Below are positions 1 to 64,000 of a DNA stretch of 64,000 nucleotides, piece by piece (position 1 is the first letter of the stretch; the number at the start of each line of letters is the position of its first letter). A model generated the notes under the pieces. It worked only from the letters and a program-made list of their open reading frames with translations. It was not told where the DNA came from and did not search any database. This DNA is from Mangrovihabitans endophyticus (GTDB lineage Bacteria > Actinomycetota > Actinomycetes > Mycobacteriales > Micromonosporaceae). The position numbers were made by a program, and so were the translations under genes. The stretch covers positions 669,720-733,719 of the forward strand of contig NZ_BMMX01000001.1 of assembly GCF_014646155.1 (NCBI RefSeq), given 5' to 3'.

Positions 1-2
1 GT

Positions 3-578
3 CTCGACACGTTCGCGCAGCGGCGACCGCCCGGCGCCGCGGGCATGCGGGTCTTCGAAGTGGACCAGCCGGAGACGCAGGCGTGGAAGCGGGCGCGGCT
101 GGCGGAACTGGGCTATCGGGTCCCCGAGGAGCTGCGCCTGGTCCCGGTCGACTTCGAGGCGGACGACGACTGGTGGCAGCGCCTGGTGCAGGAGGGCTTC
201 GACCCGGCCCGCCCGGCGGTGCTGGCATGCTCCGGCGTCACCATGTACCTCACCCGGGACGCGGTCGCCGCCACGCTGCGCACGGCCGCTGCCCTCGCCG
301 AGCGGTCCGTTCTGGTCATGACGTTCATGCAGCCGGTCGACCTGGTCGATCCGGCGGAGCGGGCCGCCCGGGAAGGTCTGGAGCGCGCCGCCCGCGCCGA
401 CGGGACGCCGTTTCGCAGCTTCTTCGGCCCGCACGACATCCTGGCGCTGGCCAAGGAGGCCGGGTTCCGGCACGTCGAGCACGTCTCCGCGGCCGACCTC
501 GCGGAGCGCTACTTCGCCGGCCGGGCCGACGGCCTCCGGCCGTCCACCATCGAAGAGCTCCTGCTCGCCACCGTCTGA
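3..578 (+). CDS. SAM-dependent methyltransferase, leucine carboxyl methyltransferase-like family (5' partial)
   Basis: C-terminal part of a class I SAM methyltransferase of the actinobacterial family related to leucine carboxyl methyltransferases (TIGR00027 type). The frame is open to the left edge and upstream of the first ATG (45) it reads LDTFAQR, the family's conserved segment just before the VFEVDQP motif, so the start lies outside the window. Visible landmarks are VFEVDQP-x-TQAWKR (acidic motif that contacts SAM), the VPVDF segment, and SGVTMYLT, the usual post-SAM motif. The C-terminus ends normally in a short helical tail. The substrate is unknown; many members sit next to natural-product or lipid genes. 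It converges on the monooxygenase gene that follows. Confidence 0.85.
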   Translation, partial: LDTFAQRRPPGAAGMRVFEVDQPETQAWKRARLAELGYRVPEELRLVPVDFEADDDWWQRLVQEGFDPARPAVLACSGVTMYLTRDAVAATLRTAAALAERSVLVMTFMQPVDLVDPAERAAREGLERAARADGTPFRSFFGPHDILALAKEAGFRHVEHVSAADLAERYFAGRADGLRPSTIEELLLATV

Positions 579-594
579 ACCGGCTTCGCGCCGC

Positions 595-647
595 GCCACG
601 GCCGCCGTGCGAGTGGGAAAATTTCCCACTCGCACGGCGGCCGTGGC
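595..647. terminator. 53-bp perfect inverted repeat, likely bidirectional terminator
   Basis: Two 26-base arms (595-620 and 622-647) are exact reverse complements around a single central A at 621. The apex is AT-rich (GGGAAAATTTCCC) and the outer arms are GC-rich. It lies between two convergent stop codons (578 on the plus strand, 672 on the minus strand), where a hairpin would terminate both transcripts. There is no clear U-tract, which is common for actinobacterial terminators. Confidence 0.7.
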
Positions 648-671
648 CGTGCCGAGAACCTCCGGCTATCG

Positions 672-2231
672 CTACGACGATGGCTGGCTCTTCGCCGGGT
701 AGATGCCGGTGAGCGGTCTGGTCGGCGGGGGAGGCGGCGCCATGCGCAGCACCTCGGGCGAGAGCGGGATGTCCAGGCCGGCCTCCGAGCCGGCGAGCGC
801 CCGGTCGACCACCTGGTTGATCTCCCTCTTGTCCGCCCCGAGGTAGAGCCCGGCGGTCAGCCGCACCGGGTCGCCGCTGTAATAGTTCACGTACTGCATG
901 AGCCGCTGGCCGAACCCGTCTCCGGCCACGTCCCACGCGAGCTTGAACAGGCGGACCCGCTCCTCGGCGGAGATCCCGGGACGCCCCCGCACGAACCGGT
1001 CGAGGAATGGGCGCAGCTCCTCGTTGGCGAAATCCGCGCCGGACGGGGCGTAGAAGAAGTTGCCCGCCGCCAGGATCTGGATGACCTCGACCATCCGGCG
1101 GTGCGTCGGCGCGGTCTGCATGAGGAACGCCATCATCCCCGGCAGGTACGGCACCCAGGTGCCGTCCGGCAACGGCGCGGCCAGGGCCTCGGCGCCGTAG
1201 AAGAGCGTGCGCAGGGTCTCCAGCCGCGAGATCAGGTCGCCGAGCTTCTCCTGGACGTGCAGGAAGCCGTCGATCCCGGTCGCGTCGGCGACCCGGACGG
1301 CGATGCCGCACATCAGCTCCAGCGACGCCAGGCTCCGCGCGCCGTTGACCACCAGGACGCTCGGGTCGTTGCCGAGCACCCGGTTGACCAGGTCGCGGCT
1401 GCCGGGGCGGCCGTCGACGACGACCCGGTCCCACGGGACCAGCACGTCGTCGAAGACGGCGATGCAGTCCATCTCCTCGAACCGGCTGCTGAGCGGGTGG
1501 TCGAACTCCGTCCGCCCGGCCGGCGCCACCGGCTCGCGGCAGATGAACTTCAGCCCGGGCGTGTCGATGGGGATCGCGAACACCACCGCGTAGTCGTCGT
1601 CGCCCGGGGCGATGCCGCCGAACGGGACGACCACCAGCTCCTCCGCGAACGGCGCCATGGTGCTGAGCATCTTCGCACCGCGCACCACGATGCCCTCCGC
1701 GGTCTCCCGCACCTTTCCCAGATGCAGAAACGGTTCCTCCTGCTGCGACGACGTCTTCGACCGGTCGATCGCCGGGTTGATCAACACGTGGGTCAGGAAC
1801 AGGTCGTTGTCCCGGACATGCTCGTAATAGCGGCGCGCATTCTCGCCGAATCGCTCGTCCAGCTCGCCGAAGACCGGCGCGTTGGTGTGCCAGCCCAGCA
1901 CGAACGCGTTCATGAAGTCCGGTGACCGGCCCATCATCCCGAAGGTGTGGTCGGCGCGGAGTTTGAAGTGGCGCCGCTTGGCGATCAGGTCATCCCGGCT
2001 CCGGCACGGCTGGAACGAGCGCGACACCCGGTCACCGGTGGGGGACACATAGGTGCAGACGCCGGCGTACCGCTCGTCGAGCTGGATGTCGTACTGCTCG
2101 GCGATGGTTCGCAGCGGGCCGGCGAAGACCGGTTCCTCGGTGACGTGCGCGATGCGGCGGCCGTTGAGATAGATCTCCGGGTGGAGCGACTTCACGTTGT
2201 CGAGGTACTGCTTCCCAGTGCGTGCGGGCAC
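672..2231 (-). CDS. 4-hydroxyphenylacetate 3-monooxygenase (HpaB) family flavin-dependent hydroxylase
   Basis: 519-residue protein of the HpaB/PvcC two-component monooxygenase family (acyl-CoA dehydrogenase-like fold), which uses reduced FAD from a separate reductase to ortho-hydroxylate phenols. Family landmarks are the N-terminal RTGKQYLDNV and the segment EIYLNGRRI, a central FGMMGRSPDF, and THVLINPAIDRS leading to the flavin-binding region; length fits the family. I chose GTG 2231 because AAGGAGG stands about 5 bases upstream and the protein then begins VPARTGKQYLD as family members do; the frame stays open to 2336 but that extension is Pro/Ala-rich and unlike the family. It lies 55 bp downstream of the flavodoxin-fold reductase on the same strand, which may supply reduced flavin. 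No HpaC-type reductase is present. The phenolic substrate is unknown. Confidence 0.85.
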   Translation of the reverse strand: MPARTGKQYLDNVKSLHPEIYLNGRRIAHVTEEPVFAGPLRTIAEQYDIQLDERYAGVCTYVSPTGDRVSRSFQPCRSRDDLIAKRRHFKLRADHTFGMMGRSPDFMNAFVLGWHTNAPVFGELDERFGENARRYYEHVRDNDLFLTHVLINPAIDRSKTSSQQEEPFLHLGKVRETAEGIVVRGAKMLSTMAPFAEELVVVPFGGIAPGDDDYAVVFAIPIDTPGLKFICREPVAPAGRTEFDHPLSSRFEEMDCIAVFDDVLVPWDRVVVDGRPGSRDLVNRVLGNDPSVLVVNGARSLASLELMCGIAVRVADATGIDGFLHVQEKLGDLISRLETLRTLFYGAEALAAPLPDGTWVPYLPGMMAFLMQTAPTHRRMVEVIQILAAGNFFYAPSGADFANEELRPFLDRFVRGRPGISAEERVRLFKLAWDVAGDGFGQRLMQYVNYYSGDPVRLTAGLYLGADKREINQVVDRALAGSEAGLDIPLSPEVLRMAPPPPPTRPLTGIYPAKSQPSS

Positions 2232-2286
2232 CGTGGCCTCCTTAGCGGCGGCGGGCGGGAGAGTCGGCGGGGCGGGAAAGGGCGGC

Positions 2287-2946
2287 TCAGACGGGAAAGG
2301 CACCCTCGCGCAGCGCCAGTCTCCGGCCCGCCGCACGGGCCTGATCCTCGGCCGCGGACCGGATGCGCTCGGCCTTCTCGGCGAGCGGGGCCAGCGCCGG
2401 ATCGATGCCCACCAGGGTCAGCTCGCGTTCCACGACGCTGAGGTCCAGGCCCCAGACATCGCTGAAGATGCGGCGCATCCAGCCGATCGCGTGGTCCCAG
2501 CCGTCCCGCGGCATCCCCGGACCGTAGGCGCCGCCCCGGGCGGTCACCAGCACCGCCGGCTTGCCGGCCAGGATCCGGTCCGCGCCCGGCGCCATCCGGG
2601 GATCGGTGAACACGACATCCACCCAGGTCTTGAGGTGCTGGGAGACGCCGAAGTTGTAGAGCGGCGCCGCGAAGATCATGGCGTCCGCGGCGACCAGCTC
2701 GTCGGTCAGAGTCGCGGCCAGCGCCACCGCTTCCCGCTGCTCGGGGGTGTGCCGGTCGGGGGGAACGAACGCGGTCGCCACCGCGGTCGCCCAGGCCGTC
2801 GACGGCAGCGGGTCCGCACCGAGGTGGCGCCGGGCCACCGGCGTGTCCGGGGCGGCGGCACGCCACTCCTGCTCCACGAGGTCGGCGAGCGTGCCGGTGG
2901 TGGACCGGGTGCCAAGAATGCTGGTGTCCAGCCGGAAGAGAGACAT
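2287..2946 (-). CDS. azoR: FMN-dependent NADH-azoreductase / quinone reductase, flavodoxin-like fold
   Basis: 219-residue protein of the AzoR/NQO-like family: an FMN-binding flavodoxin fold that passes two electrons from NAD(P)H to quinones or azo dyes. Recognisable are the N-terminal LDTSILG segment, the FMN contact AAPLYNFGVSQHLKTWVD, and the second FMN loop TARGGAYG. ATG 2946 has GGAG a few bases upstream; an in-frame GTG lies one codon before it. It is first in a two-gene minus-strand unit with the HpaB-like monooxygenase and may recycle flavin or protect against the quinones that enzyme's catechol products form. That pairing is inference from position. It is divergent from the dioxygenase operon across about 205 bp. 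Confidence 0.85.
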   Translation of the reverse strand: MSLFRLDTSILGTRSTTGTLADLVEQEWRAAAPDTPVARRHLGADPLPSTAWATAVATAFVPPDRHTPEQREAVALAATLTDELVAADAMIFAAPLYNFGVSQHLKTWVDVVFTDPRMAPGADRILAGKPAVLVTARGGAYGPGMPRDGWDHAIGWMRRIFSDVWGLDLSVVERELTLVGIDPALAPLAEKAERIRSAAEDQARAAGRRLALREGAFPV

Positions 2947-3066
2947 CACGAACTCCGGAAAGTCGGTGTGTTTTGCTGCGCGGGCCGATGTCTGGTCCGA
3001 GAGTCAATCCGAATTCCCCGCTTGTCAATAACGGCGCAAAAGATTCCGGAGACGCTTTGCGATTCA

Positions 3067-3096
3067 TTGACGAGAAACTTCCGGCGTGCTCACAAT
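3067..3096 (+). promoter_or_regulatory. Possible sigma-70-type promoter of the dioxygenase operon
   Basis: TTGACG (3067-3072) is followed after 18 bases by CACAAT (3091-3096), within an AT-richer part of the divergent spacer 2950-3154. The spacing and four of six -10 matches are acceptable, but this is a by-eye call. Confidence 0.35.
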
Positions 3097-3154
3097 CGTC
3101 GCGAAATCTTGCGCGGGTGGGCCGGCTTTCGCGAATCCAAATGGAGGTGCAACC

Positions 3155-4429
3155 ATGAGTGTGAGTCCGGATTTTCGCACCGATCTCGCCACCGGGGTGG
3201 TGGACCGGGCAATCTACACGAGCGAGGAGATCCTCGCGTTGGAGAAGGAACGGATCTTCGCCCGGACCTGGCGCTATGCCTGCACGATCCGCGATCTGCG
3301 GAACCCCGGTGACTACTTCACGCTGTCCGTCGCCGACCAGCCGGTTCTGGTGATCCGGGGCAACGACGGGGAGATCCGCGCGTTCCACAACGCCTGCTCC
3401 CACCGCGGTGCCGTGCTGACCGACGAGCGGTGCGGCAACCAGGGCCAGGTCCTCAAATGCATGTACCACGCGTGGTCGTTCAACCTCAAGGGTGACCTCA
3501 CCGGGGTGCCCTACGACGAGGGTTACGGGCCCGGGTTCGACCGCGGCGCGTACGGCTTGAAACCGGTGGCCTGCGAAACCTTCCACGACCTGGTCTTCGT
3601 CGCGCTCCGGCCGACGGTGCCGTCACTGACCGATTTCCTCGGCGAAATGGCCGACCACCTCGCGCCGTACGTGCAGGGCATCGAGCCCATCGGTCGCAAT
3701 AGCTGGATCTACGACGGCAACTGGAAACTCTGGCACGAGAACTTCCGGGACGACTATCACGCCGAGTTCACCCACCGCAGCATCCGCGACCTGTTGGCGG
3801 GCACCACCGCGCGCGGCTGGAACTGGGGTGCGGCGCCGGGACACTCCGTCCTGCAGTGGGCCTTCCCGCCCCTGGACCCGCCGAAGTATGCCCGCGCCCT
3901 GCAACGCTTCAGCGGCGTGGACTTCTCGGACGGCACCATGCCGGTCGGCTGGAGCAGCATGCTTGCCCAGGGGCCGCCCGGCCCGCCCGAGGGCTTCGCC
4001 GGGGGCGAGCCGCCGGAGATCCGGCAGGAGGTGCTCGCGGTCTTCCCCAACCTCGACATCCAGCCCGGCCCCAAGGACACCCCGCGCGGCATGAAGGCGG
4101 GATACCTGCAGACGGTCACCCCGCTCGGCGTGAACCGCGCCCGCGTCGACATCACCGTCTACTCCGACGTCGAGGACGACGACGCGACGCGGCAGGAGCA
4201 GTTGGAGAACCTCGCCGACACCCAAGGCTCGTGGGGCAAGCTCAGCTGCGACGACACCGAGGCGGCCGCCCGCTGCCAGATCGGCGTGCGCGGCGAGGGC
4301 GGCCGGTCGAACCTGTTCACCCGCGGGGTCGCGCCGGGCCGCGGCGGCGAGAGCGCCGACGTACGCGACGAGTACTCGCAGCGCGAGTTCTTCCGGGTCT
4401 ACCAGCAATACCTGCGGGACGAGTCGTGA
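3155..4429 (+). CDS. Aromatic ring-hydroxylating dioxygenase, large (alpha) subunit, Rieske non-heme iron
   Basis: 424-residue oxygenase alpha subunit. The Rieske [2Fe-2S] site is complete: C81-x-H83 and C102-x2-H105. The mononuclear iron site follows in the catalytic domain as DDYHAEFTH with H202 and H207. Such subunits insert both atoms of O2 into an aromatic ring, with electrons delivered by a ferredoxin. The start ATG 3155 has GGAGG (3143-3147) at good spacing; a frame extension upstream has no such support. It leads an operon with the beta subunit and a ferredoxin. No dedicated ferredoxin reductase is encoded nearby, so a housekeeping reductase must serve. The substrate cannot be read from sequence. 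Confidence 0.92.
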   Translation: MSVSPDFRTDLATGVVDRAIYTSEEILALEKERIFARTWRYACTIRDLRNPGDYFTLSVADQPVLVIRGNDGEIRAFHNACSHRGAVLTDERCGNQGQVLKCMYHAWSFNLKGDLTGVPYDEGYGPGFDRGAYGLKPVACETFHDLVFVALRPTVPSLTDFLGEMADHLAPYVQGIEPIGRNSWIYDGNWKLWHENFRDDYHAEFTHRSIRDLLAGTTARGWNWGAAPGHSVLQWAFPPLDPPKYARALQRFSGVDFSDGTMPVGWSSMLAQGPPGPPEGFAGGEPPEIRQEVLAVFPNLDIQPGPKDTPRGMKAGYLQTVTPLGVNRARVDITVYSDVEDDDATRQEQLENLADTQGSWGKLSCDDTEAAARCQIGVRGEGGRSNLFTRGVAPGRGGESADVRDEYSQREFFRVYQQYLRDES

Positions 4430-4464
4430 GCACCCCGACGACGCAAGGAAGGAGCGACAACACC

Positions 4465-4950
4465 ATGTCCACCATGGTCATGAATCCGGCCGGCCTGCGC
4501 AGCGAGGTCGAGGACCATTACGCGACCTATGCCCTGACGATGGACGACAAGCGCCCCAACGCATGGGTCGACCTGTTCCTCGCCGCCGGGGTGTACGCCG
4601 TCGGCACACACAACAACGTCTCCACGACCGGCATGTGGTGGTACACCGACCGGGGCCTGGGCGCCTTGAAGGAACGCGCCGCCTATACGAACGGCTACCT
4701 GCGGCACAACCCGACCAGGACCCTGCACACCATCACCAACGTGCGCGCCCGGGAGACCGACGACGGGCTGATCAAGTCCGAGGCGTACGTCGTCCTCTAC
4801 GTCACCGACCGGGTCGAGGTGTCCCGGTTCCACGTCTGTGGTCGCTACGACGACCTGCTCACCCGTACGGACCACGGGCTCCGCTTCGCCGAGCACCGCG
4901 TCGTGCTGGACGCCGAGACGTTGCCCGGCAACATGGGCGTGCTGCTCTGA
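4465..4950 (+). CDS. Aromatic ring-hydroxylating dioxygenase, small (beta) subunit
   Basis: 161-residue protein with the NTF2/SnoaL-like cone fold of dioxygenase beta subunits, which are structural and form the alpha3beta3 oxygenase. Family features are the N-terminal EVEDHYATYALTMDDKR helix, the central TRTLHTITNVRARE strand pair, and VFLDAETLP-like end (here VVLDAETLPGN). ATG 4465 is preceded by AAGGAG at proper spacing. It follows the alpha gene by 35 bp and its stop (4948-4950) overlaps the ferredoxin start, indicating translational coupling. Confidence 0.88.
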   Translation: MSTMVMNPAGLRSEVEDHYATYALTMDDKRPNAWVDLFLAAGVYAVGTHNNVSTTGMWWYTDRGLGALKERAAYTNGYLRHNPTRTLHTITNVRARETDDGLIKSEAYVVLYVTDRVEVSRFHVCGRYDDLLTRTDHGLRFAEHRVVLDAETLPGNMGVLL

Positions 4951-5192
4951 TGCCACCGCAACCGCAGCAGCGAGGATCGGCCCGGGTGGCGCACGTCCGG
5001 GTGGATCTGACCCGCTGCGCCGGGTACGGCAACTGCGTGGACGCCGCGCCCGAGGTCTTCCGGATGAGCGCGACCGCGGAGGTCGCCGAGGTGCTGCGGC
5101 CCGAGCCCGGTCCCGACCTTGCCGACTCCGCGCTCGCGGCGGCGCGGGCCTGCCCGGCGCACGCCGTCCTGCTGGTCAAGAGCCGCGAATAG
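4950..5192 (+). CDS. Small 3Fe-4S-type ferredoxin
   Basis: 80-residue ferredoxin of the type used with P450s and some Rieske oxygenases. The cluster ligands are in CAGYGNC followed by the typical DAAPEVF, and a distal CPAHAV Cys-Pro; the usual second Cys of a 4Fe-4S motif is replaced, which fits a 3Fe-4S cluster. The start ATG 4950 overlaps the beta-subunit stop codon (TGATG). It is the likely electron donor to the dioxygenase; the reductase feeding it is not in the window. Confidence 0.85.
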   Translation: MPPQPQQRGSARVAHVRVDLTRCAGYGNCVDAAPEVFRMSATAEVAEVLRPEPGPDLADSALAAARACPAHAVLLVKSRE

Positions 5193-5236
5193 ATCGCCGG
5201 CGCCGCGCGCTGCGAGGCGCACGGCGCCGGCGATCT
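5191..5236. terminator. Hairpin terminator between convergent genes
   Basis: A perfect 15-bp stem (5191-5205 with 5222-5236) starts on the ferredoxin stop codon and closes a 16-base loop that can form a smaller inner stem. It lies between convergent coding regions, so it could work in both directions. No T-tract is visible. Confidence 0.7.
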
Positions 5237-5250
5237 CCGGTCGGCGGGCG

Positions 5251-6399
5251 TCAGCCGTGCCCGACCATCCGGTCCAGCCAGCACCGGGCCGCGGCCTGAT
5301 AGACCCGGGTGTTCGGCACCAGGTTCAGGCCGTGCCCGGCGTTCGGCAGCAGCAGCACGTCGAAGCTGGGCGCGGACGTCCAGAACGGCGCCTCCTGGGC
5401 GCGCAGCGCCGCCGTCGAGGTGCAGTCCTCGTAGCCGTCGCCGCACATCAACGGGTCGTGGTCACCGAGGGCGAACATGACCGGTACGTCGATCGCCCGG
5501 CTGACCGAAGGGTCGATGACCAACGGGTCGCCCGCCTCCAGGAAGGCGTCGACGTCCTTGGTGAGCTCGTCGGCGACCAGCACGCCCGGCTCCATCGGCC
5601 GATCGGCGTAGAAGACGGTCTCGCGGCTGCCCGGCTTGGTGGTGGCGTAGCCGTCGTCGTACCGGTGCCGGCCGCCGAGCACCGGATCGGTGTTCGGATC
5701 CTGGCCGTTGGCGATGATCGCCGCGGTGCCCGCCGGGTTGTTGTAGTGGCCCAGGGCGGTGATCAGCACCGCGTCGACGTCGTGGAACGTCGACGCCTCG
5801 ATCTCCGACACCGCCGAGCCGAGGGAATAACCGCCCAGCACCACCGAGGCGTACGCGTGGCGACCGACCCGGCCGGCCCGCAGCGCCTGCACCACCGTGT
5901 GGAGCTGAGCGGCCTCACTGGTCAGGGTCAGCTCGGAACTCGGCGGGATGGTGCTGTGCCCGGTGCCGAGGCGGTCGACGACGAAGGTGGCGTACCCGGC
6001 CCGGTTCAGCATGCGGCTGAACGAATAGGTGCCCGGCCGGTAGGGGAAGTCCCAGTAGTTGTGGTTGTAGGTCGCGCCGTGCACCAGCGTCACCACGGTG
6101 CTCGGCGATGCCCCGGCCGGCCGGCACAGTTCGCCCCACATCTGCCCGGTGCCCGAGCCCAGCGGGACGTCGACGGTGGTGGCCCGGCAGGCCGGGGCGG
6201 TGCGCCCGGATGCGAGCGCGGGACTCGCCACGCCGGTCGAGGAAAGCGCCACCGCGACGGCCACCGCCGCGACGCGCCGTAATGAACCGTTTTCAACATG
6301 GCATCGAGCCCGTCGGTTGCGCGCCGTCGACCGTCGGCGGCATCTGCCAACCTCGCCACGGTGAAAAAAGTTCAATCTGGAGACGGTCCGCATCGTCAT
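5251..6399 (-). CDS. Secreted alpha/beta hydrolase
   Basis: 382-residue alpha/beta-hydrolase with an export signal. A hydrophobic stretch VAAVAVAVALSSTGVA followed by an Ala-x-Ala type site (ASPALASG) lies at about residues 42-65, behind an unusually long Arg-rich N-region. The start ATG 6399 has GAGGA about 9 bases upstream. The catalytic parts are LVHGATYN (oxyanion loop), a nucleophile elbow GGYSLGSA with Ser, an acid in LGDHDPL and a C-terminal NAGHG His. Cys pairs in the mature part suggest disulfides (CRATT, CGDGYEDC). Similar proteins are annotated as lipases or generic hydrolases. The natural substrate is unknown. Confidence 0.8.
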   Translation of the reverse strand: MTMRTVSRLNFFHRGEVGRCRRRSTARNRRARCHVENGSLRRVAAVAVAVALSSTGVASPALASGRTAPACRATTVDVPLGSGTGQMWGELCRPAGASPSTVVTLVHGATYNHNYWDFPYRPGTYSFSRMLNRAGYATFVVDRLGTGHSTIPPSSELTLTSEAAQLHTVVQALRAGRVGRHAYASVVLGGYSLGSAVSEIEASTFHDVDAVLITALGHYNNPAGTAAIIANGQDPNTDPVLGGRHRYDDGYATTKPGSRETVFYADRPMEPGVLVADELTKDVDAFLEAGDPLVIDPSVSRAIDVPVMFALGDHDPLMCGDGYEDCTSTAALRAQEAPFWTSAPSFDVLLLPNAGHGLNLVPNTRVYQAAARCWLDRMVGHG

Positions 6400-6624
6400 C
6401 GAGAATCGTCCTCATTTCGTCGATCCGGTGGGGCCGGACGCAGGAGAATTCCACATTCGAAGAATGAGGGAGATGCCCGGACGCCGAGTCAAGAATCGGG
6501 CACTGTTCTTTTCCCGGCTATTCCTGTGCCGGAGCCCCGTTGAGGTGGTGATACCGCGCGAGCATAACCGCCGATCCGTTGCCCGGTATACCGTCGCCCG
6601 CATCCGGATCCGCGCCGGTGGCTC

Positions 6625-7830
6625 TCAGATGCCGAGCCGGGTGAGGAGGGGAGCGGCGCCGTCCTCGGCGCCGAGGCGCCGCGCGAGGTACTGCGCGCGC
6701 CCGCGGTAGGCGGGCACCGTGACGACGTCGTTGATCGCGGTGGCCAGGGTGTCGGCGGTGAGACGGCGGGCGGGAATCGGCGCGGGGCCCGCGCCCAGCT
6801 CGTGAATCCGGCGTGCCCAGAACGGCTGATCGGTATAGACCGGGACGGTTGCCGCGGGCACGCCGGCGCGCAGACCCGCCGCGGTGGTGCCCGCTCCCGC
6901 GTGATGCACCACCGCCGACACCCGGGGGAAAAGCCAATCGTGCCGGACGTCCCCGATGGACAGGATGTCGTCGTACGAGCCGTCGAGCTCGCCCTGCACG
7001 ACCGCCCGCAGCCGAGCACGGCGCACGGCGGTGACGATCAGGTCGCCGTCGCGCATGCCGGTGCTGCCGAAGCCGATGAACACGGGCGGTGGACCGGCGG
7101 ACAGGAAGTCCACCAGTGCCGTGGGCGGCGTCCACGCCGGCGCGGGTGCCGGCCACCAGTATCCGGCCGCGGTGAGTCCGGCGCGCCAATCCCGTGGGCG
7201 GGGCAGCACCGTGGGGCTGATGCCGTGATAGACCGGCCAGCCGGTACGGACCCGGCACCGCTCGGCGGCACGCCGGGTCCGCTCCGGCAGGCCCATGTCG
7301 CGGCGGATCCGGGCGCACGCCGGGTCGTACGGCGCCGGCCCGGCCCGGACTGCCGCTCCGGCGAGGCGGTTGCCCCACGGTCCGAGACTGCGGGCCAGTC
7401 CGAGCAGCATCGGCGGGTACGCGGCGCTGGGCTCCATCGGCTGCAGGTACATCCCGGCACTCGGCACGCCGAGTCCTTCGGCGACGTCGCAGGCGAAGGG
7501 CGCCACCGAGTTCGCCAGGATCAGATCGGTGCCGGCCCGCGCCGCGGCGAGCGTGCCGGTGGCCGCCTGCGCCATGTAGTCGCGGAGCTCGCGCAGGTAA
7601 TCACGCATCCGCCTGGCTGGCGCGTCGACATCGGCCGGAGCCGGGTTGGCAAGGTGTCGCATGTCGCCGGGCAGCGCACGGAACTCACAGCCGGCGGCGG
7701 TGACGATGTCGGCGTAGGGGGCATTCGCCGCCACGGCCACCTGGTGGCCGTGGGATCGCAGGCGTGCGCCGAGCCCGGCGGCGGGCACCACGTCACCACG
7801 TGTGCCGGGGGTGATCATCAAGATTCGCAT
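6625..7830 (-). CDS. Glycosyltransferase, GT1 (GT-B, UGT/macrolide type)
   Basis: 401-residue GT-B glycosyltransferase related to sterol 3-beta-glucosyltransferases and antibiotic Gtf enzymes. The N-terminus MRILMITPGTRGDVVP is the acceptor-domain P-loop-like start; the C-terminal nucleotide-sugar signature is HHAGAGTTAAGLRAGVPA followed by VPVYTDQPFWARR. ATG 7828-7830 has GGAGG about 12 bases upstream; the frame stays open further upstream but without family similarity. It is divergently paired with a TetR regulator across a 97-bp spacer carrying an inverted repeat, a common arrangement for detoxification by glycosylation. The acceptor is unknown. Confidence 0.88.
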   Translation of the reverse strand: MRILMITPGTRGDVVPAAGLGARLRSHGHQVAVAANAPYADIVTAAGCEFRALPGDMRHLANPAPADVDAPARRMRDYLRELRDYMAQAATGTLAAARAGTDLILANSVAPFACDVAEGLGVPSAGMYLQPMEPSAAYPPMLLGLARSLGPWGNRLAGAAVRAGPAPYDPACARIRRDMGLPERTRRAAERCRVRTGWPVYHGISPTVLPRPRDWRAGLTAAGYWWPAPAPAWTPPTALVDFLSAGPPPVFIGFGSTGMRDGDLIVTAVRRARLRAVVQGELDGSYDDILSIGDVRHDWLFPRVSAVVHHAGAGTTAAGLRAGVPAATVPVYTDQPFWARRIHELGAGPAPIPARRLTADTLATAINDVVTVPAYRGRAQYLARRLGAEDGAAPLLTRLGI

Positions 7831-7848
7831 GAGCCGGGCCCTCCGCAA

Positions 7849-7869
7849 TTTGCGAACACCGATCGCAAA
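7849..7869. promoter_or_regulatory. Inverted repeat, likely TetR operator
   Basis: TTTGCGA and TCGCAAA form perfect 7-bp arms separated by 7 bases in the 97-bp divergent spacer between the glycosyltransferase and tetR genes. Size and place fit an operator controlling both promoters. Confidence 0.7.
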
Positions 7870-7927
7870 GTAGAATAGCAGCCGCAAGGGTTCGGTGGCC
7901 GCGCGGTGAGAGGAGGGCCCGGGAGTA

Positions 7928-8653
7928 GTGACGCGACGGGTGAATGAGCCGATCTGGATGAGACCCGAGTCGGTGCCCGCGGGCCGTCCGAACGAACGCA
8001 GCCGCGCCGAGATCACAGCGGCGGCCGTCGCCATCGCCGACCGTGACGGACTCGACGCCATCACCATGCGCCGGCTGGCGTCCAGCCTGGCAACCGGTCC
8101 GGCTTCGCTGTACCGCTATGTGGCCAACCGTGATGAGCTCATCGACCTGATGGTCGACGCCGTCGCCGCGGAATACGAATTGGGCGGGCCGAGCGGCGAC
8201 TGGCTGGCGGATCTCGTCGCATTCGCCGGGCAGGCACGCACGATCATGCGCCGTCACCCCTGGGTCGTCCCGCTGGTCATCGGGCAACCGAGCATCGGCC
8301 CGCACTCGCTGGACCTGATCGAACACATCCTTGCCGTGCTCGGCGACCATCCGGCCCCGACCGGGGCCAAACTCCAAGCGTTCGCCATGCTCAACGGCGT
8401 CGTCGCGCTGTTCGTGCAGAATGAGCTCGCCGGTGAGCGCCGCCGCAACGGCCAGACCATCGCCCAGTGGCAAGCGGCTCAGGCGGCCTATCTGCACCAC
8501 ATCGCGGCGCAGGGCCGGCATCCACGCCTGGCCCGAGCCATGACGCCGGACCCGGCTGCGGTCGCGGCCACGGATGATGCGCTGGACCTGCTGACCGCGC
8601 GAATCATGGAGGGTCTACTGGGCGGTGCGGCTGCTGCGACGGACCGCGACTGA
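7928..8653 (+). CDS. TetR/AcrR family transcriptional regulator
   Basis: 241-residue one-component repressor. The N-terminal helix-turn-helix is clear at about residues 25-72 (RAEITAAAVAIADRDG, then ITMRRLASSLATGPASLYRYVANRDEL). The remaining helical domain resembles the TetR C-terminal type 1 ligand domain. The start GTG 7928 follows an AGGAGG run; other in-frame starts are possible. It is divergent from the glycosyltransferase gene, with an inverted repeat (7849-7869) in between, so it probably controls that gene and itself. It converges on the nitronate monooxygenase gene with only 16 bp between stops. Confidence 0.88.
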   Translation: MTRRVNEPIWMRPESVPAGRPNERSRAEITAAAVAIADRDGLDAITMRRLASSLATGPASLYRYVANRDELIDLMVDAVAAEYELGGPSGDWLADLVAFAGQARTIMRRHPWVVPLVIGQPSIGPHSLDLIEHILAVLGDHPAPTGAKLQAFAMLNGVVALFVQNELAGERRRNGQTIAQWQAAQAAYLHHIAAQGRHPRLARAMTPDPAAVAATDDALDLLTARIMEGLLGGAAAATDRD

Positions 8654-8669
8654 CCACATCGGGCGCCGC

Positions 8670-9677
8670 TCAGCCCTCCAGGCGGTCGAGGATCTGGCGC
8701 ACCGTGCCGGGCCGCGCGTGCCGGTGCGCCGTCCCCGCCCACAGGCTCATCACGTCGAGGTCGCCCGCGCGCGCCGCCGCCGCCCGCAGCGGCGCCGTGA
8801 GGTGGTGGATCGCCGGGTACGCCAGTGGCGCCGTGGCCGAGTGCTCGTCGGTGAACCGGTTGCGTAGCGCGCGGGCCGGGCGGCCGGTGTAGGCCCGGGT
8901 GAGCACGGTCTCCCGGTCCGGACCGGCGTGCATCGCGGTGCGCTGGGCGTGCCCGGTGCCGGCCTCGTCCGCCAGCAGGAACACGGTGCCGCACTGCACC
9001 GCGACGGCACCCGCGGCGAGCAGCTCCCGCACCTTGTCCGGGGCGCCGACGCCGCCGGCCGCGACCACCGGCAGCGCGGTCGCCGCGCGGACCATGCGCA
9101 GCACCGCGGGCGCGTCGGCGGCACCGTCGTAGGTGCCCGGAGCCGAGGTCGAGGCGTGGCCGCCGGCCGTCCCGCCCTGGGCGACGAGCATGTCGGCGCC
9201 CGCCCTCGCCGCCGCGTCCGCCTCGTCGGCGCTCGTGACGGTCACCAGCACCGTGGACCCGGCCCGGCGCAGGGTTTCCACCACCGCCCGCTCCGGGACG
9301 CCGAACGTGAAGCTGACCAACGGTGGCGCGTGCGCCGCCGCCAGCTCGACCTTGGCCCCGAACGCGTCGTCGTCGTGCGGGCGCGGCGCGGGCAGATCGA
9401 CGCCGAGCCGCTTCGCCTCGGGCTCCAGCTCCCGCCGGTACCGCTCGACCGCGCCGGTGTCCGCCGGTGCCTCCTGCGGCACGAACAGGTTCAGACCGCA
9501 CGTCACCCCAGCGGACTGGACCTCGTCCAGCTCCGCGGCGACCGCATCCGGCGTCTTGTATCCGGCGGCCAGGAATCCCACCGAACCGGCCCGCGCGGCG
9601 GCCACCACCAGATCCACGGTGGAAGGTCCGCCCGCCATCGGCGCCACCACCACGCGGCGGTCCAGATCCAGCAGCAC
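8670..9677 (-). CDS. Nitronate monooxygenase family FMN-dependent oxidoreductase
   Basis: 335-residue TIM-barrel flavoprotein of the nitronate monooxygenase (2-nitropropane dioxygenase) family. Landmarks are VVAPMAGGPSTVDLV at the N-terminus, AQGGTAGGHAST (phosphate/FMN loop with the catalytic-His region), and PVVAAGGVGAPDKVRELLAAGAVAVQCGTVFLLADE at the FMN phosphate end. Family members oxidise alkyl nitronates or related propionate-3-nitronate with O2. It is transcribed alone on the minus strand. Some relatives act as FabK-like or dioxygenase enzymes, so the substrate is tentative. Confidence 0.87.
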   Translation of the reverse strand: MLLDLDRRVVVAPMAGGPSTVDLVVAAARAGSVGFLAAGYKTPDAVAAELDEVQSAGVTCGLNLFVPQEAPADTGAVERYRRELEPEAKRLGVDLPAPRPHDDDAFGAKVELAAAHAPPLVSFTFGVPERAVVETLRRAGSTVLVTVTSADEADAAARAGADMLVAQGGTAGGHASTSAPGTYDGAADAPAVLRMVRAATALPVVAAGGVGAPDKVRELLAAGAVAVQCGTVFLLADEAGTGHAQRTAMHAGPDRETVLTRAYTGRPARALRNRFTDEHSATAPLAYPAIHHLTAPLRAAAARAGDLDVMSLWAGTAHRHARPGTVRQILDRLEG

Positions 9678-9755
9678 GGCGACTCCTTCGACGACGCGAG
9701 ACCGGCAACGTCGTCCGAGCGTATATCGGGCGCGGGCCGGCGCGGCAGCGGTCGA

Positions 9756-10616
9756 TCAGACGGTGGGCGGCGCCGGAGGCCGCGCCAGGAAGTCCTGCAC
9801 CGTTGCCACGAAGGTGGCCGGGTCGTCCACCCAGGGGAAGTGCCCGGTCTCCGGTAGCACCGTGAGGCGGGCGTCGGCGAACAGGCGGGTCAGCTCGCGC
9901 ATCGAAGCGCACGTCGGCCAGATGTCATACTCACCGGCCACCAGCAGCACCGGCATCGTGCATGCCGCCAGCCGCTCCGGCAGCCCGGGATCCGGCTCGA
10001 AATCGGCGTAGAACCCCTCGGTGGCCGTGCGGGCGAACTGGGCAGGCTCGGCGGCTGTCTGAGCTTGGGCCGCGCTGCTCCACCGCCCGTACAGCAGAGG
10101 CGCTGACAGGCGGCGGTAACGCTCCAACTCCTGCGGGGATCCGGCTTCGGCGTGCAGGGCCGCGACGGCGTCGGCATACCATGTTTCGTGTGCTCGCCGG
10201 GCCAGGACCTCGTCGACGCCCAGATCGGACGGGATGCCGACGACGCGCAAGGACGGAGCGACCAGCACGAGTCGGTTGAGCCGGCGTGCATGCTGGGCCG
10301 CGTACAGCAGGCAGATCCCGCCGCTGGCCGAATGGCCGAGCAGATCCATTCGATCGGAGCCCAGGTGCCGACGTAGCGCTTCGAGATCACGGACGAGCTG
10401 GTCGACGCGGTACGTCGCAGAATCCCGAGGCACCTGCGAGGACCCGGTGCCGCGGTTGTCCAACATGATCAACGTCCGGTGGTTGCTGAGCCCGCCCAAC
10501 TCGCCGAGATAATCGACGGCTTGACCCGGGCCGCCGGGGACGCACACCAGCGGCGGCCCCGACCCGACCGTTCGATATGCCAGCTCTGTGTCGTCCCACG
10601 AGCGAAAGCGCCGCAT
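9756..10616 (-). CDS. Alpha/beta hydrolase, proline iminopeptidase-like
   Basis: 286-residue cytoplasmic alpha/beta-hydrolase. It has the prolyl-iminopeptidase-like loop VCVPGGPGQ, the LDNRGTGSS segment, the nucleophile elbow GHSASGG, an acid in the VAGEYDIW strand, and the catalytic His in LPETGHFPWVDDP. The combination of GGPG and DxRGxG is characteristic of the S33 family, but many such proteins are esterases, so no peptide activity should be assumed. Nearest neighbours are the nitronate monooxygenase (same strand, 78 bp away) and the MarR regulator upstream. Confidence 0.83.
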   Translation of the reverse strand: MRRFRSWDDTELAYRTVGSGPPLVCVPGGPGQAVDYLGELGGLSNHRTLIMLDNRGTGSSQVPRDSATYRVDQLVRDLEALRRHLGSDRMDLLGHSASGGICLLYAAQHARRLNRLVLVAPSLRVVGIPSDLGVDEVLARRAHETWYADAVAALHAEAGSPQELERYRRLSAPLLYGRWSSAAQAQTAAEPAQFARTATEGFYADFEPDPGLPERLAACTMPVLLVAGEYDIWPTCASMRELTRLFADARLTVLPETGHFPWVDDPATFVATVQDFLARPPAPPTV

Positions 10617-10671
10617 GCGGCCCGAGTCTACTGCGGACCCACGTGCATGGTGGGGCGTGCGCGCACGGTCG

Positions 10672-11145
10672 TCAGCAGTCGGCGGCTGTGGCCGCGTCGG
10701 TGTGGTGGCGGTGGGCGATCCGGGCCAGCACGGCCTTGAAGGCGCGTACGTCCGATGCGCTCAGCCCCGCGGTGATCTCGGCCTCGGCCGCATCCAGCAT
10801 CTCCCGGGACCGGGTCAGCGTTCGCCGTCCCTTGGCCGTGATGGCGATCTGCCGGGCCCGTCGGTCGGCCGGATCGGGACGCCGTGCGACAAGCTTCGCT
10901 TCCTCCAACTGGTCGAGCAGGTGCACCAACACGGACTTGTCCAAGCCGAGGAGCTGCGCCAGCGCGAGCTGGGACGGTGGCTGTCCGTCGGACACGGCGG
11001 CGAGGATGTGATAGCCGCGCGGGCCGCCCGGCAGGCGACGGACGGCGTCGTGGGCGATGCGCCGGTACGCCTTGGCGACGACGCCCAGCGTCCACCCGAA
11101 GTCCGACTCCAGCGGGTGCGTGGGGGAGTTCCCGGCATTGCTCAT
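10672..11145 (-). CDS. MarR family transcriptional regulator
   Basis: 157-residue winged-helix regulator. The recognition region is SQLALAQLLGLDKSVLVHLLDQLEEAKLVARRPDPADRRARQIAIT, containing the MarR wing signature D-x-R-x4-I. I chose ATG 11145 (MSNAGN) because the family N-terminal helix begins soon after it; an upstream in-frame GTG at 11211 would add residues unlike the family. It is divergent from an alpha/beta hydrolase gene over 102 bp and most likely controls that promoter region. Confidence 0.87.
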   Translation of the reverse strand: MSNAGNSPTHPLESDFGWTLGVVAKAYRRIAHDAVRRLPGGPRGYHILAAVSDGQPPSQLALAQLLGLDKSVLVHLLDQLEEAKLVARRPDPADRRARQIAITAKGRRTLTRSREMLDAAEAEITAGLSASDVRAFKAVLARIAHRHHTDAATAADC

Positions 11146-11247
11146 GGCTTCCAGGCTACGGGAGGGCCGCCGAAACGGATAATTGGCACTACAAATCATC
11201 CGTACAACCAACTATCTTGTCGGCATACCATCATGAGGAGAGGCCGG
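11146..11247. promoter_or_regulatory. Divergent promoter region between marR-type and hydrolase genes
   Basis: AT-richer spacer with an ACGGAT/ATCCGT pair of arms (11175-11180 and 11198-11203, 17-base gap). The arms are short and widely spaced, so the operator call is weak; the region as a divergent promoter is likely from the gene arrangement. Confidence 0.3.
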
Positions 11248-12195
11248 GTGACACCCATGATCCGTTCACTGACCGTCGGCGATGCCGTCGTCGGCGCCGC
11301 CGCCCCCGTCGTCTCGATCGCGCCGGTCGTCCTCGACGGCGGTGACCGGGGGCTCGACCTGCATGTCAGGGTGTCCGCGGCGGCCACCGGCGACCGGCTG
11401 CCGGTGATCCTGTTCTCGCACGGTTACGGCTCTTCCGGCGACATGTACCAGCCCCTGGCCGACTTCTACGCCGCCCATGGTTTCGTCGTCCTGCAACCCA
11501 CCTACCTCGATTCGCGCACCGTCGGCCTGGACCGTCGCGACCCTCGCGCCGCGCGGTTCTGGCGACACCGGATCGACGACGCCAAGCGGGTGCTGGACAA
11601 CGTCGACCACCTGGCGGCGGCCGTCCCCGGCCTGGCCGGCCGGGTCGACCGCGGCCGCATCGCGGCCGCCGGTCACTCCTTCGGCGGCCAGACCACCGGC
11701 CTGTTGCTGGGCCTGCGGGTCCAGGCTCCGGCCGGGACCGGCGAGGACATGTCCGACCCTCGCGTCCAGGCCGGTGTGTTGCTGGCCACCGCGGGACGCG
11801 GCGAGGGCGACCTCGCTCCCGGCGTGATCGGCGACCTGCCGTGGCTGAACGCGACATTCGACCGGATGACCCGGCCCGCCCTGGTCGTCTACGGCGACCG
11901 GGACCAGAACCCGCTGACCACCCGCGGGCCGGATTGGGGCGCCGACCCCTACCACCTCGCGCCGGGCCCGAAGAGCCTGCTCACGCTGTCCGGGGCGGAG
12001 CACTCCCTGGGCGGCGCGGTCGGCTACGACTCCGTCGAGACGACCGACGACAACCTCGCCACGGTGGCGGTGCTGCAGCGGCTGACCACCGCCTATCTGC
12101 GCACCACGCTCGGCGTCGACGACGCGGCCTGGCCGCGGGCCGTGGCGCAACTGCGAGCGGACAGCGCGGACCGGGGAACCGTCGACAGCAAGTGA
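11248..12195 (+). CDS. Alpha/beta hydrolase (chlorophyllase/PAF-acetylhydrolase-like)
   Basis: 315-residue hydrolase with ILFSHGYGSSGDMYQPLADFYAAHGF (oxyanion region), the nucleophile elbow AAGHSFGGQT, an acid in YGDRDQNP and a His in SGAEHSLGG. The layout resembles predicted dienelactone-hydrolase/chlorophyllase-type enzymes that act on esters. The start GTG 11248 is placed with AGGAG (11237-11241) at about 6 bases; ATG 11233 and ATG 11257 are alternatives in the same frame. It is divergent from the MarR regulator, which probably represses it. Confidence 0.82.
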   Translation: MTPMIRSLTVGDAVVGAAAPVVSIAPVVLDGGDRGLDLHVRVSAAATGDRLPVILFSHGYGSSGDMYQPLADFYAAHGFVVLQPTYLDSRTVGLDRRDPRAARFWRHRIDDAKRVLDNVDHLAAAVPGLAGRVDRGRIAAAGHSFGGQTTGLLLGLRVQAPAGTGEDMSDPRVQAGVLLATAGRGEGDLAPGVIGDLPWLNATFDRMTRPALVVYGDRDQNPLTTRGPDWGADPYHLAPGPKSLLTLSGAEHSLGGAVGYDSVETTDDNLATVAVLQRLTTAYLRTTLGVDDAAWPRAVAQLRADSADRGTVDSK

Positions 12196-12208
12196 ATCCA
12201 GCGATCGC

Positions 12209-12226
12209 CGGCCGGGAGACCGGCCG
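12209..12226. terminator. Short hairpin between convergent genes
   Basis: CGGCCGG and CCGGCCG pair around GAGA in the 38-bp gap between two convergent stop codons. It is a compact GC hairpin without a T-tract, so a terminator is plausible but not proven. Confidence 0.5.
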
Positions 12227-12233
12227 CTGCCGC

Positions 12234-13253
12234 TCAGAACCGGATGAGAGCCTTGAGGACCTCACGCTCGTCCATGGCCCGGTAGGCGTCCGGCACCTCG
12301 TCGAGGGCGACCGTGCGGTCGAACACCTTGCCCGGATCGGCCGTGCCGGAAAGAATGCCGGGCAGCAACTCGTCGATGTAGGCGCGTACCGGGGCGGGGC
12401 CGCCGTTGAGGGTGATGTTGCGGCCGAACAGGCTGGCGAAACCGACCGGTGCCTCCTCGTACTGCGGCACGCCGACGCGGCTGATCACCCCGCCGGCACG
12501 GACGATGCCGACGGCCTGGTCGTACGCGGACCGGTGGCCGACGGCTTCGAGGACCTTCGGTGCGCCTCCGTCGGTGAGGTCGCGCACGAGTGCAATGCCC
12601 TCGTCGCCACGCTCGGCGACGACGTCGGTGGCGCCGAACTCGCGCCCGAGGTCGGTGCGGGTCTTGTGCCGGCCCATCAGGATGATGCGCTCGGCGCCCC
12701 GTTGCCGGGCGGACAGGACGGCGAGCAGCCCCACCGCCCCGTCGCCGATCACCGCGACGGTGTCGCCCGCGCCGACGTTCGCCTGCTTCGCGGCGTGGTA
12801 GCCGGTGCCGTACACGTCGGCCAGGGTCAGCAGCGACGGCAACAGTTCGGATCCGGCGTCCACCGGAAGCCTGACGAGGGTGCCGTCGGCCAGCGGCACA
12901 CGGATCAGCTCGGCCTGGGCGGCGCTGAAGAATCCGACATGGACACACGCGGTCTGCACGCCGGCGCGGCAGAACTCGCAGGTGTTGTCCTGGTAGGCGA
13001 AGGAGGCCACGACCATGTCACCGGCGTTGACCCCGGTGACGTCGGTGCCGGTCTGCTCGACGACGCCGAGGAACTCGTGGCCCATCGGCTGCCCGTGGTG
13101 CTGGGTCGGCATGGTGTGGTAGGGGTGGAGGTCACTGCCGCAGACACAGGCACGCACGATGCGCACGATCGCGTCGGTGGGCTGCTCGATGGCCGGGTCG
13201 GCGACGGTCTCGACGCGGACGTCGCCCGCGCCGTACATCAGGGTTGCACGCAT
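12234..13253 (-). CDS. Zinc-dependent alcohol dehydrogenase (MDR superfamily)
   Basis: 339-residue medium-chain dehydrogenase. The catalytic zinc ligands are in CVCGSDLHPYH and GHEFLGVVE; the structural zinc loop is reduced to C-x2-C-x7-C (TCEFCRAGVQTAC), as in several glutathione-independent dehydrogenases. The NAD(P) fold is AVIGDGAVGLLAVLSARQRGAERIILMGRH. The His after the Cys (SDLH) and the ADH-type C-terminus LDEVPDAYRAMDEREVLKALI fit zinc-alcohol dehydrogenases. It is followed on the same strand by nothing close but is preceded by a cupin gene further upstream (13279-13692), so the two may form a unit. Confidence 0.88.
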   Translation of the reverse strand: MRATLMYGAGDVRVETVADPAIEQPTDAIVRIVRACVCGSDLHPYHTMPTQHHGQPMGHEFLGVVEQTGTDVTGVNAGDMVVASFAYQDNTCEFCRAGVQTACVHVGFFSAAQAELIRVPLADGTLVRLPVDAGSELLPSLLTLADVYGTGYHAAKQANVGAGDTVAVIGDGAVGLLAVLSARQRGAERIILMGRHKTRTDLGREFGATDVVAERGDEGIALVRDLTDGGAPKVLEAVGHRSAYDQAVGIVRAGGVISRVGVPQYEEAPVGFASLFGRNITLNGGPAPVRAYIDELLPGILSGTADPGKVFDRTVALDEVPDAYRAMDEREVLKALIRF

Positions 13254-13278
13254 GGTGAGTTACTCCGGGGGAGAAGGG

Positions 13279-13692
13279 TCAGTTCGGGGTGGCGTCGGCC
13301 TGCTTGTACGACTCGTCGCTGACCGGTTCCAGCCAGGTGGTGGGGTCGCCGCCGTCCGGTGCGGCCTCCAGCATGGCCAGGTGGCTCATGAACGTGTCGC
13401 CGGCGGCGCCGTGCCAGTGCTCCTCGCCGGGTGGGCAGACGACGGTTTCGCCGGCGTGGTTGCGCAGCACCGTGCCGTCGCGGGTGCCGACGAGCCCGAC
13501 GCCCTCGGTGACGTGCAGGGTCTGGCCGACGGCGTGCGAATGCCAGTTGGTGTGGGCGCCGGGCGTGAACCGTACGAGCGCGACGGTCATCCGGGACGGG
13601 CCCGTCCCGCTGTAGATCGGGGTGAGATAGACGTCGCCGGTGAACAGGGACGCGGGCGTCTTCGCGGTGGGGCGGACGGGCAGCAGCTCCAT
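13279..13692 (-). CDS. Cupin-domain protein
   Basis: 137-residue single-domain cupin. The first cupin motif is GAHTNWHSHAVGQTLHVTEG with metal-type His residues, and the second is GETVVCPPGEEHWHGAAG. Such carboxymuconolactone-decarboxylase-associated cupins are often near dehydrogenases and may be isomerases or sensors. The ATG 13692 has AAGGAG at 6 bases. It lies 25 bp upstream of the alcohol dehydrogenase on the same strand and is divergent from an XRE regulator that probably controls the pair. The reaction is unknown. Confidence 0.85.
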   Translation of the reverse strand: MELLPVRPTAKTPASLFTGDVYLTPIYSGTGPSRMTVALVRFTPGAHTNWHSHAVGQTLHVTEGVGLVGTRDGTVLRNHAGETVVCPPGEEHWHGAAGDTFMSHLAMLEAAPDGGDPTTWLEPVSDESYKQADATPN

Positions 13693-13726
13693 GGTCACTC
13701 CTTGATCCGTGGTTACGCCGTCCAGG

Positions 13727-13758
13727 AAACCCGGCCGCTCCCGCCGGTGGGAGGGTTT
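13727..13758. repeat. Stem-forming inverted repeat in the cupin/XRE spacer
   Basis: AAACCC (13727-13732) pairs with GGGTTT (13753-13758), and inside it CTCCC pairs with GGGAG. It lies in the leader of the cupin gene or the promoter region of the regulator; a role as attenuator or operator cannot be decided. Confidence 0.35.
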
Positions 13759-13787
13759 GCCGTGGCAGGTAATGACAGAACCCCTCT

Positions 13788-13810
13788 CGGTACGCCGCGG
13801 GGCCGTACCG
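13788..13810. promoter_or_regulatory. Inverted repeat just upstream of the XRE regulator
   Basis: CGGTACG and CGTACCG form perfect 7-bp arms with a 9-base gap, ending 8 bases before the regulator's ATG. This place fits an autoregulatory operator, also within reach of the divergent cupin promoter. Confidence 0.5.
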
Positions 13811-13818
13811 TTGCCCGC

Positions 13819-14682
13819 ATGGACACCCAGGACGACGTCCGCGAGTTCCTCGCCTCGCGCCGCGCCAGGATCACCCCGGAGCAGGCCGGACTGCCGTCGT
13901 TCGGAGGCACCCGCCGGGTCGCCGGGCTGCGTCGCGCCGAGGTGGCCATGCTCGCCGGCGTCAGCCCGGACTACTACACCCGGCTGGAACGCGGCAACCT
14001 CGCCGGCGTCTCGGACACCGTCCTGGACGCGATCGCCCGCGCCCTGCAACTCGACGACGCCGAGCGATCCCACCTGTACGACCTGGCCCGTGCCGCGAAC
14101 ACTCGCCCACGTGCCCGGCGCCGGCCGGCCAAGCAGCAGGTCCGGCCCGGCGTGCAAAGCCTGCTCGACGCCATGACCGACGCCCCGGCCTTCGTGCGCA
14201 ACGGCCGGTTGGACATCCTGGCGGCCAACCGGCTCGGCGAGGCGCTGTACGCGCCCGCGTTCGGCACACCGCACCGGCCGGTCAACCTGGCCCGGTTCTG
14301 CTTTCTCGACACCGGTGCCGAGGACTTCTACCCCGGCTGGGAGGAGGCGGCGAACACCACCGTCGCGCTGCTGCGCACCGAAGCCGGGCGCGACCCGTAC
14401 GACCGGGCCCTCACCGACCTGGTCGGCGAGCTGGCCACCCGCAGCGACGACTTCCGCACCCGCTGGGCCGCCCACAACGTGCGGCTGCACCACACCGGCG
14501 TGAAACACTTCCAGCACCCCGTCGTCGGGCGCCTCGACCTCGCCTTCGAAGCCATGCCGCTGCCCGCCGATCCCGGGCTGACCTTGACCGCGTACAGCGC
14601 GCAAGCGGACACGCCGTCCCACGACGCGCTTCGCGTGCTGGCGAGTTGGGCGGCGTCCGGCGCATCAGCGGAGCGGACCTGA
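13819..14682 (+). CDS. XRE family regulator with MmyB-like ligand-binding domain
   Basis: 287-residue regulator. The N-terminal HTH is at about residues 30-75 (RRVAGLRRAEVAMLAGVSPDYYTRLERG, the signature of actinobacterial MmyB-like proteins). The rest (about 105-280) matches the MmyB PAS-like ligand domain, with ILAANRLGEALYAP and the final RLDLAFEAMPLPADPGLTLTAYSA. Members control adjacent short-chain or zinc dehydrogenases. The ATG 13819 has no strong Shine-Dalgarno. It is divergent from the cupin/alcohol dehydrogenase pair, its likely target. Confidence 0.88.
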   Translation: MDTQDDVREFLASRRARITPEQAGLPSFGGTRRVAGLRRAEVAMLAGVSPDYYTRLERGNLAGVSDTVLDAIARALQLDDAERSHLYDLARAANTRPRARRRPAKQQVRPGVQSLLDAMTDAPAFVRNGRLDILAANRLGEALYAPAFGTPHRPVNLARFCFLDTGAEDFYPGWEEAANTTVALLRTEAGRDPYDRALTDLVGELATRSDDFRTRWAAHNVRLHHTGVKHFQHPVVGRLDLAFEAMPLPADPGLTLTAYSAQADTPSHDALRVLASWAASGASAERT

Positions 14683-14721
14683 CGCAGCGGTGGCGCGAAT
14701 CGGACGCCCGGGGCCGGTGAC

Positions 14722-14752
14722 TTGACCTCAATCAAGGTTGAGGAATCAGAGT
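14722..14752 (+). promoter_or_regulatory. SoxR/MerR-type promoter-operator with 19-bp spacer
   Basis: TTGACC (14722-14727) and CAGAGT (14747-14752) are separated by 19 bases, the over-long spacing that MerR-family activators correct by twisting DNA. The spacer carries an 18-bp box at 14726-14743 whose outer arms CCTCAA and TTGAGG match the known SoxR box. The expected transcript start falls at about the ATG 14760, giving a leaderless message. No soxR gene is in the window. Confidence 0.65.
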
Positions 14753-14759
14753 GGTGCGC

Positions 14760-15326
14760 ATGACCGAGACACACATCGTCGTCCTGGCCGCCAGCGTGCG
14801 CGGCGAACGTACCGGCCGCCTGCTTGCCGACTGGGCCGCCGGCCGGGTCGGCGAGCAGACCCAGTTCGACGCGCCCGATCTGATCGACCTGGCCGAGTGC
14901 GAGCTGCCGGACGACGAGCTGTTGCAACCCGGCGGCGGCCGGCGCACCCCGATCTCGGACCGCATCGAGGCCGCCGACGGCTTCGTGATCGTCACACCGG
15001 AGTACAACCACAGCTATCCGGCATCGCTCAAGCGGGCCATCGACTGGCACTACCGCGAATGGATGTTCAAGCCTGCCACCGTTCTCTCGTACGGGGTGCA
15101 CGGCGGTCTGCTGGCCACCGAGCATCTCCGCGGCGTCTTCGCCGAGCTGCACGTGGTCACGACGCGCCGGGTGGTCGGTCTCAGCGCGCCCTGGCGCGAC
15201 CTCGGCCCGGCCGGATATGCGGCCCCCGAGCAGACAGTCAAGGCGTTCGACATGGCGCTCGGCGAGCTCGGCTGGTGGGCGGAGACACTGCGGATGGCCC
15301 GCCGCGAGCGGCCGTACGAACCGTGA
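14760..15326 (+). CDS. NADPH-dependent FMN reductase
   Basis: 188-residue flavodoxin-fold reductase of the NADPH-dependent FMN reductase family. The FMN-binding signature is VTPEYNHSYPASLKRAIDW, and the N-terminal strand is IVVLAASVRGERTG with the phosphate-binding loop. These enzymes pass NADPH electrons to FMN or quinones. I place the start at ATG 14760 because the preceding SoxR-like promoter predicts transcription beginning there; GTG 14751 is an alternative. There is no ribosome-binding site upstream, in keeping with a leaderless mRNA. Redox-cycling drugs would be the expected inducer if SoxR controls it. Confidence 0.85.
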   Translation: MTETHIVVLAASVRGERTGRLLADWAAGRVGEQTQFDAPDLIDLAECELPDDELLQPGGGRRTPISDRIEAADGFVIVTPEYNHSYPASLKRAIDWHYREWMFKPATVLSYGVHGGLLATEHLRGVFAELHVVTTRRVVGLSAPWRDLGPAGYAAPEQTVKAFDMALGELGWWAETLRMARRERPYEP

Positions 15327-15375
15327 CCCGGCCCCTGTCGGCACAGTGCTGTCGGGAGTCGCGCCGGTCCGGTGT

Positions 15376-15896
15376 TCAGGGCCGGGCGGAAAACGCTCCG
15401 GGCAGCACGTCCGCCGCCGGCAGGGCGAAGTCGATGAACTGGGCGACCGCCTGCGCCACGGCTCGAAGCCGGTGGGCCGGTGACCGAACAGGGCGATGAA
15501 CTCGTCCGGGGTGCGGACCTGGTCGCGGCGCTCCCAGTAGTCGGGGGTGAAGATCTCGCCGGTGCCGCCGGTGTGGGTGAGCAGGTGGTGCACGGTGACC
15601 GTGGCGGCCACGTCGGCGTTCGGGTAATCCGGCAGGTGCCGGCCGATCGGGTCGGTCACCGACAACCGGCCGTCCTGGACGAGACGCATGATCGAGGTGG
15701 CGGTGAACAGCTTGGTGATCGAGCCGACCCGGAACCGCGTGTCCACGGTGACCGGGGTCTTCCGGCCCCGGTCGGCCAGGCCGTACGCCCCCGAGAACAG
15801 CGTCTCGTCGCGCCGGGTGACCAGGATCGTGCCGCTGAACCGGTCGGCCGCCGCTTCCTCGTCCAGGATCGCGGTCAGACGTTCGCGCCAGTCCAT
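15376..15896 (-). pseudogene. Beta-lactamase/serine hydrolase remnant with internal deletion
   Basis: The first ~135 codons read as the N-terminus of a class C-like serine hydrolase: MDWRERLTAILDEE, the S-x-x-K nucleophile motif GSITKLFTA, and LLTHTGGTGE. After the segment FGHRPTGFEP (near 15468) the frame loses all similarity. In the next frame the sequence reads VAQAVAQFIDFALPAAD and stops at 15376-15378, which looks like the end of the same kind of protein. About two thirds of the normal 350-500 residues, including the Tyr-x-Asn motif, are missing. This points to an internal deletion with frame loss. It starts at ATG 15896, 29 bp after the acyl-CoA dehydrogenase stop on the same strand. 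Confidence 0.75.
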
Positions 15897-15925
15897 GCTG
15901 TCCTCCCCGTCTCCACCTCGTCGTC

Positions 15926-17647
15926 TTACAACACCTCGTCGTCCATGTCGAGCAGGAGCGTGTCGCCGGAGGCGACCAGGTCCAGCCACGGTCGGACGCG
16001 CGGCAGCTCGTGGGTGAAGAAGTAACGCGCCGCCAGCCGCTTGCCGTCGTAGAACGCGCCCTCCTTGCCGTCCGCCGCGATCGCCTGACTCAGCCACATC
16101 CACGCGATCACGATGTGGCCGGCCGCCTCCAGATAGGGCGTGGCGTTGGTCAGCGCCCGGTTCGCGTCGCCGGACGACCAGGCCGCGCCGGTCGCCTCCA
16201 GCAGGCGCGCCAGCGCGGCGTCCAATGCGGAGGCGTGCTCCGCCAGGGAGTCGGGCGCCGCGGTGATGGTCGCCCGGATCGCCGTCGCCAGCGCGGACAG
16301 CCCCGCCCCGCCGTGCATGGTGACCTTGCGTCCCAGCAGGTCGAGGGCCTGGATGCCGTCCGTGCCCTCGTGAATGGGGTTGAGCCGGTTGTCCCGGTAG
16401 AACTGCTCGACCGGGTACTCGCGGGTGTATCCGTAGCCGCCGTGCACCTGGATGGCCAGGTCGTTGGCGCGCAGGCACCACTGCGAGGGCCACGCCTTGA
16501 CGATCGGCGTGAGCACGTCCAGCAGCAATTCGTTGCCCTCGTCGACCAGCTTCGCCGCGTACAGCACCAGCGCCATCCCGCCCTCGGCGTAGCTCTTGGC
16601 GGCCAGCAGCATCCGCCGCACGTCGGGATGCCGGACGATGGGCACGGGCGGTGCGGAGGGGTCCTTCCCGGCGGGTGGCCGGCCTTGGCGACGATCCCGG
16701 GCGTACGCGAGGGCGTGCAGATAGCCGGTGTAGCCGAGCGCCACCGCTCCCGCGCCCACGCCGATCCGGGCCTCGTTCATCATCTGGAACATGATCGCCA
16801 GACCTTGGCCCTCGGCGCCGACCAGGTGGGCGGTGGCGCCGTCGAAGGCGAGCACCGCGTTGGTGGTGCCCCGGAAGCCCATCTTGTGGTTGAGCCCGGC
16901 CAGCGACACGGCGTTGCGGTCGCCGACCACACTGCCCGGACCGACGTGATGCTTGGGCACCACGAACAGTGACAGCCCCTTGACGCCGGCCGGCGCGCCG
17001 ACGACCCGGGCGAGCACCAGGTGGACGATCGTCTCGCTCAGCTCGTGGTCGCCGCCGGAGATCCACATCTTGGAGCCGGTCAGGCGGTACGTGCCGTCGT
17101 CGCGCCGCTCGGCCTTGGTGGTCACGTCGCTGAGCGAGGATCCGGCCTGCGGCTCGGACAGGCACATCGTCCCGGTGAACCGGCCTTCGAGCATCGGTCG
17201 CACGTACGTCTCGATCTGCTCGGGTGTGCCGTGCCGCAGCAGCAGATGGGCGTTGGCCACGGTGAGCATGGAGTACGCGGAGGTGCCGATGTTCGCCGCC
17301 TGGAACCACGCGAAGACCGCCCGGCCGACCACGACGGGCAACTGCATCCCACCCACCGCGGCGTCGAAGCCCCCGGCCAGCAGGCCGGACTCGGCCATCG
17401 CCCGCATCGCCTTGCCGACCTCGGGGATGACGGTGACCGTGGCGCCGTCAAAGGTCGGCTCCTCCAGGTCGTTGCGGCGGTTGTGCGGCGCGTACTCCCG
17501 CTCGGCGATCTGTTCGGCCAGGTCGAGCACCGCGTCGAAGGTCTCGCGGGAATGCTCGGCGTACCGCCGTTCGGCGGTCAGGGCCGTCACGTCCAGCCAC
17601 TCGTGCAGGAGGAAGTTCAGGTCGCGCCGGGACAGGATCAGCGACAT
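15926..17647 (-). CDS. Acyl-CoA dehydrogenase, long type (DmdC-like)
   Basis: 573-residue flavoenzyme. The length and the C-terminal extra domain (from about residue 450) match the DmdC-like/FadE subgroup with a C-terminal dehydrogenase-associated domain rather than 380-residue classical enzymes. Recognisable are TGTMCLSEPQAGSSLSD and KMWISGGDHEL (FAD and substrate contacts), YTREYPVEQFYRDNRLNPIHEGTDGIQALDLLGRK (catalytic Glu loop HEGT). It should oxidise an acyl-CoA to the enoyl-CoA with electrons going to ETF. The serine hydrolase remnant lies downstream on the same strand. The chain type is unknown. Confidence 0.9.
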   Translation of the reverse strand: MSLILSRRDLNFLLHEWLDVTALTAERRYAEHSRETFDAVLDLAEQIAEREYAPHNRRNDLEEPTFDGATVTVIPEVGKAMRAMAESGLLAGGFDAAVGGMQLPVVVGRAVFAWFQAANIGTSAYSMLTVANAHLLLRHGTPEQIETYVRPMLEGRFTGTMCLSEPQAGSSLSDVTTKAERRDDGTYRLTGSKMWISGGDHELSETIVHLVLARVVGAPAGVKGLSLFVVPKHHVGPGSVVGDRNAVSLAGLNHKMGFRGTTNAVLAFDGATAHLVGAEGQGLAIMFQMMNEARIGVGAGAVALGYTGYLHALAYARDRRQGRPPAGKDPSAPPVPIVRHPDVRRMLLAAKSYAEGGMALVLYAAKLVDEGNELLLDVLTPIVKAWPSQWCLRANDLAIQVHGGYGYTREYPVEQFYRDNRLNPIHEGTDGIQALDLLGRKVTMHGGAGLSALATAIRATITAAPDSLAEHASALDAALARLLEATGAAWSSGDANRALTNATPYLEAAGHIVIAWMWLSQAIAADGKEGAFYDGKRLAARYFFTHELPRVRPWLDLVASGDTLLLDMDDEVL

Positions 17648-17759
17648 GCGCCAAGGATCTCACAAGCGTCGGTGGCGGGTGCCGACATCGGCGTCAGATT
17701 GACGTCGGTTGATAGCTTGGAGGGGCTGGATCCTGACGGTCCGTAAGGGGATGATCGCC

Positions 17760-18485
17760 ATGTCGCGAAGACGCCGCTCCTCCGCCCTGCCGTCCACTCG
17801 GCGGTTGACGCTGCTCCTGTCCCTGCTGACGGCGATGACGATGATGGCGACGTCGGCGGTGGTCGCCGTGACCTCCGCGGCGGCACGGGCGAATCCCGTC
17901 GGATATGCCGCGGCCGACCGCCCGTCGGTCCGTTACGGCAGCCGCGGCGCAACGGTCCGATACCTGCAGCAACGGCTGGCCGCCCTGCGCTACGACGTCG
18001 GTGGCGTCGACGGCGTGTTCGGCACCGACACCCTGCATGCGGTCTACGCCTTCCAGAAGGTCCAGCGGATCGGTGTCGACGGCATCGTCGGGCGCACCAC
18101 GTGGACCAAGCTCGCCAGCCCGTACCGGCCGGGGGCCCGGCATCGCCACAGCGCCGCCGCCGTCGAGATCAGCCTGTCCCGCAGGGTCGTCTTCCTGACC
18201 CGCCGCGGCGCGGTCACCCGCATCGTGGACGCCTCGCCGGGCAAGGCGTCCACCCGGACGCCGACCGGGAACTTCACGATCGGCCGCCGGATCAACGGCT
18301 GGCGGCAGAGCCACCTCGGGTTGTTGTGGCGGCCGTACTACTTCTACGGCGGGTACGCGGTGCACGGATCCAACTCCGTGCCCACCTATGCGGCCAGTCA
18401 CGGATGCGTGCGGGTCACCGTTCCCGCGATGAATCGTCTCTGGTCGCAGTTGTTCATCGGGGAGCGCGTGCACGTTTATCGGTAG
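17760..18485 (+). CDS. L,D-transpeptidase (YkuD) with N-terminal peptidoglycan-binding domain
   Basis: 241-residue exported enzyme. An Arg-rich start and a hydrophobic segment (LTLLLSLLTAMTMMATSAVVAV, about residues 15-36) form a signal peptide or anchor. Residues about 55-115 are a PG-binding type 1 domain (GATVRYLQQRLAALRYDVGGVDGVFGTDTLHAVYAFQ). The YkuD domain ends with HGSNSVPTYAASHGCVR, holding catalytic His and Cys (C216). It forms 3-3 peptidoglycan cross-links or attaches wall proteins. I chose ATG 17760 with AAGGGG at about 9 bases; ATG 17751 would sit directly on that site. Confidence 0.9.
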   Translation: MSRRRRSSALPSTRRLTLLLSLLTAMTMMATSAVVAVTSAAARANPVGYAAADRPSVRYGSRGATVRYLQQRLAALRYDVGGVDGVFGTDTLHAVYAFQKVQRIGVDGIVGRTTWTKLASPYRPGARHRHSAAAVEISLSRRVVFLTRRGAVTRIVDASPGKASTRTPTGNFTIGRRINGWRQSHLGLLWRPYYFYGGYAVHGSNSVPTYAASHGCVRVTVPAMNRLWSQLFIGERVHVYR

Positions 18486-19097
18486 CGGCGCGGCGGTCGA
18501 CGGGTCACGACTCCGCGATTTCCCCTCCACAATCTCATCGACATCCGTCTCTATGGGTGTGCCTGCCGGTCCGATCGAGAGAATCGCGTTTTTGTTGCCG
18601 TAATGCAAGAATGTGGCGACGCGACGCCTCCGGTCGCCGGTGGGCAGCCGCCGCGGCCGCCGATCCTGTCGCCGAGATCACTCCATCACCGTACGCGACA
18701 GAACGCCTCTTTCAGGCCGGTCCGCTGGCCGCGATTGACCATTGTGGAGCCATCTCGTGGCCTCGGCGCGTGTCTCCTCAGCAACCGCTTCACCTGCGCA
18801 AACGCCCGCCCAGTGATCGCCCTCGAAAGCCCCGTATCGACGATTGTCGCGGTCGCGTATCCGGGTGCCGCGGTCGGTAAGAACGGCGCTTTGACACGTG
18901 GATTGTCATGGGAATGTCATGCTCGTGCAGGTGATCCTTGATCACTTTTGGCCTAAGATGAGTGCTGCTTAGCTATGGGTTCACTTCTCCATCGGTGATC
19001 GGGGGTCATTTCAGCATTATCCGACGCGCATCGGACCGAAGGGGTGCGACACAATCGCACATCGTTGATCCATCGTCGGCAACCTATTCCCGACACG
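18486..19097. other. Gene-poor 612-bp spacer before the osmoprotectant transporter operon
   Basis: No reading frame here has convincing family features or codon bias. The only clear structure is the palindrome GTGATC-CTT-GATCAC at 18931-18945, followed by TTTT, which could be a weak terminator or an operator. The final 100 bases are AT-richer and should hold the promoter of the transporter operon. I looked for a c-di-AMP or other riboswitch pattern and saw none. Confidence 0.4.
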
Positions 19098-19751
19098 ATG
19101 AAGCCTATGGATTTCTACGAATATTTAAAGTATAACGCAGAGCCTCTGTTTGATGAGGCTGTCGGGCACGTCCGGCTTGTCGCCATCTCGATCGGCATCG
19201 CGCTGGTGGTCGGTTGCGCCCTCGGTGTGCTGGCGCATCGCTCGGCGCGGACCCGCCCGGTCATCCTGGCTGTGTCCTCGACCCTGTTGACCATTCCGTC
19301 GCTCGCGCTGTTCGCGCTCGCCATCCCGCTGCTCGGGCTCGGGACTCCGCCCGCCGTGGTGGCCCTGGTGCTCTACGCGCTACTCCCGATCGTCCGTAAC
19401 ACCGTGGTGGGTCTCGCCTCGGTCGACCAGAACGTGCTGCGTGCGGCGCGCGGGATGGGCATCGGATCGTGGCGCCGCTTCGCCCGGATCGAACTGCCGC
19501 TGGCCTGGCCGGTCGTGCTGGCCGGGGTGCGGGTCTCGACGCAGATCGTGGTCGGCATCGCGGCGATCGGGGCGCTGGTCAACGGGCCCGGCCTGGGCAA
19601 CGAGATCTTCCGCGGGCTGCGCTCGCTGGGCAGCCCGTTCGCGCTGAACTTCGTGCTGGGCGGGACGCTCGGGATCGTCGTCGTCGCGCTGCTGTTCGAC
19701 GCCATGTTCATTCTGCTCCGTCGCTTCACCACCGCCAGGGGGATCCGATGA
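19098..19751 (+). CDS. Osmoprotectant (glycine betaine/choline-type) ABC transporter permease
   Basis: 217-residue integral membrane subunit of a QAT-family importer (OpuCB/OsmW-like). It has about six hydrophobic segments, and the permease loop that contacts the ATPase is ASVDQNVLRAARGMGIGSWRRFARIELPLAWP (the EAA-type motif). ATG 19098 is chosen because the protein then starts MKPMDFYEYLKYN as family members do, but no Shine-Dalgarno is visible; ATG 19107 is also possible. The stop overlaps the ATPase start (ATGA at 19748-19751), showing coupling. First of four genes permease-ATPase-permease-binding protein. Confidence 0.9.
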   Translation: MKPMDFYEYLKYNAEPLFDEAVGHVRLVAISIGIALVVGCALGVLAHRSARTRPVILAVSSTLLTIPSLALFALAIPLLGLGTPPAVVALVLYALLPIVRNTVVGLASVDQNVLRAARGMGIGSWRRFARIELPLAWPVVLAGVRVSTQIVVGIAAIGALVNGPGLGNEIFRGLRSLGSPFALNFVLGGTLGIVVVALLFDAMFILLRRFTTARGIR

Positions 19752-20974
19752 CCACGACCGACATGCCCCAGGCCACGAGCGACGACGCCGCGGGCCGGGC
19801 CGAGCCGATGATCCGGCTGGACAAACTCACCAAGCGCTACCGCGGGCAGTCGCGCGCGGCGGTCGACCAGGTCACCATGGAGATGCCGCGCGGCGAGATC
19901 GTCGTGCTGGTCGGTCCTTCCGGGTGCGGGAAGACCACCACCATGGAGCTGATCAACCGGCTGATCGAGCCGACCTCGGGCCGGATCTACCTCGACGGCG
20001 AGGACGTCACCACGTCCGACCCCGATGCGTTGCGTCGGCGGATCGGCTACGTGATCCAGCAGATCGGCCTGTTCCCGCACTTCACCGTCGCGGAGAACAT
20101 CGGCGTCGTGCCGAAGCTGCTCGGCTGGACCAAGCAGCGCATCGGCAACCGGGTGGACGAGCTGCTCGACCTGGTCGGGCTGGACCCCTCCGACTATCGC
20201 GGCCGATACCCCAAGGAGCTGTCCGGCGGGCAGCGCCAGCGGATCGGCGTCGCGCGGGCGCTGGCCGCCGACCCGCCCGTGATGCTCATGGACGAACCGT
20301 TCGGCGCCATCGACCCGATCACCCGGGAGCGGCTGCAAAACGAATTCCTGCGTCTGCAACAGCAGGTCAAGAAGACCATCGTCTTCGTGACCCACGACGT
20401 GGACGAGGCGATCAAGCTCGGTGACCGGATCGCCATCCTCAGCGAGCAGTCGCACATCGCGCAGTACGACACCCCGGAGAACATCCTCAGCAACCCGGCC
20501 AGCGCCTACGTCGAGGACTTCATCGGCTCCGGCGCCTCGCTGAAACGGCTCAACCTCAGCCGGGTCCGCGACATCGAGCTGGCGACCGACTGCCCGACCG
20601 CCCGCCTGGACGACGAACTGCCCGAGGTCCGGCGCCGCCTGGTGGAGTCGGACTGGTCGGCGCTGCTGCTGCTGGACGAGCGGGGCCGCCCGCAGCGCTG
20701 GGTCAACGCGCGCGACCTGGACCGGACGTCGGTGGACCTGCGGACCGCCGGGCTGCCGGCGGTGGCGACGGTCGAGCCGCACGCGACGTTGTCGGACGCG
20801 CTCAACGAGATGCTCACGTCCAGCGCGGGCGCCGCCATCGTCGTCGACCGCAGCGGCAGCTACCAGGGGCTGATCGACTTCGACACGGTCATGGTGACCG
20901 CCAAGTCGATCAAGCGGGACAGCACCGAGTACTACCGCGCCGCCAAGCTGTCCGGCGCCGAAACGGCGGGCTGA
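19748..20974 (+). CDS. Osmoprotectant ABC transporter ATP-binding protein with CBS domains
   Basis: 408-residue ATPase. Walker A is GPSGCGKTT (56-64), signature LSGGQ (158-162), Walker B VMLMDEP (178-184), followed by the H-loop FVTHD. The C-terminal ~150 residues (from about 255) contain a CBS pair (for example ATVEPHATLSDALNEM and the following GLIDFDTVMV), the regulatory module that senses ionic strength or nucleotides in OpuA-type ATPases. ATG 19748 overlaps the permease stop. It drives uptake of compatible solutes with the two flanking permeases. Confidence 0.92.
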   Translation: MTTTDMPQATSDDAAGRAEPMIRLDKLTKRYRGQSRAAVDQVTMEMPRGEIVVLVGPSGCGKTTTMELINRLIEPTSGRIYLDGEDVTTSDPDALRRRIGYVIQQIGLFPHFTVAENIGVVPKLLGWTKQRIGNRVDELLDLVGLDPSDYRGRYPKELSGGQRQRIGVARALAADPPVMLMDEPFGAIDPITRERLQNEFLRLQQQVKKTIVFVTHDVDEAIKLGDRIAILSEQSHIAQYDTPENILSNPASAYVEDFIGSGASLKRLNLSRVRDIELATDCPTARLDDELPEVRRRLVESDWSALLLLDERGRPQRWVNARDLDRTSVDLRTAGLPAVATVEPHATLSDALNEMLTSSAGAAIVVDRSGSYQGLIDFDTVMVTAKSIKRDSTEYYRAAKLSGAETAG

Positions 20975-21798
20975 TGACCACGAGCACCCCCACCGAGACA
21001 ACGGAGCCGCAGACCGGCCCGGAACCGGCCGAGGACACCGCCGACGTCGGCGCGACGGCCGTCCGCCGTACCCGCCGCAAGCTGGTCCTGCGCTGGATGG
21101 GCATGCCGGCGTTGCTCGCCCTCGCCTTCGGAGCGCTCTACCTCTGGGTCTCCGGGCAGGAGCTGGACAGCATCGAGAAGCGGACGCTGAACGCCAGCGC
21201 GCTCACCCAGCGGGTGATCGAGCACCTGCAGCTCGCCGCGGTGTCGACGCTGATCGTGATCGTGATCGCGATTCCGCTCGGCATCCTGGCCACCCGGCGC
21301 TCGGCGCGCTACGTCGCGCCGGTCCTGCTGGCGCTGGGCAACCTGGGTCAGGCCATCCCGTCGTTCGGCCTGATCACCATCGTGGTGCTGCTGGCCGGGG
21401 TCGGCTTCAAGTCGGTCGTGTTCGGCCTGGTGGCCTACTCCGCCCTGCCGATCCTGCGCAACACCATGGTCGGCCTGCAGCAGGTGGACCAGACGCTGGT
21501 GAAGTCGGCGCGCGGGATGGGCATGTCCCCGATGAAGACCCTGCTCCGGGTGGAACTGCCGCTGGCAGTCCCGGTGGTGCTCGCCGGCGTCCGGACCGCC
21601 CTGATCCTCAACGTCGGCACCGCGACGCTCGCCACGTTCTTCGGTGTCAAAGCCCTGGGGTACGTCATCTTCCAGGGCATTCAGCTGGACCGGACCCCGG
21701 TCCTGATCGTCGGAGCGGTGATGGCCTCCGGCCTCGCGCTGCTGGTGGATTACCTCGCCGGCGTGGTCGAGGAGCTGCTCACCCCTCGTGGCCTCTGA
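20974..21798 (+). CDS. Osmoprotectant ABC transporter permease, second subunit
   Basis: 274-residue permease. A ~40-residue hydrophilic N-terminal extension precedes about six membrane segments. The EAA-type ATPase contact is VDQTLVKSARGMGMSPMKTLLRVELPLAVP, almost the same as in the first permease, so the two form a heterodimer. The start ATG 20974 overlaps the ATPase stop (TGATG). The N-terminal extension is rich in Thr/Glu and looks disordered. Confidence 0.9.
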   Translation: MTTSTPTETTEPQTGPEPAEDTADVGATAVRRTRRKLVLRWMGMPALLALAFGALYLWVSGQELDSIEKRTLNASALTQRVIEHLQLAAVSTLIVIVIAIPLGILATRRSARYVAPVLLALGNLGQAIPSFGLITIVVLLAGVGFKSVVFGLVAYSALPILRNTMVGLQQVDQTLVKSARGMGMSPMKTLLRVELPLAVPVVLAGVRTALILNVGTATLATFFGVKALGYVIFQGIQLDRTPVLIVGAVMASGLALLVDYLAGVVEELLTPRGL

Positions 21799-21830
21799 CC
21801 GCACGACGGCCACCACAATGAAAGGTAACA

Positions 21831-22787
21831 ATGAATAATCTCCGGAAAACCATCGTCGCCGTGGCCGCGTGCAGCCTGGTGCTGACCGGTGCTGCCGCCT
21901 GCGGCTCGGACGACGGGGTCGGCGACGGCAACGGTCCACTGGCCGGCAGCTCGGTCACCGTCGGGTCGAAGGACTTCGACGAGCAATTGGTGCTCGGCCA
22001 GATCACCGTCCTGGCGCTCAAGAACGCCGGAGCGGACGTCACCGACCAGACCAACCTCGGCGGCACCAACGCCGCCCGGGCCGCACTGAAGTCCGGCGAC
22101 ATCGACGTGTACTGGGAGTACAACGGCACGGCGTGGATCAGCTTCTTCAAGAAGACCGATCCCATCCCGGACCGGATGCAGCAGTGGCAGGCGGTCCACG
22201 ACCAGGACTTGAAGGAGAACAAGCTGGTCTGGATGCAGCCGGCGAACTTCAACAACACCTACGGCATCGCCTACAGCTCCTCCGCGGCGGCCAAGCTCGG
22301 CAACCCGAAGACCCTGTCCGACCTCGGTACGGTCATCTCCTCCAAGCCCGGCGAGGCTTCGCTGTGCGTGGAGAGCGAGTTCTCCACCCGCGACGACGGT
22401 CTGCCCGGCATGGAGAAGAAGTACGGCTACCAGGTGCCCAAGAACAACGTGACGGTGCTGGACACCGGCATCGTCTACACCTCCGTGGACAAGCAGTCGC
22501 CGTGCAACTTCGGCGAGGTGTTCACCACCGACGGCCGGATCAAGGCGCTCAACCTCGTGGTTCTGGAAGACGACAAGAGCTTCTTCCCGTTGTACAACGC
22601 CGCTCCGGTGTTCCGCTCCGAGTACTACGACGCGCACGAGGCGGATCTGAAGAAGATCTTCGACCCGATTTCGACGGCGCTGACGCAAGAGGTCATGACC
22701 GAGCTCAACAAGCAGGTGTCGGTCGACGGCATGCGCCCCGAGCAGGTCGCCAAGAAGTGGATGGAGGACCAGGGCTTCCTGTCCTGA
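21831..22787 (+). CDS. Osmoprotectant ABC transporter substrate-binding lipoprotein
   Basis: 318-residue binding protein with a lipoprotein signal: MNNLRKTIVAVAACSLVLTGAAAC, lipobox LTGAAAC with Cys24 as the lipidated residue. The mature part is an OpuAC-type fold (VTVGSKDFDEQLVLGQ at the start, WEYNGTAWISF in the ligand pocket region, then GTNAARAALKSGDIDV). These proteins bind glycine betaine, choline or related solutes. It ends the transporter operon; a strong terminator follows. Confidence 0.92.
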   Translation: MNNLRKTIVAVAACSLVLTGAAACGSDDGVGDGNGPLAGSSVTVGSKDFDEQLVLGQITVLALKNAGADVTDQTNLGGTNAARAALKSGDIDVYWEYNGTAWISFFKKTDPIPDRMQQWQAVHDQDLKENKLVWMQPANFNNTYGIAYSSSAAAKLGNPKTLSDLGTVISSKPGEASLCVESEFSTRDDGLPGMEKKYGYQVPKNNVTVLDTGIVYTSVDKQSPCNFGEVFTTDGRIKALNLVVLEDDKSFFPLYNAAPVFRSEYYDAHEADLKKIFDPISTALTQEVMTELNKQVSVDGMRPEQVAKKWMEDQGFLS

Positions 22788-22801
22788 CCCGACCCGACCG
22801 A

Positions 22802-22850
22802 CGAGAAGGCTGTGCCGGCGCTGTTGCGCCGGCACAGCCTTCTCGGTTTT
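22802..22850 (+). terminator. Strong intrinsic terminator after the osmoprotectant operon
   Basis: A perfect 20-bp stem (22802-22821 with 22826-22845), TGTT loop, followed by G and TTTT. This is a textbook rho-independent terminator that insulates the downstream contractile injection cluster. Confidence 0.93.
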
Positions 22851-23196
22851 CCGGGGATGTCGCGGCCGCTGCGACCCGGCGATGACCCACGTCCCGGCCA
22901 AGATCGGCTTTTCGCGGCCCATGGAAACATCGTGCGTGCGCGCTCGGTCGTGTTTCTGTATGAATGCTGAGTGCTCGGCCAATGCCGATAATTGTCTCTT
23001 CATTACAGTCAGATTTCCGACTGGAGTGCGACGTTGACAGTGTGTGCCGTCTTCGGGACCCTGGGATTCCGGCGGAAGAATCTTCTTCACAGAATGGTTC
23101 TTCGGCCGCAATTGTTGCTCTGCCGCAAATGTTGAACGGGGCGGCGTGCACATTGCTGGTCGCGGGCCTTCGGTTCCCGAAAAGAATGGAGGCGGC
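22851..23196 (+). promoter_or_regulatory. Leader and promoter region of the contractile injection cluster
   Basis: 346 bp without a supported gene, AT-richer than its surroundings between about 22960 and 23190. TTGACA at 23034-23039 is a candidate -35 but I see no good -10 after it. The sheath gene's GGAGG (23188-23192) ends the region. The real promoter must be here, or upstream genes read through despite the terminator. Confidence 0.4.
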
Positions 23197-25029
23197 ATGC
23201 CCGTCACTCCGACCTATCCTGGCGTCTACATCGAAGAATTGACCAGTGCCGTCCGCACCATCACCGCCGTGTCGACGTCGGTGACGGCATTCGTCGGATT
23301 CACCCCACGGGGCCCGCTCGGCGAGCCCGTGACGCTGACCAGCTTCGCCGACTACGAGCGCCGCTTCGGTGGCTTGTCGGCCGACAGCGTGCTGAGCTAC
23401 GGCGTCCAACAGTTCTTCCTCAACGGCGGCAGCACCGCCATCGTGGTGCGCCTGGTCAGCGGCGGATCACCGGCCGGCGTGCCGTTGCCGGGCGGGGACG
23501 GCACGCTGCTCACCGTGTCGGCCAAGGAGCCCGGCCTGTTCGGCCGGGGCATCCAGGTGTCGGTCGACCCCGACGCGGCGTCCCCGGACGACACCTTCGG
23601 CCTGCGGATCTCTGCGCCCGGCGGGGGACCCGGTGAGACGTTCACCGCCCTCTCGCTGGACAGGGACAGCCCGCGGTTCGCCGAAAAGGTGATCAACCCG
23701 TCGTCCGCGCTGGTCACGGTCGCGGTCGAGGAGGAGGCGACGGGCGCGCCGGCGCCGTCGGGCACGGTCTCCGACGCGTTCGGTGACCCGCTGCCGGACG
23801 TCACCGGCAAGACGTTCAAGGTTTCGGTCCAGGGCGGCGACCGGGACTGGGACATCGACCTGTTCAACCCGGAGACCGACGGTGCCAGGCCGGCTCGGGT
23901 GAGCGAGCTCGCGCTGCTGCTGGAGCGCAAACTGCGCAGGGTCGCCCCGAGGTCCGCAGCGCTGTCCGGCGCTCGCGTCAACGCGGTCGGCCAACGTCTG
24001 CAGGTGCTGGCCGGTGAGCCGGGCGCGGTCATCCGCTTCACCGGACCGGACGCCAGCGATCTCAAGCTTGAGGGTGGCGCGGTGAACCCGCCGGCCTCGC
24101 CGATGACCGGCGGCAGCGACGGCACCCCGCCCACGGCCGCCGACTTCATCGGCAGCCCGGACGCCAAGACCGGCATTTATGCGTTGCTCGACGTGGACGA
24201 CGTCAACCTGTTGTGTCTGCCCGAGGTGGCCGACCTGGACGTGGACAGCATGATCGGCGTGCTCAGCCAGGCCGAGAGCCTGTGTCAGGCCAAGCGGATG
24301 GTGCTGATCATGGACCCGCCGAAGGGCTGGACGTCGCTGGACGCGGCCCGTGCCGGGCTGGCCGACATCGATGCGGTGCGCAGCAGCTACGCGGCGCTGT
24401 ATTTCCCGCGCATCCAGATGTTCGACCCGCTCGCCGCCCAGTTGCGCGAGTTCCCGCCGTCCGGCGCGGTCGCCGGGGTGCTGGCCGCCACCGACACGGC
24501 CCGCGGGGTGTGGAAGGCGCCGGCCGGGACCGGCGCCGCGCTCGCCGGTGTTCGGGCGTTGTCCACGCCGCTCACGGATCCGGAGAACGGTCTGCTCAAC
24601 CCGCTCGCGGTCAACTGCCTGCGGGTGTTCCCGATCATCGGCCCGGTGGTCTGGGGTGCACGCACCCTGGACGGCGCCGACGCCGAGGCGTCGCAGTGGA
24701 AATATCTGCCGGTGCGCCGGCTCGCCCTGATGATCGAGGAGAGCCTCTATCGCGGCACCAAATGGGTGGTGTTCGAGCCCAACGACGAAAACCTGTGGGC
24801 GCAGATCCGGCTCAATGTCGGGGCATTCATGCGGACGTTGTTCAACCAGGGCGCATTCCAGGGCACCTCGGCCCGCGAGGCGTTCTTCGTGAAGTGCGAC
24901 AAGGACACGACGACACAGGATGACATCAACCGCGGCGTCGTCAACATCCTGGTCGGATTCGCGCCGCTGAAGCCGGCCGAGTTCGTCATCGTCAAGCTTG
25001 AGCAAATGGCCGGTCAGATCGAGGTCTAG
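23197..25029 (+). CDS. Contractile injection system sheath protein
   Basis: 610-residue tail sheath protein of the phage/CIS sheath family. It starts with the family signature TPTYPGVYIEELTSAVRTITAVSTSVTAFVGFTPRGP and contains the sheath core with LSYGVQQFFLNGG and VRLVSGG; the C-terminal part (IEESLYRGTKWVVFEPNDENLWAQIR, then VRTLFNQGAFQG-like) is the conserved interlocking C-domain, and the final KPAEFVIVKLEQM is typical. The sheath contracts and drives the inner tube. ATG 23197 has GGAGG at 5 bases. It is the first gene of the cluster and only one sheath gene is present, unlike PVC/Afp systems that have three. Confidence 0.95.
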   Translation: MPVTPTYPGVYIEELTSAVRTITAVSTSVTAFVGFTPRGPLGEPVTLTSFADYERRFGGLSADSVLSYGVQQFFLNGGSTAIVVRLVSGGSPAGVPLPGGDGTLLTVSAKEPGLFGRGIQVSVDPDAASPDDTFGLRISAPGGGPGETFTALSLDRDSPRFAEKVINPSSALVTVAVEEEATGAPAPSGTVSDAFGDPLPDVTGKTFKVSVQGGDRDWDIDLFNPETDGARPARVSELALLLERKLRRVAPRSAALSGARVNAVGQRLQVLAGEPGAVIRFTGPDASDLKLEGGAVNPPASPMTGGSDGTPPTAADFIGSPDAKTGIYALLDVDDVNLLCLPEVADLDVDSMIGVLSQAESLCQAKRMVLIMDPPKGWTSLDAARAGLADIDAVRSSYAALYFPRIQMFDPLAAQLREFPPSGAVAGVLAATDTARGVWKAPAGTGAALAGVRALSTPLTDPENGLLNPLAVNCLRVFPIIGPVVWGARTLDGADAEASQWKYLPVRRLALMIEESLYRGTKWVVFEPNDENLWAQIRLNVGAFMRTLFNQGAFQGTSAREAFFVKCDKDTTTQDDINRGVVNILVGFAPLKPAEFVIVKLEQMAGQIEV

Positions 25030-25039
25030 GGGAATCCGC

Positions 25040-25561
25040 ATGGCCGAGTTCACGGTGAATTCGAACCGCTTCGACCCGTACAAGAATTTCAAGTTCCTGG
25101 TTCTCTTCAACGGCCAGGTGGTGGCCGGTGTCAGCAAGATCAGTCCGTTGAAGCGCACCACCGAGGTGGTGAAGCATCGCTTCGGCGGCGACGCCAACGG
25201 CATCCGCAAGTCTGCCGGGCGCACCGAGTTCGAAGCGATCACGCTGGAACGCGGGCTGACCCACGACAAGGAGTTCGACGACTGGGCCAACAAGGTCTGG
25301 CTCATCGGGCAGGGGCGCGGCAGCGAGGTGTCGCTGCGCGACTTCCGCCGCGATCTGGTGATCCAGGTGCTCAACGAGTCCGGGCAGGTGGCCGTGGCGT
25401 TCAAGGTCTACCGCTCCTGGGTCAGCGAATACCAGATCGTCGGGGAGCTCGACGCCAATGCCAACGCTGTCGCGATCCAGACGCTGAAGCTGGAGAACGA
25501 GGGTTGGGAGCGTGACACCGAAATCCCGGAGCCCGAGGAGCAGATCCTCGCGCTGCCCTAG
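25040..25561 (+). CDS. Contractile injection system inner tube protein (gp19-like)
   Basis: 173-residue tail tube protein. The N-terminus FTVNSNRFDPYKNFKFLVLFNGQVVAGVSKISPLKRTTEVVKHR and the following GGDANGIRKSAGRTEFEAITLERGLTHDKEFDDWANKVW are hallmarks of the T4 gp19/CIS tube family. It stacks as hexamers inside the sheath. ATG 25040 follows the sheath stop by 10 bp, with AGGGGAA nearby. The end is Glu-rich. Confidence 0.95.
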   Translation: MAEFTVNSNRFDPYKNFKFLVLFNGQVVAGVSKISPLKRTTEVVKHRFGGDANGIRKSAGRTEFEAITLERGLTHDKEFDDWANKVWLIGQGRGSEVSLRDFRRDLVIQVLNESGQVAVAFKVYRSWVSEYQIVGELDANANAVAIQTLKLENEGWERDTEIPEPEEQILALP

Positions 25562-25587
25562 GAACCGTTGGCTGGAGGGGAGCGGGC

Positions 25588-26313
25588 ATGGTGTCCAGCG
25601 TTCCGGATCTCCTGGCCGGCTGGGAGCTCGGCTTGTCCGCCGATCAGAGCCGGCGGGCCGTGTTGCTGCACTCGCTGGCCCGCCCGGGCGAGCCGGCCGA
25701 CGGACTCCTCGGCGTGTCGGTCGGCGAGCGCGACGCCGACCTGGTGAGGCTGCGTCGCCGGCTGTTCGGCGACGCGGTACCGCTGCGGTGCGCATGCGCG
25801 GCGTGCGGCGAGGAACTTGAGTTCACGTTCGACCTGGCCGTGATCCCGGTAAGGGCCGTGCCGGCCGGCGAGCAACGTGTCGCCTCGGGCGACTGGACCG
25901 TGCTGGTCCGCCCGCCCACCACCGGTGACCTGCTCGCCGTGGGCGCCGCGCCGCCCCAACAGGCCCGGCGGGTCCTGCTGGCCGCGTGCGTGGTCGAGGC
26001 CGCCCAAGGCGGGCGCCCCGCCGACGCCGGCGACCTGCCGGCCGACGTGTGCCGGCGGGTCGCCGAGGCCTGCGCCGCAGCCGACCCGCAGGCCGACATC
26101 ACGCTCACCACCACCTGCGTGGCCTGCGGACAGCAGACCGCTGCCGCGCTGGACATCGGGGCCGTGCTCTGGGCCGAGCTGGACCACTGGGCCCGGAGCC
26201 TGTTGCTCGACGTGCATCTGCTCGCCCGCACCTACGGCTGGACCGAGGCGGAGGTCTTCGCCCTGAGCCCGCTACGCCGCCGCTACTACCTGGAGCTGGC
26301 CGGACATGACTGA
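25588..26313 (+). CDS. Baseplate-associated protein with two CxxC pairs (T4 baseplate-like)
   Basis: 241-residue protein, most probably the hub-wedge protein related to the T4 baseplate family found directly after the tube gene in CIS loci. Two CxxC-type pairs, C70/C73 (in CACAACGEE) and C177/C180 (CVACG), are far apart and look like a split zinc ribbon. The C-terminus ends with YLELAGHD after a helix-rich YGWTEAEVFALSPLRRRYY segment, the family's conserved ending. The ATG 25588 has GGAGGGGAG at good spacing. The assignment is from position and this C-terminal motif; the fold has not been computed. Confidence 0.6.
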   Translation: MVSSVPDLLAGWELGLSADQSRRAVLLHSLARPGEPADGLLGVSVGERDADLVRLRRRLFGDAVPLRCACAACGEELEFTFDLAVIPVRAVPAGEQRVASGDWTVLVRPPTTGDLLAVGAAPPQQARRVLLAACVVEAAQGGRPADAGDLPADVCRRVAEACAAADPQADITLTTTCVACGQQTAAALDIGAVLWAELDHWARSLLLDVHLLARTYGWTEAEVFALSPLRRRYYLELAGHD

Positions 26314-26995
26314 CTTCTTCGATCGGCTGCTGGCCCGCCAGCGACCGCTGGACGACCCGGGCGCCGTGACACGGGCCCGCCCGCGAGTGCCGACGCTGTT
26401 CGAGCGGCCCGCGGCCGCCGAGCTGGAGGAGATCTCCGTTGAGCGTTCGGCGTCCGCACCGCCCGTCGTCGTCGCACCACCGTCGCCGCCCGCCGCCCCG
26501 CCGGTGCCCGCAGCCGAGCCACCCGCCCCGGAGCCGCCCGCGCTGGCCGGCCCGCGCGAAGCCGTCGCGACGGAATCCGGACCGGCCGCCGTCGCGGCCG
26601 CGATCGGGTCGCCGTCCGGGCAGGCGCCGGCCCTGGCGCCTCGTACGGTGCTCCCTCCGCCCGTGCTCGCGCCCCCGCCCACGCCGCGGGACGCATCGCT
26701 GCCGGCCCCGGCGGCCGTCGCGGCACCCATCGCCGCCGCGCCGCAACTGGTCGCGCCGGCCACGCCCCGGGTGGTCCCGGCGCCGTCGAGGACGACCCCG
26801 GTCACGCCGGTGGCCGGGCCCCAGCCGGACGGGCGGGGCCGCCGCGCCGACCCGGTCGGCCGCACCGTCAACGTCCACATCGGACGCATTGAGGTCTCCG
26901 CTCCGGTCGACCGGGAGGCCAAGCCGGAGCGAGTCCAGCGGCGTGGACCGGCCCTGGCCCTCGACGAATACCTCGGTGCGGAGGCCGCGCGATGA
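26306..26995 (+). CDS. Pro/Ala-rich CIS-associated protein of unknown function
   Basis: 229 residues, dominated by a Pro/Ala/Val low-complexity run (about 50-180) of the kind seen in disordered linkers. Only the N-terminus (MTDFFDRLLARQRPLD) and the C-terminal VNVHIGRIEVSAP strand (about 188-201) look ordered. That short strand motif occurs in small proteins near phage-tail-like clusters. ATG 26306 overlaps the preceding gene by 8 bases and its stop overlaps the next start. I do not recognise a function; a flexible baseplate or cap tether is a guess. Confidence 0.6.
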   Translation: MTDFFDRLLARQRPLDDPGAVTRARPRVPTLFERPAAAELEEISVERSASAPPVVVAPPSPPAAPPVPAAEPPAPEPPALAGPREAVATESGPAAVAAAIGSPSGQAPALAPRTVLPPPVLAPPPTPRDASLPAPAAVAAPIAAAPQLVAPATPRVVPAPSRTTPVTPVAGPQPDGRGRRADPVGRTVNVHIGRIEVSAPVDREAKPERVQRRGPALALDEYLGAEAAR

Positions 26996-28236
26996 GCAAC
27001 GCCCTCGCCGTCGCGACCGTCACCGAGGCGCTGCGCGGATTCCTGGCCGCCAACCTGCTGCCGGAGATCACCTTCGCGGTGGACGTGACCGCCCGCAAGC
27101 CGTTCACCGAGCCGCCGACCGACCCGACCATCAGCGTGTTCTGCTACCAAGTGACACCCAACCCGGCGCAGCGCAACCGGGACGCGCCGACCCGCACCGC
27201 CGACGGGGTGCTGCTCACCCGGCCCCGTGCCGCGCTCGACCTGCACTATCTGATCAGTTGCTACGGCAACGAGACCGAGGTGGTGCCGCAGAAGCTGCTC
27301 GGCGCCGTGATCCGCGCGCTGTACGTGCAACCGGTGCTGGCGCGGGCCGACATCGAGACCGCAGCCACCCAGCCGTTCCTGCGCGGCAGCGATCTGGCCG
27401 CAGCGCCGGACCGGGTGCGCTTCACGCCGTCCACCCTGGACATCGACGATCAGTACAAGCTCTGGACGATGCTGTCCCAGACGCCGTACGCCCTGTCCGT
27501 CTGCTATCAGGCCTCGTTGGTGTTCATCGAGGGCCGCACCGGCGCGCCGCCCGGGAAACCGGTGGAGCGGCGCACCGTCACGGTGCTGCCCGGCGGCCGT
27601 CCGAGCGTCGAACGGGTGCTGTCCCGGCCCCGCGACAACCCGGACGCCCCACCGGTCGAAGGTCCTGCGCCACGCGACAACGACCTGGTGATCGAAGGCA
27701 ACGCACTGGCGGCGGACGCGGTGTTCGCCCGGCTCGGCCCGGTTGACGTCGCGGTGCCGGCCGACGCGGTCACCGACACCCGGATCCTGGTCCGGCCGCC
27801 CGACGACCTGCCGCCCGGCGTGCATCCGTTGCGGGTGTTGCAGAACGTGGCGGCGGATCAGACGACCACCCTGGTCAAGGTGTTGCAGTCCAATGTCGCT
27901 CCGTTCGTGCGGATGCCCCGGGTGACCGCCACCGAGAACGCGCCGAAGGCGCTCACCATCAGCCTCGATCTGCCGGTGGGCGCCGAACAGCGGGTGCAGT
28001 TGCTGCTCGACGAGTTCGGTTCGCCGGCGGAGCGTGCGCCGCGGGCGTACCAGTTCGACGCGCCGTTCCCGCTGTCCGACGCCCGGCCGCCGGAGCAGGT
28101 GACCGTGCCGCTGGGACCGATGGCGGCCGGGACCTACCTGGTCCGTGTGCAAGTGGACGGCGCGCAGAGCCCGATCGTGCGGGACGCCGCCGGGCAGATC
28201 ACCGGACCGGTCACGACACTGCCCGAGGTGCCGTGA
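26992..28236 (+). CDS. DUF4255 domain protein, CIS tail terminator/cap (Pvc16-like)
   Basis: 414-residue protein with an N-terminal DUF4255 domain (about 1-180: EALRGFLAANLLPEITFAVDVTARKPF, LHYLISCYGNETEVVPQKLLGAVIRAL). In Afp/PVC systems this protein caps the distal end of tube and sheath. Residues about 190-414 form a beta-sandwich (IPT/Ig-like) extension with NLVIEGNAL-like and TYLVRVQVDGAQSPI strands, longer than the minimal family. The start ATGA overlap with the upstream gene indicates coupling. It directly precedes the AAA+ ATPase, as in other CIS loci. Confidence 0.85.
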   Translation: MSNALAVATVTEALRGFLAANLLPEITFAVDVTARKPFTEPPTDPTISVFCYQVTPNPAQRNRDAPTRTADGVLLTRPRAALDLHYLISCYGNETEVVPQKLLGAVIRALYVQPVLARADIETAATQPFLRGSDLAAAPDRVRFTPSTLDIDDQYKLWTMLSQTPYALSVCYQASLVFIEGRTGAPPGKPVERRTVTVLPGGRPSVERVLSRPRDNPDAPPVEGPAPRDNDLVIEGNALAADAVFARLGPVDVAVPADAVTDTRILVRPPDDLPPGVHPLRVLQNVAADQTTTLVKVLQSNVAPFVRMPRVTATENAPKALTISLDLPVGAEQRVQLLLDEFGSPAERAPRAYQFDAPFPLSDARPPEQVTVPLGPMAAGTYLVRVQVDGAQSPIVRDAAGQITGPVTTLPEVP

Positions 28237-28239
28237 GCC

Positions 28240-30189
28240 ATGGCCGGTGACGTGCATCAGGAGGCGCTGACGACGGCAGTGGCGCGGGTGCTGACGCGCA
28301 TCGCGGGCCGCCCCGTCGGTGTACCGTCCGAACCGTCGCACGGCAGCGCGCTCGACCTCGTCTGCTCCTGCTTCGGGCTCACCCCGTTCGAACGCGACGT
28401 GCTGGTGCTGGCGGCGGCCGTGGAGATCGACCCGGCCGCGGCCGAGAGCTGCCTGCAGACCGTCGGCGGGCGCGCATATCCGACGTTCTCCCTGGCCCTG
28501 ACCACACTGGCCGAGCCGCACTGGAGCGCGCTGGCGCCGGTCTCGCCGCTGCGCCGCTGGCACCTGATCGAACTGGAGCCGGACGTCGCGGTGACCACCG
28601 CCCGTCTGCGCATCGACGAGCGGATCCTGCACCTGCTGGCCGGAATGCCGTACCTCGACGCCCGTCTGCATGGTCTGGTCACCCCGCTGGATCCGGCCCC
28701 GCCGCTGCCGGGCACCCAACAGGTCGTGGCGGCGGCCCTGTCCGCGGTGTGGGCCCGAGGATCGGCGAGGGCCACGTTGGTCGGCGCGGACCATCAAACC
28801 CGCCGGGAGGTGGTGGCCGCGGCGGCCACCGACGCGGGGGTACGCGCCTACGCCGCCCGCGCCGCCGACCTGCCCACCGACGCCGTGGAACGGGAGGCGC
28901 TGGCCAGGCTTTGGGACCGCGAGGCCATCCTGCTGCCCGGCGCGCTGGTGGTTGAAGTGGACGATGCCGGCCCGGAGCGCCGAGAGGTGGCCGCCGCCTT
29001 CTGCCGGTCCACGGCCGCTCCGGTGGTGCTGTCCGCCGCCGAGGTGACCTCGAACGACCGGGTGGGTGAGCGGATCCCGGTCGCCGCGCCACTCCCGCAC
29101 GAGCAGCGCGAGCTGTGGGCGGCGGCGCTGGACGGCGCGGTCCCGCTCGCCGAGGCCGATCTCAACCGCCTGGTCGCCCAGTTCACCCTGCCCGGCCATG
29201 TGATTCGCGCGGCTGCCTCGGACGCCCGCCGCCGCGCGTCGTCGGCCGGCCCGTCCGCCCCGTCGTCCGCCCCGGGCGCCTCGGCCGGCGCCGACGCGCC
29301 CGGCGATCCGGTCGCGGGCCGCCGCGGCTCCGGGTACCGCCTGGCGTGGCAGGCCGGTCTCGATCACGCCCGGATGGCGCTGGACGACCTGGGGCGACGC
29401 ATCACCCCCAGGGCGAGCTGGGACGATCTCGTGCTGCCGGCCGCGCAGCGCGCCGTACTGGGTGAGATCGTCGCCCACGTCCGCCGCCGTTCGACCGTGC
29501 ACGACGACTGGGGCTTCGAGGACGTGCTGCGCCGGGGCCTGGGGGTCACCGCGCTGTTCGCGGGGGGCAGCGGCACCGGCAAGACGCTCGCCGCCGAAGT
29601 GCTCGCGAGCGAACTCGGCCTCGACCTGTTCGTCATCGACCTCTCCCAGGTGGTCAACAAGTACATCGGAGAGACCGAGAAGAACCTTCGCCGGGTTTTC
29701 GACGCCGCCGAGCGGGGCGGTGCGGTGCTGCTGTTCGACGAGGCCGACGCGCTTTTCGGCAAGCGCAGCGAGGTCAAGGACAGCCACGACCGGTACGCGA
29801 ACATCGAGGTCAGCTATCTCCTGATGCGCATGGAGGCGTACCGGGGACTGGCCATCTTGACCAGCAACATGAAGAAGTCGATGGACTCGGCGTTCCTGCG
29901 TCGCCTGCGGTTCGTGGTCGACTTCCCGTTCCCGGACGCACCCGAGCGGGCCGAGATCTGGCGGCGGGTGATTCCCGGCCGCGCGCCGGCCGAGGGCCTC
30001 GACACCGCACGGCTGGCCCAGCTCACGGTCAGCGGCGGCAGCATCCGCAACATCGCGCTGTCGGCCGCGTTCCTGGCCGCGGACGAGGGCGTGCCGTTGC
30101 AGATGCGGCACGTGCTGGCGGCCACCCGCACCGAATATCTCAAGCTCGAACGCTCGGTCACCTCGGCGGAGGTGGCCGGATGGCAATGA
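28240..30189 (+). CDS. CIS-associated AAA+ ATPase (Pvc15/Afp15-like)
   Basis: 649-residue ATPase. Residues about 1-400 form a helical N-domain with little recognised similarity; the AAA+ module has Walker A GGSGTGKT (442-449), Walker B VLLFDEADALFG, sensor NMKKS and the arginine-finger region FLRRLRF. Similar ATPases in Afp/PVC are needed to load or recycle the tail machinery and are named for ClpV-like membrane AAA. There is a short Ala/Pro-rich linker before the module. Its C-terminus overlaps the following small gene. It is the only ATPase in the cluster. Confidence 0.88.
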   Translation: MAGDVHQEALTTAVARVLTRIAGRPVGVPSEPSHGSALDLVCSCFGLTPFERDVLVLAAAVEIDPAAAESCLQTVGGRAYPTFSLALTTLAEPHWSALAPVSPLRRWHLIELEPDVAVTTARLRIDERILHLLAGMPYLDARLHGLVTPLDPAPPLPGTQQVVAAALSAVWARGSARATLVGADHQTRREVVAAAATDAGVRAYAARAADLPTDAVEREALARLWDREAILLPGALVVEVDDAGPERREVAAAFCRSTAAPVVLSAAEVTSNDRVGERIPVAAPLPHEQRELWAAALDGAVPLAEADLNRLVAQFTLPGHVIRAAASDARRRASSAGPSAPSSAPGASAGADAPGDPVAGRRGSGYRLAWQAGLDHARMALDDLGRRITPRASWDDLVLPAAQRAVLGEIVAHVRRRSTVHDDWGFEDVLRRGLGVTALFAGGSGTGKTLAAEVLASELGLDLFVIDLSQVVNKYIGETEKNLRRVFDAAERGGAVLLFDEADALFGKRSEVKDSHDRYANIEVSYLLMRMEAYRGLAILTSNMKKSMDSAFLRRLRFVVDFPFPDAPERAEIWRRVIPGRAPAEGLDTARLAQLTVSGGSIRNIALSAAFLAADEGVPLQMRHVLAATRTEYLKLERSVTSAEVAGWQ

Positions 30190-30506
30190 CCGAGCGAGTG
30201 CTGGTGCAGATCGACGCGATCGTGCTGGACGGGGTGCGCCCGGCCGATCGCGAACGGGTGGCCGAGGCGTTCACCCGTGAGCTTTCCCGGCTGCTCGCCC
30301 TCGACGAGATTCCGTCCGTGGACGCCCACCGCGACGCGGTGACCCGCCCGGCGGTGCCACCGGCCGGATCGCCGCGCCGACTCGGACGTCTGCTGGCGCG
30401 GTCGGTGCACGAGACGCTGACCGGCGGAGCGGTTGAGGCCGCCGCGTCCGTGGTTTCGCCGGGCCCCGGGACGGCCGTCGCGGTACCCGGCGGGAGAGCC
30501 TTGTGA
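30180..30506 (+). CDS. Small CIS-cluster protein of unknown function
   Basis: 108 residues (or 106 from ATG 30186, which overlaps the ATPase stop at 30187-30189). The N-terminal half (VLVQIDAIVLDGVRPADRERVAEAFTRELSRLL) looks like a helical small domain; the C-terminus is Ala/Val/Gly-rich. No family is recognised. It is translationally sandwiched between the AAA+ ATPase and the giant gene, whose start overlaps its end, so a role tied to loading or chaperoning the giant protein is plausible but unproven. Confidence 0.6.
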   Translation: MAMTERVLVQIDAIVLDGVRPADRERVAEAFTRELSRLLALDEIPSVDAHRDAVTRPAVPPAGSPRRLGRLLARSVHETLTGGAVEAAASVVSPGPGTAVAVPGGRAL

Positions 30507-33500
30507 CCGGGCCGGCCGCCGTGCCGCCGGCGAAGGCGCAGGTGCGGCGGGAGAACCGGGAACACCAGCGGGTACGCCCGCGACGTAAGCGGGCCCCCGC
30601 CGAACCGCGCGAGATCGTCGAATCGGCCGGCCGGCCGCTGGAACCGTCCGTGCGGCGCGAGCTGGAGGAGCGGCTCGGTCACGACTTCGGCCGGGTACGC
30701 ATCCACGCCGACCGGGACGCGGCGGCGCTGACCGAACTGGCCGGAGCCGACGCGGTGGCCGTGGGAACCGACATCTTCTTCGCCGAGGGGGCTTACCGGC
30801 CGGACACCGTCGCGGGCCGGCGCCTGCTGGTGCACGAGATGATGCACACCATCCAGATGCCGGACGCGGCACCTGTGACCCGGCCGGGACGGGAGCCGGG
30901 CGCGGTGAGCCGCCCCACCGAGCCGCTGGAGCATGAGGCCGAGCGCGCGGCGGACTCCGCGTCCGAGGCGGCCGAGGTCGGCCGGTCCGGTGGCACGCCG
31001 GCCTGGATGCGGTACGCCACGGTGAATCCGGCCCAGTTGCGCATCGAGCAGCTCGACCCGGCGACGCTGGTGGACCGGCTCGTGGCCGGCGTGCTGCGGA
31101 ACCTGCGCGGCGACCCGGCGGACGCGGCCGGCCGGATCCGTTTGCAGTTCGGACGGTTCTCGCCTGAGCTTGAGACGGCGGTGCTGGCGCGGCTTGAGGT
31201 GCGGCTGCCGTCGGCCGAATACCAGCAGGTGTGCGAGTTGGCCGCGCGGGGGAGAGCGGACGCGGAGAACGGCAGCGCGGTGGATTCGGCGACCACCCCG
31301 ATGCCGGTGCCGTCCTCGGTGCCCGGCACGGACGACGGGCCCGCGACCGGCACCGCCCCTTCCGCCGGCTCCGCCCCCATTACCGGCTCCGCCCCCATTA
31401 CCGGCTCCGCCCCTTCCGCTGGCGCCGCCCCTTCCGCTGGCTCCGCGCCCTTCGCGGGCGAGGCCGCCGACGGCGGCATGGCCCAGGACGGCGGCATGGC
31501 CGCCGATGGGGAGAAGGCGACCGGCGCGACGGACACGACGAGTCCGGCGGACGGCGAGACGAGTCCGGCGGACGGCGAGTCCGAGGCGGGCACCGCGGCG
31601 GAGGGCGTCAAGGGTGACGACGACAAGGCGGCCGAGGACGCCGACGCCGAGGGCAAGGACGCCGAGGCCAAGAAAGCCGAGGATCAGAAGTCCGAGGACG
31701 AGGACGGCGGCACGGACGAGAAGGGCGAAGACAAGAAGGGCGACGGCGAGAAGGGCGAGGAAAAGAAGGGCGAAGACAAGAAGGACCAGGGCGAGCAGGA
31801 CCAGGCCGAGGCGGGTCAGGACGGCGAGAAGAAGGAAGGCTCTCCCGGTGCTGCCGCGCCCGGCGCCGCCGCGGGTGCGGGATCGGCCGGCGGCGGGGGC
31901 GCGATGGGCGGCGCGGGTGCGGCCGGTGGCGGCGGCATGGTCGATCTCAGCCAGGTCGACGCCATCGCGGAAGATCCACAGGGGCCGCTGGCGCATCACG
32001 GCCTGCGTGACCGGCCGCGCGGGGCGATGGTCGACGAGATCCCGCCGGGCCAGCAGCCACTGGACGCCGAACCGCTGTCCGACGAGGACGTGCCCGACCC
32101 GGACGCGACTCCCGACTTGCCCGCCGCCGTGCGGGAGGCCGAGCCGCCCGGCCCGGAGGCGTACCTGCCCACGGAGGACCTCGACGTGTCCGCGGTGCCC
32201 ACCGCGGACGCGCTTGAGCTGCCGTCCAGCGGTTCTCCCCCGCCACCACCGGCCGTGCCGTCGTTCCCGTCGCCGCCGAAACCGGCGATCGTGGACGACC
32301 CGAGCGGCGGGCCGGGCACGGTCAAGGGTGTGGCCGAGGCCGCCGAGCGTGAGCGGGAACGCGATCGCGCCGAGCCCGCCGAGATCGGCGAAGCGCCGGG
32401 CCAGGTCTCGCCGGACGCGCTGGACCGCGAGCCGGACACCGCCGCGGACGTCCGCGACGTGGGCGGTCCGGGCTTCGATCCGGCCCTGCCGGGTGCCGCG
32501 CCGACCGGCTCGATGACGGTGCCGGGTCCCGCCGACCGGAACCTCGGCGGGCCAGATTTCGGTGGGCCAGATTTCGGTGGGCCGGGCGTCGGCGGCCCCG
32601 GCGTTGGCGGTCTGGAGGCCGGTGGTCCGGAGGCCGGTGGTCCGGGCGGGGCGGCGGACGACGGTGCAGGCATCGGGGGCCCGGAGGCGGCGCCGGACGT
32701 GAACGGGGCCGCGCCCGGCGTACCGGGAAACGCGTTGCCGACGGACGCCTCGCTGGAAGCCGGCGGCGGAGCGTGCGGCTCGACCCCCGAACCGGCCCCG
32801 GCAGCGGACGGTGGTGGCGGCGCCTGCGGGGCCGCTCCGGTCGGCGGGAAAGCCGAAGAGGAACCGGCGGCGGAGGCCCCCGACCTGTCCGCGCAGGAGC
32901 CGGAAGGCGCGCTTGCCGCCGCTGGGGCGATGCCAGCCACGCAGATGCGCGACTCGTTGGCCGGCGTGGATGCTTCGGTGAACCGTTCGGTGGGTGTGCA
33001 GCGCACCGAACTCGCGGACGCACCGCCGACCATGGCACGGCCGGTCGGGGCGCCGCAGACCCAGCACGGCACGCCGGAATCCGGCGCACCGGCCGCGTCC
33101 AAGCTGGCCAAGCTGCAGGAGGTCACGCCGGAGACGCTCGGCGAGCAGAGGCTGCCGGACGGCCGTCCGGCACCGTCCGGCCCGGCACCGACCGATCGGG
33201 TGGCGGCGCCGCACTTCGCCGACACCGGGCAGGACCAGCTCAGCGAGGCCGAGGTGCGCGGTCTGCAGAACGCGGTGGAGAACGTGCCGACCACCGATCC
33301 CGCGCTGAACCAGACGGTCGGCGCGGCCCCGAAGGTGTCACTGTCCGGCGATGCCGATCCGGCGCTCGCCGACGAGCAGAAGCGCGGGCTCGATCGGCAG
33401 GCCGCGGATCTGCAGAAGGTCGGTCGCACCGATGCCGCCACCGATCTGGGCGAGCACCGGATCTACCCCGACGTGCGGCCCGAGACTCTGCGTGGCTCGG

Positions 33501-36500
33501 TGGCCGGTGGCGGCCCGGCCCCGGCGGAAGCCGGCAAGGGCGGTCCGGCCGCCGGGCCGGCAGCGGCCTCCGGACCCGCGGCCGGCGGCAGCGGTACGCC
33601 GCCGAACGCCATTTCGGCGGTTGTGCTCCAGGAGCGTGGGCCGCAGGTGCAGGCCGGGGTGACGGAGGGCCGGGCGGCGATCACGACCGAACGGCAGGCC
33701 CAGCAGACCGGCGAGACCACCGCGCGCACCGAGAACGCCGCCGCCGTCGACACGGAGATCCAGGCCAACGGCGCCCAGCAGAGCGGCGAACGCATGTCGC
33801 TGAGCGAGATGGCGACCGCGCAGCGCGCGCAGTGGCGCACCGAGCAGGACAAGCTGCTCACCGAGAACGGCCAGAAGGCCGGCGACGAGCACACCAGGCA
33901 GCTCAAACAGATCTCCGACAAGAAGACCTCGACCGACGGCGACATCGAGACCCGGCGGCAGGCCGACGACAAGGACATCGGCGAGAAGAAGCGCAAGGCC
34001 GAGGAGGACGCGCAGAAGGAGAAGGACAACAAGAAGGACGATGACGGCTGGCTCGGATGGGCCAAGTCGAAGATCAAGTCTGCCTTCGACGCGCTCGTCA
34101 GCGTCGTCAAGGGCATCTTCGACCTGGCCCGCAAGGCGATCAACGGAATCATCGAGGGGTTCAAGAAGTTCGTCACCGGCCTGATCGATGCGGCGCGCAA
34201 GGCGATCGTCGGCTTCATCAAGGCGGTCGCCACCGCGTTGATTGCGATCAGCGGGGTGCTGCTGGCCGCGTTCCCGGAGCTGCGGGACAAGTTCCGCAAG
34301 TTCATCGAGGATCGCCGCGATGCGGCCATCAACAAGGTGAACGAGCTCGCGGACAAGCTCAAGCAGGGCGTGCAGAAGCTCCTCGATGCGCTCGCGGCGG
34401 GGTTGACCAAGCTGCTCGATGTGCTTGAGAAGGGCATGCTGGCCGCGATCGAGCTGGCCCGGGCGGCGGTGAACAAGGCGATCGCCTTCGTGGAGAACGC
34501 GATCAAGATGTTCGGTCAGTTCGCGGCGCTGGTGGCCGACATCGCGCCGGATCCGCTCGGCTGGCTCGGCAAGTTCGCCGCGGCGGCCAAGGCGGGCATC
34601 CGCGACCATCTGTGGACCGCGATCAAGACCGCCGTGAAGCAGTGGTTCAACCAGAAGGTCGAGTCCGTCCTCGGCCTCGGCAGGGCGATCTACGACGTTC
34701 TGGTCAAGGGCTGCCTCTCGATGGCCAAGATCGTGCGGATGGCCTGGCAGGCCCTCATCAAGGCCCTGCCCATGATGATCATCACCATCGTCATCGAGAA
34801 GGTCGTCTCGATGATCATCCCGGCCGCGGGCGCCATCATGACGATCGTTCAGGGCGTGATCGCGGCCTGGGGGTCGATCAGCAAAATCATCGCCGCGTTC
34901 GGCAAGTTCTTCGCCTTCCTCAAGGCGGTGAAGGCCGGCGGCGTGACCGCGGCATGCCTGTTCGCCCAGGCGGTGGCGGCGGGCGTGGTGGCGCTGCTCG
35001 ACTTCATCACCAACTTCCTGTTGGTGCGCCTGGTGTCGGCGGCCAAGGGCGTGGCGTCAAAGCTCAAGGGCATCGCCAAGAAGATCATGGCGGCGCTGAA
35101 GCGCGGTGCCTCCGCGGTGCGCAAGGGCGCCGGACGGGTCATCAACGCGGCCAAGCGGGGGGCGAAGGCGACCGCCGGTGCGTTGCGGCGCGGCGCGCAG
35201 CGGGCGGGCGCACTCGGCCGCAGGGGACTGGCCAGGGCGAGGGCGGGCGCGAAGAAGGCATTGGGCGCCGCCCGCAACGGCGCCAGGAGGTTGGGGGCGC
35301 GGTTCGCGAAGACCAAGCTGGGCAAGACCCTGACCAAGGTCGGCAACAAGCTCAAGACGGGCTACCGGAAAGCCAAGGCGAAGCATCAGTCCTGGCGCGA
35401 CAAGCGTACGAAGAACAAGAAGCCGCCGCCGGACAAACAGCAGCGCGTCACCCTCGCGGCCGCCCGGATCAAGCGGACGGTGGACCCGTTGCTGCGTCGC
35501 GGGATCCGCCGGATGGTTCTGCGGCCGGTCCTCGCTGGATTGCGTGCCTGGTATCGGCTCACTTCGCTGGCACCCGAAGGATCACCGGCCGTCCTCACGG
35601 CGACGCTGAACCCCAAGGCACCCGCAGGCGGTCCGGCCAAGCTGCTGCGAAAGCTGGAGCTTCAGCAGACGCTCACCGAGGCGATGCAGAAATACACCCA
35701 ACGCGACCTGGAACGGCAAGGACGTCAGCAGGGCCAGGCGACACGGCGTCCCGAACCCGCGCCCAAGCCGGGCGCGCCGCGATCAGTGCGGGTCGACCCG
35801 CAGCAGCGGCTGGCTCCACAGTTCCAGCGGATCAGCGCGGAGGCGACAGCAGCGAAGGCGGCCGGTCAATCCACTCGGCTCGTGCACGGAGAGACCGGGG
35901 GCGAGGTCGAATGGCGGGGTGGATTCCGCTTCGACCCCGGTGGATACGTCGTGCCGCCGGCCGGCGCCAGTGGCGGTCGGTACCAGGACATCCGGCTCGG
36001 CGCGCCGGACCGGATCGGCGCCACGACGTTGCTCCGCGGCGTGGACGCGGTGAACTCCGGCGACCTCGGCGGTGCGTTGGCTGTCGGAGCGCATCTGAAC
36101 GAGACACTCCATTTCGCCTACCTGCGCGGGATCTTCGAACGCCGTCGAGATCCGCTCATGGCCATCATGGGCCCGGCCGAAGTCAAATGGGCGCTGGCAG
36201 CAGGGAACGAGGTCGGGGTGCGCAAGCGGCTGGACGAGATCCTGTCCCGGGGCAGCATGGTTCTGAACCGATCGGTGGGTGTCGCCTCACGGGTGCGTTC
36301 GGCAACTGATCTGGTCTTCTCCCAAACGAGCGTCAGCGCCCGTTTCGATGCGGTGCAGAGCCCGGAGGTGCAGCGGCTCCTGCGTGACCCGACGCCGTCG
36401 GTTCTCAAGAACGTCCGCGAACAGGAGGAGACGTGGGCTGCGCGCGCCGGTGTCCGGATGCCGAGCGAGATGGAGGCGCATCGGTCGGTGGAAACACCGA

Positions 36501-36673
36501 CCGGGCGGCTCAACCGCTTGGCGCTGTGGTCTAGACGCTTCACGGTCGATGACGTTTTCATCATCGTCGGCCTGGATCAGCAATATGTGGAGAAGATCCG
36601 GCGGTTGGCCGAGCAGATCGTCGACGAGAATCCGGATCTGGAACAGCACCTTCCGAGACTCTGGACACCGTAG
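30503..36673 (+). CDS. Giant DUF4157 protein of the CIS (putative cargo or tape measure)
   Basis: 2056 residues. In order: basic N-terminus; DUF4157 eCIS-core domain about 40-118 with intact HEMMH at 111-115; Pro/Ser/Gly hexapeptide repeats about 285-314; Lys/Glu/Asp-rich stretch about 366-446; Gly/Pro pentapeptide repeats about 682-716; low complexity to about 1045; coiled coil about 1046-1180; hydrophobic/amphipathic helices about 1180-1510; polybasic Ala/Lys/Arg zone about 1513-1643; unrecognised C-terminal domain about 1713-2056. DUF4157 is widespread in extracellular-CIS loci and associated with toxins. Its position next to the AAA+ and DUF4255 genes mirrors Afp14-15-16, where Afp14 is the tape measure; no other tape measure is present. 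I cannot decide between cargo and tape measure. The HExxH may bind zinc. Confidence 0.8.
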   Translation: MTGPAAVPPAKAQVRRENREHQRVRPRRKRAPAEPREIVESAGRPLEPSVRRELEERLGHDFGRVRIHADRDAAALTELAGADAVAVGTDIFFAEGAYRPDTVAGRRLLVHEMMHTIQMPDAAPVTRPGREPGAVSRPTEPLEHEAERAADSASEAAEVGRSGGTPAWMRYATVNPAQLRIEQLDPATLVDRLVAGVLRNLRGDPADAAGRIRLQFGRFSPELETAVLARLEVRLPSAEYQQVCELAARGRADAENGSAVDSATTPMPVPSSVPGTDDGPATGTAPSAGSAPITGSAPITGSAPSAGAAPSAGSAPFAGEAADGGMAQDGGMAADGEKATGATDTTSPADGETSPADGESEAGTAAEGVKGDDDKAAEDADAEGKDAEAKKAEDQKSEDEDGGTDEKGEDKKGDGEKGEEKKGEDKKDQGEQDQAEAGQDGEKKEGSPGAAAPGAAAGAGSAGGGGAMGGAGAAGGGGMVDLSQVDAIAEDPQGPLAHHGLRDRPRGAMVDEIPPGQQPLDAEPLSDEDVPDPDATPDLPAAVREAEPPGPEAYLPTEDLDVSAVPTADALELPSSGSPPPPPAVPSFPSPPKPAIVDDPSGGPGTVKGVAEAAERERERDRAEPAEIGEAPGQVSPDALDREPDTAADVRDVGGPGFDPALPGAAPTGSMTVPGPADRNLGGPDFGGPDFGGPGVGGPGVGGLEAGGPEAGGPGGAADDGAGIGGPEAAPDVNGAAPGVPGNALPTDASLEAGGGACGSTPEPAPAADGGGGACGAAPVGGKAEEEPAAEAPDLSAQEPEGALAAAGAMPATQMRDSLAGVDASVNRSVGVQRTELADAPPTMARPVGAPQTQHGTPESGAPAASKLAKLQEVTPETLGEQRLPDGRPAPSGPAPTDRVAAPHFADTGQDQLSEAEVRGLQNAVENVPTTDPALNQTVGAAPKVSLSGDADPALADEQKRGLDRQAADLQKVGRTDAATDLGEHRIYPDVRPETLRGSVAGGGPAPAEAGKGGPAAGPAAASGPAAGGSGTPPNAISAVVLQERGPQVQAGVTEGRAAITTERQAQQTGETTARTENAAAVDTEIQANGAQQSGERMSLSEMATAQRAQWRTEQDKLLTENGQKAGDEHTRQLKQISDKKTSTDGDIETRRQADDKDIGEKKRKAEEDAQKEKDNKKDDDGWLGWAKSKIKSAFDALVSVVKGIFDLARKAINGIIEGFKKFVTGLIDAARKAIVGFIKAVATALIAISGVLLAAFPELRDKFRKFIEDRRDAAINKVNELADKLKQGVQKLLDALAAGLTKLLDVLEKGMLAAIELARAAVNKAIAFVENAIKMFGQFAALVADIAPDPLGWLGKFAAAAKAGIRDHLWTAIKTAVKQWFNQKVESVLGLGRAIYDVLVKGCLSMAKIVRMAWQALIKALPMMIITIVIEKVVSMIIPAAGAIMTIVQGVIAAWGSISKIIAAFGKFFAFLKAVKAGGVTAACLFAQAVAAGVVALLDFITNFLLVRLVSAAKGVASKLKGIAKKIMAALKRGASAVRKGAGRVINAAKRGAKATAGALRRGAQRAGALGRRGLARARAGAKKALGAARNGARRLGARFAKTKLGKTLTKVGNKLKTGYRKAKAKHQSWRDKRTKNKKPPPDKQQRVTLAAARIKRTVDPLLRRGIRRMVLRPVLAGLRAWYRLTSLAPEGSPAVLTATLNPKAPAGGPAKLLRKLELQQTLTEAMQKYTQRDLERQGRQQGQATRRPEPAPKPGAPRSVRVDPQQRLAPQFQRISAEATAAKAAGQSTRLVHGETGGEVEWRGGFRFDPGGYVVPPAGASGGRYQDIRLGAPDRIGATTLLRGVDAVNSGDLGGALAVGAHLNETLHFAYLRGIFERRRDPLMAIMGPAEVKWALAAGNEVGVRKRLDEILSRGSMVLNRSVGVASRVRSATDLVFSQTSVSARFDAVQSPEVQRLLRDPTPSVLKNVREQEETWAARAGVRMPSEMEAHRSVETPTGRLNRLALWSRRFTVDDVFIIVGLDQQYVEKIRRLAEQIVDENPDLEQHLPRLWTP
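31355..31444 (+). repeat. 18-bp tandem repeat, five units, in the giant gene
   Basis: Five consecutive 18-base units, each close to GCCCC(A/T)(T/-)TACCGGCTCC or GCCCCTTCCGCTGGCTCC, run from 31355 to 31444 and encode a hexapeptide of the form APxxGS or APxxGA. The units two and three are identical. Such in-frame repeats vary in number between strains. Confidence 0.8.
32546..32650 (+). repeat. 15-bp tandem repeat, seven units, in the giant gene
   Basis: Seven units of 15 bases, the first two identical except one base, encode GGPDF, GGPGV, GGLEA and similar pentapeptides. They lie in the low-complexity middle of the protein. Confidence 0.8.
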
Positions 36674-36690
36674 AGCGCGAGAGGATTGCC

Positions 36691-37290
36691 ATGATGGAGT
36701 GGGGGTCGGTGCACAGCCGACGCTTCGTGTTGCCGGCGGAGTCCGGTTTCGACACGGTGAACGGGCTGGCCGACGACGTCGGGGCGGGGAAGGTGCGGGA
36801 TGCGTCTCCCGTCGCCGTCGCCGGGTTGATTCGCGAGGTCACCTGGCGGCTGTCACCGAGCAACTTTCTGCACTACGGCCTCGACGCCCCCACTCACCGG
36901 TCGTACGTGCAGGTCACCGGCAGCGAGGATGAAGCGGTAGCGGAGTTCAGCGGAATCGTCTCCGAATACCTCGACGTCGCCGATGACGACGCGCTGATCA
37001 GCGCCGCGGACGCGGCGCGCACCGTGGACGAGCGTCGTGAGGCCCTGATCGTGCTGGGCATGGGCGCACCGCTCACCGTTGATACGCGCTTCGCCAGCCG
37101 GCTCGACGAGGGGCTGCACGACAACGCGGAAAGCGTCCGGGAAGGGGCGCTCTACGGCGCCGCGTACGCCCTGTGGCCGCCGCTCATGACGAGCGTCCGC
37201 CGCATGGCCGCGGACGATCCGGCTGAGGCGATCCGGCGGCAGGCGCAGGCGCTCACCGACTGGCTCCACGAGAACAGTGCGCAGTCATGA
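36691..37290 (+). CDS. Small orphan protein after the giant gene, candidate immunity or chaperone
   Basis: 199 residues with no family I recognise. An N-terminal about 100 residues is mixed; residues about 105-199 look like HEAT-type helical repeats (DERREALIVLGMGAP, SVREGALYGAAYALWPPLMTSVRRMAADDPAEAIRRQAQALTDWL). It starts at ATG 36691, 18 bp after the giant gene's stop, and ends by overlapping the next gene. No comparable gene is part of the usual CIS set, so its position suggests a partner of the giant protein. Its function is unproven. Confidence 0.6.
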   Translation: MMEWGSVHSRRFVLPAESGFDTVNGLADDVGAGKVRDASPVAVAGLIREVTWRLSPSNFLHYGLDAPTHRSYVQVTGSEDEAVAEFSGIVSEYLDVADDDALISAADAARTVDERREALIVLGMGAPLTVDTRFASRLDEGLHDNAESVREGALYGAAYALWPPLMTSVRRMAADDPAEAIRRQAQALTDWLHENSAQS

Positions 37291-37931
37291 CTGTCGGGTT
37301 TCTGGATCTGGGACGGCCGGTACGGTCTGGGCTGGTCACGGTCGATCCGGTCAGCGGGGCGCCGCGGCGGGTCGTGGTCATGCAGTTCAATCCCGACTCG
37401 CTGCAACGCAGCCTTGCGCCGCAGGCGACCGCGGCCGAGGGGCAGGGAGACCGGACGGAGGCGCTGCGCCTCACCGGGCCGGCCGTGGAGACGTGGACCT
37501 TCGATGCCGAGATCGACGCCACCGACCAGGCCGATCAGCCGGCCCCGGACGGGATTCATCCGCAGCTCGCCCTGTTGGAACTGCTGATCCAGCCGCCCAG
37601 CGGGCTGCTGCGGTCCAACCAGGCGCTGGCCGCCGTCGGCACGCTCGAAGTGCTGCCGGTGGAGGCGCCGCTGACCCTGTTCGTCTGGGGCGGGCGGCGG
37701 GTGCTCCCGGTGCGTCTCACCCAGCTTTCCATCACCGAGGACGCGTTCGACGCGAACCTGAACCCGATCCGGGCGACGGTCAGCGTCGGGCTGCGGGTGC
37801 TGACCGTCAACGACCTGCCCACCGGGCATCGCGGCGCCGAGCTCTACCTGGCCCACCTCGTGCAGAAGGAGAACCTCGCCGCCGGCACCAAGGCGGCCGG
37901 CATCTCCGCGTTGGGCCTGACCAGGATCTGA
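37287..37931 (+). CDS. CIS tube-adaptor protein, Pvc7-like N-terminal domain
   Basis: 214-residue protein resembling the tube-like first domain of CIS LysM adaptor proteins (Pvc7/Afp7). Characteristic are VVMQFNPDSLQRSL near residue 30, the ETWTFDAEIDATDQ strand, and FVWGGRRVLPVRLTQLSITEDAFDANLNPIRATVSVGL. The LysM part usually fused to it is here encoded separately in the next gene. The start ATGA overlaps the upstream stop. It joins the inner tube to the baseplate hub. Confidence 0.8.
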   Translation: MTVGFLDLGRPVRSGLVTVDPVSGAPRRVVVMQFNPDSLQRSLAPQATAAEGQGDRTEALRLTGPAVETWTFDAEIDATDQADQPAPDGIHPQLALLELLIQPPSGLLRSNQALAAVGTLEVLPVEAPLTLFVWGGRRVLPVRLTQLSITEDAFDANLNPIRATVSVGLRVLTVNDLPTGHRGAELYLAHLVQKENLAAGTKAAGISALGLTRI

Positions 37932-37945
37932 AAAGGGGATACCAC

Positions 37946-38263
37946 ATGGCGGAAGTGCCGAGGACCAGCCGCTATTTCGGCATCGACGCGGCCGTGCACG
38001 TGCGGGCCGACGGCGTCGAGATTCCCTACCTGCGGCGCCGCCTGCTGCCGCCGGCCGGGCGGCTCACCGTGCTCAGCGAGCATGAGGTGTCCGAAGGGGA
38101 CCGGCCCGACCTGCTGGCATACCGCTATTTCGGGGACGCCGAGCAATGGTGGCGGATCGCCGACGCCAACCCGGTGTTGGATCCGGACGAGCTGACCGCG
38201 ACGCCGGGGCGCCGGCTGCGCATCACGCTTCCCGACGGTGTGCCGGGAGGCACCGGTGGCTGA
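37946..38263 (+). CDS. LysM-type baseplate protein
   Basis: 105 residues. The C-terminal half reads like a CIS LysM domain (LAYRYFGDAEQWWRIADANPVLDPDELTATPGRRLRI). In T4 gp53 and Pvc7 this module clamps the baseplate wedges around the tube. ATG 37946 is preceded by AAAAGGGG at about 6 bases. It is the separated second half of the Pvc7-like protein encoded just upstream. Confidence 0.8.
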   Translation: MAEVPRTSRYFGIDAAVHVRADGVEIPYLRRRLLPPAGRLTVLSEHEVSEGDRPDLLAYRYFGDAEQWWRIADANPVLDPDELTATPGRRLRITLPDGVPGGTGG

Positions 38264-39383
38264 CTCGCCGACGCACCTGAGCCTGCTGATGGGCCCGCGC
38301 CTTGCCGTGCCGGTGCCGCAGCCGGTCACCGACGCGCTGCTGTCCGCGCAGGTGACGATCACGGCGGGCCAACGCAGCGGTTTCCAGCTCGGCTTCGATC
38401 TGGCGAAGAACGCTCTGATCAACACCGCGTTGCTGCCGGCCGGTTTCTTCGACCCGCAGATCCGGGTCATCCTGGTTGCCACCGTGCGGGGCGTGCCCAC
38501 CGTGCTCATCGACGGGGTCATCACCCGCCAGGAGGTGGGGATCAGCAACCAGGCGGGGCAGTCGACGCTCACCGTCACGGGCGAGGACCTGACCATCCTG
38601 ATGGACCTGGAGGAGAAGACCGGCACGTCGTTCTCCGCCCGCCCGCACGCCGCCCAGGTCGCCGAGATCATCGGCGGATACGCCCAGTGGGGCATCGTCC
38701 CGCTGGTCATCCCCGAGTTGTTCCCGGACACCCCGATGCCCACCAACCGCATCCCGTTCCAGCAGGGCACCGACCTCGGCTACCTGAACGAACTGGCCAA
38801 GGCCAACGGTTTCGTCTTCTACCTCGACCCCGGCCCGGCGCCGGGGGTGAGCAGGGCCTATTGGGGTCCGGAAGTCCGCCTCGGCGTGCCCCAGCACGCG
38901 CTGAACGTCAACATGGACGGTCTGTCCACGGTGGATGAGTTGACGTTCAGCTTCGACGGCTCGGCCAAGGAAGACCTGCAGGCACGGGTGGAGATTCCGG
39001 GCACGCGCGTGTCCACCGTGCTGCCGGTGCCGGAGGTGAGCGTGCTGCGCCCGCCGCTGGCGCTGAAGCCCGCGCCCGCGCTGAAGAAGCGGACGCTCAA
39101 GGACACCGCGAACAAGGACGCCACTCAGGTGCTGGCCGAGACGCTGGCCAAGGTGGCCGAGTCGGCGGATGCGGTGACCGGATCCGGGCAGCTCGACGTG
39201 CTGCGCCACGGCTTCGTGCTGCGGTCGCGGGAACTGGTCGGCGTGCGCGGCGCCGGCATCACCTACGACGGCTTGTATTTCGTCAAGAGCGTCACGCACA
39301 ACCTGCGGCGTGGCGCGTACACGCAGAACTTCACCCTGGCCCGCGAGGGCCTGATCCCGCTCACCCCGGTCGTCGTCCCCTAG
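38256..39383 (+). CDS. Baseplate hub protein (VgrG/gpD-like)
   Basis: 375-residue protein with the phage late-control gpD/VgrG hub fold: SAQVTITAGQRSGFQLGFDLAKN, VTGEDLTILMDLEEK, and FLNELAKANGFVFYLD-like (here YLNELAKANGFVFYLD) are its typical strands. It forms the trimeric hub to which tube and spike attach. GTG 38256 was chosen because GGGAGG lies about 5 bases upstream; the frame is open slightly further upstream. The start overlaps the LysM gene stop. The spike OB domain is in a separate gene that follows. Confidence 0.87.
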   Translation: MADSPTHLSLLMGPRLAVPVPQPVTDALLSAQVTITAGQRSGFQLGFDLAKNALINTALLPAGFFDPQIRVILVATVRGVPTVLIDGVITRQEVGISNQAGQSTLTVTGEDLTILMDLEEKTGTSFSARPHAAQVAEIIGGYAQWGIVPLVIPELFPDTPMPTNRIPFQQGTDLGYLNELAKANGFVFYLDPGPAPGVSRAYWGPEVRLGVPQHALNVNMDGLSTVDELTFSFDGSAKEDLQARVEIPGTRVSTVLPVPEVSVLRPPLALKPAPALKKRTLKDTANKDATQVLAETLAKVAESADAVTGSGQLDVLRHGFVLRSRELVGVRGAGITYDGLYFVKSVTHNLRRGAYTQNFTLAREGLIPLTPVVVP

Positions 39384-39419
39384 CGGGCCGAGAACACGCA
39401 CAGAAACGGAGGCAGCGCC

Positions 39420-39926
39420 GTGGCGGATGCCCTGCTCGGCAAGTTCCGTGGCACGGTTGCGGACAACGCGGACCCGGAGTTGCGTGGCCGCCTGCGGGTC
39501 AACGTGACAGGTGTGCACGACTACGACCCGTCGTCGTGGGCGCTGCCGGCCTTCCCGCTGGCCGGATCGCAACTGGGTGTCTTCGCGGTGCCGAGGGTCG
39601 GCGCGCGGGTCTGGCTGGAGTTCGAGCAGGGCGACATCAACACCCCGATCTGGACCGGCTGCTTCTACGACACCGCCGCCGACGTGCCCGATGAGGCGCT
39701 GACCGGTCCTCCAGGCTCGCCCAACATCGTCGTGCAGACCGGCGGCGGGCACCGCGTCGTGCTCTCCGATCTGCCCGGTGGTCCCGGCATCTCGGTGACC
39801 CACGCGAGCGGCGCCAAGATCGAGATCAACGACTCCGGCATCACGCTGGACAACGGCAAGGGCGCGGTCATCTCACTGTCCGCCACGCAGGTCGACATCA
39901 ACAAGGGCGCGTTGACCGTCAAGTAG
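39420..39926 (+). CDS. Spike protein with gp5/gpV OB-fold domain
   Basis: 168 residues. The N-terminal OB-fold (FRGTVADNADPELRGRLRVNV, WALPAFPLAG, RVGARVWLEFEQGDINTPIWTGCFY) is the gp5/VgrG spike base. The rest reads as beta-strand repeats (SVTHASGAKIEINDSGITLDN, SLSATQVDINKGALTVK), the short beta-prism of the spike. GTG 39420 has GGAGG at about 8 bases. It links hub and PAAR-like tip. Confidence 0.9.
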   Translation: MADALLGKFRGTVADNADPELRGRLRVNVTGVHDYDPSSWALPAFPLAGSQLGVFAVPRVGARVWLEFEQGDINTPIWTGCFYDTAADVPDEALTGPPGSPNIVVQTGGGHRVVLSDLPGGPGISVTHASGAKIEINDSGITLDNGKGAVISLSATQVDINKGALTVK

Positions 39927-39934
39927 GGGGATCC

Positions 39935-40267
39935 ATGCCAGGAAACATCTTGCACGTCGCGGCCACCATCATGTGCCCGCACGGCGGGCGGGGGACGGTG
40001 CAGTCCACGCAGGCACGGGTCACCGTGTCCGGCAACGCCGCGGCGACGGTGGCCGACACGTACACGGTGACCGGTTGTCCCCTCAACGTCTCCGGCAAAC
40101 CGCAGCCGTGCGTGACCATCCGGTGGCCGGGACCGGCGGTCCGGGTCACCGTCAACGGCAGCCCGGTGGTGCTGTCCACCTCGACCGGCGTGTGCCAGAG
40201 CGCCGAGCAGGCGCCGCAGGGCCCGCCGTCGGTGCCGGGCGTGCAACCGCGGGCGGTGGCGCAGTGA
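39935..40267 (+). CDS. PAAR-like spike-tip protein
   Basis: 110-residue protein with the composition of a PAAR-like metal-bound cone: conserved Cys14 and His16 (TIMCPHGG), Cys48 and Cys59 (TGCPLNVSGKPQPC), and Cys87, plus many Gly/Thr/Val strand residues. Such proteins sharpen the VgrG spike. ATG 39935 follows the spike gene by 8 bp. The Pro-rich tail (about 92-110) may protrude and could tether cargo. A zinc site is inferred, not shown. Confidence 0.75.
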   Translation: MPGNILHVAATIMCPHGGRGTVQSTQARVTVSGNAAATVADTYTVTGCPLNVSGKPQPCVTIRWPGPAVRVTVNGSPVVLSTSTGVCQSAEQAPQGPPSVPGVQPRAVAQ

Positions 40268-40638
40268 GCGGGCGGCTGGACGTGGCGTTCCCGTTCGCGA
40301 TCGACGGGCGCGGGCGCACCGCGGAGGCGGGCTACGACGACCATGTCGCCGACATGATCGAGCTGCTGCTGTTCACCAGCCCGGGGGAGCGGGTGATGCG
40401 CCCGGACTTCGGCTGCGGCCTGGGCGACCTGGTCTTCGAACCGAACAGCATCGAACTGGTGGCCACGTTGCAGGTGTCCGTGCAGGCGAGCCTGCAGCGC
40501 TGGCTGGGTGACGTCATCGACATCGGCGCCATCGAGATCGACCGGGACGAGGGCACGCTCTCGATCCGGATCAGGTACACGGTGCGGGCCACCGGCACGG
40601 CTCGCGACGACGTGTTCACGGGGAGGACGGCGACATGA
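40264..40638 (+). CDS. gp25/GPW-like baseplate wedge protein
   Basis: 124 residues of the gp25-like lysozyme-related baseplate family, with DVAFPFAIDGRGRTAEAGYDDHVADMIELLLFTSPGERVMRPDFGCGL and ELVATLQVSVQASLQRWL. It nucleates the sheath at the baseplate (Pvc9/Afp9). GTG 40264 overlaps the tip gene's TGA. Confidence 0.92.
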   Translation: MSGRLDVAFPFAIDGRGRTAEAGYDDHVADMIELLLFTSPGERVMRPDFGCGLGDLVFEPNSIELVATLQVSVQASLQRWLGDVIDIGAIEIDRDEGTLSIRIRYTVRATGTARDDVFTGRTAT

Positions 40639-43469
40639 GCGCCGATATCGAATGCGCGACGCCGGAACGCCGCAAGCGGGTGCGCCGGCATCACTGGAAC
40701 GGCATCGACGAGATCGAGGTCGGCGACGACGGACGTACGCTCATCGTCACCTTCCTCGGCAAGGCACCCGGACACGATCTGAAACCGGAGAACATCCGGA
40801 TCGACGGCGGCCGGCGCATCACCGGCATCGTCGCGCTCGGCGTCACCATCGAGCGGGCCGAGGACCCGGACCTCGACGACCACATGCACGTGGAACTGGA
40901 CCGGATCGGCGACGCGTCGACATACACGCTCTCCGTGGTCCTGCCCGGACCGTACGGGCGGCCCGGCACCGTGCCCTATTACGGTTTCGACGAGCGCTAC
41001 GGCAGCGCGGACTTCACGTTCCGCCCGGACTGCCCGGCCGATCTGGACTGCCGGCCGGCCGAGCCTGCCCCGGGGGACGGGCCGCCCCCGCCGGTCATCG
41101 ACTACACCGCCCGCGACTACGCGGCGCTGCGTCGGCTGCTGCTGGACCGGATGACGCTGACCTCGCCGCGATGGGTGGAACGCCACGTGCCCGATCTGCC
41201 GCTCACGCTGGTCGAGTTGCTGGCGTACCGGGGTGACCAGATCTCGTACGCCCAGGACGCGGTGGCCACCGAGGCGTACCTGGACACCGCCCGGCTCCGC
41301 GAGTCGGTGCGCCGCCACGTGCGCCTGGTCGACTACGCGATGCACGACGGCGGCAACGCGCGGGCCATCGTCACGGTGCGCAGCACGGAGACGGTGACGT
41401 TGTGCCCCGGCCGGTTCCGGTTCGCGGCCATCGACGTCAGCGCGGTCGACCCGCGCGACCGCCCGGCGCCGGGCCCCGTGCTGGCCGACGAGGAACTGCT
41501 GCGGCTGATGCGGACGGTGCCGGTCGAGGTCTTCGAACCGATGAGCGCGGACGACGTGACGATCCGCCCGGAGCACGACTGCATCAGATTCTGGACGTGG
41601 GGCGACACCGACTGCCGGATCCCGGCCGGCGCCACCACGGCCACCCTGCGCGACGACTGGACCGACGAGCACGTCGACGGCGACGACGACGAGGACCACG
41701 ACCACGAACGCCCGCGCGCGCTGCACATCGAGCCGGGCGACATCCTGATCATCGAGGAGGTGCGCGGCCCGGGCACGGGCGCCGCCGCCGACAGCGACCC
41801 GAATCACCGGCAGGCGGTCCGGGTGATCGGCGTCGAGCCCGGCGTGGATCGCCTCTACCGCCGGCCGATCCTCGACGTGACGTGGGCGCCCGAGGACGCC
41901 TTGCGGTTCACCGCCGTGCTGTCCGCCTGCGGGGAACAGGACCTGACCGTGGCGCGGGGCAACACCGTCGTGGTCGACCACGGTCGCTCGCTGACCTTTG
42001 ACGGGCGCGACCCGGAAGAGCTGACGGCGCCGGAGTGGGACGGCTGCGGCACCCCCACGCCGTACCGGCCCCGACTGTCCCACATCCCGGTGACCCAGGC
42101 TGCTCCGTTCCCGGCCCCGGCGCAGGTCGCCGCGGCCCAGTCCCGGTTGTTGGCGTCTGTGCCCGGCAGGGCCCGCGAGCGGTTGGCGGATCTGTGGCGC
42201 AACGCCCGCGCCGGCCACCACCCGGAGCCGGACGAGAACGAGGAGCTGATCCGCCTGTTCGGCGCGGCCACCGTGGCCGCGCTGCGGCCGGACCGCCACC
42301 GGGTCCGCGCGTTGGCGGTGCTGGCCGGTCGGTTCGACACGCTGTTGGCGGCCAAGCTGACCCGCATCGCCCGGCTGGTCGCGCTCGCCGCCGACGGCCG
42401 GGTCCTCGGCCGTGACGTGGCGTGGGAGATCCGGCACTCGTGGGGCCCGGCCTACGCCGAACACCTCGAACCGGACGATCCCGCGCTGGCCGGACCGGCA
42501 TCGCAGATCGGCGCGCCCGACCCGCGCGCCGCGCTGCCCGCGGTCCGGTTGACCGACGGCGACTGGACACCCCGGCGCGACCTGCTTGCCGAAGGCCCGC
42601 GCTCGGCCGCCTTCGTCGGCGAGGTCGGCAACGACGGAGGGCTGACGCTGCGCTTCGGCGACGGCGTGCACGGCCGGATCCCGGATCCCGGCGGCACGCT
42701 GCGGGCGTGGTACCGGGTCGGCAACGGCACCGCCGGCAACGTCGGCGCCGAGGCGGTCGCCCACCTGGTGCTGGCGAGCGGGGCCGAGGCGCCCGGAGTG
42801 GAACAGGTGCGCAACCCGATGCCGGCCACCGGCGGCACCGATCCCGAACCGGTCGACGTGGTGCGCACCATGGCGCCGCTGGCCCCGCATCGCACCCGCC
42901 TGCGCGCGGTCACCGCAGCCGACTACGCCGACCTGGCCGCCCGGGTGCCGGGCGTGCAACGGGCGGCGGCGAGTTTCCGGTACGTCGCCGGTTCGGCCGA
43001 GGTGCACGTGGCGATCGACCCGTTCGGCGCCGACTCGCCCACCGACACGCTCATCGACGCGGTGAACGCCGCACTGGAGCCGTACCGGAGAATCGGGCAC
43101 GACGTGGTGGCCGGCCCGGCCGACCTGGTCCCGCTGCTGGTCGAGGTGACCATCTGCGTCGACGACGGCTATCCGCGCGGGCAGGTCGTCGAGGCGGTCA
43201 CCGGCCGGCTGCTGGAACTGTTCCGGCCGGACGCGGTGTCGTTCGGTGAGCCGGTGCGTGCCAGCCGCCTGGTCGCCGCGGCGGTCGCCGTCCCCGGCGT
43301 CACCGGTGCCGAGGTCACCGGCCTGCGGCGGCTCTTCGGCACGGACGACGGCGAGGTCGAGACCGGCCTGCTGCCGCTCGGCCCGCTGCAGATCGCCCAG
43401 CTCGACAACGCTTCCGACCGGCCCGAAGACGGCCGGCTGTCCCTCCACGTGGCCGGAGGTGGCCGATGA
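40635..43469 (+). CDS. Baseplate wedge protein, baseplate-J/gp6-like
   Basis: 944 residues. Residues about 1-130 are a beta-rich N-domain (GIDEIEVGDDGRTLIVTFLGK); about 140 onward is the baseplate-J type body with VIDYTARDYAALRRLLLDRM, SPRWVERHVPDLPLTLVELLAYRGDQISYAQDAVATEAYLDTARLRESVRRHVRLVDY, and the C-terminal conserved AASFRYVAGSAEVHVAIDPFG and SRLVAAAVAVPGVTGAEVTGLRRLF. It corresponds to Afp11/Pvc11 and T4 gp6. The start ATGA overlaps the gp25-like gene stop. Confidence 0.88.
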   Translation: MSADIECATPERRKRVRRHHWNGIDEIEVGDDGRTLIVTFLGKAPGHDLKPENIRIDGGRRITGIVALGVTIERAEDPDLDDHMHVELDRIGDASTYTLSVVLPGPYGRPGTVPYYGFDERYGSADFTFRPDCPADLDCRPAEPAPGDGPPPPVIDYTARDYAALRRLLLDRMTLTSPRWVERHVPDLPLTLVELLAYRGDQISYAQDAVATEAYLDTARLRESVRRHVRLVDYAMHDGGNARAIVTVRSTETVTLCPGRFRFAAIDVSAVDPRDRPAPGPVLADEELLRLMRTVPVEVFEPMSADDVTIRPEHDCIRFWTWGDTDCRIPAGATTATLRDDWTDEHVDGDDDEDHDHERPRALHIEPGDILIIEEVRGPGTGAAADSDPNHRQAVRVIGVEPGVDRLYRRPILDVTWAPEDALRFTAVLSACGEQDLTVARGNTVVVDHGRSLTFDGRDPEELTAPEWDGCGTPTPYRPRLSHIPVTQAAPFPAPAQVAAAQSRLLASVPGRARERLADLWRNARAGHHPEPDENEELIRLFGAATVAALRPDRHRVRALAVLAGRFDTLLAAKLTRIARLVALAADGRVLGRDVAWEIRHSWGPAYAEHLEPDDPALAGPASQIGAPDPRAALPAVRLTDGDWTPRRDLLAEGPRSAAFVGEVGNDGGLTLRFGDGVHGRIPDPGGTLRAWYRVGNGTAGNVGAEAVAHLVLASGAEAPGVEQVRNPMPATGGTDPEPVDVVRTMAPLAPHRTRLRAVTAADYADLAARVPGVQRAAASFRYVAGSAEVHVAIDPFGADSPTDTLIDAVNAALEPYRRIGHDVVAGPADLVPLLVEVTICVDDGYPRGQVVEAVTGRLLELFRPDAVSFGEPVRASRLVAAAVAVPGVTGAEVTGLRRLFGTDDGEVETGLLPLGPLQIAQLDNASDRPEDGRLSLHVAGGGR

Positions 43470-46400
43470 ACTGCACATGTGGCTGCGGGGGCGGCTGCGC
43501 GGACGTCCGCTCACCCGGCCCGCCGCCGGGGCTGCCGGCGATCCCGTACCGGGCCGGCGACCACGGGTCGTTTCTGGCCGCCATGCTGGCGCGGCTGTCG
43601 TCGGTGCCGGAGCTGGCCCGGTTCACCGCACGGACCGCGGACGACCCGGCCATCGCCCTTCTCGACGACGCCGCCGTGCTGGGCGACCTGCTGACCTTCT
43701 ATTCCGAGCGGATCGCCAACGAGGGCTATCTGCGCACCGCCACCGAGGATCGGTCGCTGCGGCTGCTCGGCCGGCTCGTCGGGTACGCGCCGCGGCCCGG
43801 CGTCGCGGCCGGCACCTACCTCGCGTTCACCGCCGACCGTGACGCCGCCCAGCGCGACGTGGACGTGCTGATCCCGGCCGGGATGCGAGCGCAGAGCGTG
43901 CCCGCGCCGGGCCAGGACGCCCAGGCCTTCGAGACCGGCGAGGACCTGATCGCGCGCTGGTCGCTGAACGACATGCGGGTCCAGGTGAACCGTCCGATCC
44001 AGGTCACGCCGGGGGACCTGGGCGGCCTTCTTGAGCTGACCCTCACCGGCGCCAACCTCAACCTGAAGCCGGCCGACCGGCTGCTGTTCGACTTCGGCCC
44101 CGGCGTCGCGGGTTCGCCGCAGTTGCTGGTGCTGAGCGCGGTCAGTGAGGACGCCGCGGCCGGCCGCACGGTCGTCGGCTTCACCGCCCAAGCCGCGCCG
44201 GACCCGCTGCCGGCCCGGATCCGCGCCACCGTCGAGCAGGCCAAGACCGATCCGATGTACGAGCGCAGCCGCATCGTCCGCCGCTACGTCGACACCGACC
44301 TGACCCGGCTGCCGGAGGGTTTCGCCGCCGCGACCGATCCGCGGGCCGCGCTGGCCGAGGCCATCGCGCGGGCGGACACCGCCGCGACCGCGGGTGAGGC
44401 GTACGACAGCGTCCGTGGCTGGTTCGCGGCACATCGCGACCGCCTCGTCGACCTGCGTGATGCGGCCACGCCCCCGGCGCCGCCGCCCGCGCCCTCACTG
44501 TTCACCGAGCTCGCGCTGGCCGCCACCGCCTCGCCCAACCCCGCCCTGGCCGGTCTCGCCGCGCTGCTCGGCCCGCTGCGCCGCCCGCCGTCGCGACCCC
44601 CGGCGAGCGCCCGTGACCTGGACCGCAAGCCGGCCGACATCTTCGCGCCGGGCTCCGACTTCGGCGCCCAGCTCCTCACCGCGGTCGACCCGCGGCTGCG
44701 TGACCTCTACACCGCCTGGCGGCAGATCAACGTCGCCCAGGATCAGGCGCTCAAGGGCCTGCAGGCGATGCGGGTGACCGCGCCGCCGTTCGGGGCCACC
44801 GCGCCCGACCGGCTCGTGTTCGACAGCCAGGGCACGGTCACCGGCACCATCGAATGGCCGCTGGGCCGGGCCGACCAGTTGTTCCTGGGAGTCACCTACG
44901 CCGACGGGATGCCGTCGGTGATCCAGTTCCGCTACACCGCGCCGGACGGCATGAGCTGGACCGCGCACGCCGACATCGGCGACGGAGACGACGGTGTCGA
45001 CCTCGGGCCGTGGCAGGTGTCGCTGGTCGTCACGCAACCGGAGCGGGGCGGCCCCGACGTGGCCGCCGCGGGCGAAGAGGGCCCGGATCCGGGTGTGGAG
45101 GCCACCTTCACCGTCAACGAGGCCGCGGCGTTCGGGCTGACGCTGCCGCAGTCGCCGGCCACCGGCGCGGTCTCGGTCACCGTCCACAACGGAACATCGC
45201 TGTCGCTGGAAGTGATCTCCCAGCCGCAGAGTGGCGTCCATGGCGATCGGACGGTGTCCGTCCGCCGGACTGCGGGGGACCTGCAGAACCCGGTGTTCTC
45301 GCTCACCTCCGCGACGTCGGCGCCGTTCGCCCGCAACGTGATCGCGCTGGACGCGGTCTATGAGGGCATCGCCCGGGATAGCTGGGTGGTGGTCGAGCGG
45401 CCCGGCAAGCCGATGCTGTTGTTCACCACGGTCAACGAGGTGCGCACGGTCGCCCTGGCCGACTTCGGCATCACCGGCAAGGTGACCCAGCTCGAGCTGG
45501 ACGACGACTGGCTCCTGCCGGACGACACGTCGCTCAACCACATCCGCGACACCATCGTCTATGCCCGCGGTGAGCGGCTCGATCTGGCCACCGAGCCGGA
45601 TCCGAGCGACGTCGGCGGCGACCGCATCGAGCTGGCCGCGCTGTACGAGGGCATCCGGCCCGGCCGGCTCATCGTGGTCACCGGCGAGCGAACCGACGTG
45701 GACGCACCGGGCGTCACCGGAACCGAGGTGGTGATGGTGGCGGCGGTCGAGCAGTTCGTCGACCCCACCCGGCCGACCGCGCTGATCCACACCGTGCTGA
45801 CGCTCGCCGTGCCGCTGAACTTCACCTACCGGCGGCCGACCGTGCACTGCCTCGGCAACGTGGCTCGGGCCACCCACGGTGCCAGCCGGGCGGAGGTCAT
45901 CGGCAGCGGCGACGCGAGCCGGCCGGGCCAGACCTTCACCCTGTTCCTAGGCCCGCTCACCTGGATGGCCGCGGACACCCCGCTGGGTGCCGAGAACACC
46001 TTGGTGGTGCGGGTCGACGGCACGCGCTGGCACGAGGTGGACAACTTCGCCGGCCGGGGGCCGCAGGAGCGCGTCTATGTCACCTCCGTCGGCGACGACG
46101 GGCGCACCCGGGTGACGTTCGGCGACGGGGTGAACGGCGCCCGGCTGCCCACCGGAGTGGAGAATGTGCGGGCCGAGTACCGGGTCGGCGTCGGTGCCGC
46201 CGGCAACGTCCGGGAGCGGCAGATCACCCAGTTGGTGTCCCGCCCGGCGGGGGTGTCCGCGGTGACCAACCCGGTGGCCGCCGACGGCGGCGCCGACCCC
46301 GACGACCAGCATCAGTTGCGCCGCGGCATCCCGGTCGCGGTGGCCGCGCTGGACCGCCTGGTCGGGGTGAGCGACTACGCGGACTTCGCGCGTGAGCGGG

Positions 46401-47116
46401 CCGGCATCGGGCGGGCGTCGGCCCGGCAGGTCCGCGACGGGAATCGCGAGCTGGTGCACGTGACGGTGGCCGGCTCGGGAGACATCCCGCTGGCCGACGA
46501 CTCCGGCATCGTCACCGCGCTGCGCGCGTCGCTGGTGACCTTCGGCGACCCGCGCCTGGCCACCGAGGTTGCGGTGCGTGAGGCGGTGCTGCTGCTGGCC
46601 GCGGCGACCGTGCGGGTGCTGCCGGACTACTCGTTCGAGCTGGTCGAACCGGTGATCCGGGCGGCCGTGCTGGACCGGCTGGGCTTCGCGGCCCGCGACC
46701 TGGGCCAGCCTGCGTACCGCTCCGAACTGGTGGCGGCGATCCAGAACGTGCCCGGTGTGGACTACGTGGACGTCGACGTGTTCACCGGGGTGCCCGGCTC
46801 GCTGACCCCGGAGGACCTGCAGAACCTGCCGGCCCAGGTGGCCACCCCGCAGCCGGTGGTGCCGGCTCGGCTGGCCGAGTTCCACGAGGCGACCTACACG
46901 GTGCCGGACGACGGGGCGATGACGCTCACCGCGATCGCCGCCGCCAACGGCATCACCGTCGCGCGGCTGCTCGCGCTCAATCCGGCGGTGCCGGGCGACG
47001 CCGACGTGCCGGCCGGCACCGAGGTGGTGGTGTTCCGCGGCATCCGTCCCGCGCAACTCGTGATGTTCTCCGCCGATCTGAGCGACACCCTCATCCTGCG
47101 GGAGGCCACGTCGTGA
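43466..47116 (+). CDS. Large baseplate protein with C-terminal LysM-like segment
   Basis: 1216 residues. The early part repeats the baseplate-J pattern (LGDLLTFYSERIANEGYLRTATEDRSLRLLGRLVGY), and later segments include PLGAENTLVVRVDGTRWHEVDNFAGRGPQERVYVTSVGDDGRTRVTFGDGVNGARLPTG and the YRVGVGAAGNVRERQITQLVSRPAGVSAVTNP conserved run. It corresponds to Afp12/Pvc12. Residues about 1140-1193 (AMTLTAIAAANGITVARLLALNPAVPGDADVPAGTEVVV) look like an added LysM-type fold, unusual here. The ATGA start overlaps the previous stop. N-terminal Cys-rich MNCTCGCGGGCADV may bind metal. Confidence 0.82.
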   Translation: MNCTCGCGGGCADVRSPGPPPGLPAIPYRAGDHGSFLAAMLARLSSVPELARFTARTADDPAIALLDDAAVLGDLLTFYSERIANEGYLRTATEDRSLRLLGRLVGYAPRPGVAAGTYLAFTADRDAAQRDVDVLIPAGMRAQSVPAPGQDAQAFETGEDLIARWSLNDMRVQVNRPIQVTPGDLGGLLELTLTGANLNLKPADRLLFDFGPGVAGSPQLLVLSAVSEDAAAGRTVVGFTAQAAPDPLPARIRATVEQAKTDPMYERSRIVRRYVDTDLTRLPEGFAAATDPRAALAEAIARADTAATAGEAYDSVRGWFAAHRDRLVDLRDAATPPAPPPAPSLFTELALAATASPNPALAGLAALLGPLRRPPSRPPASARDLDRKPADIFAPGSDFGAQLLTAVDPRLRDLYTAWRQINVAQDQALKGLQAMRVTAPPFGATAPDRLVFDSQGTVTGTIEWPLGRADQLFLGVTYADGMPSVIQFRYTAPDGMSWTAHADIGDGDDGVDLGPWQVSLVVTQPERGGPDVAAAGEEGPDPGVEATFTVNEAAAFGLTLPQSPATGAVSVTVHNGTSLSLEVISQPQSGVHGDRTVSVRRTAGDLQNPVFSLTSATSAPFARNVIALDAVYEGIARDSWVVVERPGKPMLLFTTVNEVRTVALADFGITGKVTQLELDDDWLLPDDTSLNHIRDTIVYARGERLDLATEPDPSDVGGDRIELAALYEGIRPGRLIVVTGERTDVDAPGVTGTEVVMVAAVEQFVDPTRPTALIHTVLTLAVPLNFTYRRPTVHCLGNVARATHGASRAEVIGSGDASRPGQTFTLFLGPLTWMAADTPLGAENTLVVRVDGTRWHEVDNFAGRGPQERVYVTSVGDDGRTRVTFGDGVNGARLPTGVENVRAEYRVGVGAAGNVRERQITQLVSRPAGVSAVTNPVAADGGADPDDQHQLRRGIPVAVAALDRLVGVSDYADFARERAGIGRASARQVRDGNRELVHVTVAGSGDIPLADDSGIVTALRASLVTFGDPRLATEVAVREAVLLLAAATVRVLPDYSFELVEPVIRAAVLDRLGFAARDLGQPAYRSELVAAIQNVPGVDYVDVDVFTGVPGSLTPEDLQNLPAQVATPQPVVPARLAEFHEATYTVPDDGAMTLTAIAAANGITVARLLALNPAVPGDADVPAGTEVVVFRGIRPAQLVMFSADLSDTLILREATS

Positions 47117-49263
47117 CCAGCCAGCCCAACCTCGCCGCGCTGCTGCCGGTGCACGTGCAGCGCCGCGACGCGGAAACCGGCGCCGCGTTGAGCGCGCTGC
47201 TCGCCGTGGTCGGCGAGCAGCTAGGACTCACCGAGGACGCGGTCGCCCAGTTGTACGAGGACTGGTTCATCGAGACGTGCGCCCCGTGGGCGGTGAACTA
47301 CATCGGGGGTCTGGTCGGTTACCGGATCGCCGGCGGCTACACCGCGGCGCTGGCCGCGGGCGACGAATCGGCCCGGCTGCTGGCCGCCCGGCTGGCGCCG
47401 CGCCGCGACGTCGCCGACACGGTGTCCGCCCGGCGGCGCAAGGGCACCCTCTCGGTGCTGGAGGATCTGGCCCGCTCGGTGGCGGACTGGCCGGCCCGGG
47501 CGGTGGAGTTCCGTCGCACCCTCGGCATCACCCAGCCGGTGCGCCTGTACGGCGACGCCGCCGCCATCGTCCGTCGAGCCGGCCGCACCCCTGGCCGGCT
47601 GATCGACGTGCGCGACGGTGCCGCACTGGACCTGCTCGGCACGCCGTTCGATGAGTCCACGCATCTGGCCGAGGCGCCGCGGATCAGCGCCCCCGGCCGC
47701 CGTACCGGTCGGCACAACCCGCAGGCGGTGGGCGTGTTCGTCTGGCGGCGGACCGCACAGCCGGTCACCCGGGCCCCGGCCAACTGCATCGACAGCGCCC
47801 GCAACCTCTACACGTTCTCGGTGCTCGGCAACGACACCGGGTTGATCACCAATCCGGTCCCCGAGCCGGTGCGCACACACCTGGCCGGAGCCGAGAACCT
47901 GCCGGTGGCGATCTCCCGCCGGGCGGCGCGGGACCGGCTGCCCGAGTTCTACGGGCCGGGCAGGAGCTTCACCATCTGGGCCGGCGCGCGCAACGCCCCG
48001 CCCACGCCGGTTCCGTTGTCCGCCATCGTGGTCGCTGACCTGTCCGGTTGGCGCTACCGGCCCGGACCCAACCAGGTGGTGGTCGATCCGGTGCTCGGCC
48101 GGATCGCGTTCGGCCGGCGCGCTCTGCCCCGCCGTGGCGTGTGGGTGTCCTACCACCACGCCTTCCCCGACGACCTGGGCGGAGGCGAGTATCCGCGACT
48201 GCCGGTGACGCCGCAGGCCGTGCCGACCTATCGCGTCGGCGACGGCGCGGACTTCGAACGGATCAACCAGGCGTACGAGCGATGGAAGGCCGACCAGCCC
48301 GCGGAGGCGATCATCGAGATCACCGACAACGGCGCCTACCAGGAGCAGCTCGAGTTCGAGGTCGGCGAGGGGCAGCGGCTGACGTTGCGGGCGGCCGAGG
48401 GTAAACGTCCGACGTTGCGGCTGCTCAACTGGTATTCCAACCGGCCGGACGCGCTCCAGTTGCGCGGCGTCGGCAAGGGCGCCCGGATGGTCCTGGACGG
48501 ACTGCTGATCACCGGCCGCGGGGTGAGCGTCGCCGGGCCGCTGGCCGAGGTGGACATCCGGCATTGCACCCTGGTGCCGGGCTGGTCACTGGAGTCGCAC
48601 TGCGCGCCGACCCACCCGGCCGAACCCAGCCTGGTGCTGGAGGAGACCCGCGCATGTCTGAACATCACCCGCAGCATCCTCGGCACCATCGTGGTCGTCG
48701 CCGACGAGGTGCACACCGACCCGCTCGACATCCGGATCACCGACAGCATCCTGGACGCCACCGCGACCGACCGTGAGGCGCTGACCGGGCCCGAAGGGCG
48801 CCTGGCCCACGCCGTGCTGAACGTGGAACGCTGCACCGTGATCGGCCGGATCTGCACCCACGCGATCCGGCTGGCCGAGAACTGCATCCTGGACGGCAAG
48901 GTCCGGGTGGCCCGCCGGGCGGTCGGCTGCATCCGGTTCTGCTACCTGCCGGCCGGCTCGCGAACGCCGCGGCGGTTCCACTGCGAGCCGGACACCGCGC
49001 TGCGCGGCGCCGGCGACGCGGACGAGCGCCGGCTGATCCTCAACCGGGTCCGCCCACGATTCACCGCCCGCGGGTACGGCATGGCCGGCTACCTGCAACT
49101 GGCGCAGTCCTGCCCGGACGAGATCCGGCGCGGCGCCGAGGACCGCTCCGAAATGGGCGTCTACCACCATCTGTTCCAGCCGCAGCGCGAGGACGACCTA
49201 CGCCGCCGGCTCGATGAGTTCACTCCCGCCGGCGCCGCAGCCGGCCTCGTCTTCGTCGACTGA
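47113..49263 (+). CDS. Tail protein I-like N-terminus fused to beta-helix
   Basis: 716 residues. The N-terminal about 170 residues resemble the phage tail protein I fold used for fibre attachment (LAALLPVHVQRRDAETGAALSALLAVVGEQLGLTEDAVAQLYEDWFIETCAPWAVNYIGGLVGYR). From about residue 370 the sequence is a right-handed beta-helix of short strands (ITDNGAYQEQLEFEVGEGQRLTLRAAEGKRPTLRLLN, LVLEETRACLNITRSILGTIVVVADEVHTDPLDIRITDSILDATATDREALTGPEGRLAHAVLNVERCTVIGRICTHAIRLAENCIL). It probably projects from the baseplate in place of a long fibre. GTG 47113 overlaps the previous stop. Confidence 0.8.
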   Translation: MTSQPNLAALLPVHVQRRDAETGAALSALLAVVGEQLGLTEDAVAQLYEDWFIETCAPWAVNYIGGLVGYRIAGGYTAALAAGDESARLLAARLAPRRDVADTVSARRRKGTLSVLEDLARSVADWPARAVEFRRTLGITQPVRLYGDAAAIVRRAGRTPGRLIDVRDGAALDLLGTPFDESTHLAEAPRISAPGRRTGRHNPQAVGVFVWRRTAQPVTRAPANCIDSARNLYTFSVLGNDTGLITNPVPEPVRTHLAGAENLPVAISRRAARDRLPEFYGPGRSFTIWAGARNAPPTPVPLSAIVVADLSGWRYRPGPNQVVVDPVLGRIAFGRRALPRRGVWVSYHHAFPDDLGGGEYPRLPVTPQAVPTYRVGDGADFERINQAYERWKADQPAEAIIEITDNGAYQEQLEFEVGEGQRLTLRAAEGKRPTLRLLNWYSNRPDALQLRGVGKGARMVLDGLLITGRGVSVAGPLAEVDIRHCTLVPGWSLESHCAPTHPAEPSLVLEETRACLNITRSILGTIVVVADEVHTDPLDIRITDSILDATATDREALTGPEGRLAHAVLNVERCTVIGRICTHAIRLAENCILDGKVRVARRAVGCIRFCYLPAGSRTPRRFHCEPDTALRGAGDADERRLILNRVRPRFTARGYGMAGYLQLAQSCPDEIRRGAEDRSEMGVYHHLFQPQREDDLRRRLDEFTPAGAAAGLVFVD

Positions 49264-49293
49264 CCACCGCGTCCGAACTTCGGAGGACCCACC

Positions 49294-50607
49294 ATGCACG
49301 GCGACTTCTCGCGTCTCACCTTCCGGCCCGGCAAGCACCACACCGCGGTCCTCAGCCAGCAGGGCCGGCTCCGCCTCGACGCGGAGGACAACGAGCACAC
49401 CGCGATCCAGGCGTACCGCACCCGGCGGTTGACCGCCGACCTGCTCGGACCGCACGCGGGCCCGGCGGCTGACCTCGGCTTCGCCCTCGTCCGCACCGAC
49501 GAGGGCGACCATCCCGACCTGACCATCGGGCCGGGCCGCTACTACGTGGACGGCATTCTGTGCGACGCGACCCGGCCGGACGGCAGCGCCTGGACCTACC
49601 TGACACAGCCGGACGCGTTCATCGACCCGGACACCGACGGGTTGCCGGACGACGGCTTCCTGGTCTATCTGCGGGCGCGTGAGGTCGTGGTGAACGCCAT
49701 CGAGGATCCCGACCTGCACGAGAAGGCGCTCGGCCCGGCGCTGCCCGGCACCACGCTGCGGCTACGCGTGGCCTGGCAGGTGCTGGTGGCCACCGACTTC
49801 GACACCGGCGGGTTCGAGACCATACCGGAGGCATTCGAGGCCTGGGCGCAGGACAAGCGCACCCATCACAGCCTGGCCTCGGTCGGCGTGGAGCGCCCCG
49901 GCAACGCGAACGACGACCCCTGCATCACCAACCCCGACGCGGCCTATCGCGGGCCGGAGAACCAGCTCTACCGCATCGAGGTGCATCGCGGCGGCGCGGC
50001 GGGCACGGCCACGTTCAAGTGGTCGCGGGACAACGGCTCGGCGGTCTACGCGATCGGCGGGTTCGAGAGCGAATGGGTGACCGTCACCGGGTCGACCGAC
50101 GACAAGATGCTGCCCGAGGTGGAGGACTGGGTGGAGGTGGTCGACGACACGGCGGTCCGTGGCGGCGAGCCGGGGCCGCTGCTGCAGGTGGTCGACGTCG
50201 ACTTCGGCGGACGCCGGGTGCGGCTGTCCGCAGTGCCCGCCGACGAGGTCGGGCGGGACCCGGCGCGGCACCCCTACCTGCGGCGCTGGGACCAGCGCGC
50301 GGGCGGGCGGGGCGGTCCGAAGCTGTCCGGCGGCGCGGTGCCGATCGTGGAGGACGAGTGGATCGCGCTGGAGCAGGGCGTGCAGGTGAAGTTCGGTGCG
50401 GAGGGCACGTACCGCACCGGCGAGTATTGGACGGCCGCCGCCCGTACGCTCGACGGCGACGTCGAATGGCCCGAAGCGGACGGTGAGCGGGTGCTGCTGC
50501 CGCCGGCCGGCCCGGACGAGCACCTTGCCCCGTTGACCTGGTTCCGGCGCGACCGCCAGGCCCAGGATCTGCGCATGCGGTTCGAACCGATCTCGCGGCC
50601 GGTCTGA
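49294..50607 (+). CDS. DUF6519 domain tail protein, last gene of the cluster
   Basis: 437-residue protein with the DUF6519 start MHGDFSRLTFRPGKHHTAVLSQQGRLRLDAEDNEH, found in CIS and phage-tail gene sets. The body contains beta-rich segments (VEVHRGGAAGTATFKWSRDNGSAVYAIGG-like, with IEVHRGGAAG) and ends with MRFEPISRPV. A structural or receptor-related role in the baseplate is likely, but none is proven. The start ATG 49294 has CGGAGG at about 6 bases. It is 30 bp downstream of the beta-helix gene and is the last plus-strand gene before the convergent tetR. Confidence 0.78.
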   Translation: MHGDFSRLTFRPGKHHTAVLSQQGRLRLDAEDNEHTAIQAYRTRRLTADLLGPHAGPAADLGFALVRTDEGDHPDLTIGPGRYYVDGILCDATRPDGSAWTYLTQPDAFIDPDTDGLPDDGFLVYLRAREVVVNAIEDPDLHEKALGPALPGTTLRLRVAWQVLVATDFDTGGFETIPEAFEAWAQDKRTHHSLASVGVERPGNANDDPCITNPDAAYRGPENQLYRIEVHRGGAAGTATFKWSRDNGSAVYAIGGFESEWVTVTGSTDDKMLPEVEDWVEVVDDTAVRGGEPGPLLQVVDVDFGGRRVRLSAVPADEVGRDPARHPYLRRWDQRAGGRGGPKLSGGAVPIVEDEWIALEQGVQVKFGAEGTYRTGEYWTAAARTLDGDVEWPEADGERVLLPPAGPDEHLAPLTWFRRDRQAQDLRMRFEPISRPV

Positions 50608-50616
50608 CGAGCCCGC

Positions 50617-51300
50617 TCAGCCTGCCGGAACGGCGTCCTCGTCGTAGCTCACCTCGATGCCGAAGTCGCCGGTGATGATGGGACGCATCCGCTCCAGCAC
50701 CTCCATCATCGCGGCGACGTGCGCGGTCGCCGCCCGCGCGGACCGCGACTTGGCGATCTCCCGCCGCGCGTCGCCGACGAAGCTGGTGACGAGCCCGGCG
50801 AGCACCCGGTGCACCGCGTCGTTCTCGCCGGCCAGCAGCTTGACATTGGCGCCGAGCCAGGCGCGGCTGCCCCGGCGCTGCAGTTCCGGAAAGCCGGGTG
50901 GGGTGTCACCGACCTGGAAGATCCGGACCAGGTCGCGCCGGCTCCAGGTCGCTTCGAGGTACGCGCGGGCTCCGGCGAGGAACAGGTCGTACGGATCGGT
51001 GACCCCGCCTTCCCGGGCGGCCAGGACGGCGGCCCGGGCGATCTGCCGCTGTTCCTCGTAGTGCCGCTCCCACAGGGCCAGGAACAGCTCGGTCTTGCCG
51101 CCGAAGTGGTGGTAGAGGCTGCCGACGCTGGAACCGGCGCGCTCGACCACCTCGGTCACGCTGGCGTCGGTGAACCCGCGCTTGGCGAACACCGCGCGGG
51201 CGGCGTCGAGAAGGTCGGCACGCACGCCGTCGGTGGTGCTCCAGCGACGAGCAGACGGCTGCTTGACATCGATCGTCCGCGGTGTCGCCTTGGACGGCAT
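50617..51300 (-). CDS. TetR family regulator of the acyl-CoA island
   Basis: 227-residue repressor. The HTH occupies about residues 25-70 (LLDAARAVFAKRGFTDASVTEVVERAGSSVGSLYHHFGGKTELFLALW). The C-terminal domain is KstR/FadR-like in size. ATG 51300 is chosen, with AAGGGGG at short distance; GTG 51318 is in frame six codons earlier. It converges on the CIS end and its own promoter lies in 51301-51409, which contains a GTTCTAGAAC palindrome. Repeated TAGAAC-type operators at 53.9, 54.0 and 62.8 kb make it the likely controller of the island; acyl-CoA is the expected ligand. Confidence 0.85.
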   Translation of the reverse strand: MPSKATPRTIDVKQPSARRWSTTDGVRADLLDAARAVFAKRGFTDASVTEVVERAGSSVGSLYHHFGGKTELFLALWERHYEEQRQIARAAVLAAREGGVTDPYDLFLAGARAYLEATWSRRDLVRIFQVGDTPPGFPELQRRGSRAWLGANVKLLAGENDAVHRVLAGLVTSFVGDARREIAKSRSARAATAHVAAMMEVLERMRPIITGDFGIEVSYDEDAVPAG

Positions 51301-51390
51301 GGGGTCCCCCTTCCACACGGCTCAGTGTTCATTATGCGTGGCCGTGTATCCGTGGGACGTGACGGTGGTGTTACGACAACATGGTGCGGC

Positions 51391-51400
51391 GTTCTAGAAC
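51391..51400. promoter_or_regulatory. GTTCTAGAAC palindrome upstream of tetR
   Basis: Perfect 10-bp palindrome containing the half-sites GTTCTA and TAGAAC of the island operator, overlapping by TA rather than separated by three bases, in the 109-bp leader of the minus-strand tetR. It may be a second-class or half operator for autoregulation. Confidence 0.45.
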
Positions 51401-51409
51401 ATTCCTCGG

Positions 51410-51829
51410 CTATCGTCGGCTGTCTTCCACGGCCTGGAAGATCGGCACGCTGAGGTCCTCGTGGTCCTCCCAGCCGACACGCACCCGTTGCCCGACGCGA
51501 ACCGCGTCCGGATCGCCGCCGATCTCGGCAAGCATCCGGAACCCCTCGTCCAGGTCGACGAAGCCGACCGCGTACGGAGTGCGGGATCTGAAGTACGGAT
51601 GGCCGTGCTGCCGGATGACGGTGACCGTGTAGACCGTTCCGAGCCCGGCGGACTCCCGCCACCGCGGTGCTGCGCCGAGAGTGTGGACGCCGTGGCGGCG
51701 GGGGAAGTAGACCGTGTCGCCGGTTTCCGGATCGGCTTGATACAGCAGTCGATGCTCCCTCGTCGCACGCCAGAAGTGTGCGGTGTCCGGCTCGTCGAGG
51801 GAGGGCAGCGGTCGCGCCGGCTGAGTCAT
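51410..51829 (-). CDS. DUF35 OB-fold protein lacking the usual zinc-ribbon cysteines
   Basis: 139-residue protein of the DUF35 (acyl-CoA-associated OB-fold) family. The OB strands VYTVTVIRQHGHPYFRSRTPYAVGFVDLDEGFRMLAEI and RVGQRVRVGWED are clear. The zinc-ribbon segment near residues 24-48 (RLLYQADPETGDTVYFPRRHG) has none of the four cysteines usual for this family. Such proteins form complexes with thiolase-fold aldolases and MaoC hydratases in steroid side-chain degradation. ATG 51829 has GGGAG at about 8 bases and follows the thiolase stop by 4 bp. Confidence 0.85.
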   Translation of the reverse strand: MTQPARPLPSLDEPDTAHFWRATREHRLLYQADPETGDTVYFPRRHGVHTLGAAPRWRESAGLGTVYTVTVIRQHGHPYFRSRTPYAVGFVDLDEGFRMLAEIGGDPDAVRVGQRVRVGWEDHEDLSVPIFQAVEDSRR

Positions 51830-51833
51830 GACG

Positions 51834-53021
51834 TCACTCCCTTCCGAGGATGACGGTGGCGGCGGCGTGGCGGGTGCCGAGCTGTCCGCCGTTGCCGTGC
51901 GCGAGCGCGAGGCGCGCACCGTCCACCTGTGCGGTCGACTCGCCGCGCAGTTGCCGGACCGCCTCGATCAACAGAAAGATGCCCCGCATGCCCGGATGGT
52001 TGGACGACAGGCCGCCGCCGTCGGTGTTCAGGGCCGGGCCGCCGGGGGTGTCCCAGCGCAGCCGGCCGCCCTGGACGTACGGCCCGCCGTCGCCCTTCTT
52101 CGCGAAGCCCAGATCTTCCAGGATCGTCAGCACCGTGATGGTGAACGAGTCGTAGATCATCGCGACGTCGATCCGGTCCGGGGTCACCCCGGCCTGGTCG
52201 AACGCCGCCGGTCCGCTGAGTACGGCCGCGCTGGTCGTGATGTCCCGGCCGTTTCCCGGGTAGCCGATTGCCTCGCCGCTGCCCAGGATCCAGACCGGGC
52301 GGGTCCGGATGTCGCGGGCCACCTCGGCGGACACGATGACGACCGCGCCGCCGCCGTCGGACACGATGCAGCACTCCAACAGGTGCAACGGATCGGCGAC
52401 CAGACGCGACGTCAGCACGTCGTCGATGGTGATGTCGCCGGTGTTCTTGATGCCGATGGCGGAAAGCCCGCGCACCGCGTCCGGGTTGCGGGCGGCGTGG
52501 GCGCGGGTGGTCACGGCGATCTCGGCGAGCTGTTCCGGGGTCGTGCCGTACTGGTGCATGTGCCGCCGAGCGACGAGCGCGTAGTTTCCGATGAGCGTCA
52601 GCCCGTACGGCGTCTCCATGTTCGCCGCCGGCATCGGCTCGGCCGGTGGGCGGCGCGCGCCGGTGCCGATGGCGCGGGCGTCGCTCTTGGCGGTGGATCC
52701 GTAGGTCAGCAGGGCCACCCGGGCCCGGCCCGCGGCGATGTCGCGGGCCGCGTGCGCGGCATGGAACTCGAACGAACTGCCTCCCACCGCGGTGGTGTCG
52801 ACGACCCGCGGATCGATGCCGAAATACTCCGCGATGGTCAGGCCGGACATCGGCCCGGTCTCGCCGGCGTCGTACAGGGCGTCGACGTCGCGCCATGACA
52901 GCCCGGCGTCGGCCAGCGCCCGCGCCGCGGACTCGGCCTTGATCTGCAGCTTGCTCATCCCGTCGACCCGGCGGTCGGGGAACTCGTGGATTCCGGCGAT
53001 GGCGGCGCGTTGGTCGGACAT
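51834..53021 (-). CDS. Thiolase-fold protein, probable Ltp2-like aldolase
   Basis: 395 residues of the thiolase superfamily lipid-transfer (SCP-x/Ltp) branch. In the position of the nucleophilic Cys (usual V-x-x-ACASG) it reads VVDTTAVGGSSFEFH, with Ala in place of Cys, so classical thiolysis is unlikely. The C-terminal motifs LSSNHPGMRGIFLLIEAVRQLRGE and HGNGGQLGTRHAAATVI are kept. This matches Ltp2-type proteins, which, with DUF35 and MaoC partners, cleave beta-hydroxy acyl-CoAs by retro-aldol chemistry. It lies between those partners in one operon. The substrate is unknown; a thiolase-like condensation cannot be excluded. Confidence 0.85.
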   Translation of the reverse strand: MSDQRAAIAGIHEFPDRRVDGMSKLQIKAESAARALADAGLSWRDVDALYDAGETGPMSGLTIAEYFGIDPRVVDTTAVGGSSFEFHAAHAARDIAAGRARVALLTYGSTAKSDARAIGTGARRPPAEPMPAANMETPYGLTLIGNYALVARRHMHQYGTTPEQLAEIAVTTRAHAARNPDAVRGLSAIGIKNTGDITIDDVLTSRLVADPLHLLECCIVSDGGGAVVIVSAEVARDIRTRPVWILGSGEAIGYPGNGRDITTSAAVLSGPAAFDQAGVTPDRIDVAMIYDSFTITVLTILEDLGFAKKGDGGPYVQGGRLRWDTPGGPALNTDGGGLSSNHPGMRGIFLLIEAVRQLRGESTAQVDGARLALAHGNGGQLGTRHAAATVILGRE

Positions 53022-53041
53022 GAGCGGACTCCCGTCCGAAT

Positions 53042-53893
53042 TCAGGAGAAGGTGGCGACGCCCCGGTCGATCACCACGGTGCCGTCGTCGGTGGTGGTCC
53101 GGAACAAGACCTGCCCGTCACCGTCCACCCAGATGGACACGGTCAAGGACTGTCCCGGCAGCACGGGCCGGCTGAACCGCCCGGACATGGTGTGGAAGCG
53201 GGCCGGGTCGGAGCCGCACAAGGTGTGCAGCAGCGCCCGCCCGGTGAATCCATAGGTGCACAGCCCGTGCAGGATCGGCCGGTCGTAGCCGCCGCGAGCC
53301 GCGAACGCCGGATCGGCGTGCAACGGATTGCGGTCGCCGGACAGCCGATAGAGCAGGGCCTGATCGGGTCTCGTCGGATAGCTGACCCGGTGGTCCGGCT
53401 CCCGGTCGGGCAGCTTCCAGGCGTCCTTCACACCCGGATCGCCGCCGAATCCGCCCTCGCCCAGGACGAAGATGCCGCCGTGCGCGGTGACCAGCGGCTC
53501 ACCGTCGGCCGTGGTGGCCACGCTGGAGGTCGTCACCAGCGCGCCCTTTCCCTTGTCGTACATGCCGGTGATCGTCGAGGTCACGGTCACCTCCCCGGCC
53601 GGTGGCAGCGGCCGGTGCAGCTCGAACGCCTGCTCGGCGTGCAGCAGGCGAGCCGGGTCGAAGTCACCGAGTTTGCGTCGGCGGCCACCTCGTGCCTGGG
53701 CGGCGAGCACGGCGAAGGTGGGCAGCACGCGCTGTGCGACGCCCTCGGTGTTCTCGGTGGTGAACTCGAGCTCGGCGAGCGGGTCCGCGGCTCCGGCGCC
53801 CACGCCGAGCGCGTAGAGGATGGTGTCGGTGGACGTCCATGAGCGTGCCACCGGCTCCCCGGCGACGCCGACCAGGCTGTGGTCGAGGGTCAT
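53042..53893 (-). CDS. MaoC family enoyl-CoA hydratase (two-domain)
   Basis: 283-residue double hotdog hydratase. The hydratase-2 motif near residue 190 is YRLSGDRNPLHADPAFAARGGYDRPILHGLCTYGF, which contains the catalytic Asp and His (GDRNPLH). The N-terminal half is the inactive scaffold hotdog (VGVAGEPVARSWTSTDTILYALGVGAG and AEQAFELHRPLPP). These enzymes hydrate enoyl-CoA to 3-hydroxyacyl-CoA. The minus-strand promoter upstream carries an operator (53934-53948). It is the first gene of a MaoC-thiolase-DUF35 operon. Confidence 0.92.
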   Translation of the reverse strand: MTLDHSLVGVAGEPVARSWTSTDTILYALGVGAGAADPLAELEFTTENTEGVAQRVLPTFAVLAAQARGGRRRKLGDFDPARLLHAEQAFELHRPLPPAGEVTVTSTITGMYDKGKGALVTTSSVATTADGEPLVTAHGGIFVLGEGGFGGDPGVKDAWKLPDREPDHRVSYPTRPDQALLYRLSGDRNPLHADPAFAARGGYDRPILHGLCTYGFTGRALLHTLCGSDPARFHTMSGRFSRPVLPGQSLTVSIWVDGDGQVLFRTTTDDGTVVIDRGVATFS

Positions 53894-53933
53894 CGCAGCC
53901 CTTCCGTGGAAGATCGATGATCCGGTCAGGATT

Positions 53934-53948
53934 TAGAACGAAGTTCTA
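53934..53948. promoter_or_regulatory. Operator TAGAAC-N3-GTTCTA, minus-strand promoter of the MaoC operon
   Basis: Perfect 6-bp inverted arms TAGAAC and GTTCTA with a GAA centre. It sits just downstream of a -10-like GATACT on the minus strand and about 40 bp upstream of the MaoC start, where a bound repressor would block initiation. The -35 TTGACA (53974-53979 on the minus strand) abuts the divergent one. Confidence 0.75.
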
Positions 53949-53972
53949 GTATCGTTTCGCGCCGATGTCACG

Positions 53973-54012
53973 CTGTCAACCATTGACAGAGGGAACGGCT
54001 CTCGGGTGTCAT
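53973..54012 (+). promoter_or_regulatory. Back-to-back -35 elements and plus-strand promoter of the acyl-CoA operon
   Basis: CTGTCAA-CCA-TTGACAG (53973-53989) is a perfect inverted repeat that supplies a TTGACA -35 in each direction. On the plus strand TTGACA (53983-53988) is followed after 18 bases by TGTCAT (54007-54012), and the operator at 54020-54034 covers the expected transcript start. Confidence 0.6.
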
Positions 54013-54019
54013 GTCATTT

Positions 54020-54034
54020 CAGAACCGAATTCTA
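54020..54034. promoter_or_regulatory. Operator variant CAGAAC-N3-ATTCTA, plus-strand promoter
   Basis: Imperfect copy of the island operator with four or five matching pairs in the arms, placed about 8-22 bases after the plus-strand -10. It would control the acyl-CoA synthetase operon. Confidence 0.65.
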
Positions 54035-54069
54035 GGACCGAACCGGCACTACCGGGGAGGAGAATCGGG

Positions 54070-56277
54070 ATGGGGACCACCGACGAGCTCATCCGCCCCG
54101 ACCTCACGCCGGGCCGAGACCCCGATCGGGAACGAGCACGGCTCCGCCTGGTGACGCCGCAGCGGCTGCGTTCCTTCTTCGCGCCACGGTCGGTCGCGCT
54201 GGTCGGCGCCTCGGACTCCTCGGGCTGGGCCGGCTTCATCGTGGAGAGTCTGCGCACCGCCGGGCTTCCCGGACCGATGGTGCCGGTGCACCGCCGCCAT
54301 CGGTCCGCGTTCGGCACACCGACGATCCGTCGCCTGACGGACCTGGATCGGCCGGTCGATCTCGCGTTCGCGCTGGTGCCGACCGACGCGGTGGAATCCG
54401 TCCTGGACGACGCCGCCACCGTCGGCATCCGCAATGTCATCGTGCTCGCGGCCGGTTTCGGTGAGGGAGGCGAGGCGGGCCGCCGCCGCGAACGCCGGCT
54501 GGCGGACATCGCGATCGACCACGACCTGACCGTGCTCGGCCCGAACTGTCTCGGCTTCGTCAACGCGCACGCGCACGCCGCCCCGTTCGGCCTGCACATC
54601 GTCCCGCCGGTGCTGCCCGGCCCGGTCGGCATCGTGCTGCAGAGCGGCGCGCTGGCCAGCAACGTCATGGGATTCACCCGCGCTCGCGCGATCGGGACCA
54701 GCCTGTTGTCCTCGATGGGCAACGAGGTGATCATCACGGCCGCCGACGTCGTCGACTACCTGCTCGACGACGACGCCACCAAGGTGATCGCCCTGTTCCT
54801 GGAGTCGATCCGCGATCCGCACCGGTTCCTGGCGCTGGCCGACAAGGCGCTCACGGTGGGCAAGCCGCTCGTGGTGTTGAAGGTCGGCCGCACGGCAGCC
54901 GGGCGGGCCACCGCGCTCGCACACACCGGAGCGATCGCCGGAGACGACGCGGTGGTCGCCGCGGTGCTGCGCCAGCACGGCGTCATCCGGGTCGACAGCC
55001 TGGAGGAGTTGCTGATCACCGCGGGGCTGTTCGGGTACGGCCGGCCGCCGTCCGGTTCCCGCATGGGTGTGGTGACGGCATCCGGCGGGGCCTGCGACAT
55101 CATCGCCGACCGGTGCGCCGACGAGGGCATCGAGATCCCGGATTTCGCGCCGTCCACCGTGTCCCGGCTGAGCGAGGCGCTGCCCGCGTTCGCGGCGGTG
55201 CGCAATCCCTTGGACATCACCGGTTTCACGCTTGCCGATGCGAAGGCGGCGGCCAGCGGCGTCGGCGATGTCGCCCTCAACGCGGTCGTCGACGACCCGG
55301 GCGTCGACTTCGTCTTCAACGCGGTGGCCGTGCCCGTCGATCCGCCGCCCGACCCGGCTCCCTGGCACCGCCGGTACGCCGGCATCGTGGCGACGCAGAA
55401 CCGGACCGGCAAGGCGATCGTGCACTTCACCACCACCTGCACGGACATCTCGCCCTACGGCCGCGACCTGCTGGCCGGGTACGGGTTGCACGCCCTGGGC
55501 GGCATCGAGTTCGGGATCCGGGCGCTCGGGCACGCGCTGCGCTGGACGTCGGCCCGGTCCCGTGCCGCGCTCAGGCCCGCACCGGAGCGGCACGCGGTCC
55601 CGGCCGCCCATGCCGGCCTGCCGTCCGGCCCGATGTCGGAGGCCGCGTCGCGAGACCTGGTCGCGGCGCACGGCGTGCGTGTGGTGCCGGGCGAACTGGC
55701 CACCACGGCCGCCGGTGCGGTCGCGGCGGCCGACCGGCTGGGATATCCGGTCGCCCTCAAGATCTGCGCGGCGGCGCTGACCCACAAGTCCGACCACGGC
55801 GGGGTCGCCCTCGATCTGCCCGATGCGGCCGCGGTCGCCGCCGCGTTCGATCGTGTCGAGGCCGCGGGACGCGCCCATGCCGCCGCCGTCGACGGCGTGC
55901 TGGTGACCGCCATGCGTGGCCGAGGGGTCGAGTTGTTCGCCGGCGTCACCGTCGATCCGTCGTTCGGGCCGGTCGTGGCGGTCGGGTTGGGCGGAGTTCT
56001 CGTCGAGGTGTTGCACGACGTCAGCCTGCGGGCCTTGCCGGTGCCGCCCGACGAGGTGGAACGCATGCTCGGCGAGCTGCGCGGCGCGGCCGTGTTGCGC
56101 GGCGCCCGCGGCACCCCGCCGGTCGACCTCGCGGCGGTCGCCCAGGCGGTGGGCGCCCTCGGCGAGGCGGCACTCGCCCTCGGGCCGAGACTGCAGACGA
56201 TTGAAGTCAATCCCTTGTGGGTGAACGGATCCGAGGTCGAGGCGCTGGACGTCCTGGTGGTCACGCGCGGCGGCTGA
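54070..56277 (+). CDS. NDP-forming acyl-CoA synthetase (acetate-CoA ligase family)
   Basis: 735 residues with the fused alpha/beta architecture: a CoA-binding domain (FFAPRSVALVGASDSSGWAGFIVESLR), a ligase-CoA domain containing the phospho-His segment ALAHTGAIAGDD (His285), and a C-terminal ATP-grasp domain from about 525 (LVAAHGVRVVPGELATTAAGAVAAADRLGYPVALKICAAALTHKSDHGGVALDL, ending with IEVNPLWVNGSEVEALDVLV). It activates an acid as CoA thioester while making ADP or GDP. ATG 54070 has GGGAGGAG at 7 bases. It is first in the plus-strand operon. The activated acid is unknown. Confidence 0.9.
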   Translation: MGTTDELIRPDLTPGRDPDRERARLRLVTPQRLRSFFAPRSVALVGASDSSGWAGFIVESLRTAGLPGPMVPVHRRHRSAFGTPTIRRLTDLDRPVDLAFALVPTDAVESVLDDAATVGIRNVIVLAAGFGEGGEAGRRRERRLADIAIDHDLTVLGPNCLGFVNAHAHAAPFGLHIVPPVLPGPVGIVLQSGALASNVMGFTRARAIGTSLLSSMGNEVIITAADVVDYLLDDDATKVIALFLESIRDPHRFLALADKALTVGKPLVVLKVGRTAAGRATALAHTGAIAGDDAVVAAVLRQHGVIRVDSLEELLITAGLFGYGRPPSGSRMGVVTASGGACDIIADRCADEGIEIPDFAPSTVSRLSEALPAFAAVRNPLDITGFTLADAKAAASGVGDVALNAVVDDPGVDFVFNAVAVPVDPPPDPAPWHRRYAGIVATQNRTGKAIVHFTTTCTDISPYGRDLLAGYGLHALGGIEFGIRALGHALRWTSARSRAALRPAPERHAVPAAHAGLPSGPMSEAASRDLVAAHGVRVVPGELATTAAGAVAAADRLGYPVALKICAAALTHKSDHGGVALDLPDAAAVAAAFDRVEAAGRAHAAAVDGVLVTAMRGRGVELFAGVTVDPSFGPVVAVGLGGVLVEVLHDVSLRALPVPPDEVERMLGELRGAAVLRGARGTPPVDLAAVAQAVGALGEAALALGPRLQTIEVNPLWVNGSEVEALDVLVVTRGG

Positions 56278-56377
56278 CGATCGATACCTGCCGTACGTGC
56301 CGTGGCCGCCACGCCTGTGCCCGACGGCACCCGGGGCGACGACGACGCGGCACCGAACCAGTAGCAGAGGAGAGCCG

Positions 56378-57607
56378 ATGGACATCGATCTCGGGCCGGA
56401 AGCGGCCCGGTTCCGCAGGTCGATCCGAGATTGGATCGACGCCAACGCACCGGACGGCCTGGCCGCCCTCACGGACTGGACCGCCACCGGGATGACCGGT
56501 GGCTACAGCGTCAACGCCGACGCGATGAAGAGCGAGCTGTACGCGGAGTGGGACCGACGCCTGCTCGACGCGAACCTCATCTGCCCACGGTGGCCGCAGC
56601 GCTTCGGCGGCCGGGGCTTCACCGCGTTGCACAGCGCCATCTACGCCGAGGAGCTGCGCCGGGCGGGGCTTCCGCTGGTCTACCGCGGGTTCGGTGAGGG
56701 GATGGTCGGACCGTCGGTGATCGCGCACGGGACACCCGAGCAGCAGGAATACTTCCTGCCTCGGATCCGGTCCGGTGAGGACGTGTACTGCCAGGGGTTC
56801 TCCGAGCCCGACCACGGCTCCGACCTCGCCGGGGTGGAGACCCGCGCGGTGGTGGACGGTGACGAGGTGGTGATCACCGGGCAGAAGCTCTGGACCTCCG
56901 GCTTCTACCGGGCAAACATGATCTTCATCTTGTGCCGCACCAACCCGGATGTGCCCAAGCATCGCGGCCTGTCCTACATCCTGGTGCCCTTCCTGGACAA
57001 CCACATCGAGGCGCGCCCGGTCCGGCAGATGACCGGTGCGGAGCAGTTCGGCGAGGAGTTCTTCGACGGCGCGCGGGCGCCGCTGTTCAACGTCATCGGC
57101 GGGCTGGACAACGGCTGGCGGGTCGCCATGACCACGCTCGGGTTCGAGCGCGGCGGCGGGGCTTCCACCGCGCATCTGCGCTTCGAGCGGCAGCTCTGGA
57201 ACCTCGTGGACCTCGCCCGCGAGGTGGGTCGCGAGCGGGAACCGGTGGTGCGGCAGCAGCTCGCCTGGGCGTACACCCACGTGCAGATCATGCGGATCTC
57301 CGGGATGCGGACGATGGCGCAGCTCGCCGAGGGCCGCGAACCCGGGCCGGAGGCGTCGACGTCCAAGCTGTTCTGGAGCGAATACGAGAAGCGTCTCGGT
57401 GAGATCGCCGCCGACCTGCTCGGCGCCGAGGGGATGGTGCGCCCGGCGGGCGAGGGCTACCCGTTGAGCCACTGGCAGGAGGTGTTCCTGGCGGCGCGGG
57501 CCGGCACCATCTATTCCGGCACCAGCGAGGTCCAGCGCAACATCATCGCCGAACGGGCGCTGGGCCTGCCCAAGGAACCGGCTCCCGCCAAGGGAGCGCC
57601 GTCATGA
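56378..57607 (+). CDS. Acyl-CoA dehydrogenase (FadE type)
   Basis: 409 residues. Family segments are YCQGFSEPDHGSDLAGVETRAVVDGDEVVITGQKLWTSGF (FAD and substrate site), a helical C-terminal part with SGMRTMAQLAEG, and AGTIYSGTSEVQRNIIAERALGLPKE at the end. It oxidises acyl-CoA to enoyl-CoA using ETF. ATG 56378 has AGAGGAGAG a few bases upstream. A 100-bp gap after the synthetase gene holds no obvious promoter. Its stop overlaps the SDR start (ATGA). A second dehydrogenase follows two genes later, as in steroid and terpenoid operons that need heteromeric pairs. Confidence 0.9.
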   Translation: MDIDLGPEAARFRRSIRDWIDANAPDGLAALTDWTATGMTGGYSVNADAMKSELYAEWDRRLLDANLICPRWPQRFGGRGFTALHSAIYAEELRRAGLPLVYRGFGEGMVGPSVIAHGTPEQQEYFLPRIRSGEDVYCQGFSEPDHGSDLAGVETRAVVDGDEVVITGQKLWTSGFYRANMIFILCRTNPDVPKHRGLSYILVPFLDNHIEARPVRQMTGAEQFGEEFFDGARAPLFNVIGGLDNGWRVAMTTLGFERGGGASTAHLRFERQLWNLVDLAREVGREREPVVRQQLAWAYTHVQIMRISGMRTMAQLAEGREPGPEASTSKLFWSEYEKRLGEIAADLLGAEGMVRPAGEGYPLSHWQEVFLAARAGTIYSGTSEVQRNIIAERALGLPKEPAPAKGAPS

Positions 57608-58491
57608 CCCCGTTGAGTGGCAGGGTCGCCGTCGTCACCGGCGCCGGCCGCGGGATCGGCGCCTCCGTCGCGCGCCTGCTGGCGGCGCAGGGGGCGCGCG
57701 TGGTCGTCAACGACCTGGGCGGTGCCCTGGACGGCAGCGGCTCGGACGAGACGCCCGCGGCTCAGGTCGTCAAGGACATCGTGGCGACCGGCGGGGAAGC
57801 GGTCGCCAACGGCGCGGACGTGGGCGACGCGGAAGCGGGGGAAGGGCTGATCCGGACCGCGATCGACACGTTCGGCACGCTCGACGTGCTCGTCAACGCC
57901 GCCGGAATCCTGCGCGACCGGATGATCTTCAACATGTCCGAGCAGGAATGGGACGACGTGATCCGAGTCCACCTGAAGGGCCACTTCAACACCATCAAGC
58001 CGGCCGCCGCCTTCTGGCACGAGCAGCGCAACGAGAACGGTCACTACCGGCTGATCAACTTTACGTCCAGCTCCGGCCTGTTCGGCGCGCCCGGCCAGCC
58101 GAACTACGCAGCCGCGAAGATGGGCATCGTCGGGCTCACCTATTCCTGCGCGAACGGTCTGGCCAGATACGGGGTCACGGCGAACGCGATCTCGCCGGGG
58201 GCGGCCACCCGCATGACGGCATCGGTGCCGGACGACCGGCGCCGGGCCGGGGTGCGCACCGACCTGGAACGTTCGCCCGACAACGTGGCGCCGATCGTGG
58301 CCTACCTGGCCGGCGAGCAGTCGGACTGGTTGACCGGGCGCGTCATCGGCGCGAGCGGATACGACGTGACGCTGTACCAGAACCCGGAACCGATGCGGGT
58401 GTTGTCCGCGGCGCAGCGGTGGAGCGTGGACGCGTTGGCCGCACAGGTGGAGCGCGTCTTCAAGCCCGTTGTCACGAGGCCGGCACGGTAG
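57604..58491 (+). CDS. Short-chain dehydrogenase, 3-hydroxyacyl-CoA dehydrogenase-like
   Basis: 295-residue SDR. It has the NAD-binding GAGRGIGASVA loop, the acidic VVNDLGGALDGSG segment of multifunctional-enzyme-2 type dehydrogenases, and the active-site YAAAK preceded by NFTSSSG. This subgroup oxidises 3-hydroxyacyl-CoA, the step after MaoC hydration. The start overlaps the upstream acyl-CoA dehydrogenase stop. The unusual length of the C-terminal part after about residue 245 (LTGRVIGASGYDVTLYQNPEPMRVL) is typical for this subgroup. Confidence 0.87.
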   Translation: MTPLSGRVAVVTGAGRGIGASVARLLAAQGARVVVNDLGGALDGSGSDETPAAQVVKDIVATGGEAVANGADVGDAEAGEGLIRTAIDTFGTLDVLVNAAGILRDRMIFNMSEQEWDDVIRVHLKGHFNTIKPAAAFWHEQRNENGHYRLINFTSSSGLFGAPGQPNYAAAKMGIVGLTYSCANGLARYGVTANAISPGAATRMTASVPDDRRRAGVRTDLERSPDNVAPIVAYLAGEQSDWLTGRVIGASGYDVTLYQNPEPMRVLSAAQRWSVDALAAQVERVFKPVVTRPAR

Positions 58492-58506
58492 TCGAGGAGG
58501 ATGGTC

Positions 58507-59622
58507 ATGCAACTCGTGTTCACCCCTGAGCAGGAGGAGCTGCGCGAGGCGGTGCGCCGGTTCTTCGCCGCGAAGTCCTCCAGCGCGGCCGTTCGGGCGT
58601 TGATGGAGGATGCGACCGGCTACGACGCCGCCGTCTGGAAGCAGATGGCCACCCAGCTCGGCGTCCAGGGCATCGCCATCCCGGAACGGTTCGGCGGCAG
58701 CGGCTTCTCGTTCGTCGAGCTCGCCGTCGTCCTGGAGGAGGCCGGCCGGGCACTGCTCGCCGCGCCGTTGTTCAGCAGCGCGGTGCTCGCCGCGTACGCG
58801 ATTCTGGACTCCGGCGACGAGGCCGCCGCCGGGGAACTGCTGCCCGGCATCGCCGACGGAACAAGAATCGGCACGCTCGCCTGCACCGAGGACAGCGGCC
58901 AGTGGGACCTCGGCGCGCTGACCCTGCCGGCCACCGCGGACGGTGCGGGCTGGCGCCTGTCGGGTGTGAAGTCCTTCGTCGTCGACGGGCACGCCGCCGA
59001 TCTGCTGGTGGTGGCCGCTCGTACGCCCAACGGGTTGAGCCTGTTCGCCGTCGACGGGTCCGCGCCCGGTCTCGGCCGGACCGCGCTGCCCACCCTGGAC
59101 CAGACCCGCAAGCTCGCCCGGATCGTCTTCGACGACGTGCCGGCCCGGCTCGTCGGTGCCGACGGGGGCGCGGCGGCGGCGCTGACGCGCACCCTGGACA
59201 AGGCGGTCCTGGCGCTGGCCGCCGAACAGGTCGGAGGGGCCCAGCGGGTGCTGGAGATGGCCGTCGACTACGCGAAGGTCCGCCACCAGTTCGGCCGGCC
59301 GATCGGCAGCTTCCAGGCGATCAAGCACAAGGCCGCGGAGATGCTGCTGCGGGTGGAGTCGGCCAAGGCGGCGGCGTATTACGGCGCCTGGGCGGTGGCC
59401 GACGACTCGGAGGAGGTGCCGGCGATGGCGAGCCTCGCAAAGGCGTACTGCTCGGAGGCCTACTTCTTCGCGGCGGCCGAGAACATCCAGATCCACGGTG
59501 GGGTCGGATTCACCTGGGAGCATGACGCCCACCTGTATTTCAAGCGGGCGAAGTCGTCGCAGATGTTCCTCGGCGACGGGACCTTCCACCGGGAGCGGTT
59601 GCTTCAACGGATCGGCGTATGA
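58507..59622 (+). CDS. Second acyl-CoA dehydrogenase
   Basis: 371 residues, shorter and different from the first. The end HGGVGFTWEHDAHLYFKRAKSSQMFLGDGTFHRERLLQRI and the DYAKVRHQFGRPIGSFQAIKHKAAEMLLRVESAKAAAYYGAWAVAD segment are those of the FadE28/29-like branch. The start ATG 58507 is chosen because the GAGGAGG before it is then 6 bases away; ATG 58501 would touch it. A heteromeric partnership with the other dehydrogenase is possible. It precedes the MFS gene by 6 bp. Confidence 0.9.
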   Translation: MQLVFTPEQEELREAVRRFFAAKSSSAAVRALMEDATGYDAAVWKQMATQLGVQGIAIPERFGGSGFSFVELAVVLEEAGRALLAAPLFSSAVLAAYAILDSGDEAAAGELLPGIADGTRIGTLACTEDSGQWDLGALTLPATADGAGWRLSGVKSFVVDGHAADLLVVAARTPNGLSLFAVDGSAPGLGRTALPTLDQTRKLARIVFDDVPARLVGADGGAAAALTRTLDKAVLALAAEQVGGAQRVLEMAVDYAKVRHQFGRPIGSFQAIKHKAAEMLLRVESAKAAAYYGAWAVADDSEEVPAMASLAKAYCSEAYFFAAAENIQIHGGVGFTWEHDAHLYFKRAKSSQMFLGDGTFHRERLLQRIGV

Positions 59623-59628
59623 CGGCGG

Positions 59629-61149
59629 GTGTCAGGCGCCGAGGCGGATCCGGGGACGGCACGCCGGGTGGCGGAGCAGCGCTACGCCTGGCGAGTGCTG
59701 TCTCTGGTCTGCCTCGCCGCGTTCATGACCGGGGTGAACAACAGCTCGATCACCATCGCGCTGCCCACGATCGTGCGCCACTTCGCCGCGTCCGCGTTCG
59801 AAGCCAACTGGGTGCTGCTGTCGTTCATGCTCACCAGCACCGTCCTGATGATCTTCTTCGGGCGGTTGGCCGATCTGCTGGGCCGGCGCGAGATGTACCT
59901 CGCGGGCATGGTGCTGTTCACGGTGACAAGCGTCGCGGCGGGCTTCGCGCCGACGGTCTGGTTCCTGATCGGTTGCCGGGTGCTGCAGGCAACCGCCGGC
60001 GCGATGCTCGTCACGAACAGCGCGGCTCTGGTGTCCGGCGCGTTCCCGCGCCGGATGCTGGGGCAAGGGCTGGGCATCTATCTGTCCTCATTCGGGCTGG
60101 CCCAGCTCGTGGGCCCCACGCTCGGCGGGGTGATCGCGACCGGCGTCGGCTGGCGGTGGAATTTCTGGCTGAACGCCCCGCTCGGCGTGGCCTGCCTGCT
60201 GTGGGGGATGCGGGTGCTGGAACGCGTGCCGCGGCGTGGCGGCGCGGCACGGCTGGACCCGGTGGGCAATCTGCTGGTGCTGGTGGGCCTGGGTTCGCTG
60301 TTGCTGGCCCTGTCCGAGGTCACCGCGCTCGGGTGGACCAGTCCGCTGGTCCTCGGCGGTCTTTGCGTGTTCGCCTTGGCAGTGCCCGCCTTCCTGCTGG
60401 TGGAGAGCCGAACGGCACACCCGGTGGTCGACCTGGCGACGTTCGCGGATCCGGTCGTGGGCCTCGGCGTGCTCGCCGGGTTCCTGGCCATGATGTCCCG
60501 CTTCGCCGTGGTCCTGCTGATGGGCCTCTACTTCCAGGCCGTGCGTGGCGACACTCCCGCGGAGGCGGGCGTGAAGATTCTGCCGCTCGCGGTGGCCTCC
60601 ATCGTCACCTCGCCCAGCGTGGGGCTCATGCTGCGGTACACCGCGGCCCGTACGGTCGCTGTGGCGTCCAACGCCGTTTCCGCGCTGGGGCTGCTGGTCC
60701 TGACGGCGAGCCTGTCCGCGACGACGCCGTACTGGCTCATCGTCGTCGCCTGCGTGGTGATGGGTCTGGGGTCGGGCAGCTTCATCCCGGCCAACAGCAC
60801 CGCGATGCTCACCGGAGTGCCCTCGGAGCGACTGGGCATCACCAATGCGGTGCGGACGATGGCGCAGAGTGCCGGAGGGGTGATGAGCACCGCGGTCGCG
60901 TTGACCATCATCAGCGCCCCGCTTCCCGTGGAGTACCAGGAGGAGATTTTCCACGGCACATTGTCGCGGGTGTCCCGCGACGCGGTGCCCGAGCTGGTGA
61001 CCGGCTACCGGTGGGCGCTCGGGCTGATGGTCGTGTTGTCGTTGCTGGCGTTGGCCACCTCGCTCGTCGGCCGGAGGGTGAACGGCCCGGCGGATCCGCG
61101 TGCGCGGCTGCTGCCGGCGTCAACGGTGGATTCGGCAGTGGAGGAGTGA
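59629..61149 (+). CDS. MFS transporter, DHA2 (14-TM, EmrB/QacA-like)
   Basis: 506 residues with about 14 hydrophobic segments. Landmarks are the motif A variant FGRLADLLGRREMYLAG and the DHA2 motif C-type region LSSFGLAQLVGPTLGGVIATGVGWRWNFWLNAPLG. These drug:H+ antiporters export hydrophobic compounds or here may move pathway substrates. GTG 59629 lacks a clear ribosome site, so the true start could be slightly downstream (GTG at the VAEQRYAW segment). It lies between a dehydrogenase and an SDR of the island. Confidence 0.88.
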   Translation: MSGAEADPGTARRVAEQRYAWRVLSLVCLAAFMTGVNNSSITIALPTIVRHFAASAFEANWVLLSFMLTSTVLMIFFGRLADLLGRREMYLAGMVLFTVTSVAAGFAPTVWFLIGCRVLQATAGAMLVTNSAALVSGAFPRRMLGQGLGIYLSSFGLAQLVGPTLGGVIATGVGWRWNFWLNAPLGVACLLWGMRVLERVPRRGGAARLDPVGNLLVLVGLGSLLLALSEVTALGWTSPLVLGGLCVFALAVPAFLLVESRTAHPVVDLATFADPVVGLGVLAGFLAMMSRFAVVLLMGLYFQAVRGDTPAEAGVKILPLAVASIVTSPSVGLMLRYTAARTVAVASNAVSALGLLVLTASLSATTPYWLIVVACVVMGLGSGSFIPANSTAMLTGVPSERLGITNAVRTMAQSAGGVMSTAVALTIISAPLPVEYQEEIFHGTLSRVSRDAVPELVTGYRWALGLMVVLSLLALATSLVGRRVNGPADPRARLLPASTVDSAVEE

Positions 61150-61151
61150 CC

Positions 61152-61964
61152 ATGGGTCGGCTGGACGGGAAAGTGGCCGTCGTGACCGGAGCGAGCCGCG
61201 GAATCGGTGCGCAGATCGCGCGGCGCTTCGCGGCCGAGGGAGCGGCGGTTGCGGTGGCCGCGCGGACGACCGATCCTGGCTCGTCCCGCTTCGCCGGCAG
61301 CCTGGCGGAGACCGTCTCGGCCATCGCCGCCGCGGGTGGCAGGGCGGTCGCGATCCGGGCGGACCTGAGCCGGCCGGCGGACCGCGCGCACGTGGTGGCC
61401 GACGCGACGGCCCGGCTGGGTCCGGTGGACATCCTGGTGAACAACGCCGCGGTGACGTATTTCGCCCCGGTCGCGGACTTCGCGGACCGGCACCTGCATC
61501 TGATGTTCGAGGTGCAGGTGTACGCGCCGCTGCACCTGGCGCGACTGGTGCTGCCGTCGATGCGGGAGCGACGACGGGGCTGGATCCTCAACATCTCCTC
61601 GCGAGCCGCGATCCATCCGGCGATTCCGCCGGCCCGGCGGCCGGGCGGCACGGTGTACGGCATGTGCAAGGCTGCCCTGGAGCGGTTCACCACGGGCCTC
61701 GCGGCCGAGGTGTTCGCCGACGGGGTCGCGGTCAACGCGTTGTCGCCGAACCGGGTGGTGCCCACCGCGGGAACGCTGTTCCACCACCTGACCACCATGG
61801 ATGATCCGGCTGCCGAGCAACCGGACGTGATGGCCGAGGCGGCGCTCGCGCTGTGCACCGGACCGGTCGTTGCGGCCGACGGCGGCTGCGGACTCACCGG
61901 ACGTGTGGCCTATTCCCAGGACCTGCTCGCCGAACTCGGTGTCCCCCTTCCGGCGGCGGGCTGA
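61152..61964 (+). CDS. Short-chain dehydrogenase/reductase
   Basis: 270-residue SDR. NAD(P) loop GASRGIGAQIARRFAAEGAAVAVAARTTD, active-site pieces NNAAVTYF, ISSRAAI and YGMCK (Y-x3-K). The Arg after the AA (AARTTD) suggests NADP preference. A role on a ring or side-chain hydroxyl is plausible; no substrate can be read. ATG 61152 has GGAG at about 6 bases; it directly follows the MFS gene and precedes the MBL hydrolase. Confidence 0.88.
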   Translation: MGRLDGKVAVVTGASRGIGAQIARRFAAEGAAVAVAARTTDPGSSRFAGSLAETVSAIAAAGGRAVAIRADLSRPADRAHVVADATARLGPVDILVNNAAVTYFAPVADFADRHLHLMFEVQVYAPLHLARLVLPSMRERRRGWILNISSRAAIHPAIPPARRPGGTVYGMCKAALERFTTGLAAEVFADGVAVNALSPNRVVPTAGTLFHHLTTMDDPAAEQPDVMAEAALALCTGPVVAADGGCGLTGRVAYSQDLLAELGVPLPAAG

Positions 61965-61980
61965 GGTGCCCTCCGGACCG

Positions 61981-62748
61981 GTGACCACCCGTGCGACCCT
62001 TGTCCTCGCCCGCAATCCGGGCCCGATGACGTTCGAGGGCACCAACTCGTGGCTGTTGCACGAGCCCGGCTCCGCGCAGGCGGTCGCGGTGGATCCCGGT
62101 CCGGAGGACGGGCCGCATTTCGACGCCCTGTCGGCCGCCGCGGCGGTGCGCGGTGCGCGGATCACCACCGTGCTGCTCAGCCACCGGCATCCCGATCACG
62201 CGGCGGGGGTTCGCGCGTTCGCGTCGACCGTCGACGCGCCGGTTGCCGGATACGACCCGGCGCTGGCCGACGTCGTTCTCGCCGGCGGCGAGGTGCTCGT
62301 GGCCGGTGGGCTGCGGATCGAGGTGCTGGCCACGCCCGGCCACAGCAGCGACTCGTTGTCGTTCCGGTTGCCCGCCGACCGCGCGGTCCTCACCGGTGAC
62401 GCCGTGCTCGGCCGGGGAGCCCCGGCGATCCTGCACCCGGACGGTCGGCTGTCCGACATGATCTCCTCGCTCTCGGCGCTGCGGTCCGGGGTCTGCGACC
62501 GCACGGGCTCGGTGCTCCTTCCCGGACACGGTCCGCCGATTCGTCATCCGCTCGCGATGCTGGACGGGGCGCTGGCCGCCCGCCGCCGACGGCTGGCGCA
62601 GATCGCCGCGGCCGTCGACGAGGGCTGCGACACGGCGGAATGCATCACTGAGCTTCTCTACGCCGGTCTGGACCCGAAGCTGCGCCGGGCGGCGCTGGCG
62701 ACGGTCCGCGCGTACCTGGCGTACCTGGAGAACCCGTCAGCGATGTGA
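61981..62748 (+). CDS. MBL-fold metallo-hydrolase (LACTB2-like)
   Basis: 255-residue metallo-beta-lactamase-fold protein with LLSHRHPDHAAG (H-x-H-x-D-H zinc motif), LATPGHSSDSLSFRL and LTGDAVLGRGAPAIL (third ligand Asp) and LLPGHGPPI (C-terminal His). It ends with a small helical domain typical of LACTB2/endoribonuclease-like proteins. It may act as a thioesterase or lactonase in this context. The N-terminus VTTRATLVLARNPGPMTFEGTNSWLL fits homologues, hence GTG 61981; GTG 61966 is an alternative. It closes the plus-strand operon. Confidence 0.86.
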   Translation: MTTRATLVLARNPGPMTFEGTNSWLLHEPGSAQAVAVDPGPEDGPHFDALSAAAAVRGARITTVLLSHRHPDHAAGVRAFASTVDAPVAGYDPALADVVLAGGEVLVAGGLRIEVLATPGHSSDSLSFRLPADRAVLTGDAVLGRGAPAILHPDGRLSDMISSLSALRSGVCDRTGSVLLPGHGPPIRHPLAMLDGALAARRRRLAQIAAAVDEGCDTAECITELLYAGLDPKLRRAALATVRAYLAYLENPSAM

Positions 62749-62751
62749 CCG

Positions 62752-62779
62752 TTGACACATTCCCGAATCGACAGATACT
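62752..62779 (+). promoter_or_regulatory. Promoter of the ABC ATPase gene
   Basis: TTGACA (62752-62757) and GATACT (62774-62779) are separated by 16 bases, and the same GATACT directly precedes the operator on the MaoC-side promoter. The operator at 62781-62795 follows one base after the -10. Confidence 0.55.
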
Positions 62780-62780
62780 T

Positions 62781-62795
62781 TAGAACGCGATTCTA
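62781..62795. promoter_or_regulatory. Operator TAGAAC-N3-ATTCTA before the ABC gene
   Basis: Third copy of the island operator (one base changed in the right arm), right after a -10-like GATACT. Shared with 53934-53948 and 54020-54034, it puts the ABC gene in the same TetR regulon. Confidence 0.7.
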
Positions 62796-62990
62796 GATCG
62801 CCTGACTGTTCGGATCGGTCAGCCGCAGCGCTGCTGATGGGCATCGACGTCGGAAGCACCCTCGACCCGGAGAGGACGCGAGCGGGCACTCGGCGGTCCA
62901 CCCCGCCGGTGACGGCGCGGCCGACTCCGTCCGCCTCGGGCGACGTGAGGGGCCTGCCGCCGGCGTGCACGGTGCCGGAGGGAGGGCTCC

Positions 62991-64000
62991 GTGAGGAACG
63001 CCGCGCCACTGTTGGCCGTGCACGATCTGCACGTGGATTTCGACACTCCGGCGGGCCCGGTCGCGGCGGTCAGCGGTGTCAGCTTCGAGATCGAACCGAA
63101 CGAGACGGTCGCGCTGGTCGGTGAGTCCGGCTCGGGCAAGTCGGTGACGGCGCTGGCGATGATGCGCCTGCTCGGCCGCGGGGCCACCCTGCGCGGGCAG
63201 ATCACCTGTGACGGCCGGGACATCACCGGCCTGACGGAGAAACAGATGCGCTCCGTCCGCGGCCGTGCCATGACGATGATCTTCCAGGATCCGATGAGCA
63301 GCCTGGACCCGCTGTATTCGGTGGGCAACCAGTTGGTCGAGACCGTCCGGCTGCACAACCGGATGAGCCGGGCCCGCGCGGTCGAGCGGGCCACCGAACT
63401 GCTCGACCAGGTCGGCATCGCCGACCCCCGCGGGCGGCTGCGTGCCTACCCGCATCAACTGTCCGGCGGCCAGCGGCAGCGGGTCATGATCGCGCTGGCG
63501 CTGGCGTGTTCGCCGCGCCTGCTGATCGCCGACGAGCCCACCACGGCGCTGGACGTCACGATCGAGGCGCAGATCCTCGAACTGATCCGGGGTCTGCAGC
63601 GCGAGTACCGGATGTCGCTGCTGCTGGTCACCCATGACATGGCAGTGGTGGCGGAGATGGCCGACCGGGTCGTGGTGATGTACGCCGGGCAGGTGGTCGA
63701 ATCGGGCGCGGCCGAGCAGATCCTGCGGCAGCCGCAGCACCCCTACACCACCGCGCTGTTCCAATGCATCCCCACCCCGGTGACGGACCGGTCGGCCGCG
63801 TTGACCGCGATACCCGGCGCGGTGCCGAGCCCGCACGAACTCCCGCCGGGCTGCCGGTTCCATCCCCGCTGTGCGGTCGCCTTCGACAGGTGCGTGACCG
63901 GCCAGGTGCCGCTGTTCCCGCTCGACGGCGGCGCCCGGCACAGCCGTTGCTGGCTGTCCGGCGACGCCGCCAGTGGGCGCGCCGACCGGACCGTGGTCAC
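62991..64000 (+). CDS. ABC transporter ATP-binding protein, dipeptide/oligopeptide (DppD) type, 3' partial
   Basis: At least 336 residues, open to the right edge. Walker A GESGSGKS (44-51), signature LSGGQ, Walker [14 protein letters not shown]-loop LVTHDM, and the OppD-type C-terminal segment with GCRFHPRC and a further Cys (iron-sulfur type ligands in this subfamily). The N-terminus has a strong GGAGGGAGGG site upstream of GTG 62991, and no other start is as good. The operator upstream ties it to the acyl-CoA island, suggesting uptake of the substrate by a peptide-type importer. Other subunits would lie beyond the window. Confidence 0.92.

Follow-up and report, generated by a model that had tools for sequence, protein, structure and literature searches.

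The architecture of Tme (BN159_7576) of Streptomyces davawensis and a definition of tme-like genes have been published (PMC11126660). Tme was enriched together with the spike and the tube initiator in tip-tagged eluates, it carries a C-terminal nuclease, and it is reported to promote sporulation and DNA release of its producer through this nuclease tip; particles were still imaged with tip-truncated Tme, and the idea that the C-terminus may be exchanged was raised (PMC11126660). In Sle1 and Sle2 of Streptomyces lividans and relatives, a tape-measure-related scaffold carries diverse C-terminal modules (PMC13277306). The DUF4157 partner of the Sle pair contacts the tube initiator, Sle1 tunes the producer's own responses, and in a Sle relative of Micromonospora eburnea the downstream gene neutralizes (PMC13277306). 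AlgoCIS carries the DUF4157 cargo proteins Cgo1 and Cgo2, which differ in their C-terminal domains, in the tube lumen (PMC8894135), and in haloarchaeal DUF4157 toxins the gene directly downstream prevents toxicity (PMC11566945). Toxin/antitoxin pairs are known from other CIS, and many of the tested CIS-associated toxins came without putative immunity genes (PMC8213781). In a literature search limited mostly to openly available papers, we found no report of a tip-matched partner that is exchanged with the tip in Tme-type clusters.

Here we analysed a 64,000-nucleotide stretch of Mangrovihabitans endophyticus DNA (the window), which encodes a giant protein in a CIS cluster. Judged from its sequence, the giant belongs to the Tme kind; its tip is unclassified and its partner is of the HEAT class. 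Like Tme, it has an N-terminal DUF4157 domain, a long, probably disordered part, predicted hydrophobic helices, homology to tape measures and a predicted C-terminal effector module, and it is the largest ORF, situated just upstream of the baseplate genes. The tip of Tme, however, is an EndA-like nuclease whereas the window tip is a domain without family match, and the main text on Tme does not discuss a cognate partner gene (PMC11126660). Sle1/Sle2 differ from the giant in that DUF4157 forms a protein of its own and that the two are encoded directly upstream of the sheath gene (PMC13277306). AlgoCIS tubes form without Cgo1/Cgo2, and its main text does not use the term tape measure (PMC8894135); for the haloarchaeal toxins no tape-measure fusion was seen and a ride on the spike is proposed (PMC11566945). 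A first-pass annotation of the window had called a single chain with tape measure and effector unusual, but Tme (2024) and Sle1 (2026) are precedents.

We estimate a probability of about 0.75 that the giant is a Tme-type effector, a descendant of a phage tape measure turned CIS cargo, with a replaceable tip and behind it a gene that most likely confers cognate immunity.

The giant gene and its cluster

The giant was confirmed as one unbroken chain, read from a GTG to a stop codon; the next largest assigned CIS gene of the cluster encodes 1216 aa (Table 1). Its GC content at codon position 3 is 0.87 (window GC 71%), and stops interrupt the sole reverse frame that was read across its bases. Since 40 further clusters likewise have a large ORF at this place before the hub gene, the frame is not a product of chance.

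Table 1. Features of the CIS cluster and segments of the giant (window positions)
Feature	Position	Strand	Remarks
Sheath	23044..25029	+	
Tail tube	24998..25561	+	start codon uncertain
T4-baseplate-family gene	25588 (start)	+	
229-aa gene	between T4-baseplate-family gene and cap	+	
Cap protein, Pvc16_N (DUF4255)	26992..28236	+	
AAA+ ATPase	28240..30189	+	Afp15/Pvc15 position
108-aa small protein before giant	30180..30506	+	kept in L032-L034
Giant Tme-like protein	30503..36673	+	GTG start, 2056 aa
eCIS_core (= DUF4157, PF13699)	30635..30859	+	residues 45-119, E 1.8e-24
Linker	31250..33622	+	residues 250-1040; low-complexity, probably disordered; length differs among relatives
Helical/hydrophobic segment	33623..35044	+	residues 1041-1514; near-constant length in relatives
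Polybasic stretch	35042..35452	+	residues 1514-1650
Conserved pre-tip segment	35453..35563	+	residues 1651-1687; ends WYRLT
C-terminal tip	35564..36670	+	residues 1688-2056; closest relative L052 (Streptomyces sp. CB02056)
199-aa partner gene, candidate immunity protein	36691..37290	+	HEAT-repeat family
CIS_tube family protein, Afp7-like hub	37287..37931	+	anchor for finding relatives
381-aa protein	38238..39383	+	weak VgrG-related similarity, E 0.0017, far below model's cut-off
Spike, Phage_base_V	39420..39926	+	
gp25 and two Baseplate_J genes	39973..47116	+	
716-aa gene, DUF6519 gene	after the two Baseplate_J genes	+	

From the N-terminus to the tip, the chain runs through the eCIS_core domain, the linker, the hydrophobic helical zone and the polybasic stretch. 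This agrees in most parts with the layout that the first-pass annotation had proposed: its DUF4157 domain with an intact HEMMH motif was recovered as a Pfam match, and its long repeats are visible by eye in the translation of residues 250-1040 as short GSAP-type and GGP-type units. Hydropathy places the hydrophobic helical zone at about residues 1190-1514. Strong peaks lie near 1233-1260, 1413-1456 and 1478-1514, and counterparts of the last two are present in 33/33 full-length giants. The polybasic zone was found at residues 1501-1650 (net charge +11, +16 and +16 per 50 residues), and the C-terminal domain, which had already been called unplaceable, matched no family by sequence.

The order DUF4255, AAA+, giant had also been described correctly, and two small genes are now added to it, the 108-aa gene before the giant and the 199-aa partner gene after it. 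Synteny upstream of the hub and baseplate is giant, partner, CIS_tube, 381-aa gene, spike, gp25 and Baseplate_J. The GTG of the giant lies across the stop of the 108-aa gene, a spacer of 17 bases follows between the giant's stop and the partner's start, and partner stop and hub-gene start overlap; the 108-aa gene, giant, partner and hub gene look co-translated. In the closest named relative, Nucisporomicrobium flavum NEAU-24 (L049), the proteins are 77-94% identical to those of the window, with the exception of the 229-aa protein (55%), the partner (28%) and the tip.

Related loci

With the alignment of the hub protein as query, 39 loci were found in named genomes, which together with the window and L033 make 41 non-redundant actinobacterial clusters; L032 and L034, duplicates of L078 and L049, were dropped from all counts. 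The record names are Streptomyces, Kitasatospora, Saccharothrix, Streptoalloteichus, Crossiella, Umezawaea, Kibdelosporangium, Catenulispora, Wenjunlia, Nucisporomicrobium, Paractinoplanes and one Rhodococcus rhodnii. In 40/40 other clusters there is a large ORF ahead of the hub gene, separated from it by at least 468 bases; seven of these ORFs are cut by a contig end and the one in L087 is broken. The helical zone was matched in all 40 except two of the cut giants (L056 and L063). Length statistics comprise 33 of the 41 giants, after removal of L050, L056, L062, L063, L074, L077 and L079 (cut by contig ends) and of L087.

A set of 17 loci around eCIS_core matches, taken from related genomes and from the window's own genome, shared the helical zone in L032, L033 and L034 only; the remainder encoded different proteins or belonged to other CIS types. 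A pattern of the hub query matched 106 stretches of viral contigs, none of which was confirmed.

Beyond the Actinomycetota, tblastn of residues 1041-1650 found seven plasmid records (Aureibacter, Gloeothece and Paracoccus). The Aureibacter protein has an AHH nuclease at its C-terminal end and an Imm11 gene (E 4.1e-7) behind it, and the gene behind the Gloeothece protein is CdiI_ImmP (E 9.6e-49); in these two cases there was no eCIS_core match and no CIS gene is annotated in the examined stretch. The Paracoccus protein has an eCIS_core domain; annotated baseplate genes lie upstream of it, and the gene behind it matches no family.

Tape-measure similarity and segment lengths

Residues 1184-1592 of the giant match four PHROG families of phage tape measures (58, 1272, 5493 and 4070; best E 4.3e-10). 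When residues 1041-1650 were searched against phages by tblastn, 10 records matched, and 10/10 are annotated as tape measure proteins (E 2e-7 to 1e-3, 21-25% identity; one phage is present twice). The position before the hub genes is also that of a phage tape measure. To our knowledge, no phage tape measure has an eCIS_core domain or an exchangeable tip with a partner. That the cluster holds no other tape-measure candidate, as had been noted from the letters, was borne out by a PHROG scan of 10 proteins, which took in the ORFs without Pfam assignment and found similarity in the giant alone.

The first-pass annotation had left it between tape measure, cargo or both. Homology (PHROG, tblastn and Tme) speaks for both, the tape measure as ancestry and the cargo role by analogy with Tme, and the question is best answered by describing the giant as probable tape-measure-derived cargo. 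A separate tape-measure gene outside the cluster had been named as evidence against a tape-measure role. The same genome does contain one (G000:C8, 646 aa, PhageMin_Tail), apparently a prophage-type gene of the ordinary sort.

The segment that matches residues 1041-1514 measures 472-476 residues in 33/33 full-length giants, in which the linker varies from 569 to 845, the polybasic zone from 78 to 241 and the tip from 260 to 390 residues. At 35-60% identity, the helical segment has 0.36 indels per 100 residues, compared with 0.41 in the 381-aa protein, 0.55 in the N-terminal domain, 1.39 in the spike and 4.48 in the linker. Few copies of other genes were usable (of 41: tube 2, Baseplate_J 4, cap 8, gp25 20), and the comparison depends for the most part on hub protein, 381-aa protein, spike and the giant's own segments. 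The constant helical length is compatible with a ruler, and a rigid fold would give the same; the 381-aa protein, whose indel rate is about as low, shows that a constant length is not peculiar to rulers.

Coupling of tip and partner

The slot between the giant and the hub gene holds a partner gene in 40 of the 41 clusters; in L087, tip-like and partner-like pieces lie in separate frames. Throughout the 41 clusters the helical scaffold is kept while the C-terminal module varies. Neither the exchangeable tip nor the cognate downstream gene had been recognized in the first pass.

We classified the tips (last 290 residues) and the partners of 40 clusters, leaving out L087, at phmmer E < 1e-3 and obtained 11 tip classes and 8 partner classes. 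Clusters of the same tip class always had the same partner class (190/190 pairs), 488 pairs differed in both, and 102 pairs combined different tip classes with the common HEAT partner class. The ARI of tips and partners was 0.70, a value reached by 0/5000 shuffles, which ignore relatedness.

Identity of the hub protein (Afp7) served as a control for 38 of the 40 clusters (L055 and L058 were absent from it). Among 42 pairs with at least 90% hub identity, the tip class differed in 34 and the partner class in 29, and the same tip never occurred with a different partner. The nearest Afp7 neighbour had the same tip class in just 6/38 cases. With 34/42 close pairs differing and so few nearest neighbours agreeing, tips change faster than the surrounding cluster.

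The DNA of 14 chosen cluster pairs was compared. In ten of them, similarity reaches residue 1586-1827 of the giant, is then lost and returns at about the start of the hub gene. The last similar residue is 1634 in window/L049, 1625 in L085/L051, 1827 in L067/L068, 1815 in L069/L072, 1798 in L071/L072, 1748 in L076/L084, 1782 in L081/L082, 1586 in L080/L082, 1596 in L064/L066 and 1709 in L054/L062, where L062 is cut by its contig end; some of these pairs also show shorter gaps inside the linker. Since most of the near-identical pairs compared thus lose similarity within the giant and regain it at the hub gene, tip and partner have been exchanged together, and they are the usual unit of exchange. 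The exchange is not always confined to the tip: L067 and L065 are 89% identical to residue 288 only, followed by weaker fragments (63-72%) to 1579, and similarity resumes at the hub gene. L070 and L074, which have a common tip class, align farther into the giant (to residue 1855) and through the partner to its end. Contig ends cut both L063 and L056, which gave fragments only, and the alignment of the more distant pair window/L052 is fragmented and includes one 60-base match within the tip.

Identities of tips and partners

A joint scan of 34 sequences covered 16 partners, the tip of the window and 17 further tips, which came from L087 or from clusters whose partner is of another class than the window's. 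Three tips match a BMT5-like methyltransferase (L051: E 6.2e-31), three match Endonuclea_NS_2 (L078: E 1.6e-6) and that of L083 matches DUF7587. The partner of L082 is SUKH-4 (E 1.6e-17); sub-threshold matches were obtained for the partners of L061 (SUKH-1) and L084, which belongs to another class (HEAT, E 0.017). Most other partners, scanned singly, matched no family.

The window tip is clearly related to those of L052 (E 1e-72) and L053 (2.6e-5) only, and the three remain one class when the last 290 residues alone are used. A profile of 19 core tips did not find the window tip (hhalign probability 6.7%). When the window tip was force-aligned with 20 further tips, a glutamate and an arginine (residues 1879 and 1882) proved invariant. 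Shared descent of the window tip with the core class is our guess, strengthened by the common partner class only. A structure model of the tip is mostly helical with one small strand region, at moderate to low confidence.

Family scans of the window tip and partner matched no toxin or immunity family. HEAT repeats were found in 16 of the 22 aligned members of the partner class; the window's own copy had no HEAT match and no Pfam family. Among the partners, that of L052 (E 8.6e-37) is the nearest to the window's, ahead of that of L049 (E 5.6e-19), although the hub protein is nearer to L049 (93% identity) than to L052 (73%), so the partner follows the tip and not the cluster.

Proposed working and alternatives

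In the mechanism that we propose, the N-terminal eCIS_core domain would dock the chain on the hub/spike side, and the helical zone would thread the tube lumen, where it may set tube length. The AAA+ protein may help loading. Contraction would eject the chain, the hydrophobic helices might then engage a membrane, and the tip, presumably toxic, would act in the recipient or in the producer. The tip would be a replaceable module, exchanged with the gene behind it, most likely a cognate immunity gene. Association with the particle and contact with the hub or tube initiator would be expected from the literature on Tme (PMC11126660) and Sle2 (PMC13277306).

Several observations count against the reading as a Tme-type effector with cognate immunity. 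The window tip and partner lack a toxin or immunity family match, and the tip is clearly related to two others only and was missed by the 19-core-tip profile. The HEAT class serves tips that are not demonstrably related (the 102 pairs above), as a general chaperone would too. Support for immunity from Aureibacter and Gloeothece comes from proteins without an eCIS_core match or annotated CIS genes in the examined stretch, and the loss of similarity behind residue 288 in L067/L065 speaks against exchange limited to the tip. The view of the tip as a weapon is opposed by the report that Tme of S. davawensis acts on its producer and not on rivals (PMC11126660).

How much of the tape-measure function the giant retains can be read in two ways. 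It is quite possible, if short of probable, that it is cargo only, that other proteins (cap, ATPase) fix the tube length and that the constant helical segment is a rigid membrane-active domain; the similarly low indel rate of the 381-aa protein fits this, as does the finding that AlgoCIS still builds tubes, mostly empty ones, when both DUF4157 cargo proteins are missing (PMC8894135). The PHROG scan, which found no other tape-measure candidate among 10 proteins, argues against cargo alone, as do the homology of the giant to tape measures and its position, which is that of the phage tape measure. A little more doubtful is a reading in which one chain would be ruler, membrane-crossing device and warhead, its ~474-residue segment setting tube length and recombination behind it swapping warhead and immunity gene. 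If this were true, the particles would be a polymorphic toxin system for competition among close kin, built on a tape measure. With a tip-matched partner in a fixed slot in 40 clusters of one CIS lineage, the question of a kin weapon becomes directly testable, a natural boundary for cargo exchange is marked, and new effector/partner pairs may be found by reading the slot before the hub gene.

The partner could instead serve as a loading chaperone or adaptor specific to its tip, in which case the need to recognize the tip would explain their joint exchange. We think this unlikely: the same slot holds SUKH-4 in L082, relatives elsewhere precede Imm11 and CdiI immunity genes, and 8 partner classes that phmmer does not link at E < 1e-3 are more like immunity proteins than one chaperone system, although the pairing of the HEAT class with tips not demonstrably related, the lack of an immunity family match in the window partner and the sub-threshold HEAT match of the L084 class would all suit a chaperone. 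Even less likely, in our view, is a developmental effector that works inside the producer (programmed DNA release or cell death), the exchange being an adaptation of a self-directed role. Frequent replacement of the tip between near-identical clusters, with the partner carried along, is typical of polymorphic toxins, and established immunity families occur as partners; both speak against a developmental role, for which the sporulation and DNA release promoted by the Tme nuclease tip (PMC11126660) and the tuning of the producer's responses by Sle1 (PMC13277306) can be cited.

Predicted metal site

The HEMMH motif occupies residues 111-115, and E143 (30929-30931), just behind it, is a candidate third ligand. 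The first-pass annotation had proposed a search for zinc ligands around this motif; H111, E112, H115 and E143 are invariant in 33/33 aligned full-length giants, so the predicted metal site looks intact at the level of sequence. Gluzincin-like HEXXH zinc metallopeptidases combine HEXXH with a downstream acidic third ligand, and the giant has both in its sequence. Growth inhibition by Cgo1 was reported to be independent of the motifs (PMC11297309).

Tip and partner elsewhere

In plasmids, tblastn found neither the window tip nor that of L052. The A2 tip profile matched 2/397 genomes of the order and the partner profile 5/394 genomes of the class, the window's own genome included in both. Two of the five partner loci (window and L099) have a tip-profile match in their flanks; the flanks of L100, L101 and L102 gave none at E 0.001. 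In G106 a tip and a partner occur next to each other on a different carrier, in support of the proposed module: an A2-profile tip (E 6.5e-14) ends a 1225-aa frame, which had no tblastn match to the N-terminal part of the giant, and a HEAT partner (E 1.6e-27) lies in a frame that overlaps this end.

Plasmid relatives and variant loci

Two relatives of the giant protein's helical zone lie on plasmids outside Actinomycetota (Table). The Gloeothece protein carries no eCIS_core match, and behind its gene lies one for a CdiI-type immunity protein (E 9.6e-49). Since the fetched stretch has no annotated CIS genes, this protein is possibly an orphan carrier. Next after the Aureibacter nuclease gene comes an Imm11 gene, and no CIS genes are annotated close by.

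Near-identical hubs can accompany different tips. At L051 and L085, loci from other genomes, the tip classes differ despite a rounded hub-protein identity of 1.00 over the compared stretch; the DNA around the hub gene is 91.6% identical. The records are labelled Rhodococcus rhodnii and Kibdelosporangium aridum. Such likeness under two genus names may reflect either recent transfer or a mislabelled record.

In the Streptomyces copy the giant ORF has 1075 aa and lacks the HEXXH motif, while tip-like and partner-like pieces occupy separate frames, the breakage being due to either decay or sequencing error.

Across the 20 kb surrounding the second eCIS_core frame of the window's own genome, no match to the window's CIS proteins was found. 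The 229-aa protein is only 55% identical to its counterpart in Nucisporomicrobium flavum NEAU-24, against 77-94% for most neighbours.

Table. Coordinates of additional features
Feature	Location	Remark
ABC transporter genes, glycine betaine type	window 19469-22787	immediately upstream of CIS cluster
229-aa gene, proline-rich	window 26306-26995	between T4-baseplate-family gene and cap
Second eCIS_core match, weak	G000:C13:75296-75514	418-aa frame, contig other than the window's
AHH-nuclease protein (L092)	Aureibacter tunicatorum pAT2, 10384-15488	helical-zone similarity
Tape-measure-like protein (L093)	Gloeothece verrucosa plasmid Cy782201, 8519-12594	1221 aa
Broken giant copy (L087)	Streptomyces sp. 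SCUT-3, 4971-10001
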